In this document: in pieces, positions 1-64,000 of the stretch
Numbering within the stretch: position 1 is the stretch's first letter
How the letters are laid out: every line of letters starts with the position of its first letter
IMG/VR virus record: IMGVR_UViG_3300027771_001853
Span: 62,001 to 126,000 of that record
Length of the DNA: 64,000 bases
From: a virus
Strand: one strand, 5' to 3'
Program-made: the position numbers and the translations under genes
Notes under the pieces: model-generated
Databases searched by the model: none
What the model was told of the DNA's origin: nothing
The model's input: only the letters and a program-made list of their open reading frames with translations

Positions 1-410
1 TCTTTAACTTGGTCTAAGTCGTACCATTGGTGTTTTATCCTAATTTGACCAAATGTCTGGTCAGCTACTATTAGACCGTTAGCACAAACCAACCTAAATA
101 ATCCAGCGTGAAGACTAAAAGCGTTTCTACCATCATGTGAATTAGTCATTACTATTTCTGGTATAACTCCATTTATTTTTGACATCTTATCATTTCTAAA
201 CCTTAACATGTGTTTAGTGTGTAACATATTTCCCTTAGATTTTCTTTGTTCTGCCTTATAGGGTAACCACCCTTGTCTTGCCATATCTTCTACCATTTGT
301 AGGGTAGGTATAAATGTATATTTTTTGGAAACTTTTTCTGAAGGTTCTTCAGTAAACACTGAAGGTGCGTTGTTTTTAATTTCATCGTAAGTTAAAGGTT
401 CATTTGTCAT
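1..410 (-). CDS. DUF932-family phage protein, 3' part outside the window
   Basis: The reading frame starts at the ATG at 410 and stays open to the left edge, so only about 136 N-terminal residues are visible. The stretch 'TNSHDGRNAFSLHAGLFRLV' followed by 'CANGLIVAD' is typical of the DUF932 (DUF945) family, found in many phages and plasmids, usually near replication or recombination genes. The biochemical function of the family is not established. A 66-nt AT-rich gap separates it from the small gene at 477-650. The family call rests on motif memory, without a search. Confidence 0.72.
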   Translation of the reverse strand, partial: MTNEPLTYDEIKNNAPSVFTEEPSEKVSKKYTFIPTLQMVEDMARQGWLPYKAEQRKSKGNMLHTKHMLRFRNDKMSKINGVIPEIVMTNSHDGRNAFSLHAGLFRLVCANGLIVADQTFGQIRIKHQWYDLDQVK

Positions 411-476
411 AATATATTTTATAGTTTTAGTTATTAATTCTATACAAATATACTGATTTATCTTTAAATTACAAAG

Positions 477-650
477 TTAATTCACTTTATTTTTAATATT
501 TCTTAGAACCACACAAATCTCATATCTTTCCTCAAATTCAAAAAATTTCATAAGATTAGTAATTTCACCGTAATAAGGACTTGATACCCTATTTAGACAT
601 AAATCATAGAACATCTGAATATTTACGTTGTAGTCGTCTCTAAACATCAT
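477..650 (-). CDS. Small hypothetical protein, 57 aa
   Basis: A 57-codon frame runs from two tandem ATG codons (650 and 647) to TAA. It begins at the base next to the stop codon of the ClpP-like gene, so the two are probably translationally coupled. The product is an ordinary mixed sequence (MMFRDDYNVNIQMFYDL...) with an aromatic and acidic middle and a basic C-terminus. It has no signal peptide or membrane segment. I do not recognise it. The tight packing on the same strand is the main evidence that it is real. Confidence 0.55.
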   Translation of the reverse strand: MMFRDDYNVNIQMFYDLCLNRVSSPYYGEITNLMKFFEFEERYEICVVLRNIKNKVN

Positions 651-1334
651 CTACTTCTTAATTTCTCTCTTAGATTTTACAATATCGTCAATGATACCAT
701 ATTTCTTAGCTTCTTCCGCATTTAACCATAAATCTCTTTGGGCATCCTTTTCTACTCTTTTTGCTGTTTTACCACAGTATGCCCCTAGTAGTTTAAATAA
801 CGTATCATTTACGTTTTCCCATTCTTTCATGGTAATTCTTGCGTCTTGTATATTACCTACAGCTCCACCACTTGATTGGTGTAACATTGTTCTACTAAAC
901 CTTAAGGAGTACCTTTTTCCTTTGGTCCCGGCTCCTAATATTAAGGACCCCATTGATGCTGCCATACCGGTATTGATTGTTACTATGTCTGGTTTTACGT
1001 AATCCATAACATCTATAATGCTTAGACCAGATTTAACTGAACCACCTGGACTATCAACATGCATTGTTATATCGTCGTCACTTACACTATCTAAAAACAT
1101 TAGTTGTGCTTGTACCACAGTAGACATTCTGTCATTTACTTCACCTGCTACCCATAATAATCTATCCATCATTAATCTAGAAAACACGTCCATAGCTGTA
1201 ACATTTAATTGTCTTTCTTCTAAAATTAATGGTGTTAAACTATTTTCTATGTGTTGTTGGTATTGGTGTTGTTCTAACCCACTTATGCCGTGATTGTGTA
1301 ATGCGTATTTTTCAAATTCTTTTTTTATATCCAT
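651..1334 (-). CDS. clpP: ClpP-like serine protease (peptidase family S14)
   Basis: At 227 residues this is close to the normal ClpP length (about 200) with a longer N-terminus of about 40 residues. The Ser-His-Asp triad is visible: Ser127 in 'GMAASMGS', His152 in 'RTMLHQSSGG' and Asp201 in 'QRDLWLNAEEAKKYGIID'. The 'DSPGGSV' strand near residue 94 is the oxyanion/substrate strand of ClpP. Real ClpP forms a barrel fed by ClpX or ClpA; no such ATPase is seen here, so it would need the host unfoldase or act alone. An alternative is a head-maturation protease, since some phages use S14-type enzymes for this, but no capsid gene lies nearby. It is 11 nt downstream of metK. Confidence 0.85.
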   Translation of the reverse strand: MDIKKEFEKYALHNHGISGLEQHQYQQHIENSLTPLILEERQLNVTAMDVFSRLMMDRLLWVAGEVNDRMSTVVQAQLMFLDSVSDDDITMHVDSPGGSVKSGLSIIDVMDYVKPDIVTINTGMAASMGSLILGAGTKGKRYSLRFSRTMLHQSSGGAVGNIQDARITMKEWENVNDTLFKLLGAYCGKTAKRVEKDAQRDLWLNAEEAKKYGIIDDIVKSKREIKK

Positions 1335-1345
1335 TTTGTTTTTTT

Positions 1346-2497
1346 TTAATAAGGTAAAAATTCTTTTAGTTTATTTAATCTTTCCCAAGGGAAATCTTTT
1401 GTTTTGTCATCTGGTTCAATTAAATGACCGAAGTGACCATTAAGTGAAGTTTTTAAATATATGGGATTTAAAAGTCCCATTTCTCTAATAGCGTCATCTA
1501 TATTTAAAGGAAATAAATCGAGAACTAAACTATAGATAAAGTCATGTGGGACAAATGGTTTTTCTCTACCGTAATCTAATGATAAAAATTTACCATCTGA
1601 TTGTCCAATAATAAAGGATATTCCTACAGTACATTCCTTTGCCCATCCTGCCGCTACTATATGTTTAGCTATCCATCTTGCTAGATAAGCTCCCGACCTA
1701 TCTACTTTAGATGGGTCTTTACCTGAAAAAGCTCCACCACCAACAGGACTATAGGGACCATATTGGTCAATCACTATCTTTCTTCCCGTTAAACCACAGT
1801 CAGCGTCAGGACCACCTACAGTCCATGGACCAGCTGGGTTAAATAAAAACTTAGTATCTTCATCAAAGTAATTTCTTATCTCTTCAGTTTCATCAACCAA
1901 CAAAGACACCATAAACTCCTTATTTCTATATTGTTTTGGGTCTATAAAAACTGGATGCATAGTAGAAATGACCATTTCTTTAACCTTTTGTGGTATACCA
2001 TCTTTATACTCTATTGAAATCTGGGATTTGGCGTCAGGACCTAATTTGTCATTTAGTAATACTTTACCTAATAATTTCCTAGACAGATACGACCCTAAAG
2101 GCATATAGTTAGGTGCTTCTTGAGAAGCATACCCATATACAAAACCTTGGTCACCTGATACTATAGTATTTTTTTGTAGACTGGCGAGTTCTGGGGATTG
2201 TTTATCTATGAAACTTATATGGTTTACATGTTTATCACTAAAGTTAGCCTCACTACTAGTATAACCTAAAAGTCTAGTTACTTTTTCTACGACATCTTGG
2301 GTATCTATTGTCTCTTTGGAGGTTACCTCACCAGCTACAATAGAAACCTGATTTTTAACCATTGTTTCTACAGCGACTTTAGAAGTCGGGTCTTTCTCCA
2401 GGTATGCATCCAATATAGCATCTGAAATACAGTCAGCGACTTTATCTGGATGCCCTGGAGATACACATTCTGTGGTTATAATTTTTACTCTACTCAT
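1346..2497 (-). CDS. metK: S-adenosylmethionine synthetase (methionine adenosyltransferase)
   Basis: This would make S-adenosylmethionine from methionine and ATP. The 383-residue length matches bacterial MetK. Seen in order: the N-terminal 'SPGHPDKVADCISDAILD' with the ATP-binding histidine, 'GDQGFVYGYA' at 115-124 (usual form GDQGIMFGYA), and the phosphate loop 'GGGAFSGKDPSKVDRSGAY' at 253-271. No catalytic motif is missing. Inference: a phage copy could supply SAM for methylation of DNA or other targets during infection, or counter host SAM depletion; no DNA methyltransferase is visible in this window. An AT-only hairpin lies just before its start codon. Confidence 0.95.
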   Translation of the reverse strand: MSRVKIITTECVSPGHPDKVADCISDAILDAYLEKDPTSKVAVETMVKNQVSIVAGEVTSKETIDTQDVVEKVTRLLGYTSSEANFSDKHVNHISFIDKQSPELASLQKNTIVSGDQGFVYGYASQEAPNYMPLGSYLSRKLLGKVLLNDKLGPDAKSQISIEYKDGIPQKVKEMVISTMHPVFIDPKQYRNKEFMVSLLVDETEEIRNYFDEDTKFLFNPAGPWTVGGPDADCGLTGRKIVIDQYGPYSPVGGGAFSGKDPSKVDRSGAYLARWIAKHIVAAGWAKECTVGISFIIGQSDGKFLSLDYGREKPFVPHDFIYSLVLDLFPLNIDDAIREMGLLNPIYLKTSLNGHFGHLIEPDDKTKDFPWERLNKLKEFLPY

Positions 2498-2501
2498 TAG
2501 T

Positions 2502-2523
2502 TTTTTTCTAATAGTAGAAAAAA
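2502..2523 (-). promoter_or_regulatory. AT-only hairpin just upstream of the metK start
   Basis: A perfect 9-bp inverted repeat (TTTTTTCTA / TAGAAAAAA, 4-nt loop) lies 4 nt upstream of the metK ATG and about 23 nt after the stop of the gene at 2547-3173. On the coding strand its right arm supplies the A-rich stretch before the start codon. It could modulate metK initiation or act as a weak terminator. Such AT repeats arise easily by chance in this genome. Confidence 0.35.
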
Positions 2524-2546
2524 TAAATTTGAAGGTAAACTTATAA

Positions 2547-3173
2547 CTATGTTATATCGTTAGATTCAATTAAGGTGTAAGAAAATGAGTTACCGTGAAT
2601 ATCTCTAGCTTTCTCACATATAGCTAAAAATTTCTTCCAATCATCATTAGATGAGATTACTTGACACCCAGCTGACCACTTATCCACATAAGTAGAAGTT
2701 TTTCCAGCTTTAGATGTTGCTCTATGAATATTGATTCCAAATAAACCCGTATCTGTTGTTGCTTCATTTCTATCGTATTTACCATCACGGTCATTGTCTC
2801 TATACACTGTCACATCTTTCTTTTGACCTAACGCTAAATATTTTCCTGCGTGTAATCTTAATTTGTGAGACCCTCTATATTGACCTTCTTTTAAGATAGC
2901 ACACCCTTTTTCTTTAACTATTGGGTCGTCCATGTAATTATCCCCTGGGTCGGTTGTAGCTTCAAAACAAAAGAATTTCCACTCACCATTTTTTTTATAT
3001 GAAACTGTAACACAATCATCAAACCTGTTAGTTACTCTGTCTTTCGTTGAGGAGTTTCTGATTCCCACTATATTAACATCGTACCCTTTATTGTCTGAAT
3101 CATCAAACCATTTGTATCCTTTTTCTTTTACGGTGGTTTCTATCTGTTCTCTAGTGTAGCAATTTTTCGCCAT
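2547..3173 (-). CDS. Possible L,D-transpeptidase-like (YkuD-like) wall-modifying protein
   Basis: The 208-residue product has no signal peptide. In its C-terminal half, 'GLFGINIHRA' is followed about 15 residues later by 'VDKWSAGCQVI'. This resembles the His plus 'S-x-GC-x' active site of YkuD transpeptidases (H...SHGC), with Ser-Ala-Gly-Cys in place of Ser-His-Gly-Cys. An acidic segment 'YRDNDRDGKYDRNEAT' in the middle could bind calcium. Enzymes of this class form or remodel peptidoglycan cross-links. Here the role could be wall entry or lysis. The His/Cys spacing is right, but the rest of the protein is not obviously YkuD. Confidence 0.45.
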   Translation of the reverse strand: MAKNCYTREQIETTVKEKGYKWFDDSDNKGYDVNIVGIRNSSTKDRVTNRFDDCVTVSYKKNGEWKFFCFEATTDPGDNYMDDPIVKEKGCAILKEGQYRGSHKLRLHAGKYLALGQKKDVTVYRDNDRDGKYDRNEATTDTGLFGINIHRATSKAGKTSTYVDKWSAGCQVISSNDDWKKFLAICEKARDIHGNSFSYTLIESNDIT

Positions 3174-3207
3174 CTTTTTTAGTTTTTATTTGTTTTTTAT
3201 TATTATT

Positions 3208-4332
3208 TTATAAATAGTTCCACAAAAGGTCTTGGAACAAATCATTTACCTCATCGTCATCCCAAGGATAGTCATCTACAGCAGGACAAAGAGAATCCAG
3301 GTTAAATTCTTTTATCATTTCTAAAAAATTGTCAGGACTATCAATCTCATACGCATGTCTAACTATCATTGCTCTTGCTCTATCTGTTACGTCAAAATAT
3401 TTTACAGGGACTTCTACTTTTGTCCATTTATTTTTACCAGTTTCTTGATTCATTACATCCTTATAGGTGTTTGTCGTTCCTTGACCTATTGGTTTACCTA
3501 AAAAATCCTCAAATTCTTTATAGTATGAAGTATAGTATTGATTTTGTACAACTTCATTCCATGCACTACCATAGGCAGTCTTTATTTCGTTCTCCACATC
3601 TTCTAGTTCAGGTGTGTTACCTATAAGAACAGCCAAGTTATATCTATCACCACCTAAAAAACCATTCATCCTGTTAAGAGTTAAAAAAACCTTACCTTCT
3701 GGTAGTTGGTCCTCTTCCCTCCAACTATCAAATTCCTCCCTCCAAGCGGTTACTTCCTCATTTTGGAACTCACCACCAATATACCTTACTAGTTTTATGT
3801 AATTTTCTTCTGTTAGTAAATCTAATAACTCCTCTATGTTCATATCTGAATCATAAGGTTCCCAATCCAAATAACCATCACCAAATATTTGTTTTGCGAC
3901 TTCATTACAATCAATACTACTACCCCTATAACCCCCATCAAAAAATTCAGCTTCTTCACCAGGCATTAACTCTAAGATAATTCTATCATTCTTATCTTTA
4001 CCGATAAACCTCATGTCGTCCAAGTAAGGTTCAATCACATATTCATCCATCAAATCATTATCAACCGCACCATTGTTCCAAGCTCTAATTCCTCCTAATG
4101 CGTTAATGATATGTTCTAATACTCTTTCCTGTGGCCATTGGGAGGACATGTGGTCTAAGAAGTCTCGACCCTTCCCAAGTTTATCTAAGGCATTATACAA
4201 TTCATGTATATCACCACCAAATAGTTTTATAAGAGGCCAAATATCTTCTATCTCACTACTTTGGAATACCTGTTCTGACCAAGGCGTGGTTTTTTCCACT
4301 AATAAAGCTGATACCGTTTGGATAAGTTTCAT
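3208..4332 (-). CDS. Hypothetical acidic protein with a packaging-type N-terminus
   Basis: This 374-residue, strongly acidic protein starts 'MKLIQTVSALLVEKTT', a short amphipathic start ending in an LxE-type site. Other proteins of this window have similar starts. The rest is rich in Asp, Glu, Trp and Tyr, for example 'DGYLDWEPYDSDMNIEELLD' and the C-terminal 'DDYPWDDDEVNDLFQDLLW'. I see no catalytic motif. It lies next to the C-YG-WCT genes and shares their acidity and start, but lacks the C-YG-WCT motif itself. The ATG at 4332 is 2 nt from a TATTTATTA element. Confidence 0.6.
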   Translation of the reverse strand: MKLIQTVSALLVEKTTPWSEQVFQSSEIEDIWPLIKLFGGDIHELYNALDKLGKGRDFLDHMSSQWPQERVLEHIINALGGIRAWNNGAVDNDLMDEYVIEPYLDDMRFIGKDKNDRIILELMPGEEAEFFDGGYRGSSIDCNEVAKQIFGDGYLDWEPYDSDMNIEELLDLLTEENYIKLVRYIGGEFQNEEVTAWREEFDSWREEDQLPEGKVFLTLNRMNGFLGGDRYNLAVLIGNTPELEDVENEIKTAYGSAWNEVVQNQYYTSYYKEFEDFLGKPIGQGTTNTYKDVMNQETGKNKWTKVEVPVKYFDVTDRARAMIVRHAYEIDSPDNFLEMIKEFNLDSLCPAVDDYPWDDDEVNDLFQDLLWNYL

Positions 4333-4334
4333 AT

Positions 4335-4343
4335 TAATAAATA
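4335..4343 (-). promoter_or_regulatory. TATTTATTA element, candidate phage promoter
   Basis: On the coding strand the element reads TATTTATTA and ends 2 nt before the ATG at 4332. Similar elements stand before at least ten other transcription-unit heads in this window. The function is inferred from recurrence only. Confidence 0.3.
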
Positions 4344-4362
4344 CAACAAAAAAAAGTCTAAA

Positions 4363-4482
4363 TTACTTAGACTTCTTTTTGTTCTGTTCTTTTGCTATTT
4401 CTATTAGTTTTTCCCGGATTTGGGTTGTACGGTCTGGCATAGGTTTGTTAGTAGAAGATTTCTTCTTACACCCACACCCCAT
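4363..4482 (-). CDS. Small Cys/Lys protein, 39 aa (MGCGCKKK start)
   Basis: A 39-codon frame starts at the ATG at 4482, 1 nt after the stop of the preceding gene (stop 4484-4486). The product begins 'MGCGCKKKSSTNKP' and ends in a lysine-rich helix 'KEQNKKKSK'. A second small protein of the window (14712-14870) begins with a related 'MGCKNCKKK'. The paired cysteines could bind a metal. I do not know a function. The tight coupling and the recurrence of the start support a real gene. Confidence 0.55.
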   Translation of the reverse strand: MGCGCKKKSSTNKPMPDRTTQIREKLIEIAKEQNKKKSK

Positions 4483-4483
4483 G

Positions 4484-4708
4484 TTAGTCTTTTAGGTATT
4501 TGTCAAAAGTCCCACCTTTTACTTCATCCATAAACAATTTAAATTGTTCTTTAGTAAATGTAGTGTACCCTTCTTCTTTCCCACCTATTACAACATTATC
4601 TCTATCTTCGTCAATATCGATTGCTGGGCATTTACAACTTCCTTTCCCACAAAATGTAATTTCTAGTCCAGTAGAACTATAACTGTTTGGTAAATTTGTA
4701 TTAATCAT
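4484..4708 (-). CDS. Small hypothetical protein with a Cys cluster, 74 aa
   Basis: The N-terminal half has three closely spaced cysteines in 'TFCGKGSCKCPAIDIDEDRD', followed by the acidic C-terminal helix 'FTKEQFKLFMDEVKGG'. The cysteine cluster could bind zinc or iron, but no named family is recognised. It heads a minus-strand unit that continues into the 39-aa gene. The divergent gene at 4815 starts 106 nt away, so promoters for both directions must lie in 4709-4814. Confidence 0.6.
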   Translation of the reverse strand: MINTNLPNSYSSTGLEITFCGKGSCKCPAIDIDEDRDNVVIGGKEEGYTTFTKEQFKLFMDEVKGGTFDKYLKD

Positions 4709-4792
4709 AACTTTTTTTTTAAATAATATATCGTTTTATACATTAAATAAATACTAACCCATTTAAATTATTCCTCCATTGTGCTTAAGAGA

Positions 4793-4801
4793 TATTTATT
4801 A
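4793..4801 (+). promoter_or_regulatory. TATTTATTA element upstream of the gene at 4815
   Basis: The element lies 13 nt before the ATG at 4815, in the divergent intergenic region 4709-4814. That region is otherwise AT-rich with no other clear signal. No Bacteroidota consensus (TTG with TAnnTTTG) is evident there. Confidence 0.33.
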
Positions 4802-4814
4802 CAAAAAGTAATTA

Positions 4815-6617
4815 ATGTTATTAACTGAAAATAGGGTCTCCAAAGTAAAAGAAATGTACAACATACCGTCGGAGGTATGGGAACCTATGGTTACCGGTAG
4901 TGCTGCTATTTCACCTAATCAAAAATATTTAGAGTGGATTGCTAAACAATGGGAGGGAGCTACATTATCACCAGAAGATTCTGGTACTCGTAATTATGTT
5001 GGTGGTACCCTTCCTGGTTTACTTACTACTGTAGAAGAATTTGATAGGGTAAGACCTAACCTTAAAAAGAAAGATTTGTATCAATATCGTGATAGACAAG
5101 AGGTAATCGATAGTCTAGAAGGTTATAAATTGGAGAAGATTAGGAATATAGAAACCCATGATGAGTCTGAGGTGGTGTACGAAAATAATAGATTCAAGGT
5201 AGTTGTCCCTAAGTCCCATACCGCATCATGTTATTATGGTGCTGGTACCAAATGGTGTACAGCTTCTAAAGGAAATCCAAATCATTTTACCAACTACGAT
5301 AAAGCGGGTAAATTGTTTTATATTTTGGATAAACAGGCACCAACATCCAGCCTTTACTATAAAGTTGCTTTAAATAAAACCTATAAAGGTGGTGATACCT
5401 GGTATGACGCAATAGATGATGTAATGACAGCATCTAATTTAGATGGGTATATTGATACGTTAAATAAATTCGAAATAATTAATAAGATTAAAGAATATTT
5501 TAAATTTACATATGATGATGAAATTTCAAAAATAAGTGATGAAGAAAAACAACGGGAATTAGAAAGGATAGCTAGAGAAGCTGAATGGGCACAAAGAAGG
5601 AGAGAGAGAGAACAACGTCTTGAAACTGTAGCGAACCAAAGAAGAGCTTCTGATGCCTGGAAACCTGGAGAGGGTGGGACTTTAGGTGAATTGGCTAATG
5701 CGTTAATGGAATGGTTAAAAGATAACGATAAGTGGGATACTGACAATACCGAAGCGATTGGCGATTTAGTTGGTGAAATTGAGTCCATGCGTAATGATAT
5801 GGAAAATGACCCTGATGTTATAGCTGACATTGATGGTGAAAGAGCACAGGATTATGGTCAAGACTTGGGGAATCTAGAGGATAGTCTTGAGTCACTTAGG
5901 AATGAAAAACATGACGTATACGACCTGAGACAAGACGAAAGTAGTCATTATGGTTTACCTATATTTGAATATAACGATGAGGAGTATTCTATAGGTGACG
6001 ATATTATGGCAAATGAAGCAGCTTGGGACCAAGTCGATAATCTATTAGATGATATTGGTTTTAATGGGTTTTCAGCTGGGATGATGGAATGGTATGTAGA
6101 TGGTGAGATGGTAGCTGATGATTTTGAAAGTATGTTTTACGATGATGTATCAGATTCACCTGAAGATTATTTAGATGTGGATGATGATAGAGAACTAACT
6201 GATACTGCTGTAGAACAACTAGAAGCTATGAGTGAACAAATTGGTGAATACCAAGTTGAGTTGGAGGATACAGACATTAGTGACGAAATAGATAGAGAAT
6301 ACCTAGTTGACCAAATAGAAGCATTAGAAGAGGCTAAAGTGGATTTAATGGATGATGAAGATAGTTACGAGTGGACAGAATACGCTAAGGAGGAATACGT
6401 GAAGAGAAGACTTGACGAGGTTAGAAATGACCCCGTAGAGTTCCTACAAGATTATGGTTACGGTACGGAAACTTATGAACGATATATAGATAGAGATAAA
6501 TTTATAGAGGGTGTTATAGATGCTGATGGTAGAGCTAATGGACTTTCTTCCTATGATGGGGAAGAAGGTGAGGTTTCCTATGGGGGTGACTGGTATTACA
6601 TTTATAGGTTAAATTAA
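4815..6617 (+). CDS. C-YG-WCT module protein A, fused to a long acidic region
   Basis: This is a 600-residue protein. It starts 'MLLTENRVSKVKEMYN' (LxE site at residue 5), then has the helix 'KYLEWIAKQW' (37-46) and the core motif 'SCYYGAGTKWCTASK' with Cys139 and Cys148, followed by 'FTNYDKAGKLFYILDK'. These features recur in the genes at 6617-8185 and 11503-12783. From about residue 180 the protein is a charged helix and then a very acidic Asp/Glu-rich region to the end, possibly DNA-mimicking. I have seen this module only in unnamed large-phage proteins and know no function. The next gene begins at its stop codon (TAATG overlap), so the two are co-translated. Confidence 0.7.
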   Translation: MLLTENRVSKVKEMYNIPSEVWEPMVTGSAAISPNQKYLEWIAKQWEGATLSPEDSGTRNYVGGTLPGLLTTVEEFDRVRPNLKKKDLYQYRDRQEVIDSLEGYKLEKIRNIETHDESEVVYENNRFKVVVPKSHTASCYYGAGTKWCTASKGNPNHFTNYDKAGKLFYILDKQAPTSSLYYKVALNKTYKGGDTWYDAIDDVMTASNLDGYIDTLNKFEIINKIKEYFKFTYDDEISKISDEEKQRELERIAREAEWAQRRREREQRLETVANQRRASDAWKPGEGGTLGELANALMEWLKDNDKWDTDNTEAIGDLVGEIESMRNDMENDPDVIADIDGERAQDYGQDLGNLEDSLESLRNEKHDVYDLRQDESSHYGLPIFEYNDEEYSIGDDIMANEAAWDQVDNLLDDIGFNGFSAGMMEWYVDGEMVADDFESMFYDDVSDSPEDYLDVDDDRELTDTAVEQLEAMSEQIGEYQVELEDTDISDEIDREYLVDQIEALEEAKVDLMDDEDSYEWTEYAKEEYVKRRLDEVRNDPVEFLQDYGYGTETYERYIDRDKFIEGVIDADGRANGLSSYDGEEGEVSYGGDWYYIYRLN

Positions 6618-8185
6618 TGAAAAGATTGAAAAACATATTATTAGAAGGAAGAATAGAAGACGCACAACGACACTTTGAAGACTCTGTTGGGTCTTGGCCT
6701 GTTGCAGAACCAGGTAACCCAGCTGGGGTTGGGGCACAGACTAATTTAGATGGTGTATTAAAACATTTTACACAGAACGACCCTTCAGGTAACAACAAGT
6801 ATCTTATGTGGATGGTTAAAATGTATCTTAATCCAGAAGAAAGAGGAACATCACCTAATGACATATCATCCGTAGTACAAAGATTCCATAAGAATGTAGG
6901 TAGGTTAAGTACAGCACTTATAATTAATATGGATATATTTGACCCTAGTAGTAGGATAGCTACTTCACCAAAGAATCTAGATTCTTATGGGGATATATCA
7001 CAAGTAGAAAGGGTTATGGATGAAGTAGACTCAATACAAACAAAAAAAGAAAAAGAAACCCAAGCTAAATCAGGTGTGGATAAATTATATGAAGATGAGA
7101 GATGGTTGTTGGTTAAACCAAATACCTACGAGGGTTCTTGTTATTATGGTTCATCAACCAAATGGTGTACTTCTAGTAAAACCACAACGACACACTTTGA
7201 GGATTACTCTAAGAGAGGAAATTTATATTATATTATAGATAAGAGTCATCAATTAGGTGATTATTATAAAATTGCGTTATTTAAAGAATGGGATGGTAAT
7301 GAAGAATGGTACGATAGAGCAGATGATAGTTTAAATCAAGGTACAATAAATGCTATTCGTTCTATGGTACCACAAGACTTAATTAAAGCACTGGATAATT
7401 CTTACAGGAACACCAAACCACCTGAACAAGAAACAATGTTCTACACTTTAGATGAATTCCAAAATAAACTAACTGAATATATTAAATCAAAACCATCACT
7501 ACAAACTATTACTACTGAGAGTGGTATTTGGAAATGGGAATCTGACATCATGAATCAGACGTGGACTTGGAGAAACTCAAAAGATAATGAAGAGTTGAGT
7601 TTACAAGCCACTCCTTTTTGGGACGGCCTGGATGGAATACCTTTCGACTCTTATTCGGATGATGACGAATTCGGTAACTTCCATGATACACTGTTAGCTC
7701 CAGAAGTGTGGGAATATAATGAATATATAGGAAAGAATGAGTTTTTAAGTAAAACTAATACCGATATGGGGGTTAAATTATTTCTTACTTTTATGTACCT
7801 ACCTAAACTTAGGGAGGTTTTAACTGATGATTTCTTTAAACAGCAGGTTAATCGTGATTACACAATCTGGACCTCAAGTAACCCTGTTTCCACTTACACA
7901 TTTAAATGGCCACCTAAAAGTGGTTCGATGACACAACTTTTTACAGACTATATTAAACAAAATCCTGGGTCTAGTCCTAATGATTTTTATGAGGAAGTAT
8001 ACGGTAAACCTAGACCTAGAGGACATAACAATATGTTCTTTTCCTCCATTAAAGATTCGGGTATTGTAAAAATGGAAAGAGAGGGAAGACGATTTGTTTA
8101 CAGTTTAGGACCTAACTACAAAATGTGGACGAGGGGTAATTTACTTAGGTCAGGTAGGAGGAACATGAATGTAGGTTACTATTGA
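6617..8185 (+). CDS. C-YG-WCT module protein B, with a winged-helix-like C-terminus
   Basis: This 522-residue protein starts 'MKRLKNILLEGRIEDAQ' (ILLE at 7-10). It then has 'KYLMWMVKMYL' (61-71) and 'SCYYGSSTKWCTSSK' with Cys175 and Cys184, followed by 'HFEDYSKRGNLYYIIDK'. The C-terminal 70 residues (helix 'TDYIKQNPGSSPNDFYEEV', then 'NMFFSSIKDSGIVKMEREG' and 'RRFVYSLGP') have the helix-helix-wing pattern of a winged-helix DNA-binding fold. Inference: a targeting start, an unknown catalytic or binding module and a DNA- or protein-binding tail. It overlaps gene A by 1 nt. Confidence 0.7.
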   Translation: MKRLKNILLEGRIEDAQRHFEDSVGSWPVAEPGNPAGVGAQTNLDGVLKHFTQNDPSGNNKYLMWMVKMYLNPEERGTSPNDISSVVQRFHKNVGRLSTALIINMDIFDPSSRIATSPKNLDSYGDISQVERVMDEVDSIQTKKEKETQAKSGVDKLYEDERWLLVKPNTYEGSCYYGSSTKWCTSSKTTTTHFEDYSKRGNLYYIIDKSHQLGDYYKIALFKEWDGNEEWYDRADDSLNQGTINAIRSMVPQDLIKALDNSYRNTKPPEQETMFYTLDEFQNKLTEYIKSKPSLQTITTESGIWKWESDIMNQTWTWRNSKDNEELSLQATPFWDGLDGIPFDSYSDDDEFGNFHDTLLAPEVWEYNEYIGKNEFLSKTNTDMGVKLFLTFMYLPKLREVLTDDFFKQQVNRDYTIWTSSNPVSTYTFKWPPKSGSMTQLFTDYIKQNPGSSPNDFYEEVYGKPRPRGHNNMFFSSIKDSGIVKMEREGRRFVYSLGPNYKMWTRGNLLRSGRRNMNVGYY

Positions 8186-8194
8186 ATCATAAAG

Positions 8195-8203
8195 TATTTA
8201 TTT
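8195..8203 (+). promoter_or_regulatory. TATTTATTT element upstream of the fibre-like gene
   Basis: It lies in the 30-nt gap between 8185 and 8216, with its end 12 nt before the ATG, and is followed by TTATAAAATAAG. It matches the TATTTAT(A/T)-type element found before other genes. Confidence 0.33.
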
Positions 8204-8215
8204 ATAAAATAAGAT

Positions 8216-10141
8216 ATGAGTTTTACTGGATGTAGACCGGGTGAAAATTGTTCGGATTACGGTTATATTTTTAATGATGTATTACCCCCAAATATTGTTG
8301 ATGGGTTAAACGAATTATATGGGTGTGGCATCAACCCTTACTCTTTTATTGATTGCAGTATTTTAACTGGTTGTACTAGTGTGTTAAGTGGTTTAACTGG
8401 CCCTTATATAACTGGTGCTACCTACAACCCTATTAGTGGTTGTCTTACGTTTTTTAGACAAAGTGGTGCCACATTTAGTACATGTGGTTTTTTAACGGGT
8501 GCAACTTCTACAAGTAGTAGTTACTGGTCTGCTGGAACTAGAGGTATTACGTATACCGGAGGGTCTAGTACCTATGTCGGTGTTGGTACTGAGGACCCTA
8601 ATAAAACTTTAACTATTAAGGGTAGTGTGTCCGCTACTACCACATTGGATGTGGATGGAAACACAACCTTATCAACACAATTAAACATTAGTGGTAATAC
8701 AGTTACTTCAGGTAACATATCTTTAACACAAGATAGTTATTTGTATTTTGGGTATGATGTGAATAACCAAACATACATTAGAGAAGATGGGAGTAATTTA
8801 GTGATTGATGCTAACGATGATATACTCTTAAGACCCGATGATGATTTAAAAATAGCTTATGGTAGTACACAATATGCCTCATTTGATGGTTCAAAATCTT
8901 CTTTAGTTATTGGTACTACGGTTGTACCAAACTCTAGATTAACTGTAGATGGTACTCAAAGTGGTTCAGTTAGTTCTATTGCTGAGGCCAATGACCCAAC
9001 GAGTTCCGTAGCACTGGCAAATTTCTTTAATACAAGGTCCGGTACAGTGAGTACCGCTAACCTATTTATAGGTGAGAAAAGAAGTTCTGGGACAGGTGAT
9101 TTCTTTATATACCCACAAGGTACAAACGCAGAAATTTTAATTAATAGTGATTTAGTTCTTGGAGCTTACAAGGCTGGGACCCTATACTCTAGTGAACTTT
9201 TAAGATTAAAAGGTAGTACTGCTAGGGTAGGTATTAAGAATGTTTCACCTGCTTTTGATTTGGATGTTGGTGGTTCCCAAAATGCAACTACAATATATAG
9301 TGCTGGTACCGAATTAAGTTTATTATTTAGAATGAGTAATAGGGGGCATTGGTCAGCTAACACAGCTGGACTAATATACACTGGAGGCACATCAACTACA
9401 GTAGGTATTGGTACTTCGGTACCTAACAAAGAATTAACAGTTATAGGTTCTGTTTCAGCCACGACTGATATGTATGTGGGTAATGATTTAAAGGTTAGTG
9501 GTAATTTAGGTATTGGGGTGACCCCTACTAATGCGTTACACATATCTACAGCTGATAATGTAGTAGCGAAAATTATTAGTACGGACGCTACAGCAACAAT
9601 TGAACTTAGTGATAGTAACACCACCAATGCCGCAGCTTTTAAAAGAGTAACAGATAATTTACAATTCGTTCCAAACGGAGGTAATGTAGGTATAGGTACA
9701 AGTCCAGTAACCAAATTAGATGTACATCACGACCCAACTGATATAAGTGATAATACTGGTGGTGGTGACGTAATTACTTTTGGTATTGAGTCGAACGCAA
9801 ATAGTTTATCTGCTGGAACACTAATGTGGTTACATACTGACGGTTACTGGTATAACACAGATGCTGACAATGTTGCGAGTGGTGCTACTAATTTAATAGC
9901 TATAGCTTTAGGGACCGCAGTAAGTGACGGAATGTTAATTAATGGTTATTACGACTACAGTTCAAATCTCCAGGGGACCTTCGCTAAAGGTATGGCATGT
10001 TATGTGTCAGAGAATGCTGGATTTGTGGATTTTACTGCACCTTCTGGTACTTACGATTATGTAAGAATCTTAGGTTATGGGACAGATAAAGTTAATATAA
10101 TATACTTTAACCCTGATAAGACTTGGGTTGAGTTGTCTTAG
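8216..10141 (+). CDS. Tail-fibre or appendage protein with GIGT repeats
   Basis: This 641-residue protein is rich in Gly, Thr and Ser. It carries at least six copies of a beta-type motif related to 'VGIGTxxPxxxLxV', for example 'VGVGTEDPNKTLTI', 'VGIGTSVPNKELTV' and 'VGIGTSPVTKLDV'. The motif is common in trimeric phage fibres and fibre-like surface proteins. A 47-residue block is duplicated (8522-8662 and 9347-9487). The last 140 residues form a distinct domain ending 'VNIIYFNPDKTWVELS', which may be the tip or trimerisation domain. It lies far from the main tail operon on the opposite strand, so it may be an exchangeable receptor-binding or head-decoration fibre. Confidence 0.72.
   Translation: MSFTGCRPGENCSDYGYIFNDVLPPNIVDGLNELYGCGINPYSFIDCSILTGCTSVLSGLTGPYITGATYNPISGCLTFFRQSGATFSTCGFLTGATSTSSSYWSAGTRGITYTGGSSTYVGVGTEDPNKTLTIKGSVSATTTLDVDGNTTLSTQLNISGNTVTSGNISLTQDSYLYFGYDVNNQTYIREDGSNLVIDANDDILLRPDDDLKIAYGSTQYASFDGSKSSLVIGTTVVPNSRLTVDGTQSGSVSSIAEANDPTSSVALANFFNTRSGTVSTANLFIGEKRSSGTGDFFIYPQGTNAEILINSDLVLGAYKAGTLYSSELLRLKGSTARVGIKNVSPAFDLDVGGSQNATTIYSAGTELSLLFRMSNRGHWSANTAGLIYTGGTSTTVGIGTSVPNKELTVIGSVSATTDMYVGNDLKVSGNLGIGVTPTNALHISTADNVVAKIISTDATATIELSDSNTTNAAAFKRVTDNLQFVPNGGNVGIGTSPVTKLDVHHDPTDISDNTGGGDVITFGIESNANSLSAGTLMWLHTDGYWYNTDADNVASGATNLIAIALGTAVSDGMLINGYYDYSSNLQGTFAKGMACYVSENAGFVDFTAPSGTYDYVRILGYGTDKVNIIYFNPDKTWVELS
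8522..8662 (+). repeat. Fibre internal repeat, copy 1
   Basis: It encodes 'YWSAGTRGITYTGGSS...' through '...KGSVSATTTLDVDGN', 47 residues. The copy at 9347-9487 keeps about half or more of the residues, including WSA, YTGG, PNK and GSVSATT. Confidence 0.7.
9347..9487 (+). repeat. Fibre internal repeat, copy 2
   Basis: It encodes 'HWSANTAGLIYTGGTS...' through '...IGSVSATTDMYVGND', equal in length to copy 1. It probably arose by tandem duplication of a fibre shaft unit. Confidence 0.7.
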
Positions 10142-10527
10142 TTAAGACCCACATACCCATAACCGGGTATCTCTTGGAATGGTCCGTCAGGTATGTCACT
10201 TTCTTCAATTCTTTGAGGAATAACTTTTAATATGGGTGTACCATCTTCATTAACACCCACAATCTTTACCATATCCTTAGCTATTAATTCTTTAAGTTCA
10301 TACCTAATGTTTTGTTGTATTACGTCTTGTATCACTTCTGCTATCTCTTGTTTTGTTAAGGTTGGGTCCCCGTGAGTTTCATAATTCTTTGTAGCTACCT
10401 CTTCTAAACCCTCGTAAAACATATCCTCATCAGCATATGGGATATTGAACATTTGATTTCTAGCGTTTTCATTGGTCTCAAAAAAATTCCTAATGTTAGT
10501 TATGTATATTTGAATGTCTATTTCCAT
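10138..10527 (-). CDS. Hypothetical protein, 129 aa
   Basis: This acidic, mostly helical protein has no signal peptide or membrane segment. The N-terminal part ('EIDIQIYITNIRNFFETNEN') and the middle ('TKQEIAEVIQDVIQQNIRYE') look like packed helices. The C-terminus is proline/glycine-rich ('EIPGYGYVGLN'). The stop overlaps that of the fibre gene by 4 nt in a convergent arrangement. This leaves no room for a terminator between them. No family is recognised. Confidence 0.6.
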   Translation of the reverse strand: MEIDIQIYITNIRNFFETNENARNQMFNIPYADEDMFYEGLEEVATKNYETHGDPTLTKQEIAEVIQDVIQQNIRYELKELIAKDMVKIVGVNEDGTPILKVIPQRIEESDIPDGPFQEIPGYGYVGLN

Positions 10528-10530
10528 TAT

Positions 10531-10539
10531 TTATAAATA
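10531..10539 (-). promoter_or_regulatory. TATTTATAA element upstream of the gene at 10527
   Basis: On the coding strand the sequence is TATTTATAA, ending 3 nt before the ATG. The reverse complement contains TATAAATA, which equals the T4 late-promoter consensus. The 82-nt divergent region 10528-10609 also holds the element for the gene at 10610. Confidence 0.3.
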
Positions 10540-10586
10540 TTAATAAGTTCATACAAATATAAAAACTTTTTTCTTTAATGTCATAA

Positions 10587-10595
10587 TATTTATAA
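10587..10595 (+). promoter_or_regulatory. TATTTATAA element upstream of the gene at 10610
   Basis: It ends 14 nt before the ATG at 10610, a spacing similar to that at 4815 and 8216. Confidence 0.33.
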
Positions 10596-10609
10596 TTAAA
10601 GATATTAAT

Positions 10610-11506
10610 ATGAGTAACCATAAAATTATACTTACCCCGGAACAAATCAAATACGTCTTAAAAGAAAGTAAAGGCAAGAATAACAATAAGGACGAAAAAC
10701 TATTGACTGAAGTTGATTGGAATTTTGTCGCTGATATAGTTGGTATTGTAGACCCTACAGGTGTTGTGGATTTAGCAAATGGTATATCTTACGCAACTCA
10801 AGGAAGATGGTTATTTGCTTTTTTAAGTTGGGTAGCTATAGTCCCTTACGTGGGTGATGCGGTAGCTAAACCTTTTTCTTTCATGTTAAGGGGTAGTAAA
10901 GGTGCTATTAAAAGTGTTGATGCCGCAATCAAAACTGGTAAAGCTGCTAATGTGTCAGCAGCACTAGGTAAAGCTGGTGTTAAAGAAGGTGCGGAAGCTT
11001 TCGTTAAGGGAGCGACAAAACCTATGGAAGGGATATTAACAAAACTAAAAAAAGTCCCTTTGTTTGGTACGGTTGCAAAAGACGCTGGGAAATGGTGGAA
11101 AATTTTCTCTACAGGGGCTGTTATGAAATCCTCACTTAAAACGACTAAATTAGGTACGGTCACTGGTTTAGGTATAAGAAGAGGATTTGCTAAAGCAGCT
11201 ACTAAACTTACTAGTGGTAATAAAAATGTAGTGTCAGCCTCAATAGCTTTAATGACCCCAAGTGCTTTAAGGACTTTAGGTTTTAGAACTAAAATGTATG
11301 GTAGATTAGCTGGTGTTGGTACCGGTGGTGAAAAGGCTGGTGTAATGGGGGATTTTCTAGAAACCTCTGAAGGTGAACAATGGTGGGATGGTTTAAGTGA
11401 TGACCAACAAAACCATTTAACTAGTCAAGAAACTGTAGAAGAAGGAGGTGAAGGTAAAAGTAATGATGAACTTATGAAGATTTTATCTAAACTAGTTTCA
11501 TCTTAA
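10610..11506 (+). CDS. Possible virion-packaged protein with a pre-toxin-like hydrophobic segment
   Basis: The 298-residue protein starts 'MSNHKIILTPEQIKYVLKES' with an LKE site at 17-19. Residues 45-95 contain 'DIVGIVDPTGVVDLANGISY' and then 'SWVAIVPYVGDAVAKP'. This resembles the 'DP-G-D--N---Y-----A--S---P--GD' segment that precedes toxin domains in bacterial polymorphic toxins. The middle is basic and Ala/Gly/Lys-rich (many 'KTGKAANVSAALGKAG'-like helices) and the last 60 residues are acidic. A membrane-inserting or DNA-ejection role is possible. No nuclease or other catalytic motif is seen. Convergent 4-nt overlap with the next gene. Confidence 0.6.
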   Translation: MSNHKIILTPEQIKYVLKESKGKNNNKDEKLLTEVDWNFVADIVGIVDPTGVVDLANGISYATQGRWLFAFLSWVAIVPYVGDAVAKPFSFMLRGSKGAIKSVDAAIKTGKAANVSAALGKAGVKEGAEAFVKGATKPMEGILTKLKKVPLFGTVAKDAGKWWKIFSTGAVMKSSLKTTKLGTVTGLGIRRGFAKAATKLTSGNKNVVSASIALMTPSALRTLGFRTKMYGRLAGVGTGGEKAGVMGDFLETSEGEQWWDGLSDDQQNHLTSQETVEEGGEGKSNDELMKILSKLVSS

Positions 11507-12783
11507 CTTATTAAAAAGTTATTATCTTCTTCACCCCAATCTATAACTTCCTGAGGTACTACCATATTACTATTACCCCTAATATTAATCACTTCTAGGT
11601 TTGGTAGGGTTAGAACCGATAGTGGTAGACTTTTTAAGGATGGGTTATTAGGTACAGATATAAACTCTAGGTTAGTTAGGTCCCCTAAATTTTCAGGTAA
11701 TTCTGACAATGAGTTTTCTATATGTAAAACCTTTAAATTCTTAAAACTTAGTATTTTTTGTGATAGTGGGGACGCCGACTTACTCGTTTTACCACCATCC
11801 ATATCCAATCTAACTAATGTTTTTGGTAGCTTATCTAAGAAATCTTCAAATCCGTATATATTAATATACCTTTGTATTGCACCCTGTCCCTGAGATATTT
11901 CCACAGTATCTTTAAATTCGTCAGTAAGAAACTTAGCAAACTTTTCTTTAAAGAAAGCTTTTAATTCTGGGTATTCAGTAAAAAACTCACTTAAATCTAC
12001 GTTCCTATCTTCTGCATTCATAAATGAATTACTTTCGAAATGGAATTGGTGACTTCTACTTTCGTTAGGACTTTTATTTATATCCTCTTTACGTAAAACC
12101 ATATATAGTGGACCTTGTTTTGCGTAATGGTCATAATAGTTACTACCCTTTGAAGCTGTACACCATCTAGATTGTCCCCCACCATAATGACAGGAGGCTT
12201 CTTTAGTTTTAGGTACCATTATAATCCAATTAGAATCCTCCCATACAACATCCACGTCGTCTCTAACCCTCTCTGCTTTAGTTGTGGTAAGTTCTTCCTT
12301 ACTTACGTTATAGTCTTTTACTTGGTCGTATAACCCCTCAATACTAGGGATTCTATTTATATCTTTTTCACCTTTATACTTACCTGTCTTCTTTAAGTAA
12401 TCGAATTTCATTAAATCCTCTGTTACCTTATATAAATCTTCTATGAATAGACCCTGGGACTGGTCGAGTTCGTCTTTCCAAGATTGGGTACCATATTTGA
12501 ATTCCGCGTCTGCTTTTTGTTGTAATCCCATCCATTGTTTAATTAACCATTGGGTGTATGCACCAACTTTAGTGACATCTCTACTATCCCTATCACCTTC
12601 AAAATCACCCCTAGTAGTGGGGTCGGCTTGCATTAAGTCCGTTAATATATCTAATTCTATTTTAGGTTTTATAACCTTTCCCGAAGCTTTCGTTTTACTT
12701 TTCGCAAATTTATCTACTAAAACTTCGTAACGACTCTGTTCTAGTACTAATTTTTTAAGTATGTCAGTAATACCCATATTCAT
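11503..12783 (-). CDS. C-YG-WCT module protein C, fused to leucine-rich repeats
   Basis: This 426-residue protein starts 'MNMGITDILKKLVLEQSRYE' with a VLE site near residue 15. It then has 'AYTQWLIKQW' (75-84), a helical spacer with 'DLYKVTEDLMKFDYLKK', and 'SCHYGGGQSRWCTASK' with Cys198 and Cys208, one residue more between the cysteines than in proteins A and B. The last 110 residues are three to four leucine-rich repeats ('FKNLKVLHIENSLSELPENL', 'LTNLEFISVPNNPSLKSLP', 'LPNLEVINIRGNS'), a protein-binding fold. LRRs are uncommon in phage proteins and suggest a host-protein target. It is on the opposite strand from A and B. Confidence 0.72.
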   Translation of the reverse strand: MNMGITDILKKLVLEQSRYEVLVDKFAKSKTKASGKVIKPKIELDILTDLMQADPTTRGDFEGDRDSRDVTKVGAYTQWLIKQWMGLQQKADAEFKYGTQSWKDELDQSQGLFIEDLYKVTEDLMKFDYLKKTGKYKGEKDINRIPSIEGLYDQVKDYNVSKEELTTTKAERVRDDVDVVWEDSNWIIMVPKTKEASCHYGGGQSRWCTASKGSNYYDHYAKQGPLYMVLRKEDINKSPNESRSHQFHFESNSFMNAEDRNVDLSEFFTEYPELKAFFKEKFAKFLTDEFKDTVEISQGQGAIQRYINIYGFEDFLDKLPKTLVRLDMDGGKTSKSASPLSQKILSFKNLKVLHIENSLSELPENLGDLTNLEFISVPNNPSLKSLPLSVLTLPNLEVINIRGNSNMVVPQEVIDWGEEDNNFLIS

Positions 12784-12795
12784 AGTATTGTTTAT

Positions 12796-12804
12796 TAATA
12801 AATA
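12796..12804 (-). promoter_or_regulatory. TATTTATTA element upstream of the gene at 12783
   Basis: On the coding strand it reads TATTTATTA, 12 nt before the ATG, in the 54-nt gap to the gene at 12838. Confidence 0.33.
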
Positions 12805-12837
12805 TTGTCTAATTGTGAATTTACCTACCTGTGTGAA

Positions 12838-13122
12838 TTAAGATAATTTGTATTTCTTTAAAGTCCTTTTACAAAGCACTCTTTCCTCCCCATTCTGTAA
12901 AACTAACTCGTAAGCTTTCTTGATTGCGTCTAGACAATCTTTGAACCCTTTCTCTATAACTTTTTTACCTTGGTAGATGGAAGCTTCCTTCGTTCCTGGT
13001 ACCATATCAGCCTTTCCTGACTGTAACTTTCTAGTTCTTGGTTGTTCGATTTTTTGACGGATATCGTATTTTCCAATTTTACAAATATAATTCCCTATTG
13101 TTTCTTTTCTCTTTGTCGCCAT
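12838..13122 (-). CDS. Small basic hypothetical protein, 94 aa
   Basis: This lysine/arginine-rich protein begins 'MATKRKETIGNYICKIGKYD' and ends 'ERVLCKRTLKKYKLS'. A central helix 'KGFKDCLDAIKKAYELVLQN' is amphipathic. The charge suggests nucleic-acid binding, but there is no known motif. It is separated from the gene at 13181 by 58 AT-rich nt that hold TATTTATATTTATATTTG on the coding strand. Confidence 0.55.
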   Translation of the reverse strand: MATKRKETIGNYICKIGKYDIRQKIEQPRTRKLQSGKADMVPGTKEASIYQGKKVIEKGFKDCLDAIKKAYELVLQNGEERVLCKRTLKKYKLS

Positions 13123-13180
13123 TTTAATTTTATTTTTTGATTAGACTTCTTTTAATAGTACAAATATAAATATAAATAAG

Positions 13181-13369
13181 TTATTTACCAACTTTCTTCA
13201 GTATTTTTCTTTCCATGTCTATTATAGTTTTTTCTAGATTTAAAATCTGTTTTTCGACAGTAAGTATTTGTTCTCTTTGTTCTCTAGATGCTTTTGCCTC
13301 CATAATTAACCAAGCGAATGCCACGACCTCTATAATAAATAATAATATTAATAGTGTTGTTTGTATCAT
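13181..13369 (-). CDS. Small membrane protein with a coiled-coil tail, 62 aa
   Basis: One N-terminal transmembrane helix ('TLLILLFIIEVVAFAWLIM') is followed by a heptad-type helix ('REQILTVEKQILNLEKTIID'). This single-pass layout is like that of small holin, spanin or scaffold-anchor proteins, but no family is recognised. I chose the ATG at 13369, 1 nt after the upstream stop, over an upstream in-frame TTG at 13381. It follows the DUF4338 gene in the same operon. Confidence 0.6.
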   Translation of the reverse strand: MIQTTLLILLFIIEVVAFAWLIMEAKASREQREQILTVEKQILNLEKTIIDMERKILKKVGK

Positions 13370-13370
13370 A

Positions 13371-14546
13371 TTACCTACCAACTTCGTCCATATAGTTTTC
13401 CTGTGTTTCTTCCCAGGTTAACCCAATAACATCCCAATAGAATAACATTTCTGGTTTGATTCTGTCTTGTTCATGCATACTTTTATACCTTCTAATCGCT
13501 TTTTTCTTCCACCATTTATCCGTATATGGGATATCGTCTTGGAATTTCTTCTTCATATGTAGGTCTTTTTCTTCTATCTCTCCCCTTAAGAACTCACAAC
13601 CATTATCATACATCATTGCAAGATAGACACCTCTCTTGAACCCGTGGTCGTATTTTGAACCCTTTATCCCACAATGTTTAAAAACTTTGTTAAGTATGTT
13701 CTGTTTAGGTCCGGTAGCACTTATAGCTTTCGCGTGTTCTTCTGGGTGATTCTCTTTTAACCATTTATTCCAAGGAAGGTATGCACTATCATCAGGTTTT
13801 AATCTAACTTTACCAGATGTCTCACCCATTGTCTTAAAGTGTGGCATTCCATTATACATTGAGTTAATCCCGTATAGTGCTGTTGTCCCAACAGCAATCA
13901 ACTTATCACCGTATTTTTCTTCCCAAGCGTCTCTGATTGTTTTACAAGTAGTTAGTGCTGCTACTAATTTACCCATCAACATATTATACCCACCTGGTTG
14001 AGTGGAACATATGGTTGTAGCGATAGCTGTATTGTTTAACTTGTGTTGGTCAAACTTATTAGTTTTATCCCAACCTATGTAAGCATCTCTAACTTTAATA
14101 CTTGTAACGTCGGACCCCAAACAAATCAAACCAAGGACTTTATCTGTTTTCCTATCTCTTACCCAGAATTTCATATTACGTCCAGGATTTGCAACCCATT
14201 CCATTGTGTGGATAAGTTTACGATGGTTTACCCATTCGGTTACACCTTTTCCTGGTGTTGCCATTACAACATAAGGTTCTAACTCTTCAATTTGTTTTAT
14301 GGTACGTTCTACATCATCCAAATCTGATGGTACCCATAGATTTGTTCGGTAGTTGTACAATTTATTTTTTATCTTGGCCATCTTACCACCCTTATTCATT
14401 TCTTGCCACTTTTTATAAAGTGTTTGTTTCTCTACAGACATCTCTTTAAGTAAGTCTAGATTATCTATAAGGTTTTGTTTGTTTTCCTCAAAGTTAAAAG
14501 ACTCTTCAGCCTCTATAACATCAAATATTGTTGTTTGTTGTTTCAT
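13371..14546 (-). CDS. DUF4338 (DruA-like) protein
   Basis: This is a 391-residue protein. The central part matches my memory of the DUF4338 family: 'RDRKTDKVLGLICLGSDV', 'RDAYIGWDKTNKF', 'LNNTAIATTICSTQPGGYNM', 'IRDAWEEKYGDKLIAVGTT', 'LYGINSMYNGMPHFKTMGET'. DUF4338 includes DruA of the Druantia anti-phage systems and is also found with mobile elements; its enzymatic activity is not established. No DruB-E partner (helicase, DruE) is nearby, so this is not a Druantia locus. Neighbours are two small membrane proteins and DnaJ, with 4-nt and 1-nt junctions. It could process DNA or RNA during infection. The family call needs a profile search. Confidence 0.55.
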   Translation of the reverse strand: MKQQTTIFDVIEAEESFNFEENKQNLIDNLDLLKEMSVEKQTLYKKWQEMNKGGKMAKIKNKLYNYRTNLWVPSDLDDVERTIKQIEELEPYVVMATPGKGVTEWVNHRKLIHTMEWVANPGRNMKFWVRDRKTDKVLGLICLGSDVTSIKVRDAYIGWDKTNKFDQHKLNNTAIATTICSTQPGGYNMLMGKLVAALTTCKTIRDAWEEKYGDKLIAVGTTALYGINSMYNGMPHFKTMGETSGKVRLKPDDSAYLPWNKWLKENHPEEHAKAISATGPKQNILNKVFKHCGIKGSKYDHGFKRGVYLAMMYDNGCEFLRGEIEEKDLHMKKKFQDDIPYTDKWWKKKAIRRYKSMHEQDRIKPEMLFYWDVIGLTWEETQENYMDEVGR

Positions 14547-14707
14547 TTTCTATATACTGATTTATCTGTTGTAATGTTTGTCATTAAACGTAGTATAGAA
14601 ATTATAGTTAAAATTGATGCCAATATCAATAATCCTCTATCCCAAGACGCCATAGCAATAACCAATAAAAGTACTGGTACTTCTAATATCCTTAAACCTT
14701 TACTCAT
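14543..14707 (-). CDS. Small membrane protein, 54 aa
   Basis: Two hydrophobic helices ('ILEVPVLLLVIAMASW' and 'GLLILASILTIISILRL') are separated by 'DRG', giving a hairpin topology. It overlaps the DUF4338 gene start by 4 nt (ATGA) and follows the next small membrane gene with a 4-nt gap, so it is translated from the same message. No family is recognised. A holin-like role is possible, but it is far from the amidase gene. Confidence 0.6.
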   Translation of the reverse strand: MSKGLRILEVPVLLLVIAMASWDRGLLILASILTIISILRLMTNITTDKSVYRK

Positions 14708-14711
14708 ATTT

Positions 14712-14870
14712 TTATATTATTAATGCCCATAATTGTTTTATGGTTGTGTAAAACCCGTATGCGGCAAAACCTGAAAACACTATACCACCTAACCATATTT
14801 GTTTCATTATTTTTGATTCTCTTTCAGGTGTCATCTCTTCTACCTTTTTTTTACAATTTTTACATCCCAT
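14712..14870 (-). CDS. Small membrane protein with MGCKNCKKK start, 52 aa
   Basis: It begins '[20 protein letters not shown]', a CxxC pair followed by basic residues, and ends in one hydrophobic helix ('[20 protein letters not shown]'). The ATG at 14870 lies inside the 3' end of the DnaJ gene (11-nt overlap). A second small protein with an MGC start is at 4363-4482. Function unknown; the cysteine pair may bind metal next to a membrane anchor. Confidence 0.6.
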
Positions 14871-15840
14871 GATTTAATAGTTTTTTACGTAAAGACTCAG
14901 CTAATATTTTTTCATCTTCTGTTAGGGGTCTTTCAAACCTAACATTTAACCTTATGACGTAGTCTCCATTACCACCTCTATTACTAAACCCTTTACCCCT
15001 TAATATTAATTCCATACTTGGGTTATGTAGTGGGGGTAATGTAGCATATAAGTCGTTATTTGGGTGGGGTATCCTTAATTTTTTACCAAGTAATAAATCT
15101 AATGGGTTAATTGTAGCTTCATAAACTAAATTATCACCTACTCTACCCAATTCTTCACTAGACAATACGTTTACAAATACCTGTAAATCCCCTGCCACAC
15201 CTCTATAAACCTCATTACCTTTACTAGCTATGGTGTAGTTAGCCCCATTATTAGTTCCTGGTGGTAATTTTATATCAAGAGTCTCATCTTTTAATTCACC
15301 ACCACCAAAACACCCACTAGTACCACAGGACTGACATTCTTGTCTAACTATTTGTCTAAAAAAAGTACTACCTACCATTCTCTCTATAGTCCCTTTCCCA
15401 TCACAATTAGGACATATAGCTCCAGAACAAAGTCTCCTATTGTATCTAATATTTTTATTTATACCAAAAAACGCTTCTTCAAATGTAACCGTGATGTTTA
15501 CTCTTAGTGACGTACCTTTCCTAGTCCTTTGTCTTTGTTGTTGATGATGTTGGTGTTGGTTCCCTGTCTGGTTGAAAAACTCGTTAAATAAATCATCCAT
15601 ACCACCAGCTGGTCCACCACCTCGCATCCCACTAAAAGGGTTGTTTAACTTATTATCATAGACGTTTTTCTTGTCTTTATCACCTAATGTGTTATACGCT
15701 TCTGATATCTCTTTAAATCTGTCAGCACCTTCAGGGTTTTTATCTGGGTGGTACTTTAACGATAATTTCCGATAAGTTTTTTTAATGTCTGTAGGGTTAC
15801 AATCTTTACTTATACCCAATATGTCGTAATAATTTTTCAT
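14860..15840 (-). CDS. dnaJ: DnaJ-like co-chaperone with a reduced zinc-binding domain
   Basis: At 326 residues it is shorter than cellular DnaJ (about 375). The J domain is complete with HPD at 31-33 ('[18 protein letters not shown]'), followed by a short Gly-rich linker. The zinc region is cut down: 'CPNCDGKGT' and 'CQSCGTSGC' replace the usual four CxxCxGxG modules. The C-terminal substrate-binding fold is present ('[19 protein letters not shown]', '[12 protein letters not shown]', '[17 protein letters not shown]'). It would stimulate host DnaK, since no DnaK is seen here. Its ATG abuts the ATG of the divergent gene at 15841 (CATATG) with no spacer. Confidence 0.9.
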
Positions 15841-16473
15841 ATGTTTAATAAAAAGTTTTATATAATAGTTTTTAATAATGGTAAAAAGAAAAGAATTCTT
15901 TTCAAGTCCAATATATATAGAACTACTAAGGAAAAGTACAAAATACTAACCAAAAAGAAAACAACAATCTTCCCTATTAATGTCTTAGCGAAAGAAAGAG
16001 CTGATTTGGAGTTGGGTCTACTGACTACCGATGAAAGAAAAACTAGGAAAATATATAGAAAAGATATTCTAGGTAGGAACATAAAACTAGAAATGGGTGA
16101 TGGGGATATGTACTTTATTGACTTAAAAAAACATAGTCAAGAAGAGAAAATATACGACCATCAAAAACAAAAAAGAATAGAGGCGTTAGATTTGATTAAC
16201 GACTACATACCCAAGAAAAAGATTACCCAAGTATTCACACTAAACAATAAGTTAATCGTACAAGTGGACGATTTATTTAAATTATTTAGTTTAAAAAATG
16301 TGGTAGAATCTAAAAGATTGATAGACTGTGTGGAAGAGTACCTTTTGAATGAGGGACATGGTAATTGTTTATTCATTAAAGATTTTTCAACTATACAAAG
16401 AAAACAACTATATAGGGTATTAGAGGATAATGGGTTTGATAGGAAGATGTTATACAAACACTACACCTATTAA
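15841..16473 (+). CDS. Hypothetical basic protein, 210 aa
   Basis: This is a lysine-rich protein with a compact C-terminal part ('[20 protein letters not shown]', '[20 protein letters not shown]'). No signal peptide, membrane segment or known motif is seen. It starts at the base next to the dnaJ start on the other strand, so any promoter must lie inside dnaJ. A later start is possible. It ends in a 4-nt convergent overlap with the gene at 16470. I do not recognise it. Confidence 0.6.
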
Positions 16474-16724
16474 CTGGCTTTTACAAAATTAAACTCTACA
16501 CCAGAAATAGTTACTGAAAATATATCATCAACTTTTTGAACCCCATCGTTAGCGATTAGACTCACCTCTCTATGCATATCATTAAAGTGATTCTCATCCA
16601 GTTCTACGGTTAAAGACACATTCTTATAACTTATAGTGATATCACTTATTATTTTTTCCGCTATACCAGCAAAAGGAATTAAATATTCCTTTAAATTAGT
16701 CCCAGAACTTTCTGTATTCTCCAT
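16470..16724 (-). CDS. Hypothetical protein, 84 aa
   Basis: An acidic beta-rich protein ('SYKNVSLTVELDENHFNDMH', '[20 protein letters not shown]'). It overlaps the upstream small gene by 34 nt. That is long for this genome, but both frames look coding. No family recognised. Confidence 0.5.
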   Translation of the reverse strand: MENTESSGTNLKEYLIPFAGIAEKIISDITISYKNVSLTVELDENHFNDMHREVSLIANDGVQKVDDIFSVTISGVEFNFVKAS

Positions 16725-16897
16725 AATAAGCCTTTTTTTTCCTCTTTAAGTACTTTGACATCACCCACAAACATTTTTGACTTGTCCGCCTTTTTGATAT
16801 TCTTTATAAACAATTTTTTTTGAGTCTCTATCTCTTGGTTACTTTTTTTTATATCACTCTTTAGTTGGAATAATCCCTTCTCTATCTCTGTTTTCAT
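16691..16897 (-). CDS. Small coiled-coil protein, 68 aa
   Basis: A lysine/glutamate-rich helix ('KTEIEKGLFQLKSDIKKSNQ...') with heptad character ends in a short hydrophobic tail 'LLWRIQKVLGLI'. It overlaps both neighbours (34 and 44 nt) on the same strand. A structural or scaffold role is possible but unproven. Confidence 0.45.
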   Translation of the reverse strand: MKTEIEKGLFQLKSDIKKSNQEIETQKKLFIKNIKKADKSKMFVGDVKVLKEEKKGLLWRIQKVLGLI

Positions 16898-17318
16898 CTA
16901 GTATGTCTAATTTTGTTGTTTCAGTAGCAATTGTTGGAACGAATGGATTATTGATTTTCATGTCAAACTCCAACCCTTTTAACGAATCCAACCCATTACC
17001 TTGGAATATCACCTCTAGTTCAGCTATCTTTTGTTCTAACAAGTGTTTTTTCTCCTCTAACTCTATATTCTCCTTAATTAACTTATTGGAGAATTTAAAT
17101 ATAGCTTTAGTATTTTTATCGTTGAATGTGCTAAATAAGGAAATAGAATTACTACTTTCTACTTGTTCATTAACTTTAACTTGCACATCGGCAGGTACCC
17201 CCTTAGTGGGTACTTGCCAATGAGCTGGTATTATAAAATCTAAAATGATAAAATCTTGGTGAAATCTCATACCCGTTAAATGCGGTCTTAATTTAATTAT
17301 TTCTTCGTGTAAACTCAT
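16854..17318 (-). CDS. Hypothetical protein with a coiled coil, 154 aa
   Basis: The N-terminal half is beta-like with 'FHQDFIILDFIIPAHWQVP'. The middle is a coiled coil ('LIKENIELEEKKHLLEQKIA') and the C-terminus is extended. The start is 2 nt after the stop of the membrane protein at 17321-17500. It belongs to a chain of closely spaced small genes from 18410 to 16470. No family recognised. Confidence 0.55.
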   Translation of the reverse strand: MSLHEEIIKLRPHLTGMRFHQDFIILDFIIPAHWQVPTKGVPADVQVKVNEQVESSNSISLFSTFNDKNTKAIFKFSNKLIKENIELEEKKHLLEQKIAELEVIFQGNGLDSLKGLEFDMKINNPFVPTIATETTKLDILDENRDREGIIPTKE

Positions 17319-17320
17319 AA

Positions 17321-17500
17321 TTAGTGTATTAAGTATGTTATTATGTAAGCAATAACAAAGCCCCCAGTTAATTGTTCTTTATAGTTCATGGTGATTCTTT
17401 GTGGTGGATTACTAAAAAATTTAATTAAAATATCTACCACATATCTAATCACATAGACAATAGCGAAACAAAAAATAAAAGTGAAGGGCCAGTTATTCAT
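17321..17500 (-). CDS. Small two-helix membrane protein, 59 aa
   Basis: Two hydrophobic helices ('FTFIFCFAIVYVIRYVVDIL' and 'GGFVIAYIITYLI') are joined by a basic loop 'NPPQRITMNYKEQ'. The ATG at 17500 is 2 nt after the stop of the histone-like gene, and its stop is 2 nt before the next start. Function unknown. Confidence 0.6.
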   Translation of the reverse strand: MNNWPFTFIFCFAIVYVIRYVVDILIKFFSNPPQRITMNYKEQLTGGFVIAYIITYLIH

Positions 17501-17502
17501 AA

Positions 17503-17676
17503 TTACGATTTATTTTTTTGTAGGATTTCTTTTCTTAATTCCTGTAACATTCCTTTAATGTCTTGTGCTGCTTTTCTTGCACGTACACCAGCACTCTTAT
17601 TTTCGTTTTCGAAAAATTTGGTAGTATCTACACTTAGTAGTTCTACACTTTCTTTAATTTTATTTAATGTATCCAT
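17503..17676 (-). CDS. Histone-H1-like (Hc1-like) DNA-binding protein of the Bacteroidota type, 57 aa
   Basis: The 57-residue protein starts 'MDTLNKIKESVELLSVDTTK' and then reads 'FFENENKSAGVRARKAAQDI' and 'KGMLQELRKEILQKNKS'. Pattern and length agree closely with the small 'histone H1' (Hc1-related) proteins of Bacteroidota, whose core is roughly 'KF-E-NKAAG-R-RKA--ELK-L-QE-R-EI'. Those proteins are thought to bind and compact DNA. In a phage it could help condense the genome or mark phage DNA, and it is a good host-lineage clue. It sits tightly in the small-gene operon, 5 nt after the previous stop. Confidence 0.78.
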   Translation of the reverse strand: MDTLNKIKESVELLSVDTTKFFENENKSAGVRARKAAQDIKGMLQELRKEILQKNKS

Positions 17677-17681
17677 AACTT

Positions 17682-17897
17682 TTATTTGCTTTCATTGTTA
17701 TTATTTGTTCTAGCGACATAGTGTTCCCATAGTTCGATAGAGTTTATTGTTTGAGATAATTCACACAAAAGTTCTTTGCTTTTGGTTGTTTTTTGTACTG
17801 TATCCATATCTGGATGGTTGATTATACGTTCTAATTCTAACTCTAGTTTATCTCTACCTAGGGTTAAGTCTTGCTTAATTACATTAACTATTCTCAT
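17682..17897 (-). CDS. Hypothetical helical protein, 71 aa
   Basis: I chose the ATG at 17897 over an upstream TTG at 17939. The product is a charged helical protein ('MRIVNVIKQDLTLGRDKLEL', 'KSKELLCELSQTINSIELWE'), probably a helical hairpin. It is the gene just upstream of the histone-like gene. No family recognised. Confidence 0.55.
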   Translation of the reverse strand: MRIVNVIKQDLTLGRDKLELELERIINHPDMDTVQKTTKSKELLCELSQTINSIELWEHYVARTNNNNESK

Positions 17898-17939
17898 GTA
17901 TTTTTTTCTAATAATAATAGTAATAAGTTTTATTGTCAA

Positions 17940-18410
17940 CTATATTAAGCCAATATCCATAGTTTTATATAAATCTGTGTATATATCTAACTCAGATTTT
18001 GTTTTTATCCTATCCATTACAAATATATTTGTAAAAAAATACGTGGCTTTATCCATAACATCTTCTTGGTTGTCAGCGTTATAAAATGACTCGTCAAAGA
18101 AAGCCCAAAAATAATCATAGTGTTCTCCCCTACTTATAAACTCTATACCCTCCATAAGAAAAGATTTAAGTACTTTGTTCCAACACCAGTTGAAGTGGTT
18201 TATAATGTCCTCTTCGTTATCTAGAACGTCATGTCCTAGATACGTATCGTTAACCGTTATAATTAACGACTCTACAAAATCTAAAAATAATTCGGATTTT
18301 TCTGGTATAATATTATTAGCTTTATACCATAAATCAATATCACTAGCATTTAAAGGCTTAGTGATATAAGAAAAAAATTCTGATGGGTTTAATGGTGTTC
18401 TCTTTTCCAT
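17940..18410 (-). CDS. Hypothetical protein, 156 aa
   Basis: I chose the ATG at 18410 over a GTG at 18548, because the longer form would overlap the upstream gene by 100 nt. The acidic, aromatic-rich helical product contains 'NHFNWCWNKVLKSFLMEGIE' and 'HYDYFWAFFDESFYNADNQE'. No membrane segment or catalytic motif. Conserved-looking helices suggest a structured cytosolic protein of unknown role. Confidence 0.55.
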   Translation of the reverse strand: MEKRTPLNPSEFFSYITKPLNASDIDLWYKANNIIPEKSELFLDFVESLIITVNDTYLGHDVLDNEEDIINHFNWCWNKVLKSFLMEGIEFISRGEHYDYFWAFFDESFYNADNQEDVMDKATYFFTNIFVMDRIKTKSELDIYTDLYKTMDIGLI

Positions 18411-18447
18411 ACAAAAATTATAATAAAGTTTGTAAAGGAATAAAGTA

Positions 18448-19212
18448 TTATTGGGTTTTCTTATTATACCCAAATAGATGTTTAATCGTATCCATATCTT
18501 GATTAACTTCCTCCTTAAGTACTTTCCCTTTTTTAGTTGTAGACTCACTCGCTACAAAACCAGATTTTTGAACAAAGTTCCAGTCGTTTGGAACCCCTTC
18601 TACGTCTTTTAGTTTCTCAGCTTTTCTCTTAGCCTTAGCCCCTACACGTTTACCTAAGTCACTTGGTACTACATTCCCTAAAGCTTCACCGTCTTTGTCT
18701 TCCATAGCGTTACCTGTTTCAGATGAACCTTCTAGGTATTTTTTTACTCTATCTTTAAATTCTTTACTTGGTTCTGTGTCGTATTCTAAGTCTTCTAAAC
18801 CTCCACCTCTAAAATCGTCGATGTACTCTTGTTGTTTGTCGTCATTCCTATAATACTTATAAGTCCCACTTTTTGGGTCTACCGGTGAATTGTTTTGATG
18901 TGGGAACTCTGGGTTTGACGTATTTTCAATGTCTAGGTATTTTTTCAATTTCTTTTCCACAGCCTTCATTGCTGCAGTATTTTCTTTTCCAGAATCTTTG
19001 TGGACCTTACCGGTAAGTGTTATACCTGGTGTTTTACCTGTTTTACCACCACCTTTCTGTCCCATCCTCATTTGTTCTTTAACTAGAGTATCCACTATTC
19101 TGTCTTGCATGTTTTGTTTTGTGTTACCCTCGTTTGATATTTCTTCCGATATAATTTCTTTTGTTACTTTATGTAACATATTTTCTAGTAGTTGTAATTC
19201 TTCTTTTTTCAT
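18448..19212 (-). CDS. Charged hypothetical protein, possibly a prohead-core or packaged protein
   Basis: The 254-residue protein begins 'MKKEELQLLENMLHKVTKEI' (LLE at 8-10) and is hydrophilic throughout, with a Gly/Lys-rich middle ('GQKGGGKTGKTPG') and long charged helices. It ends with 'NQDMDTIKHLFGYNKKTQ', a short hydrophobic patch in a disordered tail. High charge, low complexity and an LxE-type start are seen in scaffold and internal head proteins of T4-like phages. It precedes a repeat protein (19223-20119) of similar type. No direct functional motif. Confidence 0.5.
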   Translation of the reverse strand: MKKEELQLLENMLHKVTKEIISEEISNEGNTKQNMQDRIVDTLVKEQMRMGQKGGGKTGKTPGITLTGKVHKDSGKENTAAMKAVEKKLKKYLDIENTSNPEFPHQNNSPVDPKSGTYKYYRNDDKQQEYIDDFRGGGLEDLEYDTEPSKEFKDRVKKYLEGSSETGNAMEDKDGEALGNVVPSDLGKRVGAKAKRKAEKLKDVEGVPNDWNFVQKSGFVASESTTKKGKVLKEEVNQDMDTIKHLFGYNKKTQ

Positions 19213-19222
19213 ATTTTTGTTT

Positions 19223-20119
19223 TTAACTTTCGTATGGTGGTTTATTAGACCCCTTTATAGTAAATACTTTTCCGATTGGTAAATTCATTGGTGCTACCCC
19301 TACTATCCCAGCTTTAGGGTCAGTTACTGGTGATTTATAAAGACCTCGTCTTATTAATTCCTCACCTAACTCATCTTTTGTATAAACTTTAGTCCTTTCA
19401 CGTCCCTTTTCTTTCATTTTATCGACAAAACTAGAACCTTTTAATTCTTTTAATACCATTTTCTTTATAGTATTGGTTTTGATGGATGTTTTTTTAGCGA
19501 CTTCTTCTATAGCTTTCTTTACATTTTCATACTCAAAGAACTCCAAAGCGTTTATATCACCCTGATTACAGTATGGGAATTTTTTACATTTATCCTTAAC
19601 TTTAACATACTTAGCTCCTTCTCCACCATATTTTGGGAATTTAGGATTGAGGGCATTCCAGTTACCACCTTTTTGACCGTCTTTAGCCCACACTTGTGGT
19701 CCAGAGTATTGTCCAGAAGATGAACTAGTGGTTGCTTCATCTACCTCTAATGGTGTTATCTCTTCACCCATGTAATCTTTTACCTCCACATTTTTATGCC
19801 CTACTGTCTTTCCTCCTGGTCCTCCCCATTTTGGGAAGTTCTTGTCGGATACAGCTTTCCAATTTTTTTTATCTTTAGCCCACACTTGTGGTCCAGAGTA
19901 TTGTCCAGAAGATGAAGCTGTAGTGGCCTCATCCATTTCTTCTTCTTGTATTTCGTCTTCATCGGATTCTTTTTGTATCTTATCCATTTCTGACTTTACT
20001 GTACCATAAGCACTACCACTACTTTTTAAAGCATTACTAACCCCTAATTTTACCTCTGTGTCATATGTACGAGATATGTTAGGCATACTTGGTAAGTTTG
20101 ATTCTGTTATTGTTCCCAT
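19223..20119 (-). CDS. Repeat-containing probable virion/core protein
   Basis: This is a 298-residue protein. A module starting 'DEATT-SSSGQYSGPQVWAK' occurs twice, around residues 60-95 and 125-160, followed by 'NW', a lysine-rich stretch and a 'FPK-GG' turn. After the second copy come 'KCKKFPYCNQGDINALEF' and a basic helical C-terminus. I have seen the motif series EATT...YSGP..WAK and KKFPYCNQGD in unnamed structural or capsid-associated proteins of large marine phages. The DNA of the repeat is identical over 44 bp, so the duplication is recent or under conversion. Confidence 0.55.
   Translation of the reverse strand: MGTITESNLPSMPNISRTYDTEVKLGVSNALKSSGSAYGTVKSEMDKIQKESDEDEIQEEEMDEATTASSSGQYSGPQVWAKDKKNWKAVSDKNFPKWGGPGGKTVGHKNVEVKDYMGEEITPLEVDEATTSSSSGQYSGPQVWAKDGQKGGNWNALNPKFPKYGGEGAKYVKVKDKCKKFPYCNQGDINALEFFEYENVKKAIEEVAKKTSIKTNTIKKMVLKELKGSSFVDKMKEKGRERTKVYTKDELGEELIRRGLYKSPVTDPKAGIVGVAPMNLPIGKVFTIKGSNKPPYES
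19681..19724 (-). repeat. 44-bp exact direct repeat, copy 2 in gene order
   Basis: Identical to 19873-19916, 192 nt apart (64 codons, in frame). It encodes the SSSGQYSGPQVWAK block of the gene at 19223-20119. Confidence 0.85.
19873..19916 (-). repeat. 44-bp exact direct repeat, copy 1 in gene order
   Basis: Identical to 19681-19724. Exact conservation at third codon positions, against diverged flanks, indicates recent duplication or gene conversion. Confidence 0.85.
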
Positions 20120-20120
20120 A

Positions 20121-20360
20121 TTAACTAACTCTTTTAATTTGTGTGTCCCACATACTTCTTCTCATCCACAACGTTTTATATAATTCAACAATCACCTTAC
20201 TACATAACTCAACTATTCTTTTTTCGTTTCTTTTATCTTTAATCTCTTTCCTTACAGTATTAATAACCATATTCTGTAATTGAGTATTATTCAAAAAACT
20301 ACGCATTTCTTTCCTAGCTATCCTTTCAATTTTTAATTCGTCTGTCTTGGTAAGTGCCAT
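20121..20360 (-). CDS. Small basic helical protein, 79 aa
   Basis: A lysine/arginine-rich helical protein ('KTDELKIERIARKEMRSFLN', 'KEIKDKRNEKRIVELCSKVI'). It is placed 1 nt before the repeat-protein gene (stop 20121, next start 20119) and belongs to the same likely virion-protein operon. No family recognised. Confidence 0.6.
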   Translation of the reverse strand: MALTKTDELKIERIARKEMRSFLNNTQLQNMVINTVRKEIKDKRNEKRIVELCSKVIVELYKTLWMRRSMWDTQIKRVS

Positions 20361-20378
20361 TCTATATTCTTTTATCTA

Positions 20379-20693
20379 TTAACTTTTAATACCCCAACCA
20401 CCAATTCTTGGTTTCTTACCGATTTGTTGGTAGGTTCCTTTTCTAACCATCATTATTTCTATAGCTGTTAACGAGTCGGTTAAATCCATATATTTTTCTT
20501 TTGTTACCACATCAGAAACATTACCTTCATTATCTTTAATAACTTTAACTTCACCAACACTTTCATTAGATTTTAAATTCTGCATCAATATACTGGTGAA
20601 CTCTAATAAATCGCCTAGAGTCTGTTCTAAAGAGTTAACTCTTTCTTGTAGTGTTTCTATTTCTTGTGAAGTACTATTATCTGATTCTGGCAT
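20379..20693 (-). CDS. Coiled-coil hypothetical protein, 104 aa
   Basis: The N-terminal half is a predicted coiled coil ('EIETLQERVNSLEQTLGDLL') and the C-terminal half is short and basic ('YQQIGKKPRIGGWGIKS'). It is probably an oligomerising structural or assembly protein. It heads the run 20693-18448; a TATTTATA element lies 17 nt upstream of its ATG. Confidence 0.6.
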   Translation of the reverse strand: MPESDNSTSQEIETLQERVNSLEQTLGDLLEFTSILMQNLKSNESVGEVKVIKDNEGNVSDVVTKEKYMDLTDSLTAIEIMMVRKGTYQQIGKKPRIGGWGIKS

Positions 20694-20710
20694 AAGTGGA
20701 TACTTTAGTA

Positions 20711-20718
20711 TATAAATA
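20711..20718 (-). promoter_or_regulatory. TATTTATA element upstream of the gene at 20693
   Basis: It sits in the 42-nt gap between the genes at 20693 and 20736, on the coding strand, 17 nt before the ATG. Confidence 0.3.
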
Positions 20719-20735
20719 CATTAATTAATCGGTAT

Positions 20736-21110
20736 TTACTGAATTTTATCTAGAACTATTGCACTTGTTACAATAGTCGCCGCTCCAAGGAAAAAATGTA
20801 TAACAGGTTTGTTATACCATTTAGGTCTTAACTCTTTGGTTAAGTTAACATAAAGATTAATCCTATCGTTTAAAAGTACCTCATTTTCATTAAGATAAAG
20901 AACGTGTAAACTGTCCTGTTGGTGTAGTGTTTTATAATTTAACACCTGTTCATCTAAAATAGATATTTTTAATTTTTGTATACTGTCGTTATATTCGTAC
21001 ACTTGGAATAGGGAGTCCATTTGTTGTACCTCTTCTGCTGTAAACGTCTGTGTTTGAGTAAAGGCCCATATTGGGGTAAGGAACATTAAAATTATAATTA
21101 ACTTTTTCAT
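20736..21110 (-). CDS. Exported protein with signal peptide and C-terminal membrane helix
   Basis: The 124-residue protein begins with a classical signal peptide ('MKKLIIILMFLTPIWAFTQT', cleavage likely after the TPIWA region). A periplasmic coiled-coil domain follows ('DSLFQVYEYNDSIQKLKISI') and then a C-terminal hydrophobic segment ('VIHFFLGAATIVTSAIVLD'). It lies 5 nt after the TM/coiled-coil protein at 21116-21430 and one gene past the 203-aa gene that follows the amidase. The pair could form a lysis spanin complex, but no family match supports this. Confidence 0.6.
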   Translation of the reverse strand: MKKLIIILMFLTPIWAFTQTQTFTAEEVQQMDSLFQVYEYNDSIQKLKISILDEQVLNYKTLHQQDSLHVLYLNENEVLLNDRINLYVNLTKELRPKWYNKPVIHFFLGAATIVTSAIVLDKIQ

Positions 21111-21115
21111 GTCTA

Positions 21116-21430
21116 TTATTTTTTAAGTCTACCCCTTAATGCTTTTGCTGAGTTGGTTGGGGTTTTCTTTTTAATTGTTATAGGTTTAGAGTTGTTAACC
21201 TTTTTAAGTTTCTTATTAGTTTTAGATATTTTATTTTTAGTAACTTCTTTTTCTTTTTTTACAGCATTAATCTTTTTCTGTACTTTCTTAGTTTTCTTTT
21301 CGTTACTTTTTATATCTTTCTTAAGTTTTTTAACTTTCTTACTTGTGTTAGCATTCATAAACCATACAAGTCCCACGAAGAACCCAATAGCCCCTATTAT
21401 CCATTTCCAAGATTTTTTAATAAATTCCAT
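21116..21430 (-). CDS. Single-pass membrane protein with a highly basic coiled coil
   Basis: A transmembrane helix at 10-27 ('WIIGAIGFFVGLVWFM') is followed by about 75 residues of lysine-rich helix ('KKVKKLKKDIKSNEKKTKKV') and a basic tail. Topology and size fit an inner-membrane spanin or a cytosol-facing anchor. It lies 10 nt downstream of the gene at 21441 and directly upstream of the exported gene at 20736. Whether it takes part in lysis is inference from position. Confidence 0.55.
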   Translation of the reverse strand: MEFIKKSWKWIIGAIGFFVGLVWFMNANTSKKVKKLKKDIKSNEKKTKKVQKKINAVKKEKEVTKNKISKTNKKLKKVNNSKPITIKKKTPTNSAKALRGRLKK

Positions 21431-21440
21431 ATTTTCTATT

Positions 21441-22052
21441 TTATTGTTCTAATGATGGTTCCGGGGTATCACTTTCTCCTTCCGCACCTTCTTCTGTTAC
21501 TTTTCTTCCAGCCAAAATAGCTGCCCACTTTGCGTTGAATTGGTTGTAGTACTCTTTTAGTTTTCCAAGTATCTCCATCATATCATCGTCTATCTTAATC
21601 ATTTTGGCGTTTATGTATACTCCGTTACTCTCACCTATAGTATAAAAATACTCTAAAGAGAACCTATCTAAAGTTCCTGACCAAGATATATCATTTTTAT
21701 ATATGTTAAGGGAACCATAAGTTGTTAAATCCGATACCTGTTCTACAAACTCATCCATAGTTTCCTGGTATGTACTCTTTTCCTCATCAGTTAAAGTTAA
21801 ATCACCTTCTGTAAGACCGTGAACTATAATCATGCCGTTAGACACTCTATACTCTCTAACTTTCTCTTCTCTCTCTACTTGTTTATCTACAGTAACATCC
21901 ACATCTTGTTCTTTATATTCTGGATTACTCTGTTCGGTTAATTTACTTAAACCTATCCAATGTTTTATATCATCGAACTGTTGGTCTCTGAATTTAGAGC
22001 CAACTGATTGTTGGTTCATAAAACTTCTTGGGTCGTATCTTTGTCTACTCAT
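21441..22052 (-). CDS. Hypothetical protein, 203 aa
   Basis: This acidic protein has an N-terminal segment 'SRQRYDPRSFMNQQSVGSKF' and a structured core ('MIIVHGLTEGDLTLTDEEKS', 'LDRFSLEYFYTIGESNGVYI'), ending in a disordered acidic tail. It overlaps the amidase stop by 4 nt (ATGA). It could be a virion-associated or lysis-accessory protein. No motif identifies it. Confidence 0.6.
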   Translation of the reverse strand: MSRQRYDPRSFMNQQSVGSKFRDQQFDDIKHWIGLSKLTEQSNPEYKEQDVDVTVDKQVEREEKVREYRVSNGMIIVHGLTEGDLTLTDEEKSTYQETMDEFVEQVSDLTTYGSLNIYKNDISWSGTLDRFSLEYFYTIGESNGVYINAKMIKIDDDMMEILGKLKEYYNQFNAKWAAILAGRKVTEEGAEGESDTPEPSLEQ

Positions 22053-22675
22053 ATTTCTATTTTTTCAAAATCAAACGAAGGGTTAAGGTCTGTAAAATAT
22101 TCACTATAATTACTTTTAGACGTTATTCCTTCAAAATTATTAACACCTCTTAGTTTAACATTATGTCCTGTTAACTCATATGGGATAGAAAATCTAACTG
22201 TTAAGTTTACTAATAATTTTCTTAATGCCTCATACTGTTCTTCAGTATAAGGGTCCCATAACACATGGTTTCTCCATCTTTTTTCAAAAGGTTCTCTATG
22301 ATAAATATCCCCAACCCAGTTCATATACCTTTTTCTTTTTCTATCTTCAGTTAACCACCCAATATTTTCCAAACAAATAACAATATTTCTCTTATCTAAA
22401 GAAGTATTACCCATATAACCACTTCTATAAGCTGGGTCAAAATTTTCTATTATTTCACCATTTTTTTTAACAAAATAAGATGGTATCTTATTATATTTAC
22501 CACCCATACGGGTCAATAAACCTCTATAGTAATTTTCGAAATACCTGGTACTGTGACATAATACTATCTGTTTTTTAATGTCTTTTTCCTTAACGATTTT
22601 GAACTCTACTTTGGATTTACTGTCTATCCTTGGTATATCTAAGTATTTTGGTTGTTTCTTCGTTCGATTTTTCAT
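22049..22675 (-). CDS. N-acetylmuramoyl-L-alanine amidase-like endolysin (amidase_2/PGRP fold)
   Basis: This 208-residue protein has no signal peptide. The amidase_2 pattern is visible: 'QIVLCHSTRY' with zinc-ligand His41, 'NIVICLENIGWLTE' with Glu103, and 'YELTGHNVKLRG' with His171. The third ligand position is not obvious in the C-terminal 'TSKSNYSEYFTDLNPSFDFE', a form I recall from other phage amidases. It would cleave the amide bond between muramic acid and the stem peptide. Its start overlaps the preceding membrane-protein gene by 59 nt. It leads the lysis-like group ending at 20736. Confidence 0.8.
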   Translation of the reverse strand: MKNRTKKQPKYLDIPRIDSKSKVEFKIVKEKDIKKQIVLCHSTRYFENYYRGLLTRMGGKYNKIPSYFVKKNGEIIENFDPAYRSGYMGNTSLDKRNIVICLENIGWLTEDRKRKRYMNWVGDIYHREPFEKRWRNHVLWDPYTEEQYEALRKLLVNLTVRFSIPYELTGHNVKLRGVNNFEGITSKSNYSEYFTDLNPSFDFEKIEI

Positions 22676-23963
22676 CTGTTATGGTTTCCTCCGAGTTATC
22701 ATCTAATTCTTTTACAATTAGGGTCTGTGTGGTGTCTGTGAGTCTTTCTGGTTCCCCAGTATACTCTTCTTCATTTTTAAACTTACTACACTCTTCCAAA
22801 TCTGTAAAGTACTCTTCCCCCCTCATTTCTTGGTGTTCTTTTCCGTAGTGTAAACCATCATTACCGTTTTGTCCTATTATATTCATTCTTTCCTCACCCT
22901 CTTCTTGTAGTGGGTTGTCTTTACCGGTCATATCTTTATAATAAGGATTTAATTCTCCTGTTTGTGGGTCATGTGTTGGTATTGTGTAGGGTTTATTGAA
23001 CCCCATCCCTTCTGGTGCTGACATTTCAGCTTCGTATGCTCTTAGTAATGATTCACCTTCTTCATCGAAGCAGTCATCATCAACACATTCTTCCTCCATT
23101 ACAATCTTTTCTAATTCTTTATTTCTTCTTTTGAAGTACTCTTCTGTTTCGTCTTCTTCGGGTTTTTTTATTTGAGCGAATGCCATATTAGAAGCTACAA
23201 CTAATGCTATAGCCAATGGGTCAAACACAAATATAATAAGTAATAAAAACCAGTTAACTACTTGACCCATTGGGTAACCGGTTGTTTCAGCTAGATACTT
23301 AAGTGGTCCCAATTCACTTTCAGCTTCATTGGATATCTCTTTATCTAGTAGTACCATATCAGTTCTATTAATTGAGTCCATTACCGCTTCTATCTTAAGG
23401 TTAATACCATCCCTATCCTCTATTGTAGTTTTTAATTCCGATTGTAACGCTCTTCTTGCTGAGCTGGATGTTGAGGTAATTACTGTTTCGGAATTTTTAT
23501 CGTACCATGACACTTGCTGTGGGTTAGATAATGACATTCTTAAATCTGAAATTGATTTATTTATTTGGGTTTTCTCAATAGTTAAATCTTTTTTTGTTTC
23601 TTGGAACCTGATTTGTTTCTGGTTAATGATTAAAAGTGATTTATCCAATAACTCTGATTGGGTGGCGGTTGATTGGTATGCCCCAGATAAGAACCCGTAT
23701 ATCCCACCTGATGTTATAACCATCAAAACAAAACAGGCTACCATAAGATAAGCTTTTAATATTTTACCTATTGTGTCCCAGTACTGATACAACAAAGACG
23801 CTACAACTAACTTAGCGAACTCTAAAGAACCAGCCATTATGATTACTTGTGTTGCTGCTCCAGCAAATAATTTACTTAACCCAAATACCGAATAAAAGGC
23901 AGCGGACCCTGAAACCGCTAAAGCGGATAAAGCTACCAATAAGGGGAAAAGTCTTTTTTTCAT
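22617..23963 (-). CDS. Multi-pass membrane protein with periplasmic coiled coil
   Basis: I chose the ATG at 23963 over a GTG at 23966. The 448-residue protein has three N-terminal membrane helices (about residues 5-30, 35-60 and 72-95). A charged coiled-coil segment of about 130 residues follows ('LLIINQKQIRFQETKKDLTI'), then a fourth helix ('NWFLLLIIFVFDPLAIALVV') and a 190-residue acidic cytoplasmic tail. I have seen similar proteins in many large phages without a function. Possible roles are membrane remodelling, superinfection immunity or lysis timing. Its 3' end overlaps the amidase gene. Confidence 0.7.
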   Translation of the reverse strand: MKKRLFPLLVALSALAVSGSAAFYSVFGLSKLFAGAATQVIIMAGSLEFAKLVVASLLYQYWDTIGKILKAYLMVACFVLMVITSGGIYGFLSGAYQSTATQSELLDKSLLIINQKQIRFQETKKDLTIEKTQINKSISDLRMSLSNPQQVSWYDKNSETVITSTSSSARRALQSELKTTIEDRDGINLKIEAVMDSINRTDMVLLDKEISNEAESELGPLKYLAETTGYPMGQVVNWFLLLIIFVFDPLAIALVVASNMAFAQIKKPEEDETEEYFKRRNKELEKIVMEEECVDDDCFDEEGESLLRAYEAEMSAPEGMGFNKPYTIPTHDPQTGELNPYYKDMTGKDNPLQEEGEERMNIIGQNGNDGLHYGKEHQEMRGEEYFTDLEECSKFKNEEEYTGEPERLTDTTQTLIVKELDDNSEETITDEKSNEETTKILRYTKDRQ

Positions 23964-23976
23964 CACGTTTATTTAT

Positions 23977-23992
23977 TAACTATAAATAGTTA
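23977..23992 (-). terminator. Inverted repeat after the sigma-factor stop, containing TATAAATA
   Basis: TAACTAT-AA-ATAGTTA is a 7-bp stem with a 2-nt centre, directly after the sigma-factor stop (23993) and 14 nt before the next ATG. It contains TATAAATA on the plus strand (23981-23988). It could be a weak terminator or a dyad promoter/operator element for the membrane-protein operon. Pure AT composition limits confidence. Confidence 0.3.
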
Positions 23993-24787
23993 TTAATCCA
24001 TATAATCAAGAAGAGTTTCACTTTCGTTTCTTAATTTCCTTAACGCTTTCTCTTTTATTTGTCTTACCCTTTCTTTAGTAAGACTAAAATCTAAACCAAT
24101 ATCCGATAATGTTTTAGGTACACCCATTAAACCAAAATAATCCACAACTATTATTTTCTCTCTTTCATCCAAAACATTTAGTATACGTTTTAACTCTGAC
24201 TTTAGACTTTCTTTGGTTTGGAATACATCTTCTGGGTTATCCGCTTCTTTGTTTTCTATTAAATCTAATATAGTGTCACCATCTTCATTTATAGGTCTAT
24301 CATATTTAAAAGTTGTGGGTAAACTTTGTAATTTAGCGTCCAACTCCTTCCCTTCCTGTTTAAGTACTTTTTTAGCCTTTTGTAAGTCTTGTACAACATT
24401 AGCTGGTAACCTAATTGTTCTAGAATGTTCATTTAAACATTGTAATATAGATTGTTTTACCCACCATACAGCGTATGATATAAACCTATACCCCCTAGAC
24501 CAATCAAAATTCTTTATAGCCTTTAACAAACCAAAATTCCCTTCAGCTATTAAATCAGCTAAAGGTATTCCCTGGTTTTGATATTCTTTTGCTACGGTAA
24601 TAACGAATCTTAAGTTCCCTATTATGATTTCGTTCTCAACAGCAGCTTTTTCTAGGTCTGTAGGGTCGTTTTGTATAATTTTAGATATTTCTTTTTCTCT
24701 AGCTGGTGTCATCACTTTTAACTTACGTAAGTCTTTTAGGTATTCAGCTATCTCTTCTTGGTTGATGTGGTAGTTACTTTTTGCCAT
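23993..24787 (-). CDS. Sigma-70-type RNA polymerase sigma factor
   Basis: The 264-residue protein keeps region 1.2 (about 3-24), region 2 (53-122, with 'NLRFVITVAKEYQNQGIPLA' and 'YRFISYAVWWVKQSI') and region 4 (200-262, with the helix-turn-helix 'LSDIGLDFSLTKERVRQIKE'). Region 3 is shortened. This layout is like a compact Bacteroidota primary sigma factor, not the minimal T4 gp55. It should direct host RNA polymerase to phage promoters. The TATTTAT(A/T)A elements described here are candidates for its targets. It overlaps the gene at 24774 by 14 nt. Confidence 0.88.
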   Translation of the reverse strand: MAKSNYHINQEEIAEYLKDLRKLKVMTPAREKEISKIIQNDPTDLEKAAVENEIIIGNLRFVITVAKEYQNQGIPLADLIAEGNFGLLKAIKNFDWSRGYRFISYAVWWVKQSILQCLNEHSRTIRLPANVVQDLQKAKKVLKQEGKELDAKLQSLPTTFKYDRPINEDGDTILDLIENKEADNPEDVFQTKESLKSELKRILNVLDEREKIIVVDYFGLMGVPKTLSDIGLDFSLTKERVRQIKEKALRKLRNESETLLDYMD

Positions 24788-25361
24788 AATTTTTTAAAAA
24801 TTTTAATTCTACTTTAGTTAGTGATTCTTTTCCGTTTTCCAGTATTTTATCAAGTATAGTGTCTAAATCATATTTAATAATTTCATGAGGTTCTTGTGGG
24901 TCCCAATTTTCTTTATCTATGAAGTTTTCTTCCCAATTACCAAATTCTTTAAACAACTTTGAGATTTCTCCTTTGAATAGGTCGTCTATCTTTGGGACTC
25001 TATTTGTACCTTCTGGTTTCGGGTTTTCATATTTAAAAAAGGGGTCAGTGTTTTTATCTAGTTTAAATATGTGTTCTTCTAAGTCATCATCTAAACGATA
25101 CCCCATATTTCTAGGTGTTGGTATTAAGAAAAAAGCTGTAACCTCTTTACCGAAACTTATCTCTATATACGTTGTTATCTCAACTAAGGTTTCATAAGAT
25201 TGGAAGTGAGCGATTAATGACCTCTCCCCATATATGAATTTTAGGTACTTACTCTCCATAACAGGTTTCATTATTTCTGAAACCTCTTTTGTTATATGTG
25301 CTAATGTTTCCCATTCTCCGTATAGAAACAACATATACTTTTTTCTTCTTCCTTTTTTCAT
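24774..25361 (-). CDS. Hypothetical protein, 195 aa, co-transcribed with the sigma factor
   Basis: The N-terminal part looks like an alpha/beta domain ('KYMLFLYGEWETLAHITKEV', 'LVEITTYIEISFGKEVTAFF'). The C-terminal 30 residues ('TILDKILENGKESLTKVELK' then 'FLKNYGKK') match a short helical motif (ILDKI--G--SLT--E--FL) found at the C-terminus of many Bacteroidota proteins such as rhomboid proteases. That motif suggests host-lineage acquisition. Coupling to the sigma gene (14-nt overlap) suggests a regulatory link, which is inference. Confidence 0.55.
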   Translation of the reverse strand: MKKGRRKKYMLFLYGEWETLAHITKEVSEIMKPVMESKYLKFIYGERSLIAHFQSYETLVEITTYIEISFGKEVTAFFLIPTPRNMGYRLDDDLEEHIFKLDKNTDPFFKYENPKPEGTNRVPKIDDLFKGEISKLFKEFGNWEENFIDKENWDPQEPHEIIKYDLDTILDKILENGKESLTKVELKFLKNYGKK

Positions 25362-25398
25362 TTATTTTTTATATTTAAATTTAATACAAAAGTACTAA

Positions 25399-25407
25399 TA
25401 TTTATTT
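25399..25407 (+). promoter_or_regulatory. TATTTATTT element in the divergent region before 25466
   Basis: The 104-nt region 25362-25465 is AT-rich and serves divergent genes. The element lies 58 nt before the ATG at 25466, a longer distance than elsewhere. Confidence 0.25.
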
Positions 25408-25465
25408 AATGTACAAATATTGTACCATTAATAATTTTTACAAATATACAGAAATTTTGTCATAT

Positions 25466-25801
25466 ATGAAAAAAAATATACTAGTAACTGAGGAACAATT
25501 AGATAGACTTTTAGATAAAAGACTAAAAGAAGATAAACCTGTCGACGATATACCAGGATTCGAAGGAACCATGGAAAAATTAGATGGGTTATATAACTCC
25601 ACTAATAGAAGATTTAGAGTTTCTATCTATTACGATATTAATGTACCTGATTCTGGTGATTTAGAAGTTGACCGTGAAATAGCCACAAAAATAGCAGATT
25701 CTGATAGAAAGCGAATGAGGAATATGGAAACTTACGTTGGTGGTGCGGCTTGGCGTCCTTCTGGTGGTTTTCCACCTCAAGAAGAATTAGACCGTCTATA
25801 G
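25466..25801 (+). CDS. Hypothetical protein with a packaging-type N-terminus, 111 aa
   Basis: The start is 'MKKNILVTEEQLDRLLDKRL', matching the N-terminal pattern (I-L-x-E-x-Q) of other plus-strand genes here. An earlier ATG at 25409 is in frame but gives an unlikely extension. The body is hydrophilic and the C-terminus Gly/Pro-rich ('GGAAWRPSGGFPPQEELDRL'). It is a single gene between minus-strand operons. A six-base-pair hairpin follows the stop. Confidence 0.55.
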   Translation: MKKNILVTEEQLDRLLDKRLKEDKPVDDIPGFEGTMEKLDGLYNSTNRRFRVSIYYDINVPDSGDLEVDREIATKIADSDRKRMRNMETYVGGAAWRPSGGFPPQEELDRL

Positions 25802-25807
25802 TAGGCC

Positions 25808-25824
25808 CCTATCAAAGGGATAGG
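25808..25824. terminator. Possible bidirectional terminator between convergent genes
   Basis: CCTATC-AAAGG-GATAGG forms a 6-bp stem just after the plus-strand stop (25801) and inside the end of the convergent gene (stop 25812). A short T run follows on the plus strand. The stem is short, so confidence is low. Confidence 0.28.
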
Positions 25825-26849
25825 AAATTTTCTAAAGTTTTCATGTTTACAGTATTCAATATCTTATTGTATCTAGCTACCATATAAGGACCACTCCTTA
25901 ATTCACCAAATAGTTCGGTAACATCTAAACCATACTCTTTATCGTGTCCCTTCCTATCTTCTACGTACTCAAACTTTAATTTGTTACCACTAGACTGATT
26001 AATCATTTGGATTATTTTATTATTAGTGAATCTTTGTCTACTACCTATATTAAATTCTCTCCATTTGGTTGGTCCCAGGGTTAAAGTGAAGATTATAGAA
26101 CAGTTATCTTCTACATGTATCCATTCTCTGATTTGTTCCCCGTCACCATATACTGACATTTTGTCATCTGTCCCCACAAGACTTAAAGCCTTTGGTATGA
26201 ACTTCTCTTTGTGTTGTCCTGTCCCAAAATTATTACAACTCCTTAATATAAGTGTGGGTGTGTAGTATGTTTTAGCACAAGATTCCACTAACATTTCTGC
26301 TGCTGATTTACTAGCGGAGTAATAAGAACTAGGTAATCTATTATCGGTTTCTTTACTAGTTCTCTTAGGTCTTTTCCACGATATGTCACCGTAAACCTCG
26401 TCCGTTGAGATTTGTACGAATTTTTTTAGTTTTTTATTTTCTCTACAGATTTCCAACAAATTAAAAACCCCTTCCGTATTACTCCTTATAAACGGTCTCC
26501 CATCTTTTATAGAATTATCCACATGTGTTTCTGCTGCAAAATTTATTAAGTAATCAAACTCACCTAAATCTTCAGAGGTAACATCACAAATATCTTTTTC
26601 TAGTACATCAAACGAATTACTTAAGTAGTTAGGTATATCACCATGACCTTCAAGAGTACTAGTCCCTTTTTTATATCTTAGACCTAACTTTGTTTCTTCA
26701 AAACCATTATCTAATAATCTATTCTTATCCGCAGCGTAAGTGTTTTTATCAATTAATAAAAAATCTGCCATATCTGGTAAATTTTCTACACAAGTTTTAA
26801 GAAATTGTGCCCCTATAAAACCAAATGCCCCTGTAATTACTATTCTCAT
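25812..26849 (-). CDS. rmlB: dTDP-glucose 4,6-dehydratase-like SDR enzyme (RmlB-like)
   Basis: I chose the ATG at 26849 (345 residues) over a TTG at 26873. The N-terminal 'MRIVITGAFGFIGAQFL' is the NAD-binding GxxGxxG loop. Further matches to RmlB are 'INFAAETHVDNSI', 'FVQISTDEVYGDISW' with the catalytic Asp-Glu, 'PSSYYSASKSAAEMLVESC' with the YxxxK pair, and 'YGDGEQIREWIHVEDNC'. The reaction makes dTDP-4-keto-6-deoxyglucose, a precursor of rhamnose and other deoxy sugars. In a phage it could feed glycan decoration or alter host surface sugars. No other sugar-nucleotide gene is in the window. Confidence 0.88.
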   Translation of the reverse strand: MRIVITGAFGFIGAQFLKTCVENLPDMADFLLIDKNTYAADKNRLLDNGFEETKLGLRYKKGTSTLEGHGDIPNYLSNSFDVLEKDICDVTSEDLGEFDYLINFAAETHVDNSIKDGRPFIRSNTEGVFNLLEICRENKKLKKFVQISTDEVYGDISWKRPKRTSKETDNRLPSSYYSASKSAAEMLVESCAKTYYTPTLILRSCNNFGTGQHKEKFIPKALSLVGTDDKMSVYGDGEQIREWIHVEDNCSIIFTLTLGPTKWREFNIGSRQRFTNNKIIQMINQSSGNKLKFEYVEDRKGHDKEYGLDVTELFGELRSGPYMVARYNKILNTVNMKTLENFLSL

Positions 26850-26863
26850 TTTTTTACTTTTTT

Positions 26864-27754
26864 TTAAAGACAACTGAAATACCTTTCTCCTCTATCACAA
26901 AGGATAGTCAACGCTGTCGTTTTTTTATTATTCTTTAACCAGTTTTTTGCTGCTAGTACATTTGCTCCTGCACTCACCCCAACAAACAAACCTTTTTTTG
27001 CTAATTCTCTTGCTTTATTTTTTGCCTCTTCTGTTGAAACAGTAACGATTTCATCCACAAAATCAAGGTCAACTAAAAATTTACTACCGTCCCCTATTCC
27101 TTGTATCCCATGAAGACCTGATTCCCCACCACTCATTACTGGTGATTCCTCGGGTTCTATAGCTACTATCTTAATAGTTGGCCACATCTCTTTTAAGAAT
27201 TTACCCGTCCCCATTATAGTTCCACCTGTTCCTGTTCCCAAAATAAGTACATCTGGTTCTGGACCACCTTCGTTCTCATCTTTATATTGATTATATATTT
27301 CTGGACCAGTTGTTATGTAATGTGCTTGTACGTTTAAAGGGTTATGGAATTGGTTACAGTTAAACCAGTTGTTTTTTATTGCTAGTTTGTCCCTTAACTC
27401 TATCGCTCCATCAAAATCACCCTCACCAACCTCAATTAATTCAGCACCATAAAACTCAAACATCTGTTTTCTTTCTTCAGACATATTGCACGGCATTACA
27501 ATTTTTATTTTATACCCCCTTTCTGCAGCTAACATAGCAAAAGCAATCCCAGAATTACCAGAAGTCCCTTCAATTAATGTATCACCTTTACTTATTAATT
27601 TTTTATTTTCCGCATCATCAATAATGAATTTTGCCATCCTGTCTTTTACGGAACCAGAAGGGTTCATAAATTCAGCTTTACCCCATATTTTACACCCTTC
27701 TTCATCTAAACACAATAATGGGGTGTTACCAACATAATTTGATAGTTTATGCAT
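26864..27754 (-). CDS. cysK: Cysteine synthase (O-acetylserine sulfhydrylase family, PLP enzyme)
   Basis: This 296-residue protein has the normal CysK/CysM length. It has the PLP-binding lysine Lys37 in 'NPSGSVKDRMAKFI', the substrate loop 'EGTSGNSGIA' at 62-71, and the phosphate-binding glycine loop 'ILGTGTGGTIMGTGKFLKE'. The C-terminal 'LTILCDRGERYFS' has Cys where DSGERY is usual. It would make cysteine from O-acetylserine and sulfide. CysK and CysM cannot be told apart here. Its start overlaps the gp46-like gene by 8 nt. Phage-borne cysteine synthases are uncommon. Confidence 0.88.
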   Translation of the reverse strand: MHKLSNYVGNTPLLCLDEEGCKIWGKAEFMNPSGSVKDRMAKFIIDDAENKKLISKGDTLIEGTSGNSGIAFAMLAAERGYKIKIVMPCNMSEERKQMFEFYGAELIEVGEGDFDGAIELRDKLAIKNNWFNCNQFHNPLNVQAHYITTGPEIYNQYKDENEGGPEPDVLILGTGTGGTIMGTGKFLKEMWPTIKIVAIEPEESPVMSGGESGLHGIQGIGDGSKFLVDLDFVDEIVTVSTEEAKNKARELAKKGLFVGVSAGANVLAAKNWLKNNKKTTALTILCDRGERYFSCL

Positions 27755-30059
27755 AACTTAATATTTTACTAAGATTGTTTTCTTTTTTAATTGTTAGTAC
27801 TTTGTCTGACCACTCTTTAACTAAATCATTATGTGTGATTACCAAAATCACTTCAAAATAATCCCTTATTTTTACAAAAAATTTACCTATTAATTCTAAA
27901 TTTTCGTTACTTACCTTACCATAAACCTCATCAAAACACACAACATTAGGTTTAGGTAATGAGCATACTCTAGCTAATACAGCTCTTAGGGCTAGTGATG
28001 CCACTGTTCTCTCGTAACCACTACCTGACCTCATTAATTTTTCTAACCCACTACTATTATCCACCATCCAAAACTCAACTTCATTTTTTTCATTCATTTT
28101 CAGTTCTAACGTAAATTCTGCACTATCAGACAACAACACCCCTAATTCGTTATTAATAAATGGCACCATACTCTTTAATATAGTTTTAGATATTCCGTTT
28201 TTTCCATAAACACTAAGGTAAGCTTTAAAAATCTTATCTACTTTTTCTTCTTCCTCAATCTTCTTTATTCTACCCTCATTTATTTTTATATCTTTTTTAA
28301 GATTACTAATATCATTTTCCACTCCTTTAATTTTTAATAGTGACCCTTGTTTTTCCGATTCTAGTGTTTCGATACGAGTTTTTGCTTTAACTAATTTAAG
28401 TTCTATGTCTCTATTCTGTTCTAACCTTTCCTTATTCTTATTCCAATTACTTAATATGATTTTTTTGTCTAATAAAGTTTTGTTTAATTTTTCAAACTCT
28501 AACTCTAACATAACATTTTTTAGTTTATCCCTATCATATTTTTCAAATTGTTTTTTAGATACTTCAATTTTATCAACTTCTGTGGTTTTATTAGATATTT
28601 TCTTATCGATATCTTTTATATTTTTTTCACACACAACTAAATTAGTTTGTGTTTCATCATTAAACTTTACTTGACTAAGTTTTAACCCACATAAACCACA
28701 AGTTTCACCACCTTCTATTCGTTTTTGTGATTTTTTGTACTCTTCTAGTTTTCCTTGCTGAACTCCCATTTCGTACTTTAGACCTTCTAGTGTTTTATTA
28801 ACTTTCTCGTGTTCTTCTTTATTGTAGAATATCTTAGGTTCTATTACTTTAAATTCCTCAAACTCTTTCTTTTTAGTACTAACCTTATCACTAAAAGTAG
28901 TTATAATCCCCTCTAACTCTATGGGGTCTAATTTGGTTAAACTTTCGTCAATATCGGTATGTTTCCTTTTTAACAAACCATCTTTATATGTTTGTCCTTT
29001 TTTTAACCTTTTATTTATATCTAATAAACTTTCATTTATTTCTTTAATCTCTTTATCGCTTTCTTTAATTGATTCGTTAAACCCTTCTATTTGGTGTGTT
29101 AGTTCTAACTTATTATATAGGTTGGATGTTAGACTTTTAGCCCACTCAGAATATATTTGTTTACATGTATCTTCTTTTTTCTTGAGTGAGTCAAGACCTA
29201 TGTAACGTGTTAGTACTTGCCCTCTAGCTGTAGGTTTAGCCTCTATTAGTGATTCTAGGTTAGTCCCTGTCGCTAATATGGTCATTAGAAAATCATCCAC
29301 AGTACCAATAGAATCTTTTATAAAGGTTTCTGTTTCTCTTCTTTGTTCTCCTTCTAAGTTTTGTAGTGTATTGTCCGATAGTTTTTTACTAAAATTTAAA
29401 GTAGTACTAACCGACCAATCCCCCTTCTTTGTTTTTTTCCTAACAATTGCTCTTTCGATAATATAATCATCCCCGTCAATTTGTACCTGTCCTCTAACTA
29501 GTACCCTATTTTTATCTGTGTACCTATTAAATATTTCTATTGCTTTAGCTGACTTGGTTGTTGTATTAAAAAATAAGAATAGTAGTAGGTCTACCGATAC
29601 CGTTGTTTTACCTCCAAAGTTAGATGGTATGGAATCTATTACGGTAATACCTTTAGAGTTTTCAAAATCAAGTTTATTGCCTTCACCAAATGATAAGAAA
29701 TTATCAAACTCAATCCATTTAATAATCCATTTTTTATGTTGTGGTGTGGTAGTTAAACCTATCTTTTCATTAACCTTATTATGTAATCTTTTAAAGTCTT
29801 CCCAACCGACATCAACCTTATGTTCTTTTAAATGTTCTTTAACCAAAGTAGTCTGGAAGGCCTCGTCTAGTATATTTTCACTAGCGTCTATGTTTTTAAC
29901 AACACCACCAACGTTTAAACTTTTAGTTATTACGTTAACTCTGGTTGTTTTATATTTTTTTTTAAAATATGTCTTTATCCTAGCAAGTTTTTCCTGTGTG
30001 AAATTTTCTGGAGTATCTTCCCAAGTAACCTTAATATATGGTTTAATCTCTTTATTCAT
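27747..30059 (-). CDS. gp46: Recombination endonuclease subunit like T4 gp46 / SbcC (ABC ATPase)
   Basis: I chose the ATG at 30059 (770 residues), which overlaps the upstream gene by 8 nt, over one at 30092. The N-terminal ATPase half has a degenerate Walker A ('SIPSNFGGKTTVSVDLLLF'). Two long coiled coils flank a zinc hook 'CGLCGLKL' (Cys454 and Cys457 approximately). The C-terminal half has the ABC signature 'LMRSGSGYERTVASLALRAV' and Walker B 'NVVCFDEVYGKVS'. With the gp47-like subunit (30936) it would process double-strand ends for recombination-dependent replication. Four genes separate the usual partners less tightly than in T4. Confidence 0.88.
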   Translation of the reverse strand: MNKEIKPYIKVTWEDTPENFTQEKLARIKTYFKKKYKTTRVNVITKSLNVGGVVKNIDASENILDEAFQTTLVKEHLKEHKVDVGWEDFKRLHNKVNEKIGLTTTPQHKKWIIKWIEFDNFLSFGEGNKLDFENSKGITVIDSIPSNFGGKTTVSVDLLLFLFFNTTTKSAKAIEIFNRYTDKNRVLVRGQVQIDGDDYIIERAIVRKKTKKGDWSVSTTLNFSKKLSDNTLQNLEGEQRRETETFIKDSIGTVDDFLMTILATGTNLESLIEAKPTARGQVLTRYIGLDSLKKKEDTCKQIYSEWAKSLTSNLYNKLELTHQIEGFNESIKESDKEIKEINESLLDINKRLKKGQTYKDGLLKRKHTDIDESLTKLDPIELEGIITTFSDKVSTKKKEFEEFKVIEPKIFYNKEEHEKVNKTLEGLKYEMGVQQGKLEEYKKSQKRIEGGETCGLCGLKLSQVKFNDETQTNLVVCEKNIKDIDKKISNKTTEVDKIEVSKKQFEKYDRDKLKNVMLELEFEKLNKTLLDKKIILSNWNKNKERLEQNRDIELKLVKAKTRIETLESEKQGSLLKIKGVENDISNLKKDIKINEGRIKKIEEEEKVDKIFKAYLSVYGKNGISKTILKSMVPFINNELGVLLSDSAEFTLELKMNEKNEVEFWMVDNSSGLEKLMRSGSGYERTVASLALRAVLARVCSLPKPNVVCFDEVYGKVSNENLELIGKFFVKIRDYFEVILVITHNDLVKEWSDKVLTIKKENNLSKILSYA

Positions 30060-30366
30060 CTTTTTTAGGTTTATTTTCTTCAAACCATTCAATAATAGCG
30101 TTTAGTGACCACACACCACCACTAGCTAACATCCCATCAAAAAACACATTACTATATGGGATGACGACTAATGTTTCTGTTGGTGAGAAGAAAACCAAAG
30201 AGAAAAAGAACCCTACCCATGTAGAAGTACACATCATACACCCTAACAAATCCCCAAAGAATTTTGAGTGTCTGGTTATCCAATTTCTTATATTGTCGAA
30301 TATACTCCCAAAAACCAAAATCTGAGACATCCCGTAAGCTGCTAAAATCCAAATAATTAATTCCAT
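30052..30366 (-). CDS. DUF1360-like membrane protein, 104 aa
   Basis: Hydrophobic segments at 2-20 ('ELIIWILAAYGMSQILVFG'), about 44-62 ('MMCTSTWVGFFFSLVFFSP') and 68-90 suggest three membrane passes. The pattern 'FDNIRNWITRHSKFFGDLLG' then 'CMMCTSTWVGFF' resembles the DUF1360 family (R-WI------LL-C--C-G-W-G), known from phages and sporulation loci with no defined role. It sits between the coiled-coil protein and the gp46-like gene. Confidence 0.65.
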   Translation of the reverse strand: MELIIWILAAYGMSQILVFGSIFDNIRNWITRHSKFFGDLLGCMMCTSTWVGFFFSLVFFSPTETLVVIPYSNVFFDGMLASGGVWSLNAIIEWFEENKPKKDE

Positions 30367-30379
30367 ATTTTTTTATTGT

Positions 30380-30970
30380 TTAATCACCGTAAATATCATC
30401 TAAACGTGATGACTTTAAGTGTTTTGTCTTATTATTACTAAATCTTTGGAAGTGGTTTAACACACTTTCATATTCTTTTATTTTCTTATTTAATTCCATT
30501 ATTTCGGAATCTTTCTGGGCTAAATCCTGATTACTTTTGGTTATTGAGTTTTCGGTTATGGACATAGACGTTTCAGCGTGGTTAAAAGCATCTTTTAATT
30601 TTAGATTTTCTTTTTCTAAATCATTAATCCTTTGTAAGTGCCCTTCCATCTCTTTTTCATTAGTAACCAGTTTTTCTATTTCTATTATCCTATCAACTGG
30701 TACTTCCACTATTTTTTCTACAATTTTTTCTACAGGGACCTCAATAATCTTTTCAACTATTTTCTCAACTTCTTTTTCTACTTCCTTTTCTACAATACCT
30801 GGTTTTACTGGGGTAATCCCATATTTTTCTATAGCGAACCCACCTTTAAGACACCCTAATAATAAAGAATCTATTTCTACCACATTATTTAATTCACAAA
30901 ACTCTATTACCTCCTCTCTTAGACCTGTTGGTATGTTATTTATTAGTAAGTCTTTCTCTTTCTTTTTCAA
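30380..30970 (-). CDS. Coiled-coil protein with a VEKIVE(V)PVEK repeat
   Basis: The 196-residue protein has a conserved-looking N-terminus ('GLREEVIEFCELNNVVEIDS') with 'GCLKGGFAIEKYG'. A low-complexity segment follows (residues about 58-98) built of 'EKIVEKI' and 'IEVPVEKIVEK' units, then a heptad coiled coil. The frame opens only 9 nt before the first possible start, a TTG at 30970, so this gene probably uses TTG. It overlaps the gp47-like gene by 35 nt. It may be an accessory of the nuclease pair or a structural helper. Confidence 0.6.
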   Translation of the reverse strand: MKKKEKDLLINNIPTGLREEVIEFCELNNVVEIDSLLLGCLKGGFAIEKYGITPVKPGIVEKEVEKEVEKIVEKIIEVPVEKIVEKIVEVPVDRIIEIEKLVTNEKEMEGHLQRINDLEKENLKLKDAFNHAETSMSITENSITKSNQDLAQKDSEIMELNKKIKEYESVLNHFQRFSNNKTKHLKSSRLDDIYGD

Positions 30971-31715
30971 TGTCTTCTATGTCTTTAATTTTAAAATTTA
31001 AATATGGTCTATGGTTCTCTACATCCTCAAATTTATACTCGTTTTTATTAATACTATAAACCCCGAAACCGTGGTTTTTTAGACTTTCACCAAAATTTTG
31101 TTGTATTAGTGAACCAACCATATATAATTTACCTGTCGGTATTTCCACGATTTGTCTTTTATGTATATCACCAGCTAACACAACATCACACCCCGTAAAA
31201 TGTTCTGGTGATGTTCCTTCATCAAACATATACCCCATATCGGTAGATAAACCTTCTATCGTGCCGTGGTATAAACCTATATTATGTAGGTCTTTCTCTT
31301 TTGTGATTTCTGGACGTTCGTTATCTTCTTTTAAGGAGTACACACACCAGTTTACATTATCATCCAAATAAACCCCCTTGTCTGTAAAATAAACAATATT
31401 ATCGTTATTTATATTTTCAATGATTGGTGTTAGGGTATCTAACCTATCTAAATTATTTTCTAAAAAATCGTGATTACCTATTAACACTATTGTCTTTGCT
31501 ATCTTGGCACACTCTTTAAGTACCCAACTTACAATATCTATTAATTCAGGTGTAACGTGATTTTTAGAATGTACTAAATCACCAGTAAAAACTATCCTAT
31601 CTGGTTTTAACTCTGACCACCTATCAAAACATTCACTTAGAATGTCCCTATAAAGGTCATGGTCTTTATATAATTTGATGTGTAAATCAGAAAAATGAAC
31701 TATCTTATCTATCAT
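30936..31715 (-). CDS. gp47: Metallophosphoesterase like T4 gp47 / SbcD (Mre11 family)
   Basis: The 259-residue protein has all Mre11-type metal motifs: 'HFSDLHIKL' (Asp10, His12), 'VFTGDLVHS' (Asp46), 'VLIGNHDFLE' (Asn81, His82), 'YHGTIEG' and 'LAGDIHKRQ'. It is shorter than T4 gp47 (about 340), so the C-terminal capping domain is reduced. It would be the nuclease subunit partnered with the gp46-like ATPase at 27747. Gene order is nuclease, coiled-coil protein, DUF1360-like protein, ATPase, with overlaps or short gaps throughout. Confidence 0.88.
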   Translation of the reverse strand: MIDKIVHFSDLHIKLYKDHDLYRDILSECFDRWSELKPDRIVFTGDLVHSKNHVTPELIDIVSWVLKECAKIAKTIVLIGNHDFLENNLDRLDTLTPIIENINNDNIVYFTDKGVYLDDNVNWCVYSLKEDNERPEITKEKDLHNIGLYHGTIEGLSTDMGYMFDEGTSPEHFTGCDVVLAGDIHKRQIVEIPTGKLYMVGSLIQQNFGESLKNHGFGVYSINKNEYKFEDVENHRPYLNFKIKDIEDIEKERERLTNK

Positions 31716-31719
31716 TTCT

Positions 31720-32499
31720 TTAGTTGTTTTTTGTAACTTCTATAATTTCTTTAATTTCCTTCTCAAAATTATAACATTTAAAAACGTGATAGTCATCATT
31801 TTCTTCATTAAGCCACACAATATAAGAATCACCCAACTCTAGGTTAGTATTTTTTGTAATAAGGTACTTGTAAAGAGATAATTGTAGGGAGTACGTGTTT
31901 AGTTCACATATGTCTAAATGGGAAATAGGTTTCTTAAATCTTTGCCACTTATTTTTTTTCTTTATTTCTTTATTTGTCTTCCAATCCCATATCTCCAACT
32001 TACCTGATTTTTCATTAAAAAACAATTGGTCAACCATTCCAGCTATACCCAATTCTAGGTCCCCAACCACTAATTCAGCACGTACAGGTATAAGCTTACC
32101 GTAGGAGTCTTTGTAAAATTTATCAAATAAACCTTTCAGTTTCTCCACTTTTACTCTACAATCCTCAACTAACTCATCTTTTTTTAATATGGATTTAATC
32201 CTTTCTTCTGGGAAATCAAAAATCTTATTAAAAAGATAACTTTCCACAAACGCATGGAGAGCCGACCCTTTTTCACAAGCAAAATCTTTCTTAAGGTCCC
32301 ATTCTGCTTTTATCTCATCAACAGTAATTCCTCTTTCTTTAGCTTTTCTATTTGCCCAATATTCCACATCAAATGGCTGCTTAAATTTCCCTATCAATGA
32401 AGTAGCGGAAGTTAACTTTTCTTTCCCAATATAGTATGTGTGTTCTTTTTCGTAGAATTTTATATTATTGAACACAGATAATTCTTTTATTATATGCAT
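31720..32499 (-). CDS. PD-(D/E)XK nuclease, RecB/Cas4-like
   Basis: The 259-residue protein shows the RecB-type active site: 'KGSALHAFVE' (His82), 'RAELVVGD' (Glu142), 'GIAGMVDQLFF' (Asp157), 'LEIWDWKTNKE' (Asp172 and Lys174) and the QxxxY motif 'LQLSLYKYLI' (Gln206, Tyr210). It lacks the four-cysteine cluster of Cas4. Such nucleases resect or trim DNA ends in phage replication and recombination. It lies 4 nt upstream of the gp47-like gene, in keeping with a DNA-processing operon. No CRISPR is present. Confidence 0.85.
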   Translation of the reverse strand: MHIIKELSVFNNIKFYEKEHTYYIGKEKLTSATSLIGKFKQPFDVEYWANRKAKERGITVDEIKAEWDLKKDFACEKGSALHAFVESYLFNKIFDFPEERIKSILKKDELVEDCRVKVEKLKGLFDKFYKDSYGKLIPVRAELVVGDLELGIAGMVDQLFFNEKSGKLEIWDWKTNKEIKKKNKWQRFKKPISHLDICELNTYSLQLSLYKYLITKNTNLELGDSYIVWLNEENDDYHVFKCYNFEKEIKEIIEVTKNN

Positions 32500-32505
32500 A
32501 ACATC

Positions 32506-32513
32506 TATTTATA
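32506..32513 (+). promoter_or_regulatory. TATTTATA / TATAAATA element in the 36-nt divergent gap
   Basis: The gap 32500-32535 separates divergent genes and holds one element, which reads TATTTATA toward the plus gene (22 nt before its ATG) and TATAAATA toward the minus gene (6 nt before its ATG). It may serve both directions. Confidence 0.33.
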
Positions 32514-32535
32514 TGTAGAAATATAACACTATTAA

Positions 32536-33915
32536 ATGAAACGACAAGTTATTCTTAAAGAGAGTCAGTATAATACTATTAAAAGGCGTTTAATAGAAAG
32601 TTCCAAAAGGGGCAAGGCTGGCGTAGCGGAAAATCATTTCTTAATTAACCTACAAAACCGTTTAAAAGACATTAACTCTGAAGGTATTGCTCCTGTCATT
32701 ATGAATGGTGGGAAACCTGTGGGGGGTGAGTTGGGTTGGGAGGATACTTTATCTTGGTATCAAGAAAACCCTTCTTGGGCAAAGTCACACAACAAACAAC
32801 TAGATAGACTACTAGAATTACTCCCAAATAAACCTAACATCCGAAGTCTAGTAAAGGGTAATTCTAAATACCCTTTAAATGTTTTAGCTAGAGAATTGTT
32901 AACCAATAAAAAAGGTAGTGGAACTAATATAGCAAAATGGAACCCCGCTGATGTCTGGATAGAGTATGATGATTTTAATTTTGAAGACATTAGTTTTATG
33001 GATGATATAGAGTCTTTAAATACCTATTTGGATGAAGCTTTAATTGAGGGTAAATGGGTGTTGGGTCTGTCTTTGAAGAAGGGTCAGGGGTTCTATGAGT
33101 TTGTTAATACCTCTAATAGAGCTAGGAAACCTAAAAAGGGTAGTGATGAATACGATTCAGCAAAGACCTATTTGGATAAAAAGTATGAGGATAAGTACGG
33201 CGAGGATTTGGTCTCTGAAGTATTGGAGGATGGGTACGTTATTACTCGTGTGGACGTTGGTGGAGCAAATAAAAAGACAATACAGATATGGTATTTAATT
33301 TTAATTGTAAGGACTGAACAAAATGGTGACGCTTCTTATAGTATAGTGCCTTCTAGAGTGGACATTAGGAGTTTTACTACGGACCCAGGGGGTAAGATAT
33401 ATGTTGAAGCTGGTGGAGGAAAAGGTCATATGAGTGGAAAAGCAAGGATTGAGGTTATAATCCAAGAAGCCATGTCTAATAAGAATATAGATAATGTAAG
33501 AGAGGACATCAAATACCTTTATAACCTGGTTAACGAATTATCTACCGTAGACGTAAACAATGAAGGGGACATCGAAAAACTATTAGGTGACTACAACGAC
33601 ACTTTGGATGATTTAATAAAAATTAGTAATACGATTAAAAAACCATTTTTAAAAGGTATTTTTAATTCTGAAATAAAAAAATTAAGTCCTATAAGGGGTG
33701 GTGATATCTACATGGACCAACGGGTACCTTCTGTTAGAGCTAGAGGTCCATGGGGTCGTATCAGTTCTAGACTTCAAAGTATGTTGTTTTTAGATGATAT
33801 GTTTGAAGTTACTGGTGAGGAGGTTAGAAAACATCAAAATTCTTTGTTGAAGACTGTGGTTCAATACGCTAGGGGTCAATCGGATTGGTCCGCTCCCCAT
33901 ATGGTTATAAAATAA
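32536..33915 (+). CDS. Hypothetical protein with a packaging-type N-terminus, 459 aa
   Basis: It starts 'MKRQVILKESQYNTIKRRLI' (LKE at 7-9), like other plus-strand genes of the window. The body is hydrophilic alpha/beta, with 'EDTLSWYQENPSWAKSHNKQ', a basic turn 'RARKPKKGSDEYDSA' and a long helical region 'LVNELSTVDVNNEGDIEKLL'. No catalytic motif I know. It is a single gene inserted between replication operons and converges with the primase gene (11-nt overlap). It could be an ejected virion protein, by analogy with T4 Alt or internal proteins. Confidence 0.6.
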   Translation: MKRQVILKESQYNTIKRRLIESSKRGKAGVAENHFLINLQNRLKDINSEGIAPVIMNGGKPVGGELGWEDTLSWYQENPSWAKSHNKQLDRLLELLPNKPNIRSLVKGNSKYPLNVLARELLTNKKGSGTNIAKWNPADVWIEYDDFNFEDISFMDDIESLNTYLDEALIEGKWVLGLSLKKGQGFYEFVNTSNRARKPKKGSDEYDSAKTYLDKKYEDKYGEDLVSEVLEDGYVITRVDVGGANKKTIQIWYLILIVRTEQNGDASYSIVPSRVDIRSFTTDPGGKIYVEAGGGKGHMSGKARIEVIIQEAMSNKNIDNVREDIKYLYNLVNELSTVDVNNEGDIEKLLGDYNDTLDDLIKISNTIKKPFLKGIFNSEIKKLSPIRGGDIYMDQRVPSVRARGPWGRISSRLQSMLFLDDMFEVTGEEVRKHQNSLLKTVVQYARGQSDWSAPHMVIK

Positions 33916-34828
33916 TTAACTCACTTTCTTTTATTAACATATCTTCAGTTATATTACCTTTAATATCACAAACATCTTTATTTTTAGGTAACCTTATAAG
34001 TTTAATCCTATCCTTTAATTTCCCACCATCTAATTTCCTATATAGCTCAACACTATCTTTCCAAGCGTCAGAATCTAAACATATGTATATATCCTTAGTA
34101 CTTTTATCGTATAGTTTAGACCACAGGTTATCTGTTATATTTTTACCCAATAAAGGGATAGCGTTATCTAAAAAAAACATATCAAAAACACCCTCAACCA
34201 AATAAATGTCTTTACCCCACTCTATAAGGTGTTCATTAAATATTATTTTTTCTTTTGCTGCTTTAGGGTTTTTATATTTAAGTTTGTGATTAACAAAACT
34301 CCTAGCGACAAAATAATTAACATTACCTTCATCGTCATAAGATGGTACTATTATTCTATGACTATGTTTACCTTTTCTGGTGAACCCTATACTAAACTTG
34401 TCGATGATTTTTTTGGTGATGGCTCTTTTTCTTAAGTAACTTATAGCCTCTTTGTATGGTATACTGTGTTTTGAACAATCTTCAAAAGATTCGTATTCTG
34501 TAGGTAGGGTTACTGGTTTTTCAAACTGACTCTCTGTTTCATATTCGTCCGTAACTAGTAAGTCATACTGATTTAGGTGTCTTCTAGCACCAAATTTCCT
34601 AACTAATTTACGAATCCTTCCTTTAGTACCATCTGTCTCACCACATGACCAACAATGGTACACACCTTTACTGGTATTTACCTCTAAATTACCTTTAAAA
34701 TCCCTATCTAATCCTTTGTCTTGAGAACAAACGGGACAACTAAATCCGTATTGATAATTACGGGATACCTTATCTGGTTCCCCCAACATATCAACTAATA
34801 TTTCGTATATAAGTGAATCGTCTGACAT
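33905..34828 (-). CDS. DNA primase (DnaG-type, zinc finger plus TOPRIM)
   Basis: The 307-residue protein has an N-terminal zinc finger (Cys31-x2-Cys34 ... Cys59-x2-Cys62, in 'FSCPVCSQDKG' and 'YHCWSCGETDG'). The TOPRIM core follows: Glu212 in 'DIYLVEGVFDMFFL' and Asp252/Asp254 in 'IYICLDSDAWKD'. It is as short as T4 gp61-class primases and has no helicase domain. It would lay RNA primers for lagging-strand synthesis. It lies just downstream of the RuvC-like gene. Confidence 0.85.
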   Translation of the reverse strand: MSDDSLIYEILVDMLGEPDKVSRNYQYGFSCPVCSQDKGLDRDFKGNLEVNTSKGVYHCWSCGETDGTKGRIRKLVRKFGARRHLNQYDLLVTDEYETESQFEKPVTLPTEYESFEDCSKHSIPYKEAISYLRKRAITKKIIDKFSIGFTRKGKHSHRIIVPSYDDEGNVNYFVARSFVNHKLKYKNPKAAKEKIIFNEHLIEWGKDIYLVEGVFDMFFLDNAIPLLGKNITDNLWSKLYDKSTKDIYICLDSDAWKDSVELYRKLDGGKLKDRIKLIRLPKNKDVCDIKGNITEDMLIKESELIIL

Positions 34829-34864
34829 ATAGAAAATGTAACTATAGTTAGTTAGACTGTCAAA

Positions 34865-35461
34865 CTACCAAAGTTTATTTTTTAACATGAAACCTCTAAC
34901 ACAAGTATATGCGTCGGTCATATCAAAATTTTCCTTTTTTAATGTGTTGTTTCTAGTGTATTGCCATACAATGTGAGGTTCTTTCTCTGCGACTTTTTCC
35001 CATACTATCATTTTCTTATCGCAACCTTTAGGGTATCCCCCAAATAATACTTTTTTACCATTTTTATTTTCTTTAAACAAAGAAGAGAAAGCACATTTTC
35101 TGGATTCGTAGGTTGAGATGAATTCTGGTACTATCCCTAAAACATCATAAACCACTTTACAAATCATAGAGTTATACCTTAAAAGTGTCCCCACAGTGTA
35201 AACATTATTAGATGTCAAAAGTGGTTCTTCTATTATAACTTTATATATTCCAAAATCTTTAACCTGTTCTAATTTTTCTTTAAAAGCGTCAGCTTTTTTG
35301 AGTAGGTGTTCTATTTTATTTTCTGGTTGTGGTTTAATTACTGGAGAAAAATGGCTCAATTCCAGTAGTCTTTGTTCGAAATTATCGAACAAGGCCCAAC
35401 CTATGGTTTTAGTTGATATATCTAAACCCAGTACTTTTAGTGATGAATCTTTTTTAGTCAT
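34865..35461 (-). CDS. RuvC-like Holliday-junction resolvase
   Basis: This 198-residue RNase-H-fold protein has the acidic active site: Asp14 in 'VLGLDISTKTIGWALFD', Glu78/Glu79 in 'KVIIEEPLLTSNN' and Asp180/Asp183 in 'ENFDMTDAYTCVRG'. The size and the 'GLDxSTKxxGWA' start match RuvC-like proteins of phages. It would resolve branched recombination intermediates before packaging, like T4 endonuclease VII. Its ATG overlaps the stop of the tail gene upstream by 1 nt (TAATG), so it is coupled to the structural operon. Confidence 0.82.
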   Translation of the reverse strand: MTKKDSSLKVLGLDISTKTIGWALFDNFEQRLLELSHFSPVIKPQPENKIEHLLKKADAFKEKLEQVKDFGIYKVIIEEPLLTSNNVYTVGTLLRYNSMICKVVYDVLGIVPEFISTYESRKCAFSSLFKENKNGKKVLFGGYPKGCDKKMIVWEKVAEKEPHIVWQYTRNNTLKKENFDMTDAYTCVRGFMLKNKLW

Positions 35462-36585
35462 TAAAATCTAAACTTCAAATTAAAGTATGCCGGTTCATTC
35501 TTAAACTTTTGAATTGGTCTATCTGGTTTTGCTATGGCTATTAACTCACCATCGGTATCATATAGACCTATCTCAGTAACAAATGCCGGCTTATTAACAC
35601 TGCTTAAATCATAACTCCCATCTGGATTTATAGTTATGGCCCCACTTAAGTCAGCTGCACTTGGGTTGTGAGTATTGAAGAATTCGTTCGCTTCAGCTCT
35701 ACACTCAACATCTAAAACCCATTGCTTTTCAAAACTAAAATATGAACATTCTGCTACAGAAGTAAAGTAAATCTGTGTAAAACCACTAGAATAACCAGTA
35801 TAACTGACGTTACCATAAAGGTTTGTAGCAGCTGAATATTGGAAGTTACTGTTCAATGTAGGGTGTGTTATAACACAAAACCCTTTATCCAAATAACATA
35901 TACCCACTGGTTCATCTTGTGGTTGTATAGTATTACCAATAGGGTTAGCTGATGCTTTTTTATCACCAGAATTTAGACTAGAGAAATTTTGTAATTGACC
36001 ACCATCCGCATACCCTATAGGTTGTGAAGCTGTCGTCCAACTATCTGACCATGAACTAACATTAGGGTCGGTAGGAGCCTTTATGGTATCTGAAAATAGG
36101 AAAGCTATGTTAGTGGATGGTGAACCTACTGTTGCTGTACCCCCTGCTGATGTGTGACCAAAAACTTCCGCGTATACACTAGGGTCAGAAGAAACATTTA
36201 CACCATCAAAGTAACTAGTGTAACAATCTACACTACTAGTCACCCCATCTGTCGGTATAGTTAATTTTATTGTTCTACCATCTATTAGTTCACCATATTG
36301 ATTTTTTGGTATTTCTACCACGATTGCTTCATCAACATTAAATCCGGACAAAGCTGTATTTCCCCATTCAGTTGACCAGTTTGTTTGTTGGAAATTGGCT
36401 AGTGGTAAATTAAAAGAGGAGTATAGGTGTGAAAATGGTCTGAAGTTACTAGCACTACGTTGTATCTTAGTAAATCTTAGGTTACTTCCATTAATAATAT
36501 TGTACCCATCCAAATTAGGATTGGGTGTAGAATAAGGGGTTATCTCACTGTAAACCTGTTTATCAAATATTGTTTTGTAATTCAT
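35461..36585 (-). CDS. Tail or fibre structural protein with a C-terminal EIGLYD motif
   Basis: The 374-residue protein is rich in Ser, Asn, Thr and aromatic residues. The C-terminus reads 'VTEIGLYDTDGELIAIAKPD', then 'RPIQKFKNEPAYFNLKFRF'. This matches the 'EIGLyD-dG-LiAia' motif seen in tail-fibre or collar proteins of many phages and also found at the end of the protein at 41178-43667. It is probably a baseplate wedge, fibre or connector protein. It is the last structural gene before the RuvC-like gene. Confidence 0.65.
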   Translation of the reverse strand: MNYKTIFDKQVYSEITPYSTPNPNLDGYNIINGSNLRFTKIQRSASNFRPFSHLYSSFNLPLANFQQTNWSTEWGNTALSGFNVDEAIVVEIPKNQYGELIDGRTIKLTIPTDGVTSSVDCYTSYFDGVNVSSDPSVYAEVFGHTSAGGTATVGSPSTNIAFLFSDTIKAPTDPNVSSWSDSWTTASQPIGYADGGQLQNFSSLNSGDKKASANPIGNTIQPQDEPVGICYLDKGFCVITHPTLNSNFQYSAATNLYGNVSYTGYSSGFTQIYFTSVAECSYFSFEKQWVLDVECRAEANEFFNTHNPSAADLSGAITINPDGSYDLSSVNKPAFVTEIGLYDTDGELIAIAKPDRPIQKFKNEPAYFNLKFRF

Positions 36586-36610
36586 TTTTTTTAATTTTTA
36601 ATAATTTTAA

Positions 36611-37108
36611 TTAGTACCCTCCACCCATATTCATACCTCCTGAACCACTACCACCACCAACTGGTCTTACAATACCACCACCAGTAGGTGACGGTGTTGT
36701 TGGTTGTATAGTAGGTCTTATGTTAGCAGTAGGGGTAACAGCTACTACGACTATCTCTCCATTATTTGAAACACCTAACGTGTCTCTAGATGGGTAGAAA
36801 AACCTATAGTAATATCTTGGGTCATTTAAAGCCTTATTACTATTAATATACGAAATTGCGTTAGAACTTGAAGCCCAAGTCTTACCTTTTAAATCTGTCC
36901 TACCTATTACGGAATCCACAGAAATGTATTTAGCTGGTTCATATGTGGATATTGTTTCCCCAGCTGTTTTATCGTATACCGCAGTTCTATGTGCCAATTT
37001 TTCCGTATCCGGAATTGGACTTACACCAAAATAAGGTATCTTGGATATCTGAGACCCGTGGTTATCTGGGAATTCTGTTATAAGTGTTCTAATTACGTCT
37101 TGTATCAT
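36611..37108 (-). CDS. Tail-operon protein with Gly-rich C-terminus, 165 aa
   Basis: The body is a small domain ('DVIRTLITEFPDNHGSQISK', 'YYYRFFYPSRDTLGVSNNGE'). The C-terminus is a Pro/Thr linker followed by 'GGGSGSGGMNMGGGY'. Another tail protein (43710-45221) ends in a similar '...GGISSGGY'. It overlaps the upstream gene stop by 4 nt. A small baseplate or tail-tube-associated protein is likely but unproven. Confidence 0.6.
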   Translation of the reverse strand: MIQDVIRTLITEFPDNHGSQISKIPYFGVSPIPDTEKLAHRTAVYDKTAGETISTYEPAKYISVDSVIGRTDLKGKTWASSSNAISYINSNKALNDPRYYYRFFYPSRDTLGVSNNGEIVVVAVTPTANIRPTIQPTTPSPTGGGIVRPVGGGSGSGGMNMGGGY

Positions 37109-38778
37109 GATAATGTTACTTTTCTAAAGATGCTACCACCAGCATCATTTTTGTTATTTAATGGACTTACCGAATAATCAGTACCCGCTAAATCTTTATA
37201 GTTTTCACCATAGAATTTAACGTCGGTATTACCGAACAATCTCCATCTTGCTGCTTTGGTATTTGTGGAATAATCCCAAGCAACACTTTCTTTCATAGCA
37301 TTTTTATCAAAAATGAAAGTCACACTTATTTTTGCTGGTGCGACATCTGGGAAGTCTGTGGAGTATGCCAATAAATTCATTTTAAAGTTTATGTTGTAGT
37401 TGTTAACACCACCACTTAATGATATGGAATTACTAACATCCGAATCACTATTTAAAGCGGTAAAGAAAGAGTCCATATAATCGTAATGTCTAGTTAACAT
37501 AGTATAAGGTTCCGTAGAACTATCTACGAAGTTTGGTATTAGAGTCTTATCGTACCCTGATGTTGGTGTACCTACTCTATATTCTGCCGTTCCCGCAGCA
37601 AAGGACAAGAATGTTTCTAAAGCTGAGGAGGATTGTGTTAATGTGGTACCTTCAAAATTTGATTGTGGTGTAGCTTTAAATGTATTCTTTTTAACACTAA
37701 CATTTAATTGTTTAACTGGGTTTAAAGGGTAGTAATAACCAAATTTATTATCAGTAGCAATTCTTGCTGCTGGTACAATATTATTAAATTCACCTAAAGT
37801 CCCAGCGTTATTATCGTTTTCCACATACACACCTTGGTAGAATCCACCTTTTTGGTTTGAAAACCCGTACTTGGTGTACGTCGTATCTTGTGGGTTTAAC
37901 CCATCACCTACAACGTAACCATATTCCTGTAATCCAAAAGCGATAGCAAAAGGACCTGCTCCTGCAAAGGCTCTACCATTTGTATCGTAAGAAGATGAAG
38001 TTGTTAAAGAGTATGGTGAACGAATTGTGGTTTTAGTTTGTACACCAATTGTTGCTCCTTTATAAAAATCAGCTCTACCTTGTGAACCATTTTGTTCTAT
38101 TAGTGCCGCTCCTGTTAATTTTTTAAATATATTTAAATCGTATGGTGTCTCTGGTACTAGTTTTACATTGGTACTTTCGTACTGCCCCCCTCTCTGTAAA
38201 ACAATACCATCGTAAATGTCTAAGTAGAAATCCCTACCCAGGTCAGCTAATTTATAATATAAACTAGCCATATCTCTACCTATACTAAAACCTTCACTAT
38301 CAGTGGTTTTTGTAAACCAGTTTTCGTAAGTCTTAGCTGAGAAACCACTCCAAGTTTGGTACTTTGCTTGTGCGTGGGAGAATGCTTTATACAAGACCAT
38401 TAAGTCATGCATATAGATTTCTACATTAGCAGCTTTACTGTATGTCTTAGTTCCTTGATTATCTAGGAACATAAAAGCCATATTACTTTGTTTTTGGGCT
38501 TTATTTAAAGCTGAGCCCATCCCTGTAATATATTCTAGTTTATATTTTATCTCAAAACCATTATTAACACCAAATATACAATCATTATGTGCTCCTGTAA
38601 CATCTGGAACATACCCTGAAGGTAATGGATTAGTGCTGTTTTTATAATCAGTATCTGAATCACCTAATGTAAACTTTGTTATTTTGTCACCTAGACCTCC
38701 TTGCAATAAGAATTCCCTACCATACTCTGTAGTGTGTAAGTCTAAATAAACTGTCGTTGCGCTTGTAATAAAACCCAT
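37105..38778 (-). CDS. Tail structural protein, 557 aa, with shared N-terminal domain
   Basis: The N-terminus ('VYLDLHTTEYGREFLLQGG', 'KITKFTLGDSDTDYKN') has the pattern 'L-x5-GR-x-L-x-G...F-LGDS-x-Y' that also opens the proteins at 38838-41174 (weaker) and 41178-43667. I know this module from unnamed tail/baseplate proteins of large phages. The rest is Ser/Thr/Asn-rich with many aromatic residues, as in surface-exposed beta structure. A hairpin and a TATAAATA element precede it, so it may start its own transcript. Confidence 0.65.
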   Translation of the reverse strand: MGFITSATTVYLDLHTTEYGREFLLQGGLGDKITKFTLGDSDTDYKNSTNPLPSGYVPDVTGAHNDCIFGVNNGFEIKYKLEYITGMGSALNKAQKQSNMAFMFLDNQGTKTYSKAANVEIYMHDLMVLYKAFSHAQAKYQTWSGFSAKTYENWFTKTTDSEGFSIGRDMASLYYKLADLGRDFYLDIYDGIVLQRGGQYESTNVKLVPETPYDLNIFKKLTGAALIEQNGSQGRADFYKGATIGVQTKTTIRSPYSLTTSSSYDTNGRAFAGAGPFAIAFGLQEYGYVVGDGLNPQDTTYTKYGFSNQKGGFYQGVYVENDNNAGTLGEFNNIVPAARIATDNKFGYYYPLNPVKQLNVSVKKNTFKATPQSNFEGTTLTQSSSALETFLSFAAGTAEYRVGTPTSGYDKTLIPNFVDSSTEPYTMLTRHYDYMDSFFTALNSDSDVSNSISLSGGVNNYNINFKMNLLAYSTDFPDVAPAKISVTFIFDKNAMKESVAWDYSTNTKAARWRLFGNTDVKFYGENYKDLAGTDYSVSPLNNKNDAGGSIFRKVTLS

Positions 38779-38789
38779 ATTCGTTTTCT

Positions 38790-38797
38790 TATTTATA
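38790..38797 (-). promoter_or_regulatory. TATAAATA element upstream of the gene at 38778
   Basis: On the coding strand TATAAATA ends 11 nt before the ATG and follows a hairpin at 38812-38836. This is the T4 late-promoter consensus, in opposite orientation to the TATTTATA form at most other sites. Confidence 0.35.
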
Positions 38798-38811
38798 TAA
38801 TTATTTTGTTA

Positions 38812-38836
38812 GCCAATTATATTTCATTAAATTGGC
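38812..38836 (-). terminator. Hairpin after the 778-aa tail gene
   Basis: GCCAATT - 11-nt loop - AATTGGC begins 1 nt after the stop codon at 38838. A 7-bp stem with three GC pairs stands out in this AT-rich genome. No long T run follows, so it may be a processing or attenuating hairpin. Confidence 0.45.
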
Positions 38837-38837
38837 A

Positions 38838-41174
38838 TTAACTTCCTTTTATACTTAACTTCCACCCATATTCGTTGTCCCCACTTACCCTTATTCTAGT
38901 TTTTTTGGTGAAAAGTTGTTGATTATTGTAGTTAACAACACAGTATAAGCAATATTCCTGTACTTCTTTTTGCCAATAATGTTCATTATCTATCTTTTTT
39001 CTTAAGTCATTTAAATAAAATCTATTATTTAATGTTTTTGTTCCGTTCGCTATAATCCATTCTATATCATAATCCCTACACGGTACTGTTATTTCTTGTT
39101 GTAATTTTCTATCATAAATTAATGATTCTCTCATAAACCAATAATAAGATAAAGAGTCCTTAACATTATTTCTAGGAATTATAGCGTTTAGTTCTATATC
39201 GTAATCCAACCTTTCTACCCTATCGGTACTTGACAGATATGCTACTGCTTGCATTACCACTACCACATCTAAACTCATACAGTCTTCGTATCCTAACACC
39301 CATCCTGGTGCTTGTAAAGGGTCTATGAGTGGTGATGTCGCGAAAGGTTGTACCGGTACTCTTAGTGGTCCGGCCATTGGTGTGGATAATCTTAAAGCTG
39401 TACTATATGTACTACCGTCACATAACCTAATTATCTCTGGGTCTGGGTCACATGGTGGGTCCGGACATGGTGAAGTAGTTTGGGTGGTGGTTATGGTTAC
39501 TATTGGTGCACAAGTACTTCCCCTAAATACAGCGGGTAAACAATAACATATGGTACACGCTGTTGATTTGAACATACTTGTCCTCCCGGTACTAGTAGAA
39601 GCCATCGCTAAGTTAAATAAATTAGAATTAGCTGCACCAGTGAATGTATCTACTATAAATGGTGTGTTACCAGTTATCCATTGGTGTCCGGTAAACGGTG
39701 GTGTGGAACTACTGTCAAAACCTAGTGTATAATTTGACCCAGTCATAGCTGAAACTACTGGAGTACAATTGACCCCATTGGTAGAAAAAGATTTTGTTAA
39801 ATCAGCTATAAACCCTAAATTCCTAAGTCCCTTTAAATTTCCTGGACCTTCTAAATCAGTGTTATAATATGGGTTACTAATAGTTAAAGCGTCATAGTCC
39901 ACACATAAATTTGGTGCGTCTGTGTTGGGTGCTGATACTGTCCCCCCAATGCCACCATTTCCTGCTTCTAATGCACCAAATAAGTGTAGGTTGAAACTGG
40001 AGTATTGATTTACCCCCGTCCCTCCGGTACAAGATATAGGAAATATAAGACCCATAAAATTACCGTTTTTAATCCCACCATATGATTTAGTGTTTTTGTA
40101 GAAGTCTAAAGCTCCTTCACCTTCATTATAACTAGATATGTCACCTGGAAGCCAAGTTGTTCCTCTTGAGGTCCAATTACTTGATGAATCCCCCGCAAAA
40201 TATCTCCAATCTTGATAGTAATCACCACCATATCCTGCTTGTGTGGTTAACCCATCCCAGTCACTAGCTACCCCTGTAGGTACAGATGCTGGTATAAGAG
40301 GTTGGGGGGAGGTATAACTCTCTGAACTACCCATAAAGAATATACAAAACACATCACTATCTGGGTTATACGATTCTAGTATTCCCGTACCGTCACCTGG
40401 GGACCAGTTAGCTCCATCTGGCCAAAAATCACTAGCTATAGCATCATCTCTACCAGGTGGTGGACTATTTTTGACTCCAGCTAATAACCCAAATGCTGGG
40501 AAAGCTGACCATCTCAAGTATCTCCCATGCCCACCATAAGTGGAAGGTATTGTATTTGGTTCGTCGGCTGTATCCATAACAAAGTGATACATTTTACCTT
40601 TATATGATGAGTCTGTTGATTGTACTAACCCAAACCATTGAGTAACAGCTGAATAAAAGTTTGCTTGTGCAGCTAACATTGGTGGTGGTGTTTTCGGTAA
40701 TGCTAGTTCTCCTGGTAAAGGTGTGGAAAGTTGGATTGATTGGTCATAAAAAACATACACATTAGTCTCACTACTCATACCAGTCAGTGAAGTCATACCA
40801 GTATAAAACGTACAATGGTCTGTTGTAAAATATCTTTGTCCCCTAACATCTGGCATACCAAAGAAACAAGGCATTGTGTTAGATGGGGTGGTTTGACCAC
40901 TATTAGCTGTATTTGCTCCTTGAGCCCAAGGAGATACTAATGGTATACAAGCTCCAGTACCACCTTCTGAGAGTGTCTCTAAAGTTTCGTAGTTAAAGTC
41001 GTTGTCCGACATATAAAAATGACCGTCACCATTAGCTTGACCGGAAGGGTTTGAAAGCGAACCACCAAGTAGGTCTGATAACCCCTTACCGTTCAATTCT
41101 ACAATCTTTTGTTTACCCCTGTCGGTTAAAAAAAGTTCTAACTGATATTCTCCATTAAATTCAAGAAACCCCAT
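38838..41174 (-). CDS. Large tail structural protein, 778 aa
   Basis: It begins 'MGFLEFNGEYQLELFLTDRG' (same 'LTDxG' start as the neighbours, followed by a 'YMSDNDFNYETLE' segment). The protein is dominated by Gly, Ser, Thr, Asn and Pro, with many 'SGxxT' stretches and scattered cysteines. The C-terminal 200 residues are a more ordinary alpha/beta domain ('PRNNVKDSLSYYWFMRESLI'). No enzyme motif is seen. It is probably a tail-fibre or baseplate component; position inside the operon is the main evidence. It starts 3 nt after the upstream stop. Confidence 0.65.
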   Translation of the reverse strand: MGFLEFNGEYQLELFLTDRGKQKIVELNGKGLSDLLGGSLSNPSGQANGDGHFYMSDNDFNYETLETLSEGGTGACIPLVSPWAQGANTANSGQTTPSNTMPCFFGMPDVRGQRYFTTDHCTFYTGMTSLTGMSSETNVYVFYDQSIQLSTPLPGELALPKTPPPMLAAQANFYSAVTQWFGLVQSTDSSYKGKMYHFVMDTADEPNTIPSTYGGHGRYLRWSAFPAFGLLAGVKNSPPPGRDDAIASDFWPDGANWSPGDGTGILESYNPDSDVFCIFFMGSSESYTSPQPLIPASVPTGVASDWDGLTTQAGYGGDYYQDWRYFAGDSSSNWTSRGTTWLPGDISSYNEGEGALDFYKNTKSYGGIKNGNFMGLIFPISCTGGTGVNQYSSFNLHLFGALEAGNGGIGGTVSAPNTDAPNLCVDYDALTISNPYYNTDLEGPGNLKGLRNLGFIADLTKSFSTNGVNCTPVVSAMTGSNYTLGFDSSSTPPFTGHQWITGNTPFIVDTFTGAANSNLFNLAMASTSTGRTSMFKSTACTICYCLPAVFRGSTCAPIVTITTTQTTSPCPDPPCDPDPEIIRLCDGSTYSTALRLSTPMAGPLRVPVQPFATSPLIDPLQAPGWVLGYEDCMSLDVVVVMQAVAYLSSTDRVERLDYDIELNAIIPRNNVKDSLSYYWFMRESLIYDRKLQQEITVPCRDYDIEWIIANGTKTLNNRFYLNDLRKKIDNEHYWQKEVQEYCLYCVVNYNNQQLFTKKTRIRVSGDNEYGWKLSIKGS

Positions 41175-41177
41175 ATT

Positions 41178-43667
41178 TTAAAAGTCAACTTTGATAACAT
41201 ATTGCTGTGAACCGATTCTTGTTTGTGGACTTTTAAGTTTTCCTATAGCTAATAAATCTTTGTTATTATCAAATAACCCTACTTCCGTAACTCTAACTTT
41301 ACTTGTTGAGTTCCAAGTTGGATTTAGTGATGTAACAAATTGACTGGAATTTAATGTAACATGATATCTCATTTCATATATCGTAGCCATTATATCAGAA
41401 TTTAAGTTGCCGAAGAAAAAGTAATTGTCACCAAACTGTAGTAGATTTGGTTCTTGGCTATTGTTTAATGGAATGTTTATATAATCATGTAAATTATAAT
41501 ATGTAGCTGCACTAGTATTCCATTCCCCTAGTATGTAGCTACCTGTACCTGTAACTAAATTTTTAGCTTCAATAGGAAGACCTACTGTGTGTGTCCCACC
41601 TATTTGGTTTGTAACATCAACTTCAAACCATTGTCCTGGAGATGGTCTATCCCCTAAGGCTGTTATCTGGTATAACACTTTTAAAGTATGAGCTTGCCAC
41701 CCTGTACCCGACATAGATGTGGTACAAGCGGTCATAGTGATTGGTCTTAGGTACGGAAATTCAGCACCAAACGACACCGAAATATCTCTATTACCCATAG
41801 TGGTATCTAAACCTCTCATAATGTTATAGTAATTACAATGTAACCCAGTAGTCATACCGGATAAATTTTGTAATTGGTATGTAAGGTAAAGTTGTTTTTG
41901 TGATGCTATCATTGGTGGGTCAGTTATCACACCACCTAAGGTACCACCAACACAACTAATACCTGGTTCTATAAGTTCTACTTTTGGCATTGGTAATGTC
42001 CAATTCCTCCTAGACTTCATATCTAGGGATGCACATATTTCTTCATCATCAAAAGTTATTATTTTAAGGTCTGGCCAAACTTTACCTACCCTATTAGGTT
42101 TTGAACTCTGCCCTGTTAAATCCCTTACCGGGTTGTTATCCCATAAATGGTAATATCTCAACCCTGGGTCATTCATATCCGGATTAGGGTTAGATTGCAT
42201 GTATTGCACACCTACCTCATTAAACACATTAAATCCTGGTGGGTCTACCCAAAAACATTGACCTATTTCACACTGGTCACCTAAACCAGTACTAGGGTCA
42301 TATGGTACAGAAGCATTTACAGCTGCACTAGCAGTTATTTTCTTGTGCCACATTAACCAAGGTATACAAATTTTAAAATTCTTAGCCTCACCATACCCAT
42401 TTAACTGAGTCCCAGCTACTTCCATAGCAAGTTTTTCACCATAGAAATTAGATATAGTTTGGTTGGTGTAGTGTAGTATCGCTATACATTTTTGGTCCTC
42501 CGGTAATACCGCTCTAACTTTACTAAAAGAATCTCTAACGAATGTTCCAGAAATAATAGATGGGTAATAATCGTCTGGTTGTTGTGTTGTATCAAATTGT
42601 CCCGAATTACTGTTATACCCTAGGTATTCCTTGGTACCACAGTAACCACTTGAACCATAGGTATCTACACTACCATATGTACTTGTATCTACACCAGCTA
42701 ACGTTTCAGTCCAGTTTATATTCATATTCCACATTGGAACATCAGCAACAGAAATATCACAATTATTCTCAAATGATAATGAACCTGGTGACCAATACGG
42801 TACTGGTGTTGTAGCACCGTAATAATTATTCATTGGTCCTGAAGGCATTATTAACGCGTTAACACAGTGTGTTGATGTTGTAGATGCTGAGTAGGGATGT
42901 ACACCACTTCCTCCAGCAGCTGCTGCCCAATTTGGTAGGTAGTCACCAACTGGAAGATACACTTCGGTACCAGTTAAATTACCACCACTAGAAAACTCAG
43001 TAGCTGTATTAGCTGATGTCGCTCCCGACATAAATTGATACCACAGGTAAGGGTTGGCTTGGGTTATATCGAAGGGTAACATACTATCCCAACATCCTGT
43101 ATTTGCTGAAAATAACCCGTCATATTGTATTAGTATAAAATCACCCGGTTGTGGGTAATATGTGTTGGATGTACCGCAATTGGTCACACCACTTAATAAA
43201 GTAATGTATGTCCCACCTGTCATAGCAGATACAGGGAAACACCAATTAGACGATTGGACATAAGTAGAATTGGTGAACGCACTGTATTCACTACCTTCTG
43301 TTTCTGTAGCAGAACTAAAAAAACCTCTAGTTTTTGCTCTATTATATACCGTTGTTTCTGTATGTGCTGGCGTAAGTAAACCATATGTCGACCCACTTTG
43401 TTGTGCCGTAATAGGTATAGGATATTTTACGTTTGCTTTATTTCTTTCATTCGCAGAATTAGAAATATTCTGTGCGTTATATTCTGGTCTTAGTATATTA
43501 ATCCCCGAGGATTCAGGTAAACTATTGGTGTAACAGTCATAACACATCTCACTATCCCCTAATTGGAATAACGAAAAGTTAAGCTGTCCTTGTGATAATT
43601 TTTTCCTACCTGCGTCGGTTAACCGAACGGCTAACAAGCCTGAAGTGCTTTTTATTAGGTAACTCAT
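41178..43667 (-). CDS. Large tail structural protein, 829 aa
   Basis: The N-terminus 'LLAVRLTDAGRKKLSQGQL' then 'FSLFQLGDSEMCYDCY' is the clearest copy of the LTDxGRxxL / FxLGDS module shared by three adjacent tail genes. The C-terminus 'VRVTEVGLFDNNKDLLAIGK' matches the EIGLYD ending of the 35461-36585 product. The middle is Ser/Thr/Gly-rich with about 20 cysteines. The combination suggests a baseplate/fibre protein whose ends dock to the tail and whose middle is exposed. A TATTTATCA element is 15 nt upstream of the start. Confidence 0.68.
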   Translation of the reverse strand: MSYLIKSTSGLLAVRLTDAGRKKLSQGQLNFSLFQLGDSEMCYDCYTNSLPESSGINILRPEYNAQNISNSANERNKANVKYPIPITAQQSGSTYGLLTPAHTETTVYNRAKTRGFFSSATETEGSEYSAFTNSTYVQSSNWCFPVSAMTGGTYITLLSGVTNCGTSNTYYPQPGDFILIQYDGLFSANTGCWDSMLPFDITQANPYLWYQFMSGATSANTATEFSSGGNLTGTEVYLPVGDYLPNWAAAAGGSGVHPYSASTTSTHCVNALIMPSGPMNNYYGATTPVPYWSPGSLSFENNCDISVADVPMWNMNINWTETLAGVDTSTYGSVDTYGSSGYCGTKEYLGYNSNSGQFDTTQQPDDYYPSIISGTFVRDSFSKVRAVLPEDQKCIAILHYTNQTISNFYGEKLAMEVAGTQLNGYGEAKNFKICIPWLMWHKKITASAAVNASVPYDPSTGLGDQCEIGQCFWVDPPGFNVFNEVGVQYMQSNPNPDMNDPGLRYYHLWDNNPVRDLTGQSSKPNRVGKVWPDLKIITFDDEEICASLDMKSRRNWTLPMPKVELIEPGISCVGGTLGGVITDPPMIASQKQLYLTYQLQNLSGMTTGLHCNYYNIMRGLDTTMGNRDISVSFGAEFPYLRPITMTACTTSMSGTGWQAHTLKVLYQITALGDRPSPGQWFEVDVTNQIGGTHTVGLPIEAKNLVTGTGSYILGEWNTSAATYYNLHDYINIPLNNSQEPNLLQFGDNYFFFGNLNSDIMATIYEMRYHVTLNSSQFVTSLNPTWNSTSKVRVTEVGLFDNNKDLLAIGKLKSPQTRIGSQQYVIKVDF

Positions 43668-43682
43668 TCTTAATCTATTTTA

Positions 43683-43691
43683 TGATAAATA
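43683..43691 (-). promoter_or_regulatory. TATTTATCA element upstream of the gene at 43667
   Basis: It is located in the 42-nt gap after the stop at 43710, on the coding strand, 15 nt before the ATG. It is one of the few gaps in the tail operon. Confidence 0.3.
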
Positions 43692-43709
43692 TTATTCATA
43701 TCTGTTATT

Positions 43710-45221
43710 TTAGTATCCACCTGAACTAATTCCACCCATTCTACCAAATCCTATCCCTGATGGGGTAATATTTCTATCGGTTTTTGCATTATAAAATGTA
43801 CTTGCATCCATCCTAAAGGAAATGGTGGCACTAGCATTACTGGTAACTATTGTTTTATTATTTATTAGTGGGTAGTACGCGTTTTGACATACCTTATAAG
43901 TGTAACTTCCTGGACCTGGGACTATAGCAGGTAAACTTATAGGTTTAGAGTATTCAACCCCTTTAGGTATTTTTTGTGTTTGTGTGCTTACCGTTTGTCC
44001 ACTTGAGTTGTATACGTATAACACATACTCACTATCTATTCTTTTATAATTTTCTACCCTTATATCTATTTTTGGTTCTTTTTCAGTCGCTAAACCTTCT
44101 AAAGTAAAATAAGTCATATAAAAAAGACTAAAGGTATCTCCAGAAGTAAGTCCCCCCGGATAATTAACACCATTTAATTGTATGGTTGTATTATTAACTA
44201 AACTATAATCTCCAGTGTCGGACAAAATAGAACCATTAAACACAACACCAACACTACCATAAGAATCGTAATCTAAATTTACAAAGTAATAGTGACCATT
44301 ATGGAATATAGTGTCTGTGGTTGCACTAGTTACATTATTAGGTACGGTTAAATTCTGTATATGGTAACTTCTACTACTACTAAAGGGAGCGTAAGTCATA
44401 TTAACAGTGTCCCCACTTTCTACCGTATATGGAGCAAAAGTTACTGTGTTTTGTGTGGTAGTATAATCACCATTATTAAATGAAGTATCATATGTTGTTG
44501 TAGGTGTTAATGTCATCCCATTTACCGCTACTTGTGTTGAACCTATATTCCTATAGTCCAGTACAACCGTATAGGCTGACCCGTAAACTAAACAATTACC
44601 GTCGTTAGTGAATCCAAATGAATTTTCATTCGATGTACCTGCTGACCCACAATATTGTATGTCAAATTTTTGTTGGTATAATTTACAATCATTATTTTCA
44701 GGATAAGAAAACCCTACATCCTCAATTACTGGTTTTCCTGGATTTCTAACTACAGCAAAATAATAATCCGTTTCTTCATTATAAAACCCATATTGGGTGT
44801 GTTGGTTTGGGTTGGTATCTAGGGTGTCTAACCAAGTATTACTTTCCCCACTCATTGAGGTGATGGTACAAGGTTTATTACAAATTTTTTCTAATTTATC
44901 CCTATATAGGTAACTAGGTTTAATCATGTATTCCCAAAAATCAAATGAGTCTAGTTGACCCAATAAAAGATTGTCTGACGCTTTTACAACATAACCAGTA
45001 GAACCGGTCATCACGACAAAATTATCAAAAATCTTTGTCATATATGAATGTTGTAAAAACTTATTCTCTTCTGGTAGGTAAGCAAAAATATCTATTTTAG
45101 GTATACCATTCCTATTAACTAACTCGTCATTATTATTAGTCCACTCACAATAAAGTGTAAATGCACTAACCTTTGAAACGTTATATATGTATTGGTCACT
45201 ACGTGGTATTATACTTTCCAT
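43710..45221 (-). CDS. Tail structural protein, 503 aa
   Basis: The N-terminus ('YIYNVSKVSAFTLYCEWTNN') is followed by beta-rich sequence with several 'G-x-Y-T' turns. The C-terminal 130 residues ('IDIRVENYKRIDSEYVLYVY') look like an immunoglobulin-type or fibre domain, ending in 'GFGRMGGISSGGY'. No catalytic motif. It lies 1 nt after the neighbouring gene's stop and is co-transcribed with it. Baseplate or tail fibre is the likely role. Confidence 0.62.
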   Translation of the reverse strand: MESIIPRSDQYIYNVSKVSAFTLYCEWTNNNDELVNRNGIPKIDIFAYLPEENKFLQHSYMTKIFDNFVVMTGSTGYVVKASDNLLLGQLDSFDFWEYMIKPSYLYRDKLEKICNKPCTITSMSGESNTWLDTLDTNPNQHTQYGFYNEETDYYFAVVRNPGKPVIEDVGFSYPENNDCKLYQQKFDIQYCGSAGTSNENSFGFTNDGNCLVYGSAYTVVLDYRNIGSTQVAVNGMTLTPTTTYDTSFNNGDYTTTQNTVTFAPYTVESGDTVNMTYAPFSSSRSYHIQNLTVPNNVTSATTDTIFHNGHYYFVNLDYDSYGSVGVVFNGSILSDTGDYSLVNNTTIQLNGVNYPGGLTSGDTFSLFYMTYFTLEGLATEKEPKIDIRVENYKRIDSEYVLYVYNSSGQTVSTQTQKIPKGVEYSKPISLPAIVPGPGSYTYKVCQNAYYPLINNKTIVTSNASATISFRMDASTFYNAKTDRNITPSGIGFGRMGGISSGGY

Positions 45222-45222
45222 T

Positions 45223-47547
45223 TTAACTATTACTTATTTTTGTCCCACCGGTTATCATAAACCCTACATTATCTTTTATTTGTTGTATATCAATAAGTAC
45301 GTTCGGCCTTACCCACGGTATGTTAGTAAAACCAGGTAACCCACCACCATATTGTTTGTAGTAATCATTTTCCACAAATGTGGTAAATGAAACATTTGTT
45401 GTAGCTGAATTTACCGTAGACGTATCTATTATTTGGTTTGTCCTACTTAAACCCTCCAAATCTTTTTCGGTTATGAACGTATTTTTAGTATAGGAAGAAT
45501 TATCTACAATCATATTACTTTGTGACCCAGACAAATAGAAATCGTACCACGTGTTATCTGGTCCCATATTCATACCCCAAATACCAACTCTTTGGTTTCC
45601 TAAGAATTTTAGTAATTCTGTCCCTTTGGCGTAACTTGGAGCGTTATTAGATGTACCTGTCCAACTAGTAGGGTTTAATAAATTGAATTGGATATCGTAT
45701 GCTGTTTGGTAACTAGGGTCACCACTTAATAAACCACAAGTAGCCCCACTTTGTATGTTATTAGTATCACCTAATGTATCTGTCATTCTTATTTTAAACT
45801 TCTCCCCATATTGACCATATCTTTCAGCCCTAAGTCTAATACATCCATGGTCACGTAATGAATAGTACCTATTAACGTTACCGGTTACCGCGGTAACACC
45901 ACCATTTATTGGTGTATTTTCATATTTTTGACTTAGTAATACGTCGTTGAATAGTTGGTTATTGTCACTAAAGCTAGTAACAGAACCATACTCGTGTCTG
46001 TCCCTTACATTATAGTAAACAACAGCACCTCCTGGAAATACTTGTTCGGTAGAACTTAATGTTGTATCAGCTGATAAACTATTTAAACCAAAAGTTAAAT
46101 CATATGTTACCCCTTTTACCCCATAGTACCCAGCATCGTCAGTAAATTGAGCTAAAACTATACCCATAGGGTTTAGGGGTGTTCTTGCGAATGGTATGTC
46201 GGATATTGTAGTTTCAAATACGTAATTATTGTACCCACAAGGTGTCACTAACATACTACTATTTGAATATCCGGCTGTTGCTCCCTCAGTACCTTTTTTC
46301 ATAATTCCTGAATTTGCTGTAGCTCCTTTATATTGTAGATAATCTTTTGCTCTAGTACACCCACTAGTCCAGGTATCACCCATAGTAACACCTGAGATGG
46401 TAAAGTAGTTTTCGTTATCAATAGTAGCTGGCATCCAATCTTGTGTGGTGTATTGGTATTGCGATGTTGGGTTCCCTGCTGTTCTTTGGTTTTGTCTAGG
46501 GTCTAGAGTGAACCAAGCACAGTCTGATGGTTGAGTCTCGTCGACCACATATATTTTATTATTAAAAGTATTAAGAAAGAAACAACCTTTATCTTCTATA
46601 GATAATGTGACACCAGATAACGAATATAGTGGTGTGTTAGGTACTATAGCTGTATTTGGTATTCCCCCTTCTAAAACCGATACGTGATGTGCTCCTCTGT
46701 ACCAATTCTTACTCCTATCCGTCGTCCTTAAACTAGTATCACCAGTATAGAACCACATTTGTGGGTTTGACGTATCTAATATAGCACCGTTATTTTGTAA
46801 ACCAGTTAAGTGTTTTTTTCCTCGTATCTCTATTATCCCTGGTCTATAGTGTGTTACTGGAAACCAGTTTTTAAGGTTAGCTTCCAAACCAAAACTTATA
46901 CCTACAGGGTTAGTCCCCGCACTATAACTGGAATCATAAAATGTTGTTTCACCTGTAACCCCACAATATAATGTATTATCCACATAAAAAGTAGGGTTAT
47001 TATCGTCCACACCCACCACGGAATAAATAGCGTTATCTATATTATTAAAAGTGTGTATTTCTTCCCCAGCTATACCGTCAAAAATCTCATCCAAGTCACC
47101 ATCTTTATACAAAAGATATTTGTAGATACCCGAACTTTCTGGTTTAGTAAAAGAATTAACAGTAATATTGCACTTTGTGTTTGCTGTTAATAAACAGTCT
47201 TGTGATGATAGTGTTGCACCTATACTTAAATCTGTGGTTCCTGAAATAACAACAATCACACTACCGGATAGTGAATTATTATCCACACACAGACCAGTAT
47301 AACTCCCAGCGGTTAAATTACCTAAACTGTTACCTGTATAAGTGGTCCCTGCTGCGTTATTAGCCCAAGTTATTGTGTATGGTGGGGTACCCCCAGATAC
47401 CACTATACCAGTTATACTACCATTGGACTTATCGTTTGGTGTATTATTGTAACTATAATTGGTAAAGAAGGGGTTACCGTATGTTTGGTACCAAAACCTT
47501 CCCCCGAATGAAGATGGGTTTGGACTATTTTCTATTGACCTCGACAT
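45223..47547 (-). CDS. Large tail/baseplate protein with an SprB-like N-terminal repeat, 774 aa
   Basis: Residues 38-103 ('SNGSITGIVVSGGTPPYTIT', 'WANNAAGTTYTGNSLGNLTA', 'GSYTGLCVDNNSLSGSV') have the sequence plan of SprB repeats: SNGSI...GGTPPYT..W...........L.AG.Y...V.D.........I. These repeats occur in gliding and adhesion proteins of flavobacteria. The rest is aromatic and Thr/Asn/Gly-rich beta structure ('MWFYTGDTSLRTTDRSKNWY'). It lies 4 nt after the 2,739-residue gene. An adhesin-like module in a tail protein suggests host-surface binding. Confidence 0.65.
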   Translation of the reverse strand: MSRSIENSPNPSSFGGRFWYQTYGNPFFTNYSYNNTPNDKSNGSITGIVVSGGTPPYTITWANNAAGTTYTGNSLGNLTAGSYTGLCVDNNSLSGSVIVVISGTTDLSIGATLSSQDCLLTANTKCNITVNSFTKPESSGIYKYLLYKDGDLDEIFDGIAGEEIHTFNNIDNAIYSVVGVDDNNPTFYVDNTLYCGVTGETTFYDSSYSAGTNPVGISFGLEANLKNWFPVTHYRPGIIEIRGKKHLTGLQNNGAILDTSNPQMWFYTGDTSLRTTDRSKNWYRGAHHVSVLEGGIPNTAIVPNTPLYSLSGVTLSIEDKGCFFLNTFNNKIYVVDETQPSDCAWFTLDPRQNQRTAGNPTSQYQYTTQDWMPATIDNENYFTISGVTMGDTWTSGCTRAKDYLQYKGATANSGIMKKGTEGATAGYSNSSMLVTPCGYNNYVFETTISDIPFARTPLNPMGIVLAQFTDDAGYYGVKGVTYDLTFGLNSLSADTTLSSTEQVFPGGAVVYYNVRDRHEYGSVTSFSDNNQLFNDVLLSQKYENTPINGGVTAVTGNVNRYYSLRDHGCIRLRAERYGQYGEKFKIRMTDTLGDTNNIQSGATCGLLSGDPSYQTAYDIQFNLLNPTSWTGTSNNAPSYAKGTELLKFLGNQRVGIWGMNMGPDNTWYDFYLSGSQSNMIVDNSSYTKNTFITEKDLEGLSRTNQIIDTSTVNSATTNVSFTTFVENDYYKQYGGGLPGFTNIPWVRPNVLIDIQQIKDNVGFMITGGTKISNS
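47239..47436 (-). repeat. SprB-like repeat unit inside a tail protein
   Basis: It encodes residues 38-103 of the 774-aa product. The key pattern is GGTPPYT-x-W then LTAG-x-Y. Only one unit is present; SprB itself has many. Confidence 0.55.
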
Positions 47548-47551
47548 TTCT

Positions 47552-50500
47552 CTATCTTAATTTTTTTCTATCCCCTATTATAGGCGTGTTATTGGGTGTA
47601 TTTAAATTATACGATGTACTACTAATTTTAGCTCTTTTGCCATCTATAATAATACCTTCCGAACTTAAGTATACCCTCTTATCACAATCTTGTGAAGGTT
47701 GGGCTACGGTAACTGTTTTATTAAAATCACCTTTTAATCTTTGTTGTACATTAACTGTATAATCATCTCTTTCTGTGAAGTCATTTTCCGATGGATTTAT
47801 AACAATAAAGTGGTCAAACATGGATTGTTTAAACATTTTACTTCTAAATGTGGTCTTTATAACATAAGAATTATCTACACTAGGGAACACACTCCTTTCT
47901 GTTGTTTGTGCCCTATTTTGGTACGGTAAATTCCATCTTAGTTTTAACCCTTCCCACTCTATGGACTTATCAGTGTTTATATAGTAATCAGTTATTTTTG
48001 GTGTGTTCTTTTTATATTCATTAGATAAGGTATATGACCATAAATTTGTAGCTCTACCTGGTTGTTTTTCTAATACCATAGGACCATTATACCCCTTACT
48101 TGGTATATCTAAGAAAGTCTGATTATTGAAGTTTCTAGGTGTTATAGAAATAAACCCATTAGGGTTAACATAATCTGATTTTACTTCAGAAGTGTTTATG
48201 TACAATTTACCCACTGTAGCTAGGTCTTTTTGTTCACCACTAGGTAGGTTGATGATGTTAGGTTTATTTTTTTCGTCTTTTTTCCATGTAAATTCTTTAT
48301 TGATTGTAGGTAAATCGTAAGGTCTTCTAGTAATCCTAACCCACGGAGAAGAACTATCTTCGGCGTTTGTTGGTTCTTTTCTACCTAAATTAACTTTAAA
48401 TGCACATGTTTTTGTTGACCCAGTATCTTTTGGATTAGATGACCAATACGCTTCATATTTTAATCTTATTACGTCAGTATCACCACTTAATAAAATAGGT
48501 CCAGTATCTAAATTAACATCAAAAGATTTATGTAGTATTTCAGATGTAGAACCAGAACAACTCATAGTGTTAATATCCTTATCGGTTTCTATTAAATCAT
48601 AAGTTAAGTAGTCATCCGCCCTTGAACGTACCAACTCACTTGTAGTTAGAGTGTATTCTGTTAACGTAGTTTCGGACTGTCCACTTTGATTGGTTAAATA
48701 AATTCTAAAATAGAAATCATTAATACCACCCGTGTTATACCCAGTAGCTGGATTACTTCTCCAGTATGGTTTGATGTTGGTATATTTGTCAGCTATAGTA
48801 CCCTCAAGATTATTAACTAATGTTTTAGGGTCTATCTCAATTGTTGGTGATTGTAGAACTCTCCCACCTTTTAATATTATTGCTGAATTTATTAGTTCTT
48901 TGTATTCGTAATTGTTCGATGGGTACGAATAGTCTAATTCTTCTTTTTTATAGAATCTATTAACATAGTCACACCAAGAATTATCTTCATATATTACATC
49001 TAAAACCGCTTTAAATTGTATTCTATATTTCCCATCCCTAGTAGGTGCGTACACAATACCACCTTCTTGTGTGTTTATTTCTGTCGGTCCACCATTACAA
49101 CCCAAAGACTCTGGTAATATAGCAGCTCTAATTTTACTATCGTCTATCCCTATTAAATGTGAATCTAATGGTGATTTATTACTTAAAGGTATTAATGTGG
49201 TCCCTGTAAATGCACTATAATTAAAATACAAATCAAACATTTGTGTGGTTTCAGTCCCAGATAAACTATAATCCGTATAACCAGTATAGGATTGGGTAAA
49301 CCCAGATTTATCCGCTGTAAATTGTGGCCAACTAGACCAAGTGGTCCCAACAATTTCTGTTGCTGGGTCATTAATTGGTACATAGTAAGCGTGTCCCTGT
49401 TCTTCTAGAGAATAAAAAGAATCTGGTCTAATTGTAATACCACTAAAACTACCATCAGGTGCTGTATGGATAGTACTATTACTAAACCATGGGTTACCCA
49501 CACTTCTTTGTGCCCATTGTAAAACTGACTCCCACTTAATTGGGTATTCTTTAGATTGCATGAATAGGTTATACGACTCTATTCCAGCTATTTGTTGTTC
49601 TTTTAATGATTTTTCAAAATCCTCTCTTTGGTTAACACTTGGGAAGTTTATAAATTGAGCGTTGTCTTCGTTTTGTATTTCTTTCCTCCAACCTACTTGG
49701 TATTCCGTATTGTCATTATGGGTAAACGTTTGGAATTCTGCCCCACCAAAATGAGTTCTAATGTCAGGGTTATTATATTTTAAATCTTTTAAACCGCTAT
49801 TAAGACTCTTACTATTCATTATAATATAAGGTTCTGACCTAAAAATCTCATAAGCGTTATCAGGGTATAAAGGCATTTTATCCTCTAAAAAAGCACCATA
49901 GTCAAATTCAAATGTCCCACCTTCACTTAGAGCTACACCTAAAGGTTCTGAAGGTTCAAAAACTTGTGGAAGATAAGACTGTAAAGTTCTGGATATTGCA
50001 GGTTCACCACCTCCTTGTGGACATGGTTTAGTTGGTACTAACCCATCTAACTCTCCTTGTGTCGTAACCATGGCATCGAAGTTATCGTGAACAACAAAAA
50101 CCAAATTACCATAATTGGTTTGTACCGTATCCCTTCTACAATAACTCTGGAACTGTGTGGACCAGCATTCAGAATAACCAAGACCCACAAGTGGGTTTAA
50201 ATCATACCCAGCTCCGTTTTGACCGAGTGGGTTATTAATGTTAGGTGGTTCAGATACCGAACTATTACCGTCCCATAGAACACCACTAGTGTATGGACCA
50301 CCTACAGCTAACCCCTGATACATATGTGAAATCGAGGCACCTTCCGATGAAGTTAGGTTACCGTCATTACAATGGAATATTTCATAAGCCGCACCTTGCA
50401 TATAACCACCCATACCATGCCACCCACTATACCAATGAGATGTAGTCATGTGGTCTCCAGCCATTCCAATTTGGGATGGTGGTGAGGATATATCATTAGA

Positions 50501-53500
50501 CAGACCAAATAACCCGTAAAGACCCTCCATCATTGGTGCTGTCTGGTATAGGTCAGTAGATGAATCACAAACACCTAATCTTATAGGTATTTTATTACCT
50601 AACACCACATTAGTCGCTCCTCCACTAGCGTGGGTTTGCCAGAATGACGCTGTAAGAAAATTCCTTACACTCATCTCTTTAATTGCTGAATCATCCACTA
50701 ACATCCATAGTTGATTACTTATGTGTGTAGGGTGGGTAAACATTAAATTATTACTAAATAAATCTGCAGCTGTTTGTCCATATGCTGTAGCAGGTGATTG
50801 TGACCCTAGTAACCATAATTCTATAATTGTGTTTTCATCAGTTTTTAGTTTTCCAGCAATTTCTGCTACTATTCCTGGTGGTCCAAAGGCTGCTGTTTCG
50901 TATGAATACGAACTAGTTTTAAACTGCAACATATTAGTTAAACAACATAACGTAATTTTTGCACAAGCAGCTTCACCAACATTATACCCATGTATAGGGT
51001 ACCTTTGGTCTTGTACCGATAAAGAAGTATTAGATGCTAGGGGTCCGAACCAAGGCATGTTAATAATTTCATCAGGAACTAATGATGGGTCAACCCTAGT
51101 AAACGCAACATCCACTAATCCGGTATTATCTGGGGTCGCTGCCCCTATTGTTGCGTCACATTCACAACTTCCTCCACCTCCATTTGTTGTGGTTTGTGTT
51201 ACCGTATCAAAATCACAAGGATTAAATAGGGCTCTAGGAGCCACTTGTGAGATTATACCACTATGTCCTTTGTTAGGACCGGTTGGGGGTACGGGACCAT
51301 CTTCACTTTCATAACCTCCTGCCCTTTGTTCTGTACACACAGCAATATCAAATTTGGTACATAATGTCATACAATTAGAGGCAAACTCTGCTGCGGCAAC
51401 ACTATCACAAAATCCTTGTCCGTCTGTTTGGTGTATTTCAAAACCATTTGGGTAGGCCAGACATGGAGCAGGACAAGCAGGACCTGGGGATGAAGCAATT
51501 GCGAAGGTTCCTGGTGAACTAGAGTATGGTGTTATGTTCCCCCATAAGGTAAATGGATGTCCTGCTCCTCCATGGGTACATGTATTAATAAATGAAATAC
51601 TAGTATCTCCAGTCCAACAAGACACACAGTCACCAGGAGAAAAAGGGGTATGAGCTAGATTGTAATCACCTATACCAGTGGATACTTGATATTCCCATTG
51701 GGTTTGAGCTGGTAAACATTCACAAGGGTCCATTAGTTGAGCACAAGGATAATACTCCTGATAACAAGCTTTACCACCTAAATTAAATATACCATCCTTA
51801 AATATTTCTGGACTTGTTGTTGCTGATGTTGTACCGGTAACTGGTGGGTTTTCTGGTATAAATGTAGCGTCATTACAATCAGCACCTTTCCAAAGATTAT
51901 TACCCCCATCAAAAGGTAATTGGTAATTAGTGGTACTACCTGAACATGGCATGTGTAACCAGTGGTTAGCTAACAATTGGGTTATTTCACTTGGATTATA
52001 GAGTATGTAGTTAACATTTGTCTGTAGTTGGTAACACCCATACCCCTCTACAGTAACTAAGGTATTAACCCCTTGTTGTTGTATATCTTGCCAATAACCC
52101 AAGTTCCACATAGCAATAAGATTTGCTGGTGTTTGTGTCACACTGAGTCCTATATTCCCCAATGGAGAAAAGTACCCACCTTGGACTGTATCACATGGGC
52201 ACACCGTATTACCAGTAAGAATGTCTTCCATCCCACCACAACCAGCATGGAAAGTCTCACAACAAACACCACTGTACACTATCGAGGTTGCTGTCATTGC
52301 TCCTGAAAAAGATACAGTGTTTTGGTCGTATGAAAGGGTCATTCCACTAACAAATAAAGTGGTGTCATGTCCCCACATACTACCGTATTGGTTTGTTAGT
52401 AGATTTGGTCTATGTGTACCGTCAGTACAACTCCAAGTGGTAGCACTTTGTATAAAGGTATTTCCGGTAATTCCTGACCAACTGGTGGTCGCTGAATAAG
52501 CACTGGTACCACCAGTACAACCAGCAAACCCCCAATCCACACAATAATGAACCGTACCTTGTGTCATTCCTGTTCCTGGACAATTCCAACATGTCGAGAG
52601 TCCTCCCCCGTCTATTATTGACGGTGGTGGGAATAATGAACTTGGACCACTTATTAAATCATGACCACTCACAAAGTTATATGTTGGTGTATTACCAGTT
52701 GTTAGTGTGAAATGGTATACCGCCGTATACGCTGAAGTCATACCTGTTGTAGACCAATCAGTTTCAAAAAGTGACTGGTAACTATTGTAAGTGTGAGGGT
52801 CAGAACCATTATTAAAATTCCACAAATCTTCACCTGCTTCACTACAAGGACCTTGTATTAAAATAGCGTCTGGATTATTCAAATAAATGTCCGGTGTACC
52901 ATCTCCATTAATATCTATAGTATTATCGGTTGTATTATCCACAACGTAATAGGTAAGCCCTGAATTAGGGTCTGCTGTATTACCTTGGATACCGGCTAAC
53001 ATACCTGTCATCGCACTAAACCAAAAGCTGGTTTGTGGTGGGTCAGTACACCCAGTACTAGTATAATACACATCACTAGTATAACTTTGACCATTTATTT
53101 CTATATTAGCAGTCCAGTTTGTATGACCTGTACTAGCAGAAAATGTATCTTCACAATTATAACAATGATTAGCTAATGTATCGTATAATGGTGGTCTTGC
53201 ACAATCAATATAAGAACCTAAACATGGTACATCATCACATACAGGTTCGTGTTTATAAGGGAATTTATACCTATGAAAAATAGAATTTTCAAATCTTACA
53301 CCACCTTGCCAAATAGTTGTAGCTGGTATGAATTGTTCCATTAATCTTATCCAGTAATCACCAATCTTACTAGTGTAGTCTATCATTTTTTGGTAGGTAT
53401 ATTTACTACTATCAACCCCACACGTTACCAAATAATTGTTTATATAATCGTCATAAACATTTTGTAAAGTAGGGTAACCCCCACCTTTCGCGTCATCTAT

Positions 53501-55771
53501 AGTTAAACGATTCTTAACATTTATTAAAACCTTATAGAATTGTGACGCAAATTCAAAGAAACTCATTGTGGAAGCGTTTATCTTAATTTCGGTATTATCT
53601 ACCCCACCTAAACTTGGATATGGTGGGGAAACTAACGCTTTAAGACCAAACGGACACCCATATTTCCTTGAGTGGTTCCAAACGTCCCACTCCAATCCTT
53701 GACCTACATTCATGAATAGTTCCACATTCTTAACATTCATAACTAATCTTTCATCGTCTGTAAAATATTTTGTGCCTCTATCTCTTAGACTGTAGTATCT
53801 TCTTTGGAATGTGTCGTTTTCTTCTACCCATGATTTTTTATTATCGACAGTTCTTGTTATGTCGAACCCATCCATCATAGATGGGAATCTTCTAAATCTA
53901 TTTAAATAAGGTTCACCATAAGTAAAAGCGTTTAATTTAGTTTTAACTGTTGGGCTATTCCCAGTAAAAACAGATTTACTGAAATCAGTTACCCTTCTAC
54001 CTCTATGTTCTAAAGTTTGTTCAAACCATCCTGCCCCAGCTTGGAACCAACTGTCGGTACCAACTTGTGGGACAATTGGGAATCCTTGGTCATTTACGGG
54101 GAAATCTCTTCTAGCATAAGGAATATCAGACACTAATGATTTCGTACCAAAAGTATAACCACTTATAGTTGTAGGTATGTAAGGTGCTGTGGTACTAGGT
54201 TGTGTAGCCGTAAACCCAGTTATTCTTACTGGTATTTCTTGCACATAGGTACCACCGGACATTTTCCCCCATGTGGTATTAAAATTCTTCATGTTAATAC
54301 GTTGACCAGCAACATACACATGTTCGTTAAATTCTATTAGTGCTTCGGGAGCACCAATAAACCTTAACATAAATTCTATAGCTTTCCTTGTACCTTTTGA
54401 TTTAAATAGATAGGCTGTATTTAGAATTAATCTTCTATACAAGTCCACATCTAACTCTGCTGGTGTTTTATTACTTACCTCACCACTATATAAAGACTCT
54501 TCTTTTTTCGCTTCTAAGCCAAAAACCGAATCTAAAAAACTATCTTCACTAATAGCTGATGGTGTTTTCCACCCAATAACTTGAGCTAGATTTTTTAATA
54601 AAGCGTCTGGTACATTATCTTGTTTACTATAACTAACATTATTCATGTAAGCTAAACCTTCTATATATTTTTTAACCTCATCAAAACTTCTACCATAAAT
54701 CTGTAAAACTTTTTCTACCTTGTGTTCTGGGGTATCAAATTCTTTTAAGGCTGCAGTAGTTAGGAATCTAGAAATAAGGTTAGTTTTTTCTCTATCCAAT
54801 GCGTCACCAATATCATATAACGAAGTCAAATAAGCCCCAAAAGTAGCTCCTGATATCATAATATTCCAATCGTCTTGCATAGGCCATGTTACTAACTCGG
54901 TAGCCCCAAAGACTTCACCATCTTCCGTTGTTTTCTTTATCTGGAATGTCGAGGTGTATTTTGGGACCGTACTCCTACTTAAAAGATACTGTTCTACATC
55001 AGACATAGAATTGAATATCTCTTCTATTCTAGTTTCTGATAGTTTTACTTGGTAATCCAATAAGGTTGTCCCTGTAATACTACTAGCCCCACTAAATGGG
55101 TTACCTTGGACTATAAAACTTAGTCTACTGTCTGTGGAAGCTGTCGGTGGTGCGTATGACAGTACTGGGTAATTGTTACCTTGTACAGATATGACATAAT
55201 CAGTGAATTTTTTAGTTAAATTACGATATTCACTTGTTCTATTATCACTAGTAGGTAGATTACCTTTTGTCGTAAACTCAATATTAAATGGGTTATTTAA
55301 TCTTGATGACCCAACACTAAAAGTAGCCTCATTCACATTAGGGTCGTAAGTATAACCACTACTAGTATTACCACTAAGTAAATTAAGACCCACTCTATTA
55401 ACGTGTATCACAGCTGGGAAATTTCTTATGACATTAAGAACGGAAACCCTGAATTTTTCTTTTAGGGACCCGAATTGGGTAAAGTTAGTAATCTTGGACC
55501 TATCGTAATTTACAAATACTTCTAATCTATTAGAAACTAATTTTAATGATTCTTCTACCGATTCTATATTAAGACTACTTAACGTGATTGGTTCAGAAAA
55601 ACTACCTAAATCGAAATCTCTATCATCTTTAGTGGGTACAGAATCAGTAACAGCGAAATTACCCAAAGTGAATTGGGGTGTTCCTGTCACATATTGATTA
55701 CCTACTAGATAATCACTGAATGTCCCTGCTCCATTACCAGGTCTTAATTTGTTGTTCTCTCCGTTAGCCAT
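47552..55771 (-). CDS. Giant tail/baseplate protein, 2,739 aa
   Basis: This is the largest gene of the window (8.2 kb). The N-terminal 600 residues are an ordinary helical/beta domain. It includes 'LFKSKGTRKAIEFMLRFIGA' then 'PEALIEFNEHVYVA', which matches a motif I recall from baseplate proteins of large phages ('KSKGTR-AIE-LLR--G-P'). Residues about 800-1650 are Cys/Gly/Thr-rich and include a calcium-type loop 'DNTIDINGDGTPDIYLNN' near 950. The C-terminal 900 residues are again regular beta/alpha sequence. It may join a baseplate core at both ends with an exposed middle. No protease or lysozyme motif is seen. Confidence 0.7.
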   Translation of the reverse strand: MANGENNKLRPGNGAGTFSDYLVGNQYVTGTPQFTLGNFAVTDSVPTKDDRDFDLGSFSEPITLSSLNIESVEESLKLVSNRLEVFVNYDRSKITNFTQFGSLKEKFRVSVLNVIRNFPAVIHVNRVGLNLLSGNTSSGYTYDPNVNEATFSVGSSRLNNPFNIEFTTKGNLPTSDNRTSEYRNLTKKFTDYVISVQGNNYPVLSYAPPTASTDSRLSFIVQGNPFSGASSITGTTLLDYQVKLSETRIEEIFNSMSDVEQYLLSRSTVPKYTSTFQIKKTTEDGEVFGATELVTWPMQDDWNIMISGATFGAYLTSLYDIGDALDREKTNLISRFLTTAALKEFDTPEHKVEKVLQIYGRSFDEVKKYIEGLAYMNNVSYSKQDNVPDALLKNLAQVIGWKTPSAISEDSFLDSVFGLEAKKEESLYSGEVSNKTPAELDVDLYRRLILNTAYLFKSKGTRKAIEFMLRFIGAPEALIEFNEHVYVAGQRINMKNFNTTWGKMSGGTYVQEIPVRITGFTATQPSTTAPYIPTTISGYTFGTKSLVSDIPYARRDFPVNDQGFPIVPQVGTDSWFQAGAGWFEQTLEHRGRRVTDFSKSVFTGNSPTVKTKLNAFTYGEPYLNRFRRFPSMMDGFDITRTVDNKKSWVEENDTFQRRYYSLRDRGTKYFTDDERLVMNVKNVELFMNVGQGLEWDVWNHSRKYGCPFGLKALVSPPYPSLGGVDNTEIKINASTMSFFEFASQFYKVLINVKNRLTIDDAKGGGYPTLQNVYDDYINNYLVTCGVDSSKYTYQKMIDYTSKIGDYWIRLMEQFIPATTIWQGGVRFENSIFHRYKFPYKHEPVCDDVPCLGSYIDCARPPLYDTLANHCYNCEDTFSASTGHTNWTANIEINGQSYTSDVYYTSTGCTDPPQTSFWFSAMTGMLAGIQGNTADPNSGLTYYVVDNTTDNTIDINGDGTPDIYLNNPDAILIQGPCSEAGEDLWNFNNGSDPHTYNSYQSLFETDWSTTGMTSAYTAVYHFTLTTGNTPTYNFVSGHDLISGPSSLFPPPSIIDGGGLSTCWNCPGTGMTQGTVHYCVDWGFAGCTGGTSAYSATTSWSGITGNTFIQSATTWSCTDGTHRPNLLTNQYGSMWGHDTTLFVSGMTLSYDQNTVSFSGAMTATSIVYSGVCCETFHAGCGGMEDILTGNTVCPCDTVQGGYFSPLGNIGLSVTQTPANLIAMWNLGYWQDIQQQGVNTLVTVEGYGCYQLQTNVNYILYNPSEITQLLANHWLHMPCSGSTTNYQLPFDGGNNLWKGADCNDATFIPENPPVTGTTSATTSPEIFKDGIFNLGGKACYQEYYPCAQLMDPCECLPAQTQWEYQVSTGIGDYNLAHTPFSPGDCVSCWTGDTSISFINTCTHGGAGHPFTLWGNITPYSSSPGTFAIASSPGPACPAPCLAYPNGFEIHQTDGQGFCDSVAAAEFASNCMTLCTKFDIAVCTEQRAGGYESEDGPVPPTGPNKGHSGIISQVAPRALFNPCDFDTVTQTTTNGGGGSCECDATIGAATPDNTGLVDVAFTRVDPSLVPDEIINMPWFGPLASNTSLSVQDQRYPIHGYNVGEAACAKITLCCLTNMLQFKTSSYSYETAAFGPPGIVAEIAGKLKTDENTIIELWLLGSQSPATAYGQTAADLFSNNLMFTHPTHISNQLWMLVDDSAIKEMSVRNFLTASFWQTHASGGATNVVLGNKIPIRLGVCDSSTDLYQTAPMMEGLYGLFGLSNDISSPPSQIGMAGDHMTTSHWYSGWHGMGGYMQGAAYEIFHCNDGNLTSSEGASISHMYQGLAVGGPYTSGVLWDGNSSVSEPPNINNPLGQNGAGYDLNPLVGLGYSECWSTQFQSYCRRDTVQTNYGNLVFVVHDNFDAMVTTQGELDGLVPTKPCPQGGGEPAISRTLQSYLPQVFEPSEPLGVALSEGGTFEFDYGAFLEDKMPLYPDNAYEIFRSEPYIIMNSKSLNSGLKDLKYNNPDIRTHFGGAEFQTFTHNDNTEYQVGWRKEIQNEDNAQFINFPSVNQREDFEKSLKEQQIAGIESYNLFMQSKEYPIKWESVLQWAQRSVGNPWFSNSTIHTAPDGSFSGITIRPDSFYSLEEQGHAYYVPINDPATEIVGTTWSSWPQFTADKSGFTQSYTGYTDYSLSGTETTQMFDLYFNYSAFTGTTLIPLSNKSPLDSHLIGIDDSKIRAAILPESLGCNGGPTEINTQEGGIVYAPTRDGKYRIQFKAVLDVIYEDNSWCDYVNRFYKKEELDYSYPSNNYEYKELINSAIILKGGRVLQSPTIEIDPKTLVNNLEGTIADKYTNIKPYWRSNPATGYNTGGINDFYFRIYLTNQSGQSETTLTEYTLTTSELVRSRADDYLTYDLIETDKDINTMSCSGSTSEILHKSFDVNLDTGPILLSGDTDVIRLKYEAYWSSNPKDTGSTKTCAFKVNLGRKEPTNAEDSSSPWVRITRRPYDLPTINKEFTWKKDEKNKPNIINLPSGEQKDLATVGKLYINTSEVKSDYVNPNGFISITPRNFNNQTFLDIPSKGYNGPMVLEKQPGRATNLWSYTLSNEYKKNTPKITDYYINTDKSIEWEGLKLRWNLPYQNRAQTTERSVFPSVDNSYVIKTTFRSKMFKQSMFDHFIVINPSENDFTERDDYTVNVQQRLKGDFNKTVTVAQPSQDCDKRVYLSSEGIIIDGKRAKISSTSYNLNTPNNTPIIGDRKKLR

Positions 55772-55774
55772 ATA

Positions 55775-56680
55775 CTATACAATATTATTGAAAGCTTTAC
55801 TAAAATCTATATTATCTCCCCTATCTTGACGTACTTCATACAATGAATTACCAAACTCATCTCTTTGTTCGAATAAATTATATTGTTTAAATATATTATT
55901 ATCTTTATCGTATAAAGTGTATATTCCGTCAGTAATAGATTTTGTTTGATTACCATATAATGCTATAGCTAAACTATCTAAATCGTAATCAACCATTTCT
56001 ATTTCCATACACACAGGATTAAATTGAGTGTTACTTAATATAACTTCTTGATTTGGGTGTCCTATATATGGTAATGCGTGAGGTTTATTTGTTGGTGCTG
56101 TGGTGGGTGTTAGTGTACAGAATAATAAATTACTTCCACCGTTTACGTATCTATACCTAATAGCTTTTTGGTTACTATTAGTCATGTTTTGTGTTATTGG
56201 TTCACAGAAAAAATTAGATGTAACTATTCTATATAAATTAGGTATTTTAGTACCGTCAGCATTTAAATATTCTATTCTAAAACCTACAAGACCATTATTA
56301 ACAAATTTATTTCTATACTCTGGTGGCACATTATTAATATCAAATATAACACCCTTTACGTTAGGTAGTGAGGATAGTACACCACAATCCGCTAATGGTG
56401 TTCTTATTTCAGCTGGTTTAATATACAGAGTGTATATCCCTTTATCTTTAAATTGGGTTGCTGGTAATTGTAGATTGTATAACCCACCCAATAATTCTAT
56501 ATTAGGGTTACCACCCGTAGTGGTATTATGATAATATGGTGTTAAAATAGATGAAGCGTCCAATTTTCTTATAACTGGTACTTCGGTAGCGTCTCTCGAT
56601 GAGGTGTATACCATTAATATATCAACGTCGTCTGGTGATACATCTGAAGGTCTTTTAATTCCGTATGTTCCTAATGCCAT
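55775..56680 (-). CDS. Tail/baseplate structural protein, 301 aa
   Basis: A beta-rich protein ('DVDILMVYTSSRDATEVPVI', 'KGIYTLYIKPAEIRTPLADC', 'IEMVDYDLDSLAIALYGNQT'). It sits between the Cys-repeat protein (10-nt overlap) and the 2,739-residue protein (3-nt gap). The middle region shows 'EYLNADGTKIPNLYRIVTSN'. It probably links or stabilises the giant protein. No family recognised. Confidence 0.62.
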   Translation of the reverse strand: MALGTYGIKRPSDVSPDDVDILMVYTSSRDATEVPVIRKLDASSILTPYYHNTTTGGNPNIELLGGLYNLQLPATQFKDKGIYTLYIKPAEIRTPLADCGVLSSLPNVKGVIFDINNVPPEYRNKFVNNGLVGFRIEYLNADGTKIPNLYRIVTSNFFCEPITQNMTNSNQKAIRYRYVNGGSNLLFCTLTPTTAPTNKPHALPYIGHPNQEVILSNTQFNPVCMEIEMVDYDLDSLAIALYGNQTKSITDGIYTLYDKDNNIFKQYNLFEQRDEFGNSLYEVRQDRGDNIDFSKAFNNIV

Positions 56681-59600
56681 TTTGTACTTTTTGTTAATTC
56701 TTTGTTTATTTGGTAGAAACCATATCCATATATTTCTAATCCCCCGATAGTATCAATTTCACCTAACCTTTGGGAACTCTCAAATACTGACTGTTTGCCT
56801 CTGTTAATAAATAGTTCTGACTGAATTTCTACTTCCTGACAAACATTTATTAATACTTCCTCTTTTGTGATAGCCGACATACATAATTCAATTTCATGTC
56901 CATTGTATGGATTTAACCCCACAGGTACCTCCATTTCAGGGTAAATACAAGTCCCATCATCTACAAGAGCTAGATTATTATAGTTGGTTGCGAGTGGGTC
57001 TGTACACCCATATTGTGGGTAAACACAACAACTAGTATCGTTTATATTTGGTGGGGAACCGCAGCCCAATACTGTCGGTCCACCGTAATTTATCGCTAAT
57101 GGGTCATTACATCCTTGCCCTACACCACCATATTCACAACAACCATCATCCACATCAGGTAAACCTACATTATCCCCATTACAATTAAACTTCCAATTTG
57201 AAGCTAAAGGGTCTGTACAACCATAAATCGGAAATTCACAACAACATTCTGGGGTTGGTACACCACATGGATTAGGGTTCGCAACATCATCACAAGGAAG
57301 ATTAGCAGCTGGATTATAGTTGATGGCTGACGTATTCATACAACCAACTGTAGGGTCTGGACACCCAGTATCAAATGTAGCATATGGACAATAAAGAGGA
57401 TGTCCTGGGTCCATACACCCTGGAAGTTCTATAACACAACTACCATCATCTATCGAATAACTACTTGGTGAAGCATTTGGTGGGTTATATAAGTTTCCAT
57501 TACATGATATTAGTGGACCCGCAGGCATACCCGCTAATGCTGGATATATATTAGCGTAAGATACCGAAGCTGGGGTCGTATATGGGCCCACTTGAACAAT
57601 ACTTGTGTTTAGGTGGTCCCCAAATATAGGGGTGTTAGGTGGTGTTGCTAATGCACTTTCAAATTGACCTGAACCTACATTATATGTACATCCAGCGTCA
57701 AAGTAACAACAATCATTAGTACCACCGGCTGTATTACAAGGATTTATTGTAACCCAAGTTGCCGTTGCGTTTTGTGTCATTACAGTCAAATTTAAAGATA
57801 GAGAACCAGCAATAAAATTACCATTATCGTCCCATACCCCACGCATATAATTTGATGCCGCTGGGTCTAAACATGCTTGGATGGTGTACATACACCCACC
57901 AAAACCCTCTCCATTAATGTGGGCTGGTTTAGCACCATAATTTACTGTGTTTGCTGGTCCAGCGTTTCTTGGCCAGTTATCAACGTAATTTGAAGGATTG
58001 GTACCTAGATTATCCGCTACAACACCAGCACCTGCTGGGTTTGATGGTATGAATGAATCCATTGGGTCACCGTTGGAACTGTATTGGTTACCGTCGTCCA
58101 AACACCCATAAACATAAGGGGTACATGAGTGATGTCTCCAAGCATCTCCACCGTAGGTGGTGTCGTAGTTTCCATCTCCATAGTTTGGCCATAATGTTCC
58201 TGAATTTTTGTTTTGCCAATAATCACCAGCATCTACCTCATAATAAGTTCTTCCTCCCGTTGCTGGTGTGTAGGCAGCACCCCAATTGTCTGGATGCCCA
58301 GCACAAGTAATACCCATCGGTGCATTTGTAGTTGGGGCAGTAGTTGGGTCACAGGCACCGGAACCAACACCATTAGAACCAACAGTACCGGCATAAGGTC
58401 TAATAACATGACTAGGTGGGTCATTTGCAGATACACTAAAAGTACCGGTATACCAATCTTGAGGTACGTTACTATAATTACAATCACAGTAATATTGGTC
58501 CATACTAAATCCTTGCATTACTCTCTTGTTAAACTGCATATCTACAGTCAAAGCGTACCCATATCTATCTATTTGAGCTGAACAACAGTAATTAGGCCCA
58601 CTACCTATTTTCTGTCTATATTGTGGTTGTGGTTCTGATGTTAAAGCTTTTTGTTTACGTAATTCCTGTCTTAAATAATCCTGAGGTGTAAAATTATCTG
58701 TTAATAGGTGTGACCAATGTCTATTATCGTTTTTATTTGCATTTAAAGAAAATCCTTGTCTTTTTAATGGGGGACTAATAAAACTACTTGCACATTCTTC
58801 CCAATGTCCAGACTGTGCAGAAGGTTCAATACCAACACTACTACTAACATCGTATCCTGTTCTCCAATAACACTGTGTTTGTCCGGCTTGGTTAACCCAT
58901 TCCACTATCATCCCAGCATCATAATCAGTAGCACTTCCCACAGCAAGAGCTGATGGCGGTGGTGGTGATTGCCATACACCAAACCACCCTATAAATGCAC
59001 CAGTGGAATTAGGACACGGACATGGTGATACTGGTGTGTAGTTACAACATATGTGGTCTAAATTTTTATAATCTAAACCGTAGGTATACCCACTAAACGT
59101 TGTACCACCAGAAGTGTCAATATATAATATATCATTAACGGTATAACCTGTAGCTATATCTGTTATATAATTAATTACACCACTACCATCAGCACCGTTT
59201 AAAGGTACTGTTGCCCCAACCACATACATATTAGGTCCCCAGTTTTGTAATATTGTTAAATGACTCTCACTTTCTCCAGTTATATAAAAAGGCATAGTCG
59301 TACCGAAATTAGCTTGTGCGTTACTAAAATGGTCCATCACATCAGGGTTACTATCCCCGCTAAAGATATAGTCTTGGAATATACTTTCACACCCAATAGG
59401 TGTTTCAAACCCTGGGGGTTTTAGTTCTATGGTACCAAACATATTACCAGCTGAAGGATAATTCATGGTATATGGTAGAGTTATATGTTTTGAAACGTAT
59501 ACTGTCCCCCATGGGTTTATTTGTTGTAATGTCATCGTATACCCAGTTAAATTAGGTAGGTATGTATGTGTAGATATTGGTGTTGCTATTGATAGGTCGT

Positions 59601-60075
59601 CTATGGTAGAACCGTCACCCCAATTCAATGTATAGTTTGAGAATTCTAAGAATTTTTTAAATTGGAAATCTGAGCTATTAAAGACCGTAACATTGTAACC
59701 GTTCCCAGTATAAACAAAGTTTGTTACAACATCTCTTTGTAATACCATACCATCAAAAGGTGTATATACCCCTATATCGTTAAAGTCTTCAGTTAAACAA
59801 AGTGTTACTGTTGCTCCTGACACACATGGTGGTGTTGGTCCCTCTCCTCTAACTGGAGCAGTATTTCTCCATGTTTTACACCAATAATCCTTTTCTACTG
59901 GAGCTTTCCAATAATCACAAAACCCGTTTTGAAAGAAGAAACAGTCCTCACATTTTTGACCTGAGGGGACATCTTTAGATGTGTACGGTTGGTAGGCCAC
60001 AGGTAATTGTGGTGGAATAACATCAGTTCTTCCAGGGTAAAGTTTTCTTTTTATTTTTATATTAATCTTTTCCAT
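56671..60075 (-). CDS. Large tail protein with Cys motif and GC-D-P-A-NY repeats, 1,134 aa
   Basis: I chose the ATG at 60075, which overlaps the upstream stop by 1 nt (TAATG), over one at 60090. The N-terminus has a four-cysteine motif 'KCEDCFFFQNGFCDYWKAP' plus 'KDYWCKTW', a CxxC...C...C pattern resembling small iron-sulfur or zinc sites in phage tail proteins. The last 400 residues contain about six repeats related to 'GCTDPLATNYNN...DDGTCIY', separated by variable loops. These repeats are common in secreted adhesin-like proteins of marine Bacteroidota. The middle is Gly/Pro/Asn-rich. It probably has a receptor-binding role. Confidence 0.68.
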   Translation of the reverse strand: MEKINIKIKRKLYPGRTDVIPPQLPVAYQPYTSKDVPSGQKCEDCFFFQNGFCDYWKAPVEKDYWCKTWRNTAPVRGEGPTPPCVSGATVTLCLTEDFNDIGVYTPFDGMVLQRDVVTNFVYTGNGYNVTVFNSSDFQFKKFLEFSNYTLNWGDGSTIDDLSIATPISTHTYLPNLTGYTMTLQQINPWGTVYVSKHITLPYTMNYPSAGNMFGTIELKPPGFETPIGCESIFQDYIFSGDSNPDVMDHFSNAQANFGTTMPFYITGESESHLTILQNWGPNMYVVGATVPLNGADGSGVINYITDIATGYTVNDILYIDTSGGTTFSGYTYGLDYKNLDHICCNYTPVSPCPCPNSTGAFIGWFGVWQSPPPPSALAVGSATDYDAGMIVEWVNQAGQTQCYWRTGYDVSSSVGIEPSAQSGHWEECASSFISPPLKRQGFSLNANKNDNRHWSHLLTDNFTPQDYLRQELRKQKALTSEPQPQYRQKIGSGPNYCCSAQIDRYGYALTVDMQFNKRVMQGFSMDQYYCDCNYSNVPQDWYTGTFSVSANDPPSHVIRPYAGTVGSNGVGSGACDPTTAPTTNAPMGITCAGHPDNWGAAYTPATGGRTYYEVDAGDYWQNKNSGTLWPNYGDGNYDTTYGGDAWRHHSCTPYVYGCLDDGNQYSSNGDPMDSFIPSNPAGAGVVADNLGTNPSNYVDNWPRNAGPANTVNYGAKPAHINGEGFGGCMYTIQACLDPAASNYMRGVWDDNGNFIAGSLSLNLTVMTQNATATWVTINPCNTAGGTNDCCYFDAGCTYNVGSGQFESALATPPNTPIFGDHLNTSIVQVGPYTTPASVSYANIYPALAGMPAGPLISCNGNLYNPPNASPSSYSIDDGSCVIELPGCMDPGHPLYCPYATFDTGCPDPTVGCMNTSAINYNPAANLPCDDVANPNPCGVPTPECCCEFPIYGCTDPLASNWKFNCNGDNVGLPDVDDGCCEYGGVGQGCNDPLAINYGGPTVLGCGSPPNINDTSCCVYPQYGCTDPLATNYNNLALVDDGTCIYPEMEVPVGLNPYNGHEIELCMSAITKEEVLINVCQEVEIQSELFINRGKQSVFESSQRLGEIDTIGGLEIYGYGFYQINKELTKSTKWH
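56935..57905 (-). repeat. Cluster of GC-D-P-A-NY cysteine repeats
   Basis: Six recognisable units: 'YGCTDPLATNYNN', 'QGCNDPLAINYGG', 'YGCTDPLASNWKF', 'VGCMNTSAINYNPAAN', 'PGCMDPGHPLYCPYA' and 'QACLDPAASNYMRG'. Each is followed by a D/N-rich segment with one or more cysteines. Confidence 0.7.
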
Positions 60076-60965
60076 TATGCTGTGGTCCATTGATAAAATT
60101 CAATGGGTGATGCTGGTGTTAACCCTACTCTGGTACCACCTAATTGAACCGTATAGGTAAAATTTGTTGTGTTTATAGGTACTTCATAAAAGAATGAACT
60201 AGCTGGTTGTGTTGTGGGTAATAATGGAGCTGGATTCTTATTGGTAAACTTGACCACTTCCCCCCTAATACCATTATAAAATTGAGCCGACATATAGAAC
60301 TTTCTTATATCTAATAATTTGGTATCCTTCAACCAATGTATATAGTACCCCTCGTCTTTTGTTGTTAATATGAATTCTGGTATATTAACGTCTCTTCTGG
60401 TTTCAATAATTACTTTATTTGGGTTAAACGGGTCTAGTACAGGAGGGTCAGGTATACCATCATTGTTAAAATCTACCGTATCCATTATTTGTTTCTCGGA
60501 CATTGTCGCGTTTAAAATCAATGACATGTATAAAGTTTGGTCACTCCTATTAGGTGAATCGTAAAAATCCATTTTAAAAAAACTTTTCTTAAAGGTTTTA
60601 TCATTTTGGTACATTTGCATTCTTGTAAACCCTTGTGTTTCGTAAGCTGATTCGTTTGGTGGTCCGAGAAAAGTAAAATAACTACCCGGATTAGTGGGTA
60701 CCCCTATGGATGGGTCTTGGAAGTAGAACTTATAATATACTGGTGGTGATGGGTCCGGTACCCCCAACGCTGGGTCCATGTTTTCTGATGGTCTATACCT
60801 TGTTACTTCATAATCTTTAGCCTTACCTATAACCTTATTTAATACATCATCTTCGTATGTTTTTATTAAATCTTCTCTCCCCGCGTCATCAAAATCTAAA
60901 CTTAGGGGTAAGATTACTTTTTGTTCCTTTGAGTCCACTCTTATTTTATATCTATTGACAGTCAT
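60075..60965 (-). CDS. Tail/baseplate structural protein, 296 aa
   Basis: It begins 'MTVNRYKIRVDSKEQKVILP'. A calcium-type loop 'TVDFNNDGIPDPPVLDPFNP' lies in the middle and a beta-rich C-terminus ends 'IEFYQWTTA'. It overlaps the upstream gene by 14 nt and the downstream start by 1 nt, so it is translationally coupled to both. Probably a baseplate wedge-type protein; no family match. Confidence 0.62.
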   Translation of the reverse strand: MTVNRYKIRVDSKEQKVILPLSLDFDDAGREDLIKTYEDDVLNKVIGKAKDYEVTRYRPSENMDPALGVPDPSPPVYYKFYFQDPSIGVPTNPGSYFTFLGPPNESAYETQGFTRMQMYQNDKTFKKSFFKMDFYDSPNRSDQTLYMSLILNATMSEKQIMDTVDFNNDGIPDPPVLDPFNPNKVIIETRRDVNIPEFILTTKDEGYYIHWLKDTKLLDIRKFYMSAQFYNGIRGEVVKFTNKNPAPLLPTTQPASSFFYEVPINTTNFTYTVQLGGTRVGLTPASPIEFYQWTTA

Positions 60966-62706
60966 CTTGTGTAAATTCTTCTAGTGGGTTATCACCTGTT
61001 AAGGTTTTCATTTCATAAACTTCTTGCCCTACCTGTCTTTTTATATAAAACCTAACATCTGTTTTAGGGTAATGAGACCCATTCATATATGGGTAGTCCA
61101 CACCTAACACACCATCTTCTAAAAACCCTATATCATATAGGTCCCTCCACTTCCATAAACCTTCTCTAGTAAAGTAGGTAGCATATCCAGGAATTGAGTC
61201 TTTATCTATGTGAGTATTAACATCTTTAGAGATGTTTTCTGGGTCACCTTCTTCAATATAAGAAGAGAAAACCCTTATAGGGACTTCGTAGTGTGGTGAA
61301 TACGTGTAACCTCTTTTTTCACTATTATTAGTGTCATTTACACCATTATTTGCTAAGTCTATAAGAAAAGCATTTTGATTCCAATTGAACTTATGGTGTA
61401 TCTTGGATATTTCTCTTTCTTTTAATTCAGAGATATTGTATTCTACGAATTCACCTCTTATCCTATCACCAATCACTAATGGGTCTCCACCGACAAAAGG
61501 TGTAGCTGCGTACGGGGTAGAAGGTACGTTTACATTATTAGGGTTAACACCGTCGTACCCAGTTCTAACTGTAGTATCTAAATAAGTGTCTGGAAAATTC
61601 CATGACCAACCATAATTGTGTGGATAATCAAAATACCCCTTTTTATTCCTTAAATTTACGGTAACGTATAGTTTAGTTAGTGGTCTTAATTGTACATCTC
61701 TAAGTTCGGAAACGTCAATATCCCTAGTAAACGAATATACATAAGCTGGATAAGAGTTTTTAACACTTAACCTACATTTTGACAATTCGTTAGGTACTAC
61801 TTGTTCAATTTTTTGTTTTGTTTTAAATACACCATCTTCAAACCCACACCTATTAATAACACAATCATCAACCATAGTTAATATTTTATGCCATACCACA
61901 TAATATTGTGACCGACTCTTTGGTTCTCCTGGTGTTATCATCCTTACAAATGTACCTAATGTATCGTTTGGTGGTGGTGTAGAACCAAATGCTTGAGAAA
62001 CACTGACATTAAAGACGTTTAATTTTGACCTGTATGACGAGGAACCAATACTATAGACTGGTATCTGTGCAGGCATGTTGGTGGTAAAGGTGTATGCTCC
62101 GTGAAAGTTTATTTCAACAAACTCCCCTTCATTTAATCCGTGTGGTGCACCACAATGAAATCTAATTAATTCTTTACCGTTTACACTAACATTTTCCACC
62201 CTAAACGGTATACCGTCAGAAGCCAGAAAATTTAAAGTGGTATCACCAATTAAGTCACCGTCACTATCTATTTGGTAGGCCATTGGTTCGTCCGGAGCAC
62301 ACGAATCTGGGTAACTCACATGGATATTCCAATTAGTTTTATCGGCAGAATACTCATCCATATCATCCCTTACTAAAGAAAATTCTTTGAATTGTGGGAA
62401 TCCTGGCCATGGTGTTTGTGGTGGGTCATTATAATATAATTCTTGGAATATCGATGTTTGTGAGGGGTCTGACGTACCAGAGTAAGTATTATTTAACAAA
62501 CTGTAAAATTTACCATACACTCTATAAATGCTAGTAGACTGTCTCTCAATGTAAAACCTTTGCGATTGAGCTACATCTACCGTCCTATCCCCTTGGATTA
62601 ATTCCCTATATTGTGTCTCTAGTGGAGCATTAACTATAATGTTTTCATCCTGTGAACCAACATATTTCTTACTCCCTACTTGTATTTTTAATTTATTACT
62701 ATTCAT
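60952..62706 (-). CDS. Tail/baseplate structural protein, 584 aa
   Basis: The N-terminus 'KLKIQVGSKKYVGSQDENII' is followed by beta-rich sequence with 'RFHCGAPHGLNEGEFVEINF', a loop motif typical of phage baseplate or fibre beta domains, and 'IDSDGDLIGD', a short acidic calcium-type loop. The C-terminal part is 'WRDLYDIGFLEDGVLGVDYP'. It overlaps the neighbouring genes by 8 nt (62699) and 14 nt. No enzyme motif is seen. Confidence 0.62.
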   Translation of the reverse strand: MNSNKLKIQVGSKKYVGSQDENIIVNAPLETQYRELIQGDRTVDVAQSQRFYIERQSTSIYRVYGKFYSLLNNTYSGTSDPSQTSIFQELYYNDPPQTPWPGFPQFKEFSLVRDDMDEYSADKTNWNIHVSYPDSCAPDEPMAYQIDSDGDLIGDTTLNFLASDGIPFRVENVSVNGKELIRFHCGAPHGLNEGEFVEINFHGAYTFTTNMPAQIPVYSIGSSSYRSKLNVFNVSVSQAFGSTPPPNDTLGTFVRMITPGEPKSRSQYYVVWHKILTMVDDCVINRCGFEDGVFKTKQKIEQVVPNELSKCRLSVKNSYPAYVYSFTRDIDVSELRDVQLRPLTKLYVTVNLRNKKGYFDYPHNYGWSWNFPDTYLDTTVRTGYDGVNPNNVNVPSTPYAATPFVGGDPLVIGDRIRGEFVEYNISELKEREISKIHHKFNWNQNAFLIDLANNGVNDTNNSEKRGYTYSPHYEVPIRVFSSYIEEGDPENISKDVNTHIDKDSIPGYATYFTREGLWKWRDLYDIGFLEDGVLGVDYPYMNGSHYPKTDVRFYIKRQVGQEVYEMKTLTGDNPLEEFTQDDCQ

Positions 62707-64000
62707 CTGTAACCGGTAAATAACGTCTTCTTAGATTATCATAAGCACTTGCACCTCTTCTTAAACCAAAATAGTATTGGTGAAAATGACTTAGTCTATA
62801 TTCATTTACCGATGTGTTAGCTGTGAAACCCATATATATGGGGTCAACACCTTGAACAGCAAAATTTCCTGGTTGGCTGAAATCTCCGAATATCTGGGTC
62901 ACATTCCAATTATTATCCCAATCACCATAACCTCCTGTACCTGGAAGTTTCCATTGGTAGTACGGTATAGTTTGTGATTTAAGGTACCCTTCCGGTGGGC
63001 CTAGTAAACAATCCCTTAAACTTGGGTTATTTTGTATAAGATTAAATCGTGACCTTCTTTCGGTTACGTGATTACCAGCATTACCTATTAAGTCGAAACC
63101 ATAAGGGACACCACTTGTTGTACCTATAGAGTAGAATGGGTTAGATGGGTTTTCTTGTGGGTTTTCAAATGGAGCGTTACCAAATTCACAATTTTGTGCT
63201 ATTAATTGTGTAATATCACCATCCAATAATCTATTTTTTCTATTGTTACCTGAACCACCCCATATAGGTGAAGGGCCAAACCATCTATTTATATTAGTAA
63301 ATTGTAATTGCCAAAAATCCAGTTTATTTAATTTCCAATTAAATGTATGTTCTATAATTTCAGAAAAGTCTTGGTGGCTACTCGTTCTTATTTCTTCTAA
63401 TAAATAACATTCTGTGTCCCCAGTTAAACATTCTAGACAGTCATTTGTAGCACAAAAAGTTAAAGGACCTAGTTCCACAATTGTTGTTGGGAATAATATT
63501 CTACTTTCTACTATACCACCATTGGTTTTTTGGAACCCGTCGAAAGGTCCATCTAAAGCGGTAAGTAAACTGGTTGAGGATAACATCTCTGCTGGGGTAG
63601 AACGGTAGTAATATGTCCCTCCAGATACTGGTAAAGTAGGGTCTTTCCATATTAAAGAATCACAATATTCTTCGGTTGGGAGACCGTTACTCATATACCT
63701 ATTATTTTTAAAATTAAAGTGGTATAAACTACCTCTTAACCATGTATTAGATAATGTTCCGTTTGGGACTCCTTGACATAACCCATCATAAATATTTCTT
63801 CTTACTCTCCACTCATTTATAGCAAAGAATAATCTAGTCAAATTAGTCATTAATGTTATCATCATTACAATCTTCCCAGCCATAATACCGTAATAAGCCG
63901 TTTGCCATCCAACAGCTGCGGTAAACGGAATAAAAGCTAACGCAGTACATACTACTAAGTAAGCAAACATTGTGTTAACTACACTAGAGGGACCATCACC
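62699..64000 (-). CDS. Membrane-segment-containing tail-operon protein, 5' end outside the window
   Basis: The frame is open through the right edge (residues 'GDGPSSVVNT' precede the first internal ATG at 63970), so the start is not visible. After the edge come hydrophobic stretches ('FAYLVVCTALAFIPFTAAVG', 'GIMAGKIVMMITLMTNLTRL'). About 380 polar residues follow, with aromatic and Cys-rich parts ('TFCATNDCLECLTGDTECYL'). Hydrophobic helices in a tail operon could be membrane-inserting. Alternatively the gene may encode a large transmembrane structural protein. No family recognised. Confidence 0.6.
   Translation of the reverse strand, partial: GDGPSSVVNTMFAYLVVCTALAFIPFTAAVGWQTAYYGIMAGKIVMMITLMTNLTRLFFAINEWRVRRNIYDGLCQGVPNGTLSNTWLRGSLYHFNFKNNRYMSNGLPTEEYCDSLIWKDPTLPVSGGTYYYRSTPAEMLSSTSLLTALDGPFDGFQKTNGGIVESRILFPTTIVELGPLTFCATNDCLECLTGDTECYLLEEIRTSSHQDFSEIIEHTFNWKLNKLDFWQLQFTNINRWFGPSPIWGGSGNNRKNRLLDGDITQLIAQNCEFGNAPFENPQENPSNPFYSIGTTSGVPYGFDLIGNAGNHVTERRSRFNLIQNNPSLRDCLLGPPEGYLKSQTIPYYQWKLPGTGGYGDWDNNWNVTQIFGDFSQPGNFAVQGVDPIYMGFTANTSVNEYRLSHFHQYYFGLRRGASAYDNLRRRYLPVTDE

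Follow-up and report, generated by a model that had tools for sequence, protein, structure and literature searches.

The window analyzed here is a 64,000-nt stretch (bases 62001-126000) of the 297,623-base IMG/VR record IMGVR_UViG_3300027771_001853, which we call G000. It contains a cluster of tail genes on the minus strand that encode proteins of 829 aa (41178..43667), 774 aa (45223..47547), 2739 aa (47552..55771), 301 aa (55775..56680), and 1139 aa (56671..60090; a second ATG at 60075 gives 1134 aa). The 774-aa protein, for which a relative in L006 is 84% identical, carries one N-terminal SprB-like module, while the 1139-aa protein carries a block with cysteine units. The 301-aa protein is a conserved neighbor with at least 509 relatives in IMG/VR and serves as our marker for the cluster. 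In G008, a distant 231-kb phage, the gene order is the same, including that of the 2739-aa gene beside the 301-aa gene, the marker protein is 51% identical, and the 829-aa protein has a homologue (E 1e-79).

The close relative L004 retains both modules (74% and 84% identical), and it is here that the context of the cluster was examined. As in T4-like myovirus baseplate clusters, genes of the gp25 and gp6/J types stand beside the tail genes: a gp25 baseplate wedge protein (48.6 bits) is found upstream of the matching gene row, and a Baseplate_J-like protein, a weak match of 16.3 bits that is below the cut-off, also lies upstream of the cluster. L005 has the same gene order as L004, and a tblastn search with gp25 leads to baseplate wedge subunits of T4-like phages. 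This context in L004 and L005 therefore places both the 774-aa and the 1139-aa protein in the baseplate/tail region of the 297.6-kb phage, within a T4-like cluster. Gene position and homology lead us to infer that both belong to the virion of a T4-like jumbo phage, as components of its baseplate/tail-fibre region. The 1139-aa protein does not have the combination of signal peptide and sorting domain that marks cargo of the type IX secretion system (T9SS).

The SprB-like module spans aa 38-95 of the 774-aa protein (NGSITGIVVSGGTPPYTITW...LTAGSYTG; 47263..47436, minus strand) and is supported by a Pfam match, an alignment, and a beta-strand model. Like the SprB repeat (PF13573) of the gliding adhesin SprB, it has a GGTPPYT.TW core followed by an L.AG.Y stretch. 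The original prediction of an SprB-like segment is thus borne out, with a single Pfam match to aa 38-65 (E = 5.3e-5) whose 23.2 bits fall under the curated cut-off of 28 bits, so that the protein stays outside the SprB repeat family as Pfam defines it. The segment aligns with phage SprB repeats that exceed this cut-off and is 89% identical in L006, and a GGT.PY segment is also present near the N-terminus of four further homologues of the 774-aa protein; the module was not seen in G008. Its structure model consists of beta-strands at low confidence (pLDDT 61), and a fold search with this model, which is too weak for the purpose, gave no match below 0.001. Unlike the gliding adhesin SprB, the 774-aa protein has one sub-cut-off copy of the repeat, an N-terminus (MSRSIENSPNPSS) that is not a signal peptide, and no T9SS sorting domain.

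SprB repeats also occur in other phages. Forty IMG/VR contigs were matched in a scan with the SprB-like segment, and 7/9 scanned phage proteins exceed the Pfam cut-off (86.2, 84.7, 48.7, 37.5, 34.0, 33.5, and 29.9 bits), while a protein of L058 matches at 52.7 bits. The phage SprB-repeat proteins that we inspected by eye are without an obvious signal peptide, and one phage protein, in L084, combines SprB repeats with cysteine units. A paper on polymorphic toxins of Bacteroidetes (PMC7073777) reportedly mentions both SprB repeats and phages.

Of the 1139 residues of the second tail protein, 50 are cysteines. Motif and profile place approximately eight GC.DP.A.NY...DDG(S/T)C units, counted by eye, at aa 662-1052 (56935..58107, minus strand), several of them degenerate or with insertions. 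We define this family here, as the GCTD cysteine unit, by a GC.D..A.N(Y/F) core and a C-terminal DDGSC with 19-residue spacing, arranged in tandem; a spacing of 19 is the commonest among related units, and the 1139-aa protein shows these features, with insertions in several of its units. A strict form of the motif, [GA]C.[DN][PT].A.N[YW], matches the protein five times compared with 0.0001 times per shuffle (20,000 shuffles, maximum 1), and the "about six" GC repeats first reported for the 1,134-aa form are a fair description of these five strict matches and approximately eight units. The best window unit reaches 55.7 bits (E 1.9e-15) against a unit profile of which it is itself a member. The units are short and the SprB match is under its curated cut-off, as might be the case if the cysteine motifs and the GGTPPYT string had arisen by chance or convergence without common ancestry, but the near-absence of matches in shuffles, unit E-values down to the figure above, and the retention of the SprB-like segment in the relatives seen make this very improbable.

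Among PDB sequences, a profile built from 33 units of phage contigs, one Marinimicrobia protein, and G000 confidently matches one molecule only, the truncated EGF-like linker of perforin-2/MPEG1 (PDB 6u2j, 6sb3; E 5.6e-7), in which a 22-residue stretch corresponds to the profile. This truncated EGF-like domain has been described previously (PMC6989145). In that animal immune protein it occurs once, as a linker, whereas the phage tail and secreted proteins have a tandem array. An AlphaFold model of the last three window units is only fair as a whole (74.4) and confident for the last unit (pLDDT ~91); the fold search with it, which gave no match below E 3, is useful only jointly with the perforin-2 sequence match. 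Outside the units, the 1139-aa protein has a four-cysteine N-terminal motif, CEDC...C...WC..W, at aa 44-76 (59863..59961, minus strand), and its aa 29-99 are 34% identical (E 5e-5) to a stretch of Pontimonas phage phiPsal1 annotated as prohead protease.

The units are part of a larger segment that most relatives of this tail protein do not have. In L290, the protein has a compact form of 360 aa, and its alignment to the window protein covers only aa 89-332 and 1045-1130. The window protein is therefore a conserved core in two parts, separated by a block of approximately 700 aa that contains the units. The N-terminal part of the core covers about aa 89-335 (59086..59826, minus strand; 40% identical to L290, E 2e-42) and the C-terminal part about aa 1051-1130 (56701..56940, minus strand), with approximate block boundaries in between at about aa 336-1050 (56941..59085, minus strand). 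The C-terminal part has the motif E(I/V)QS..FI.RGK.S...RLGE......YGYGF.

We scanned IMG/VR with the 301-aa marker and kept the best 80 of at least 509 loci, a set selected by similarity rather than at random. The C-terminal core motif is present in the 80 upstream proteins listed. Among these best 80 loci, 72 have an upstream gene of 357-398 aa with no unit, while the other eight have longer genes (796-963 aa where complete) with 2-5 units; in L254, L255, and L258, the protein is in two ORFs that are split at the block. On the marker tree, the window, L004, and seven other unit-bearing phages form a clade (support 96/86), and 57 distinct rows without units group together. G008 sits on a long branch, and directly upstream of its 301-aa homologue is a 530-aa protein that has six units and is homologous to the window protein at its C-terminus. 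With G008 also bearing units, one ancient gain followed by loss and two separate gains both fit the tree. The absence of the block from most relatives indicates that such modules move in or out of tail genes. Adhesin-type modules that are present in some versions of one conserved tail protein and absent from others make this a clear case, and one in which the effect of a module on adsorption is directly testable.

Between G000 and L004, the unit block is 72.8% identical compared with 75.8% for the neighbors. The block is thus barely faster-evolving than its surroundings, and nothing here suggests that the repeats are subject to an arms race. Within the 1139-aa protein, aa 1057-1139 are 92.8% identical, while aa 561-660 form a variable stretch of 38% identity that might be the real specificity region of the protein. 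It is mainly the conserved repeats and this variable stretch that speak against the units having a specificity role. The conservation is consistent with the modules being structural spacers or stabilizers, that is, Ig-like and small disulfide domains that lengthen or rigidify a baseplate protein with no host binding. Fibres usually anchor by their N-terminus, and this is where the single SprB-like module is found; likewise, perforin-2 employs its one truncated EGF-like module as a linker or hinge. We nonetheless consider a spacer role somewhat unlikely, as proteins of the same family work without the block in 72 of the best 80 loci, and the number of tandem units varies from 2-5 in relatives to approximately eight here, as it does in adhesive arrays.

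Homologues of both modules occur in proteins of the Bacteroidota/Marinimicrobia kind that are secreted or located at the surface, in agreement with the original view of them as host-surface-type modules. Our scan of bacterial genomes for units used restrictive patterns and returned only Marinimicrobia, so that the host units compared here are those of Marinimicrobia, where units were found in 80/298 genomes related to a Marinimicrobia genome. The Marinimicrobia proteins (L007-L009 and relatives L103-L122) have in common with the phage proteins the unit consensus yGCTDPeAlNYNPdATvDDGSCiY. They are long and secreted, whereas the phage tail protein has no signal peptide. In L009, a domain that by eye resembles that of the phage secreted proteins adjoins the units. 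No units were found in a plasmid collection. Units are also present in virion structural proteins of Kyanoviridae, namely Synechococcus phages S-CAM3 and S-CAM4 and marine virus AG-345-P14, with one to three per protein, and in S-CAM3 and S-CAM4 the genes adjoin those for tail collar/short tail fibre proteins. Compared with the window protein, these virion proteins belong to phages of a different host phylum, and we saw no homology to it beyond the units.

Host homologues of this kind, including an unusual NC.G...DDGCCEY form that is 71% identical over 31 aa in Marinimicrobia secreted proteins, could suggest a recent capture of host adhesin segments by the phage tail genes, with mimicry of the host surface as a result. 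The units themselves point elsewhere. A hold-out test of class profiles gives the best window unit 53.4 bits with virion-type units of other phages, 48.9 with host units, and 47.9 with phage-secreted units, and the tail units score 53-54, 49-50, and 48 bits with these classes, respectively, although this test is weak, with overlapping classes that lie only 3-5 bits apart and a hold-out accuracy of 61% for virion units. Furthermore, units are found at the same place in the distant syntenic phage G008 and in Synechococcus phages, and the GC3 of the 1139-aa gene (0.246) equals that of its neighbors. On the basis of the class scores and G008, we rejected recent host capture as the main reading and regard it as a poor candidate. 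The originally proposed transfer between host surface genes and phage tail genes consequently holds in part: modules do move in and out of tail genes, but a recent transfer from the host is not what the units indicate.

The same family of units is encoded a second time in G000, approximately 19 kb before the window. At G000:39355-43320, we find a 1321-aa protein with a signal peptide (MRNIFLYITTLLIPFLGFTQ, by eye), approximately 20 units, and a T9SS type A sorting domain that scores above the cut-off in both Pfam (Por_Secre_tail, 44.7 bits) and NCBIfam (TIGR04183, 40.3 bits), which together are the sequence features of T9SS type A cargo. Two further unit-bearing ORFs are located at 170-181 kb. 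With a GC3 of 0.247, the T9SS gene matches the tail genes (0.245-0.27), a point against its being the product of an assembly chimera. Sorting domains are common in this setting: they were matched by 55/73 scanned unit-bearing viral ORF ends and occur exactly once in 12/15 records tested. Because the phage encodes both sorting domain and signal peptides, we take the host to be a T9SS-bearing bacterium, most likely a member of the Bacteroidota. From these sequence signals, we also infer that the host T9SS exports the 1321-aa protein, which then coats the infected cell or is released from it.

In marine phages, such T9SS-sorted proteins are part of a four-gene cassette with a ~355-aa outer-membrane-type barrel, a 94-aa membrane coiled-coil protein (both identities judged from sequence), and a ~115-aa thioredoxin-fold protein. 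The barrel has at least 515 matches in marine phage contigs of IMG/VR, and all four genes are present in 34/34 kept loci of 14 kb or more; in G000, a distant barrel relative (hhalign 96%) is near the T9SS gene. No relative of the barrel was found in the annotated phage collection, and we dropped the idea that it is a relative of the T9SS partner PorP/SprF, as it matches none of the NCBIfam or Pfam models for these partners. A holin- or endolysin-like gene is within 27/34 cassette loci, but only part of the seeds have Pfam support and the commonest does not, and a constant placement of the cassette in the lysis module was likewise dropped. Of 15 cassette records tested, four have gp25 and four have a terminase, for a total of five records with a phage hallmark; the records without one may be fragments.

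The openly searchable literature, with subscription papers and preprints outside the search, gave no description of the cysteine units or of the four-gene cassette, and a single earlier one of phage-encoded T9SS cargo, in Cryophage (Bellas et al. 2020, PMC7468147). The sorting-domain proteins of Cryophage, likewise of T9SS type A, are an endoglucanase, a glycoside hydrolase, and a PA14 protein and come from variable genes, whereas the repeat protein here is in a conserved cassette on hundreds of IMG/VR contigs. We tentatively propose that a very common marine phage group has a dedicated surface-remodelling or exit cassette, in which the array of truncated EGF-like units is joined by the barrel, the coiled-coil protein, and a thioredoxin-fold protein of the periplasm, with export via the host T9SS in the course of infection, and that its jumbo members reuse the units on their tails. 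This would be a widespread and apparently undescribed phage cassette that uses host type IX secretion to display a phage protein on an infected marine bacterium.

Taken with the tail genes, the use of these modules both in tails and in a T9SS-sorted protein argues for a pool shared by marine bacteria and phages, not a one-off capture. The explanation that we prefer, with a probability of roughly one in two, is that the 774-aa and 1139-aa proteins are tail virion proteins with attachment modules drawn from a pool common to marine bacterial secretomes and phages. It draws on the tail context, the presence and absence of the block, the units of G008 and the Synechococcus phages, the perforin-2 match, the above-cut-off SprB repeats of other phage proteins, and the T9SS-sorted protein. 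The 1139-aa protein would be a compact, conserved tail protein of ~360 aa extended by a ~700-aa block of truncated EGF-like, disulfide-type units, and the 774-aa protein would add its N-terminal SprB-like module. Projecting from the tail, these modules would most likely serve in attachment, presumably of low specificity, to a marine host whose surface is coated with polymer and protein. In a second use, the same module family would be displayed on the infected cell or be released from it as part of the T9SS-sorted repeat protein. More generally, since tail and phage-encoded secreted proteins both use bacterial surface or secreted modules, phages may be borrowing from the toolkit that their hosts use for their own surfaces. 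Against attachment, a comparison of G000 with L004 shows no hypervariability of the units, most of the best 80 related tail clusters do without them, and their disulfides would have to form after assembly, the cytoplasm being reducing.

The two uses could also be two halves of one homotypic system, in which the tail units recognize the T9SS-sorted unit protein of the phage on an infected cell, which would then capture or block further virions (superinfection exclusion) or keep progeny together. The secreted protein is indeed within a conserved envelope cassette, but the profiles put tail units and secreted units in separate classes, and tail units are not established for most cassette phages examined by locus, which leaves this an improbable account. 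G000 and at least five further records (G008, G017, G317, G322, and G329) each combine secreted-type with other unit-bearing ORFs.

The 1139-aa tail protein contains a short variable stretch at aa 561-660 (window 58111-58410, minus strand), which shares only 38% identity with its counterpart in a close relative of the window phage, whereas the flanking parts share 73-77%. Judged from this sequence divergence, the stretch is a candidate specificity region. At the N-terminus of the same protein, a four-cysteine motif (window 59863-59961, minus strand) resembles a stretch of Pontimonas phage phiPsal1 and may be reminiscent of HiPIP iron-sulfur proteins. The unit family common to the phage and bacterial cysteine repeats extends to perforin-2/MPEG1, which has one unit (PDB 6u2j chain A 331-352).

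Outside the window, the full phage record G000 encodes a 1321-aa protein (G000:39355-43320, equivalent to L092:7356-11321; minus strand) that combines a signal peptide and a T9SS type A sorting domain with about 20 cysteine units. Such T9SS-sorted unit proteins belong to a conserved four-gene cassette in IMG/VR contigs (L126-L205), together with a barrel, a membrane coiled-coil and a thioredoxin-fold protein, and all four genes are present in 34/34 long loci.

G000 also codes for an 801-aa TonB-dependent receptor (L092:100-2505, G000 about 32.1-34.5 kb, minus strand; plug 73.8 bits, barrel 96 bits). Three further signal-peptide proteins in G000 have C-termini that appear by eye to be degenerate and T9SS-like: L092:3226-4524, with a thioredoxin-type WCGPC motif, L092:15582-16100, and L003:1396-2403, with a weak SprB match. 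Of two proteins with poly-Thr linkers (L096:9706-11628 and 11661-13571; G000 about 178-182 kb), one resembles by eye a trypsin-type protease (GDSG), and the other carries cysteine units.

Elsewhere in the window, the minus strand carries a Druantia-related gene encoding a DruA-domain protein (13371-14546; PF14236, 84 bits) and a leucine-rich-repeat protein (11503-12783; LRR_13, just over the cut-off).
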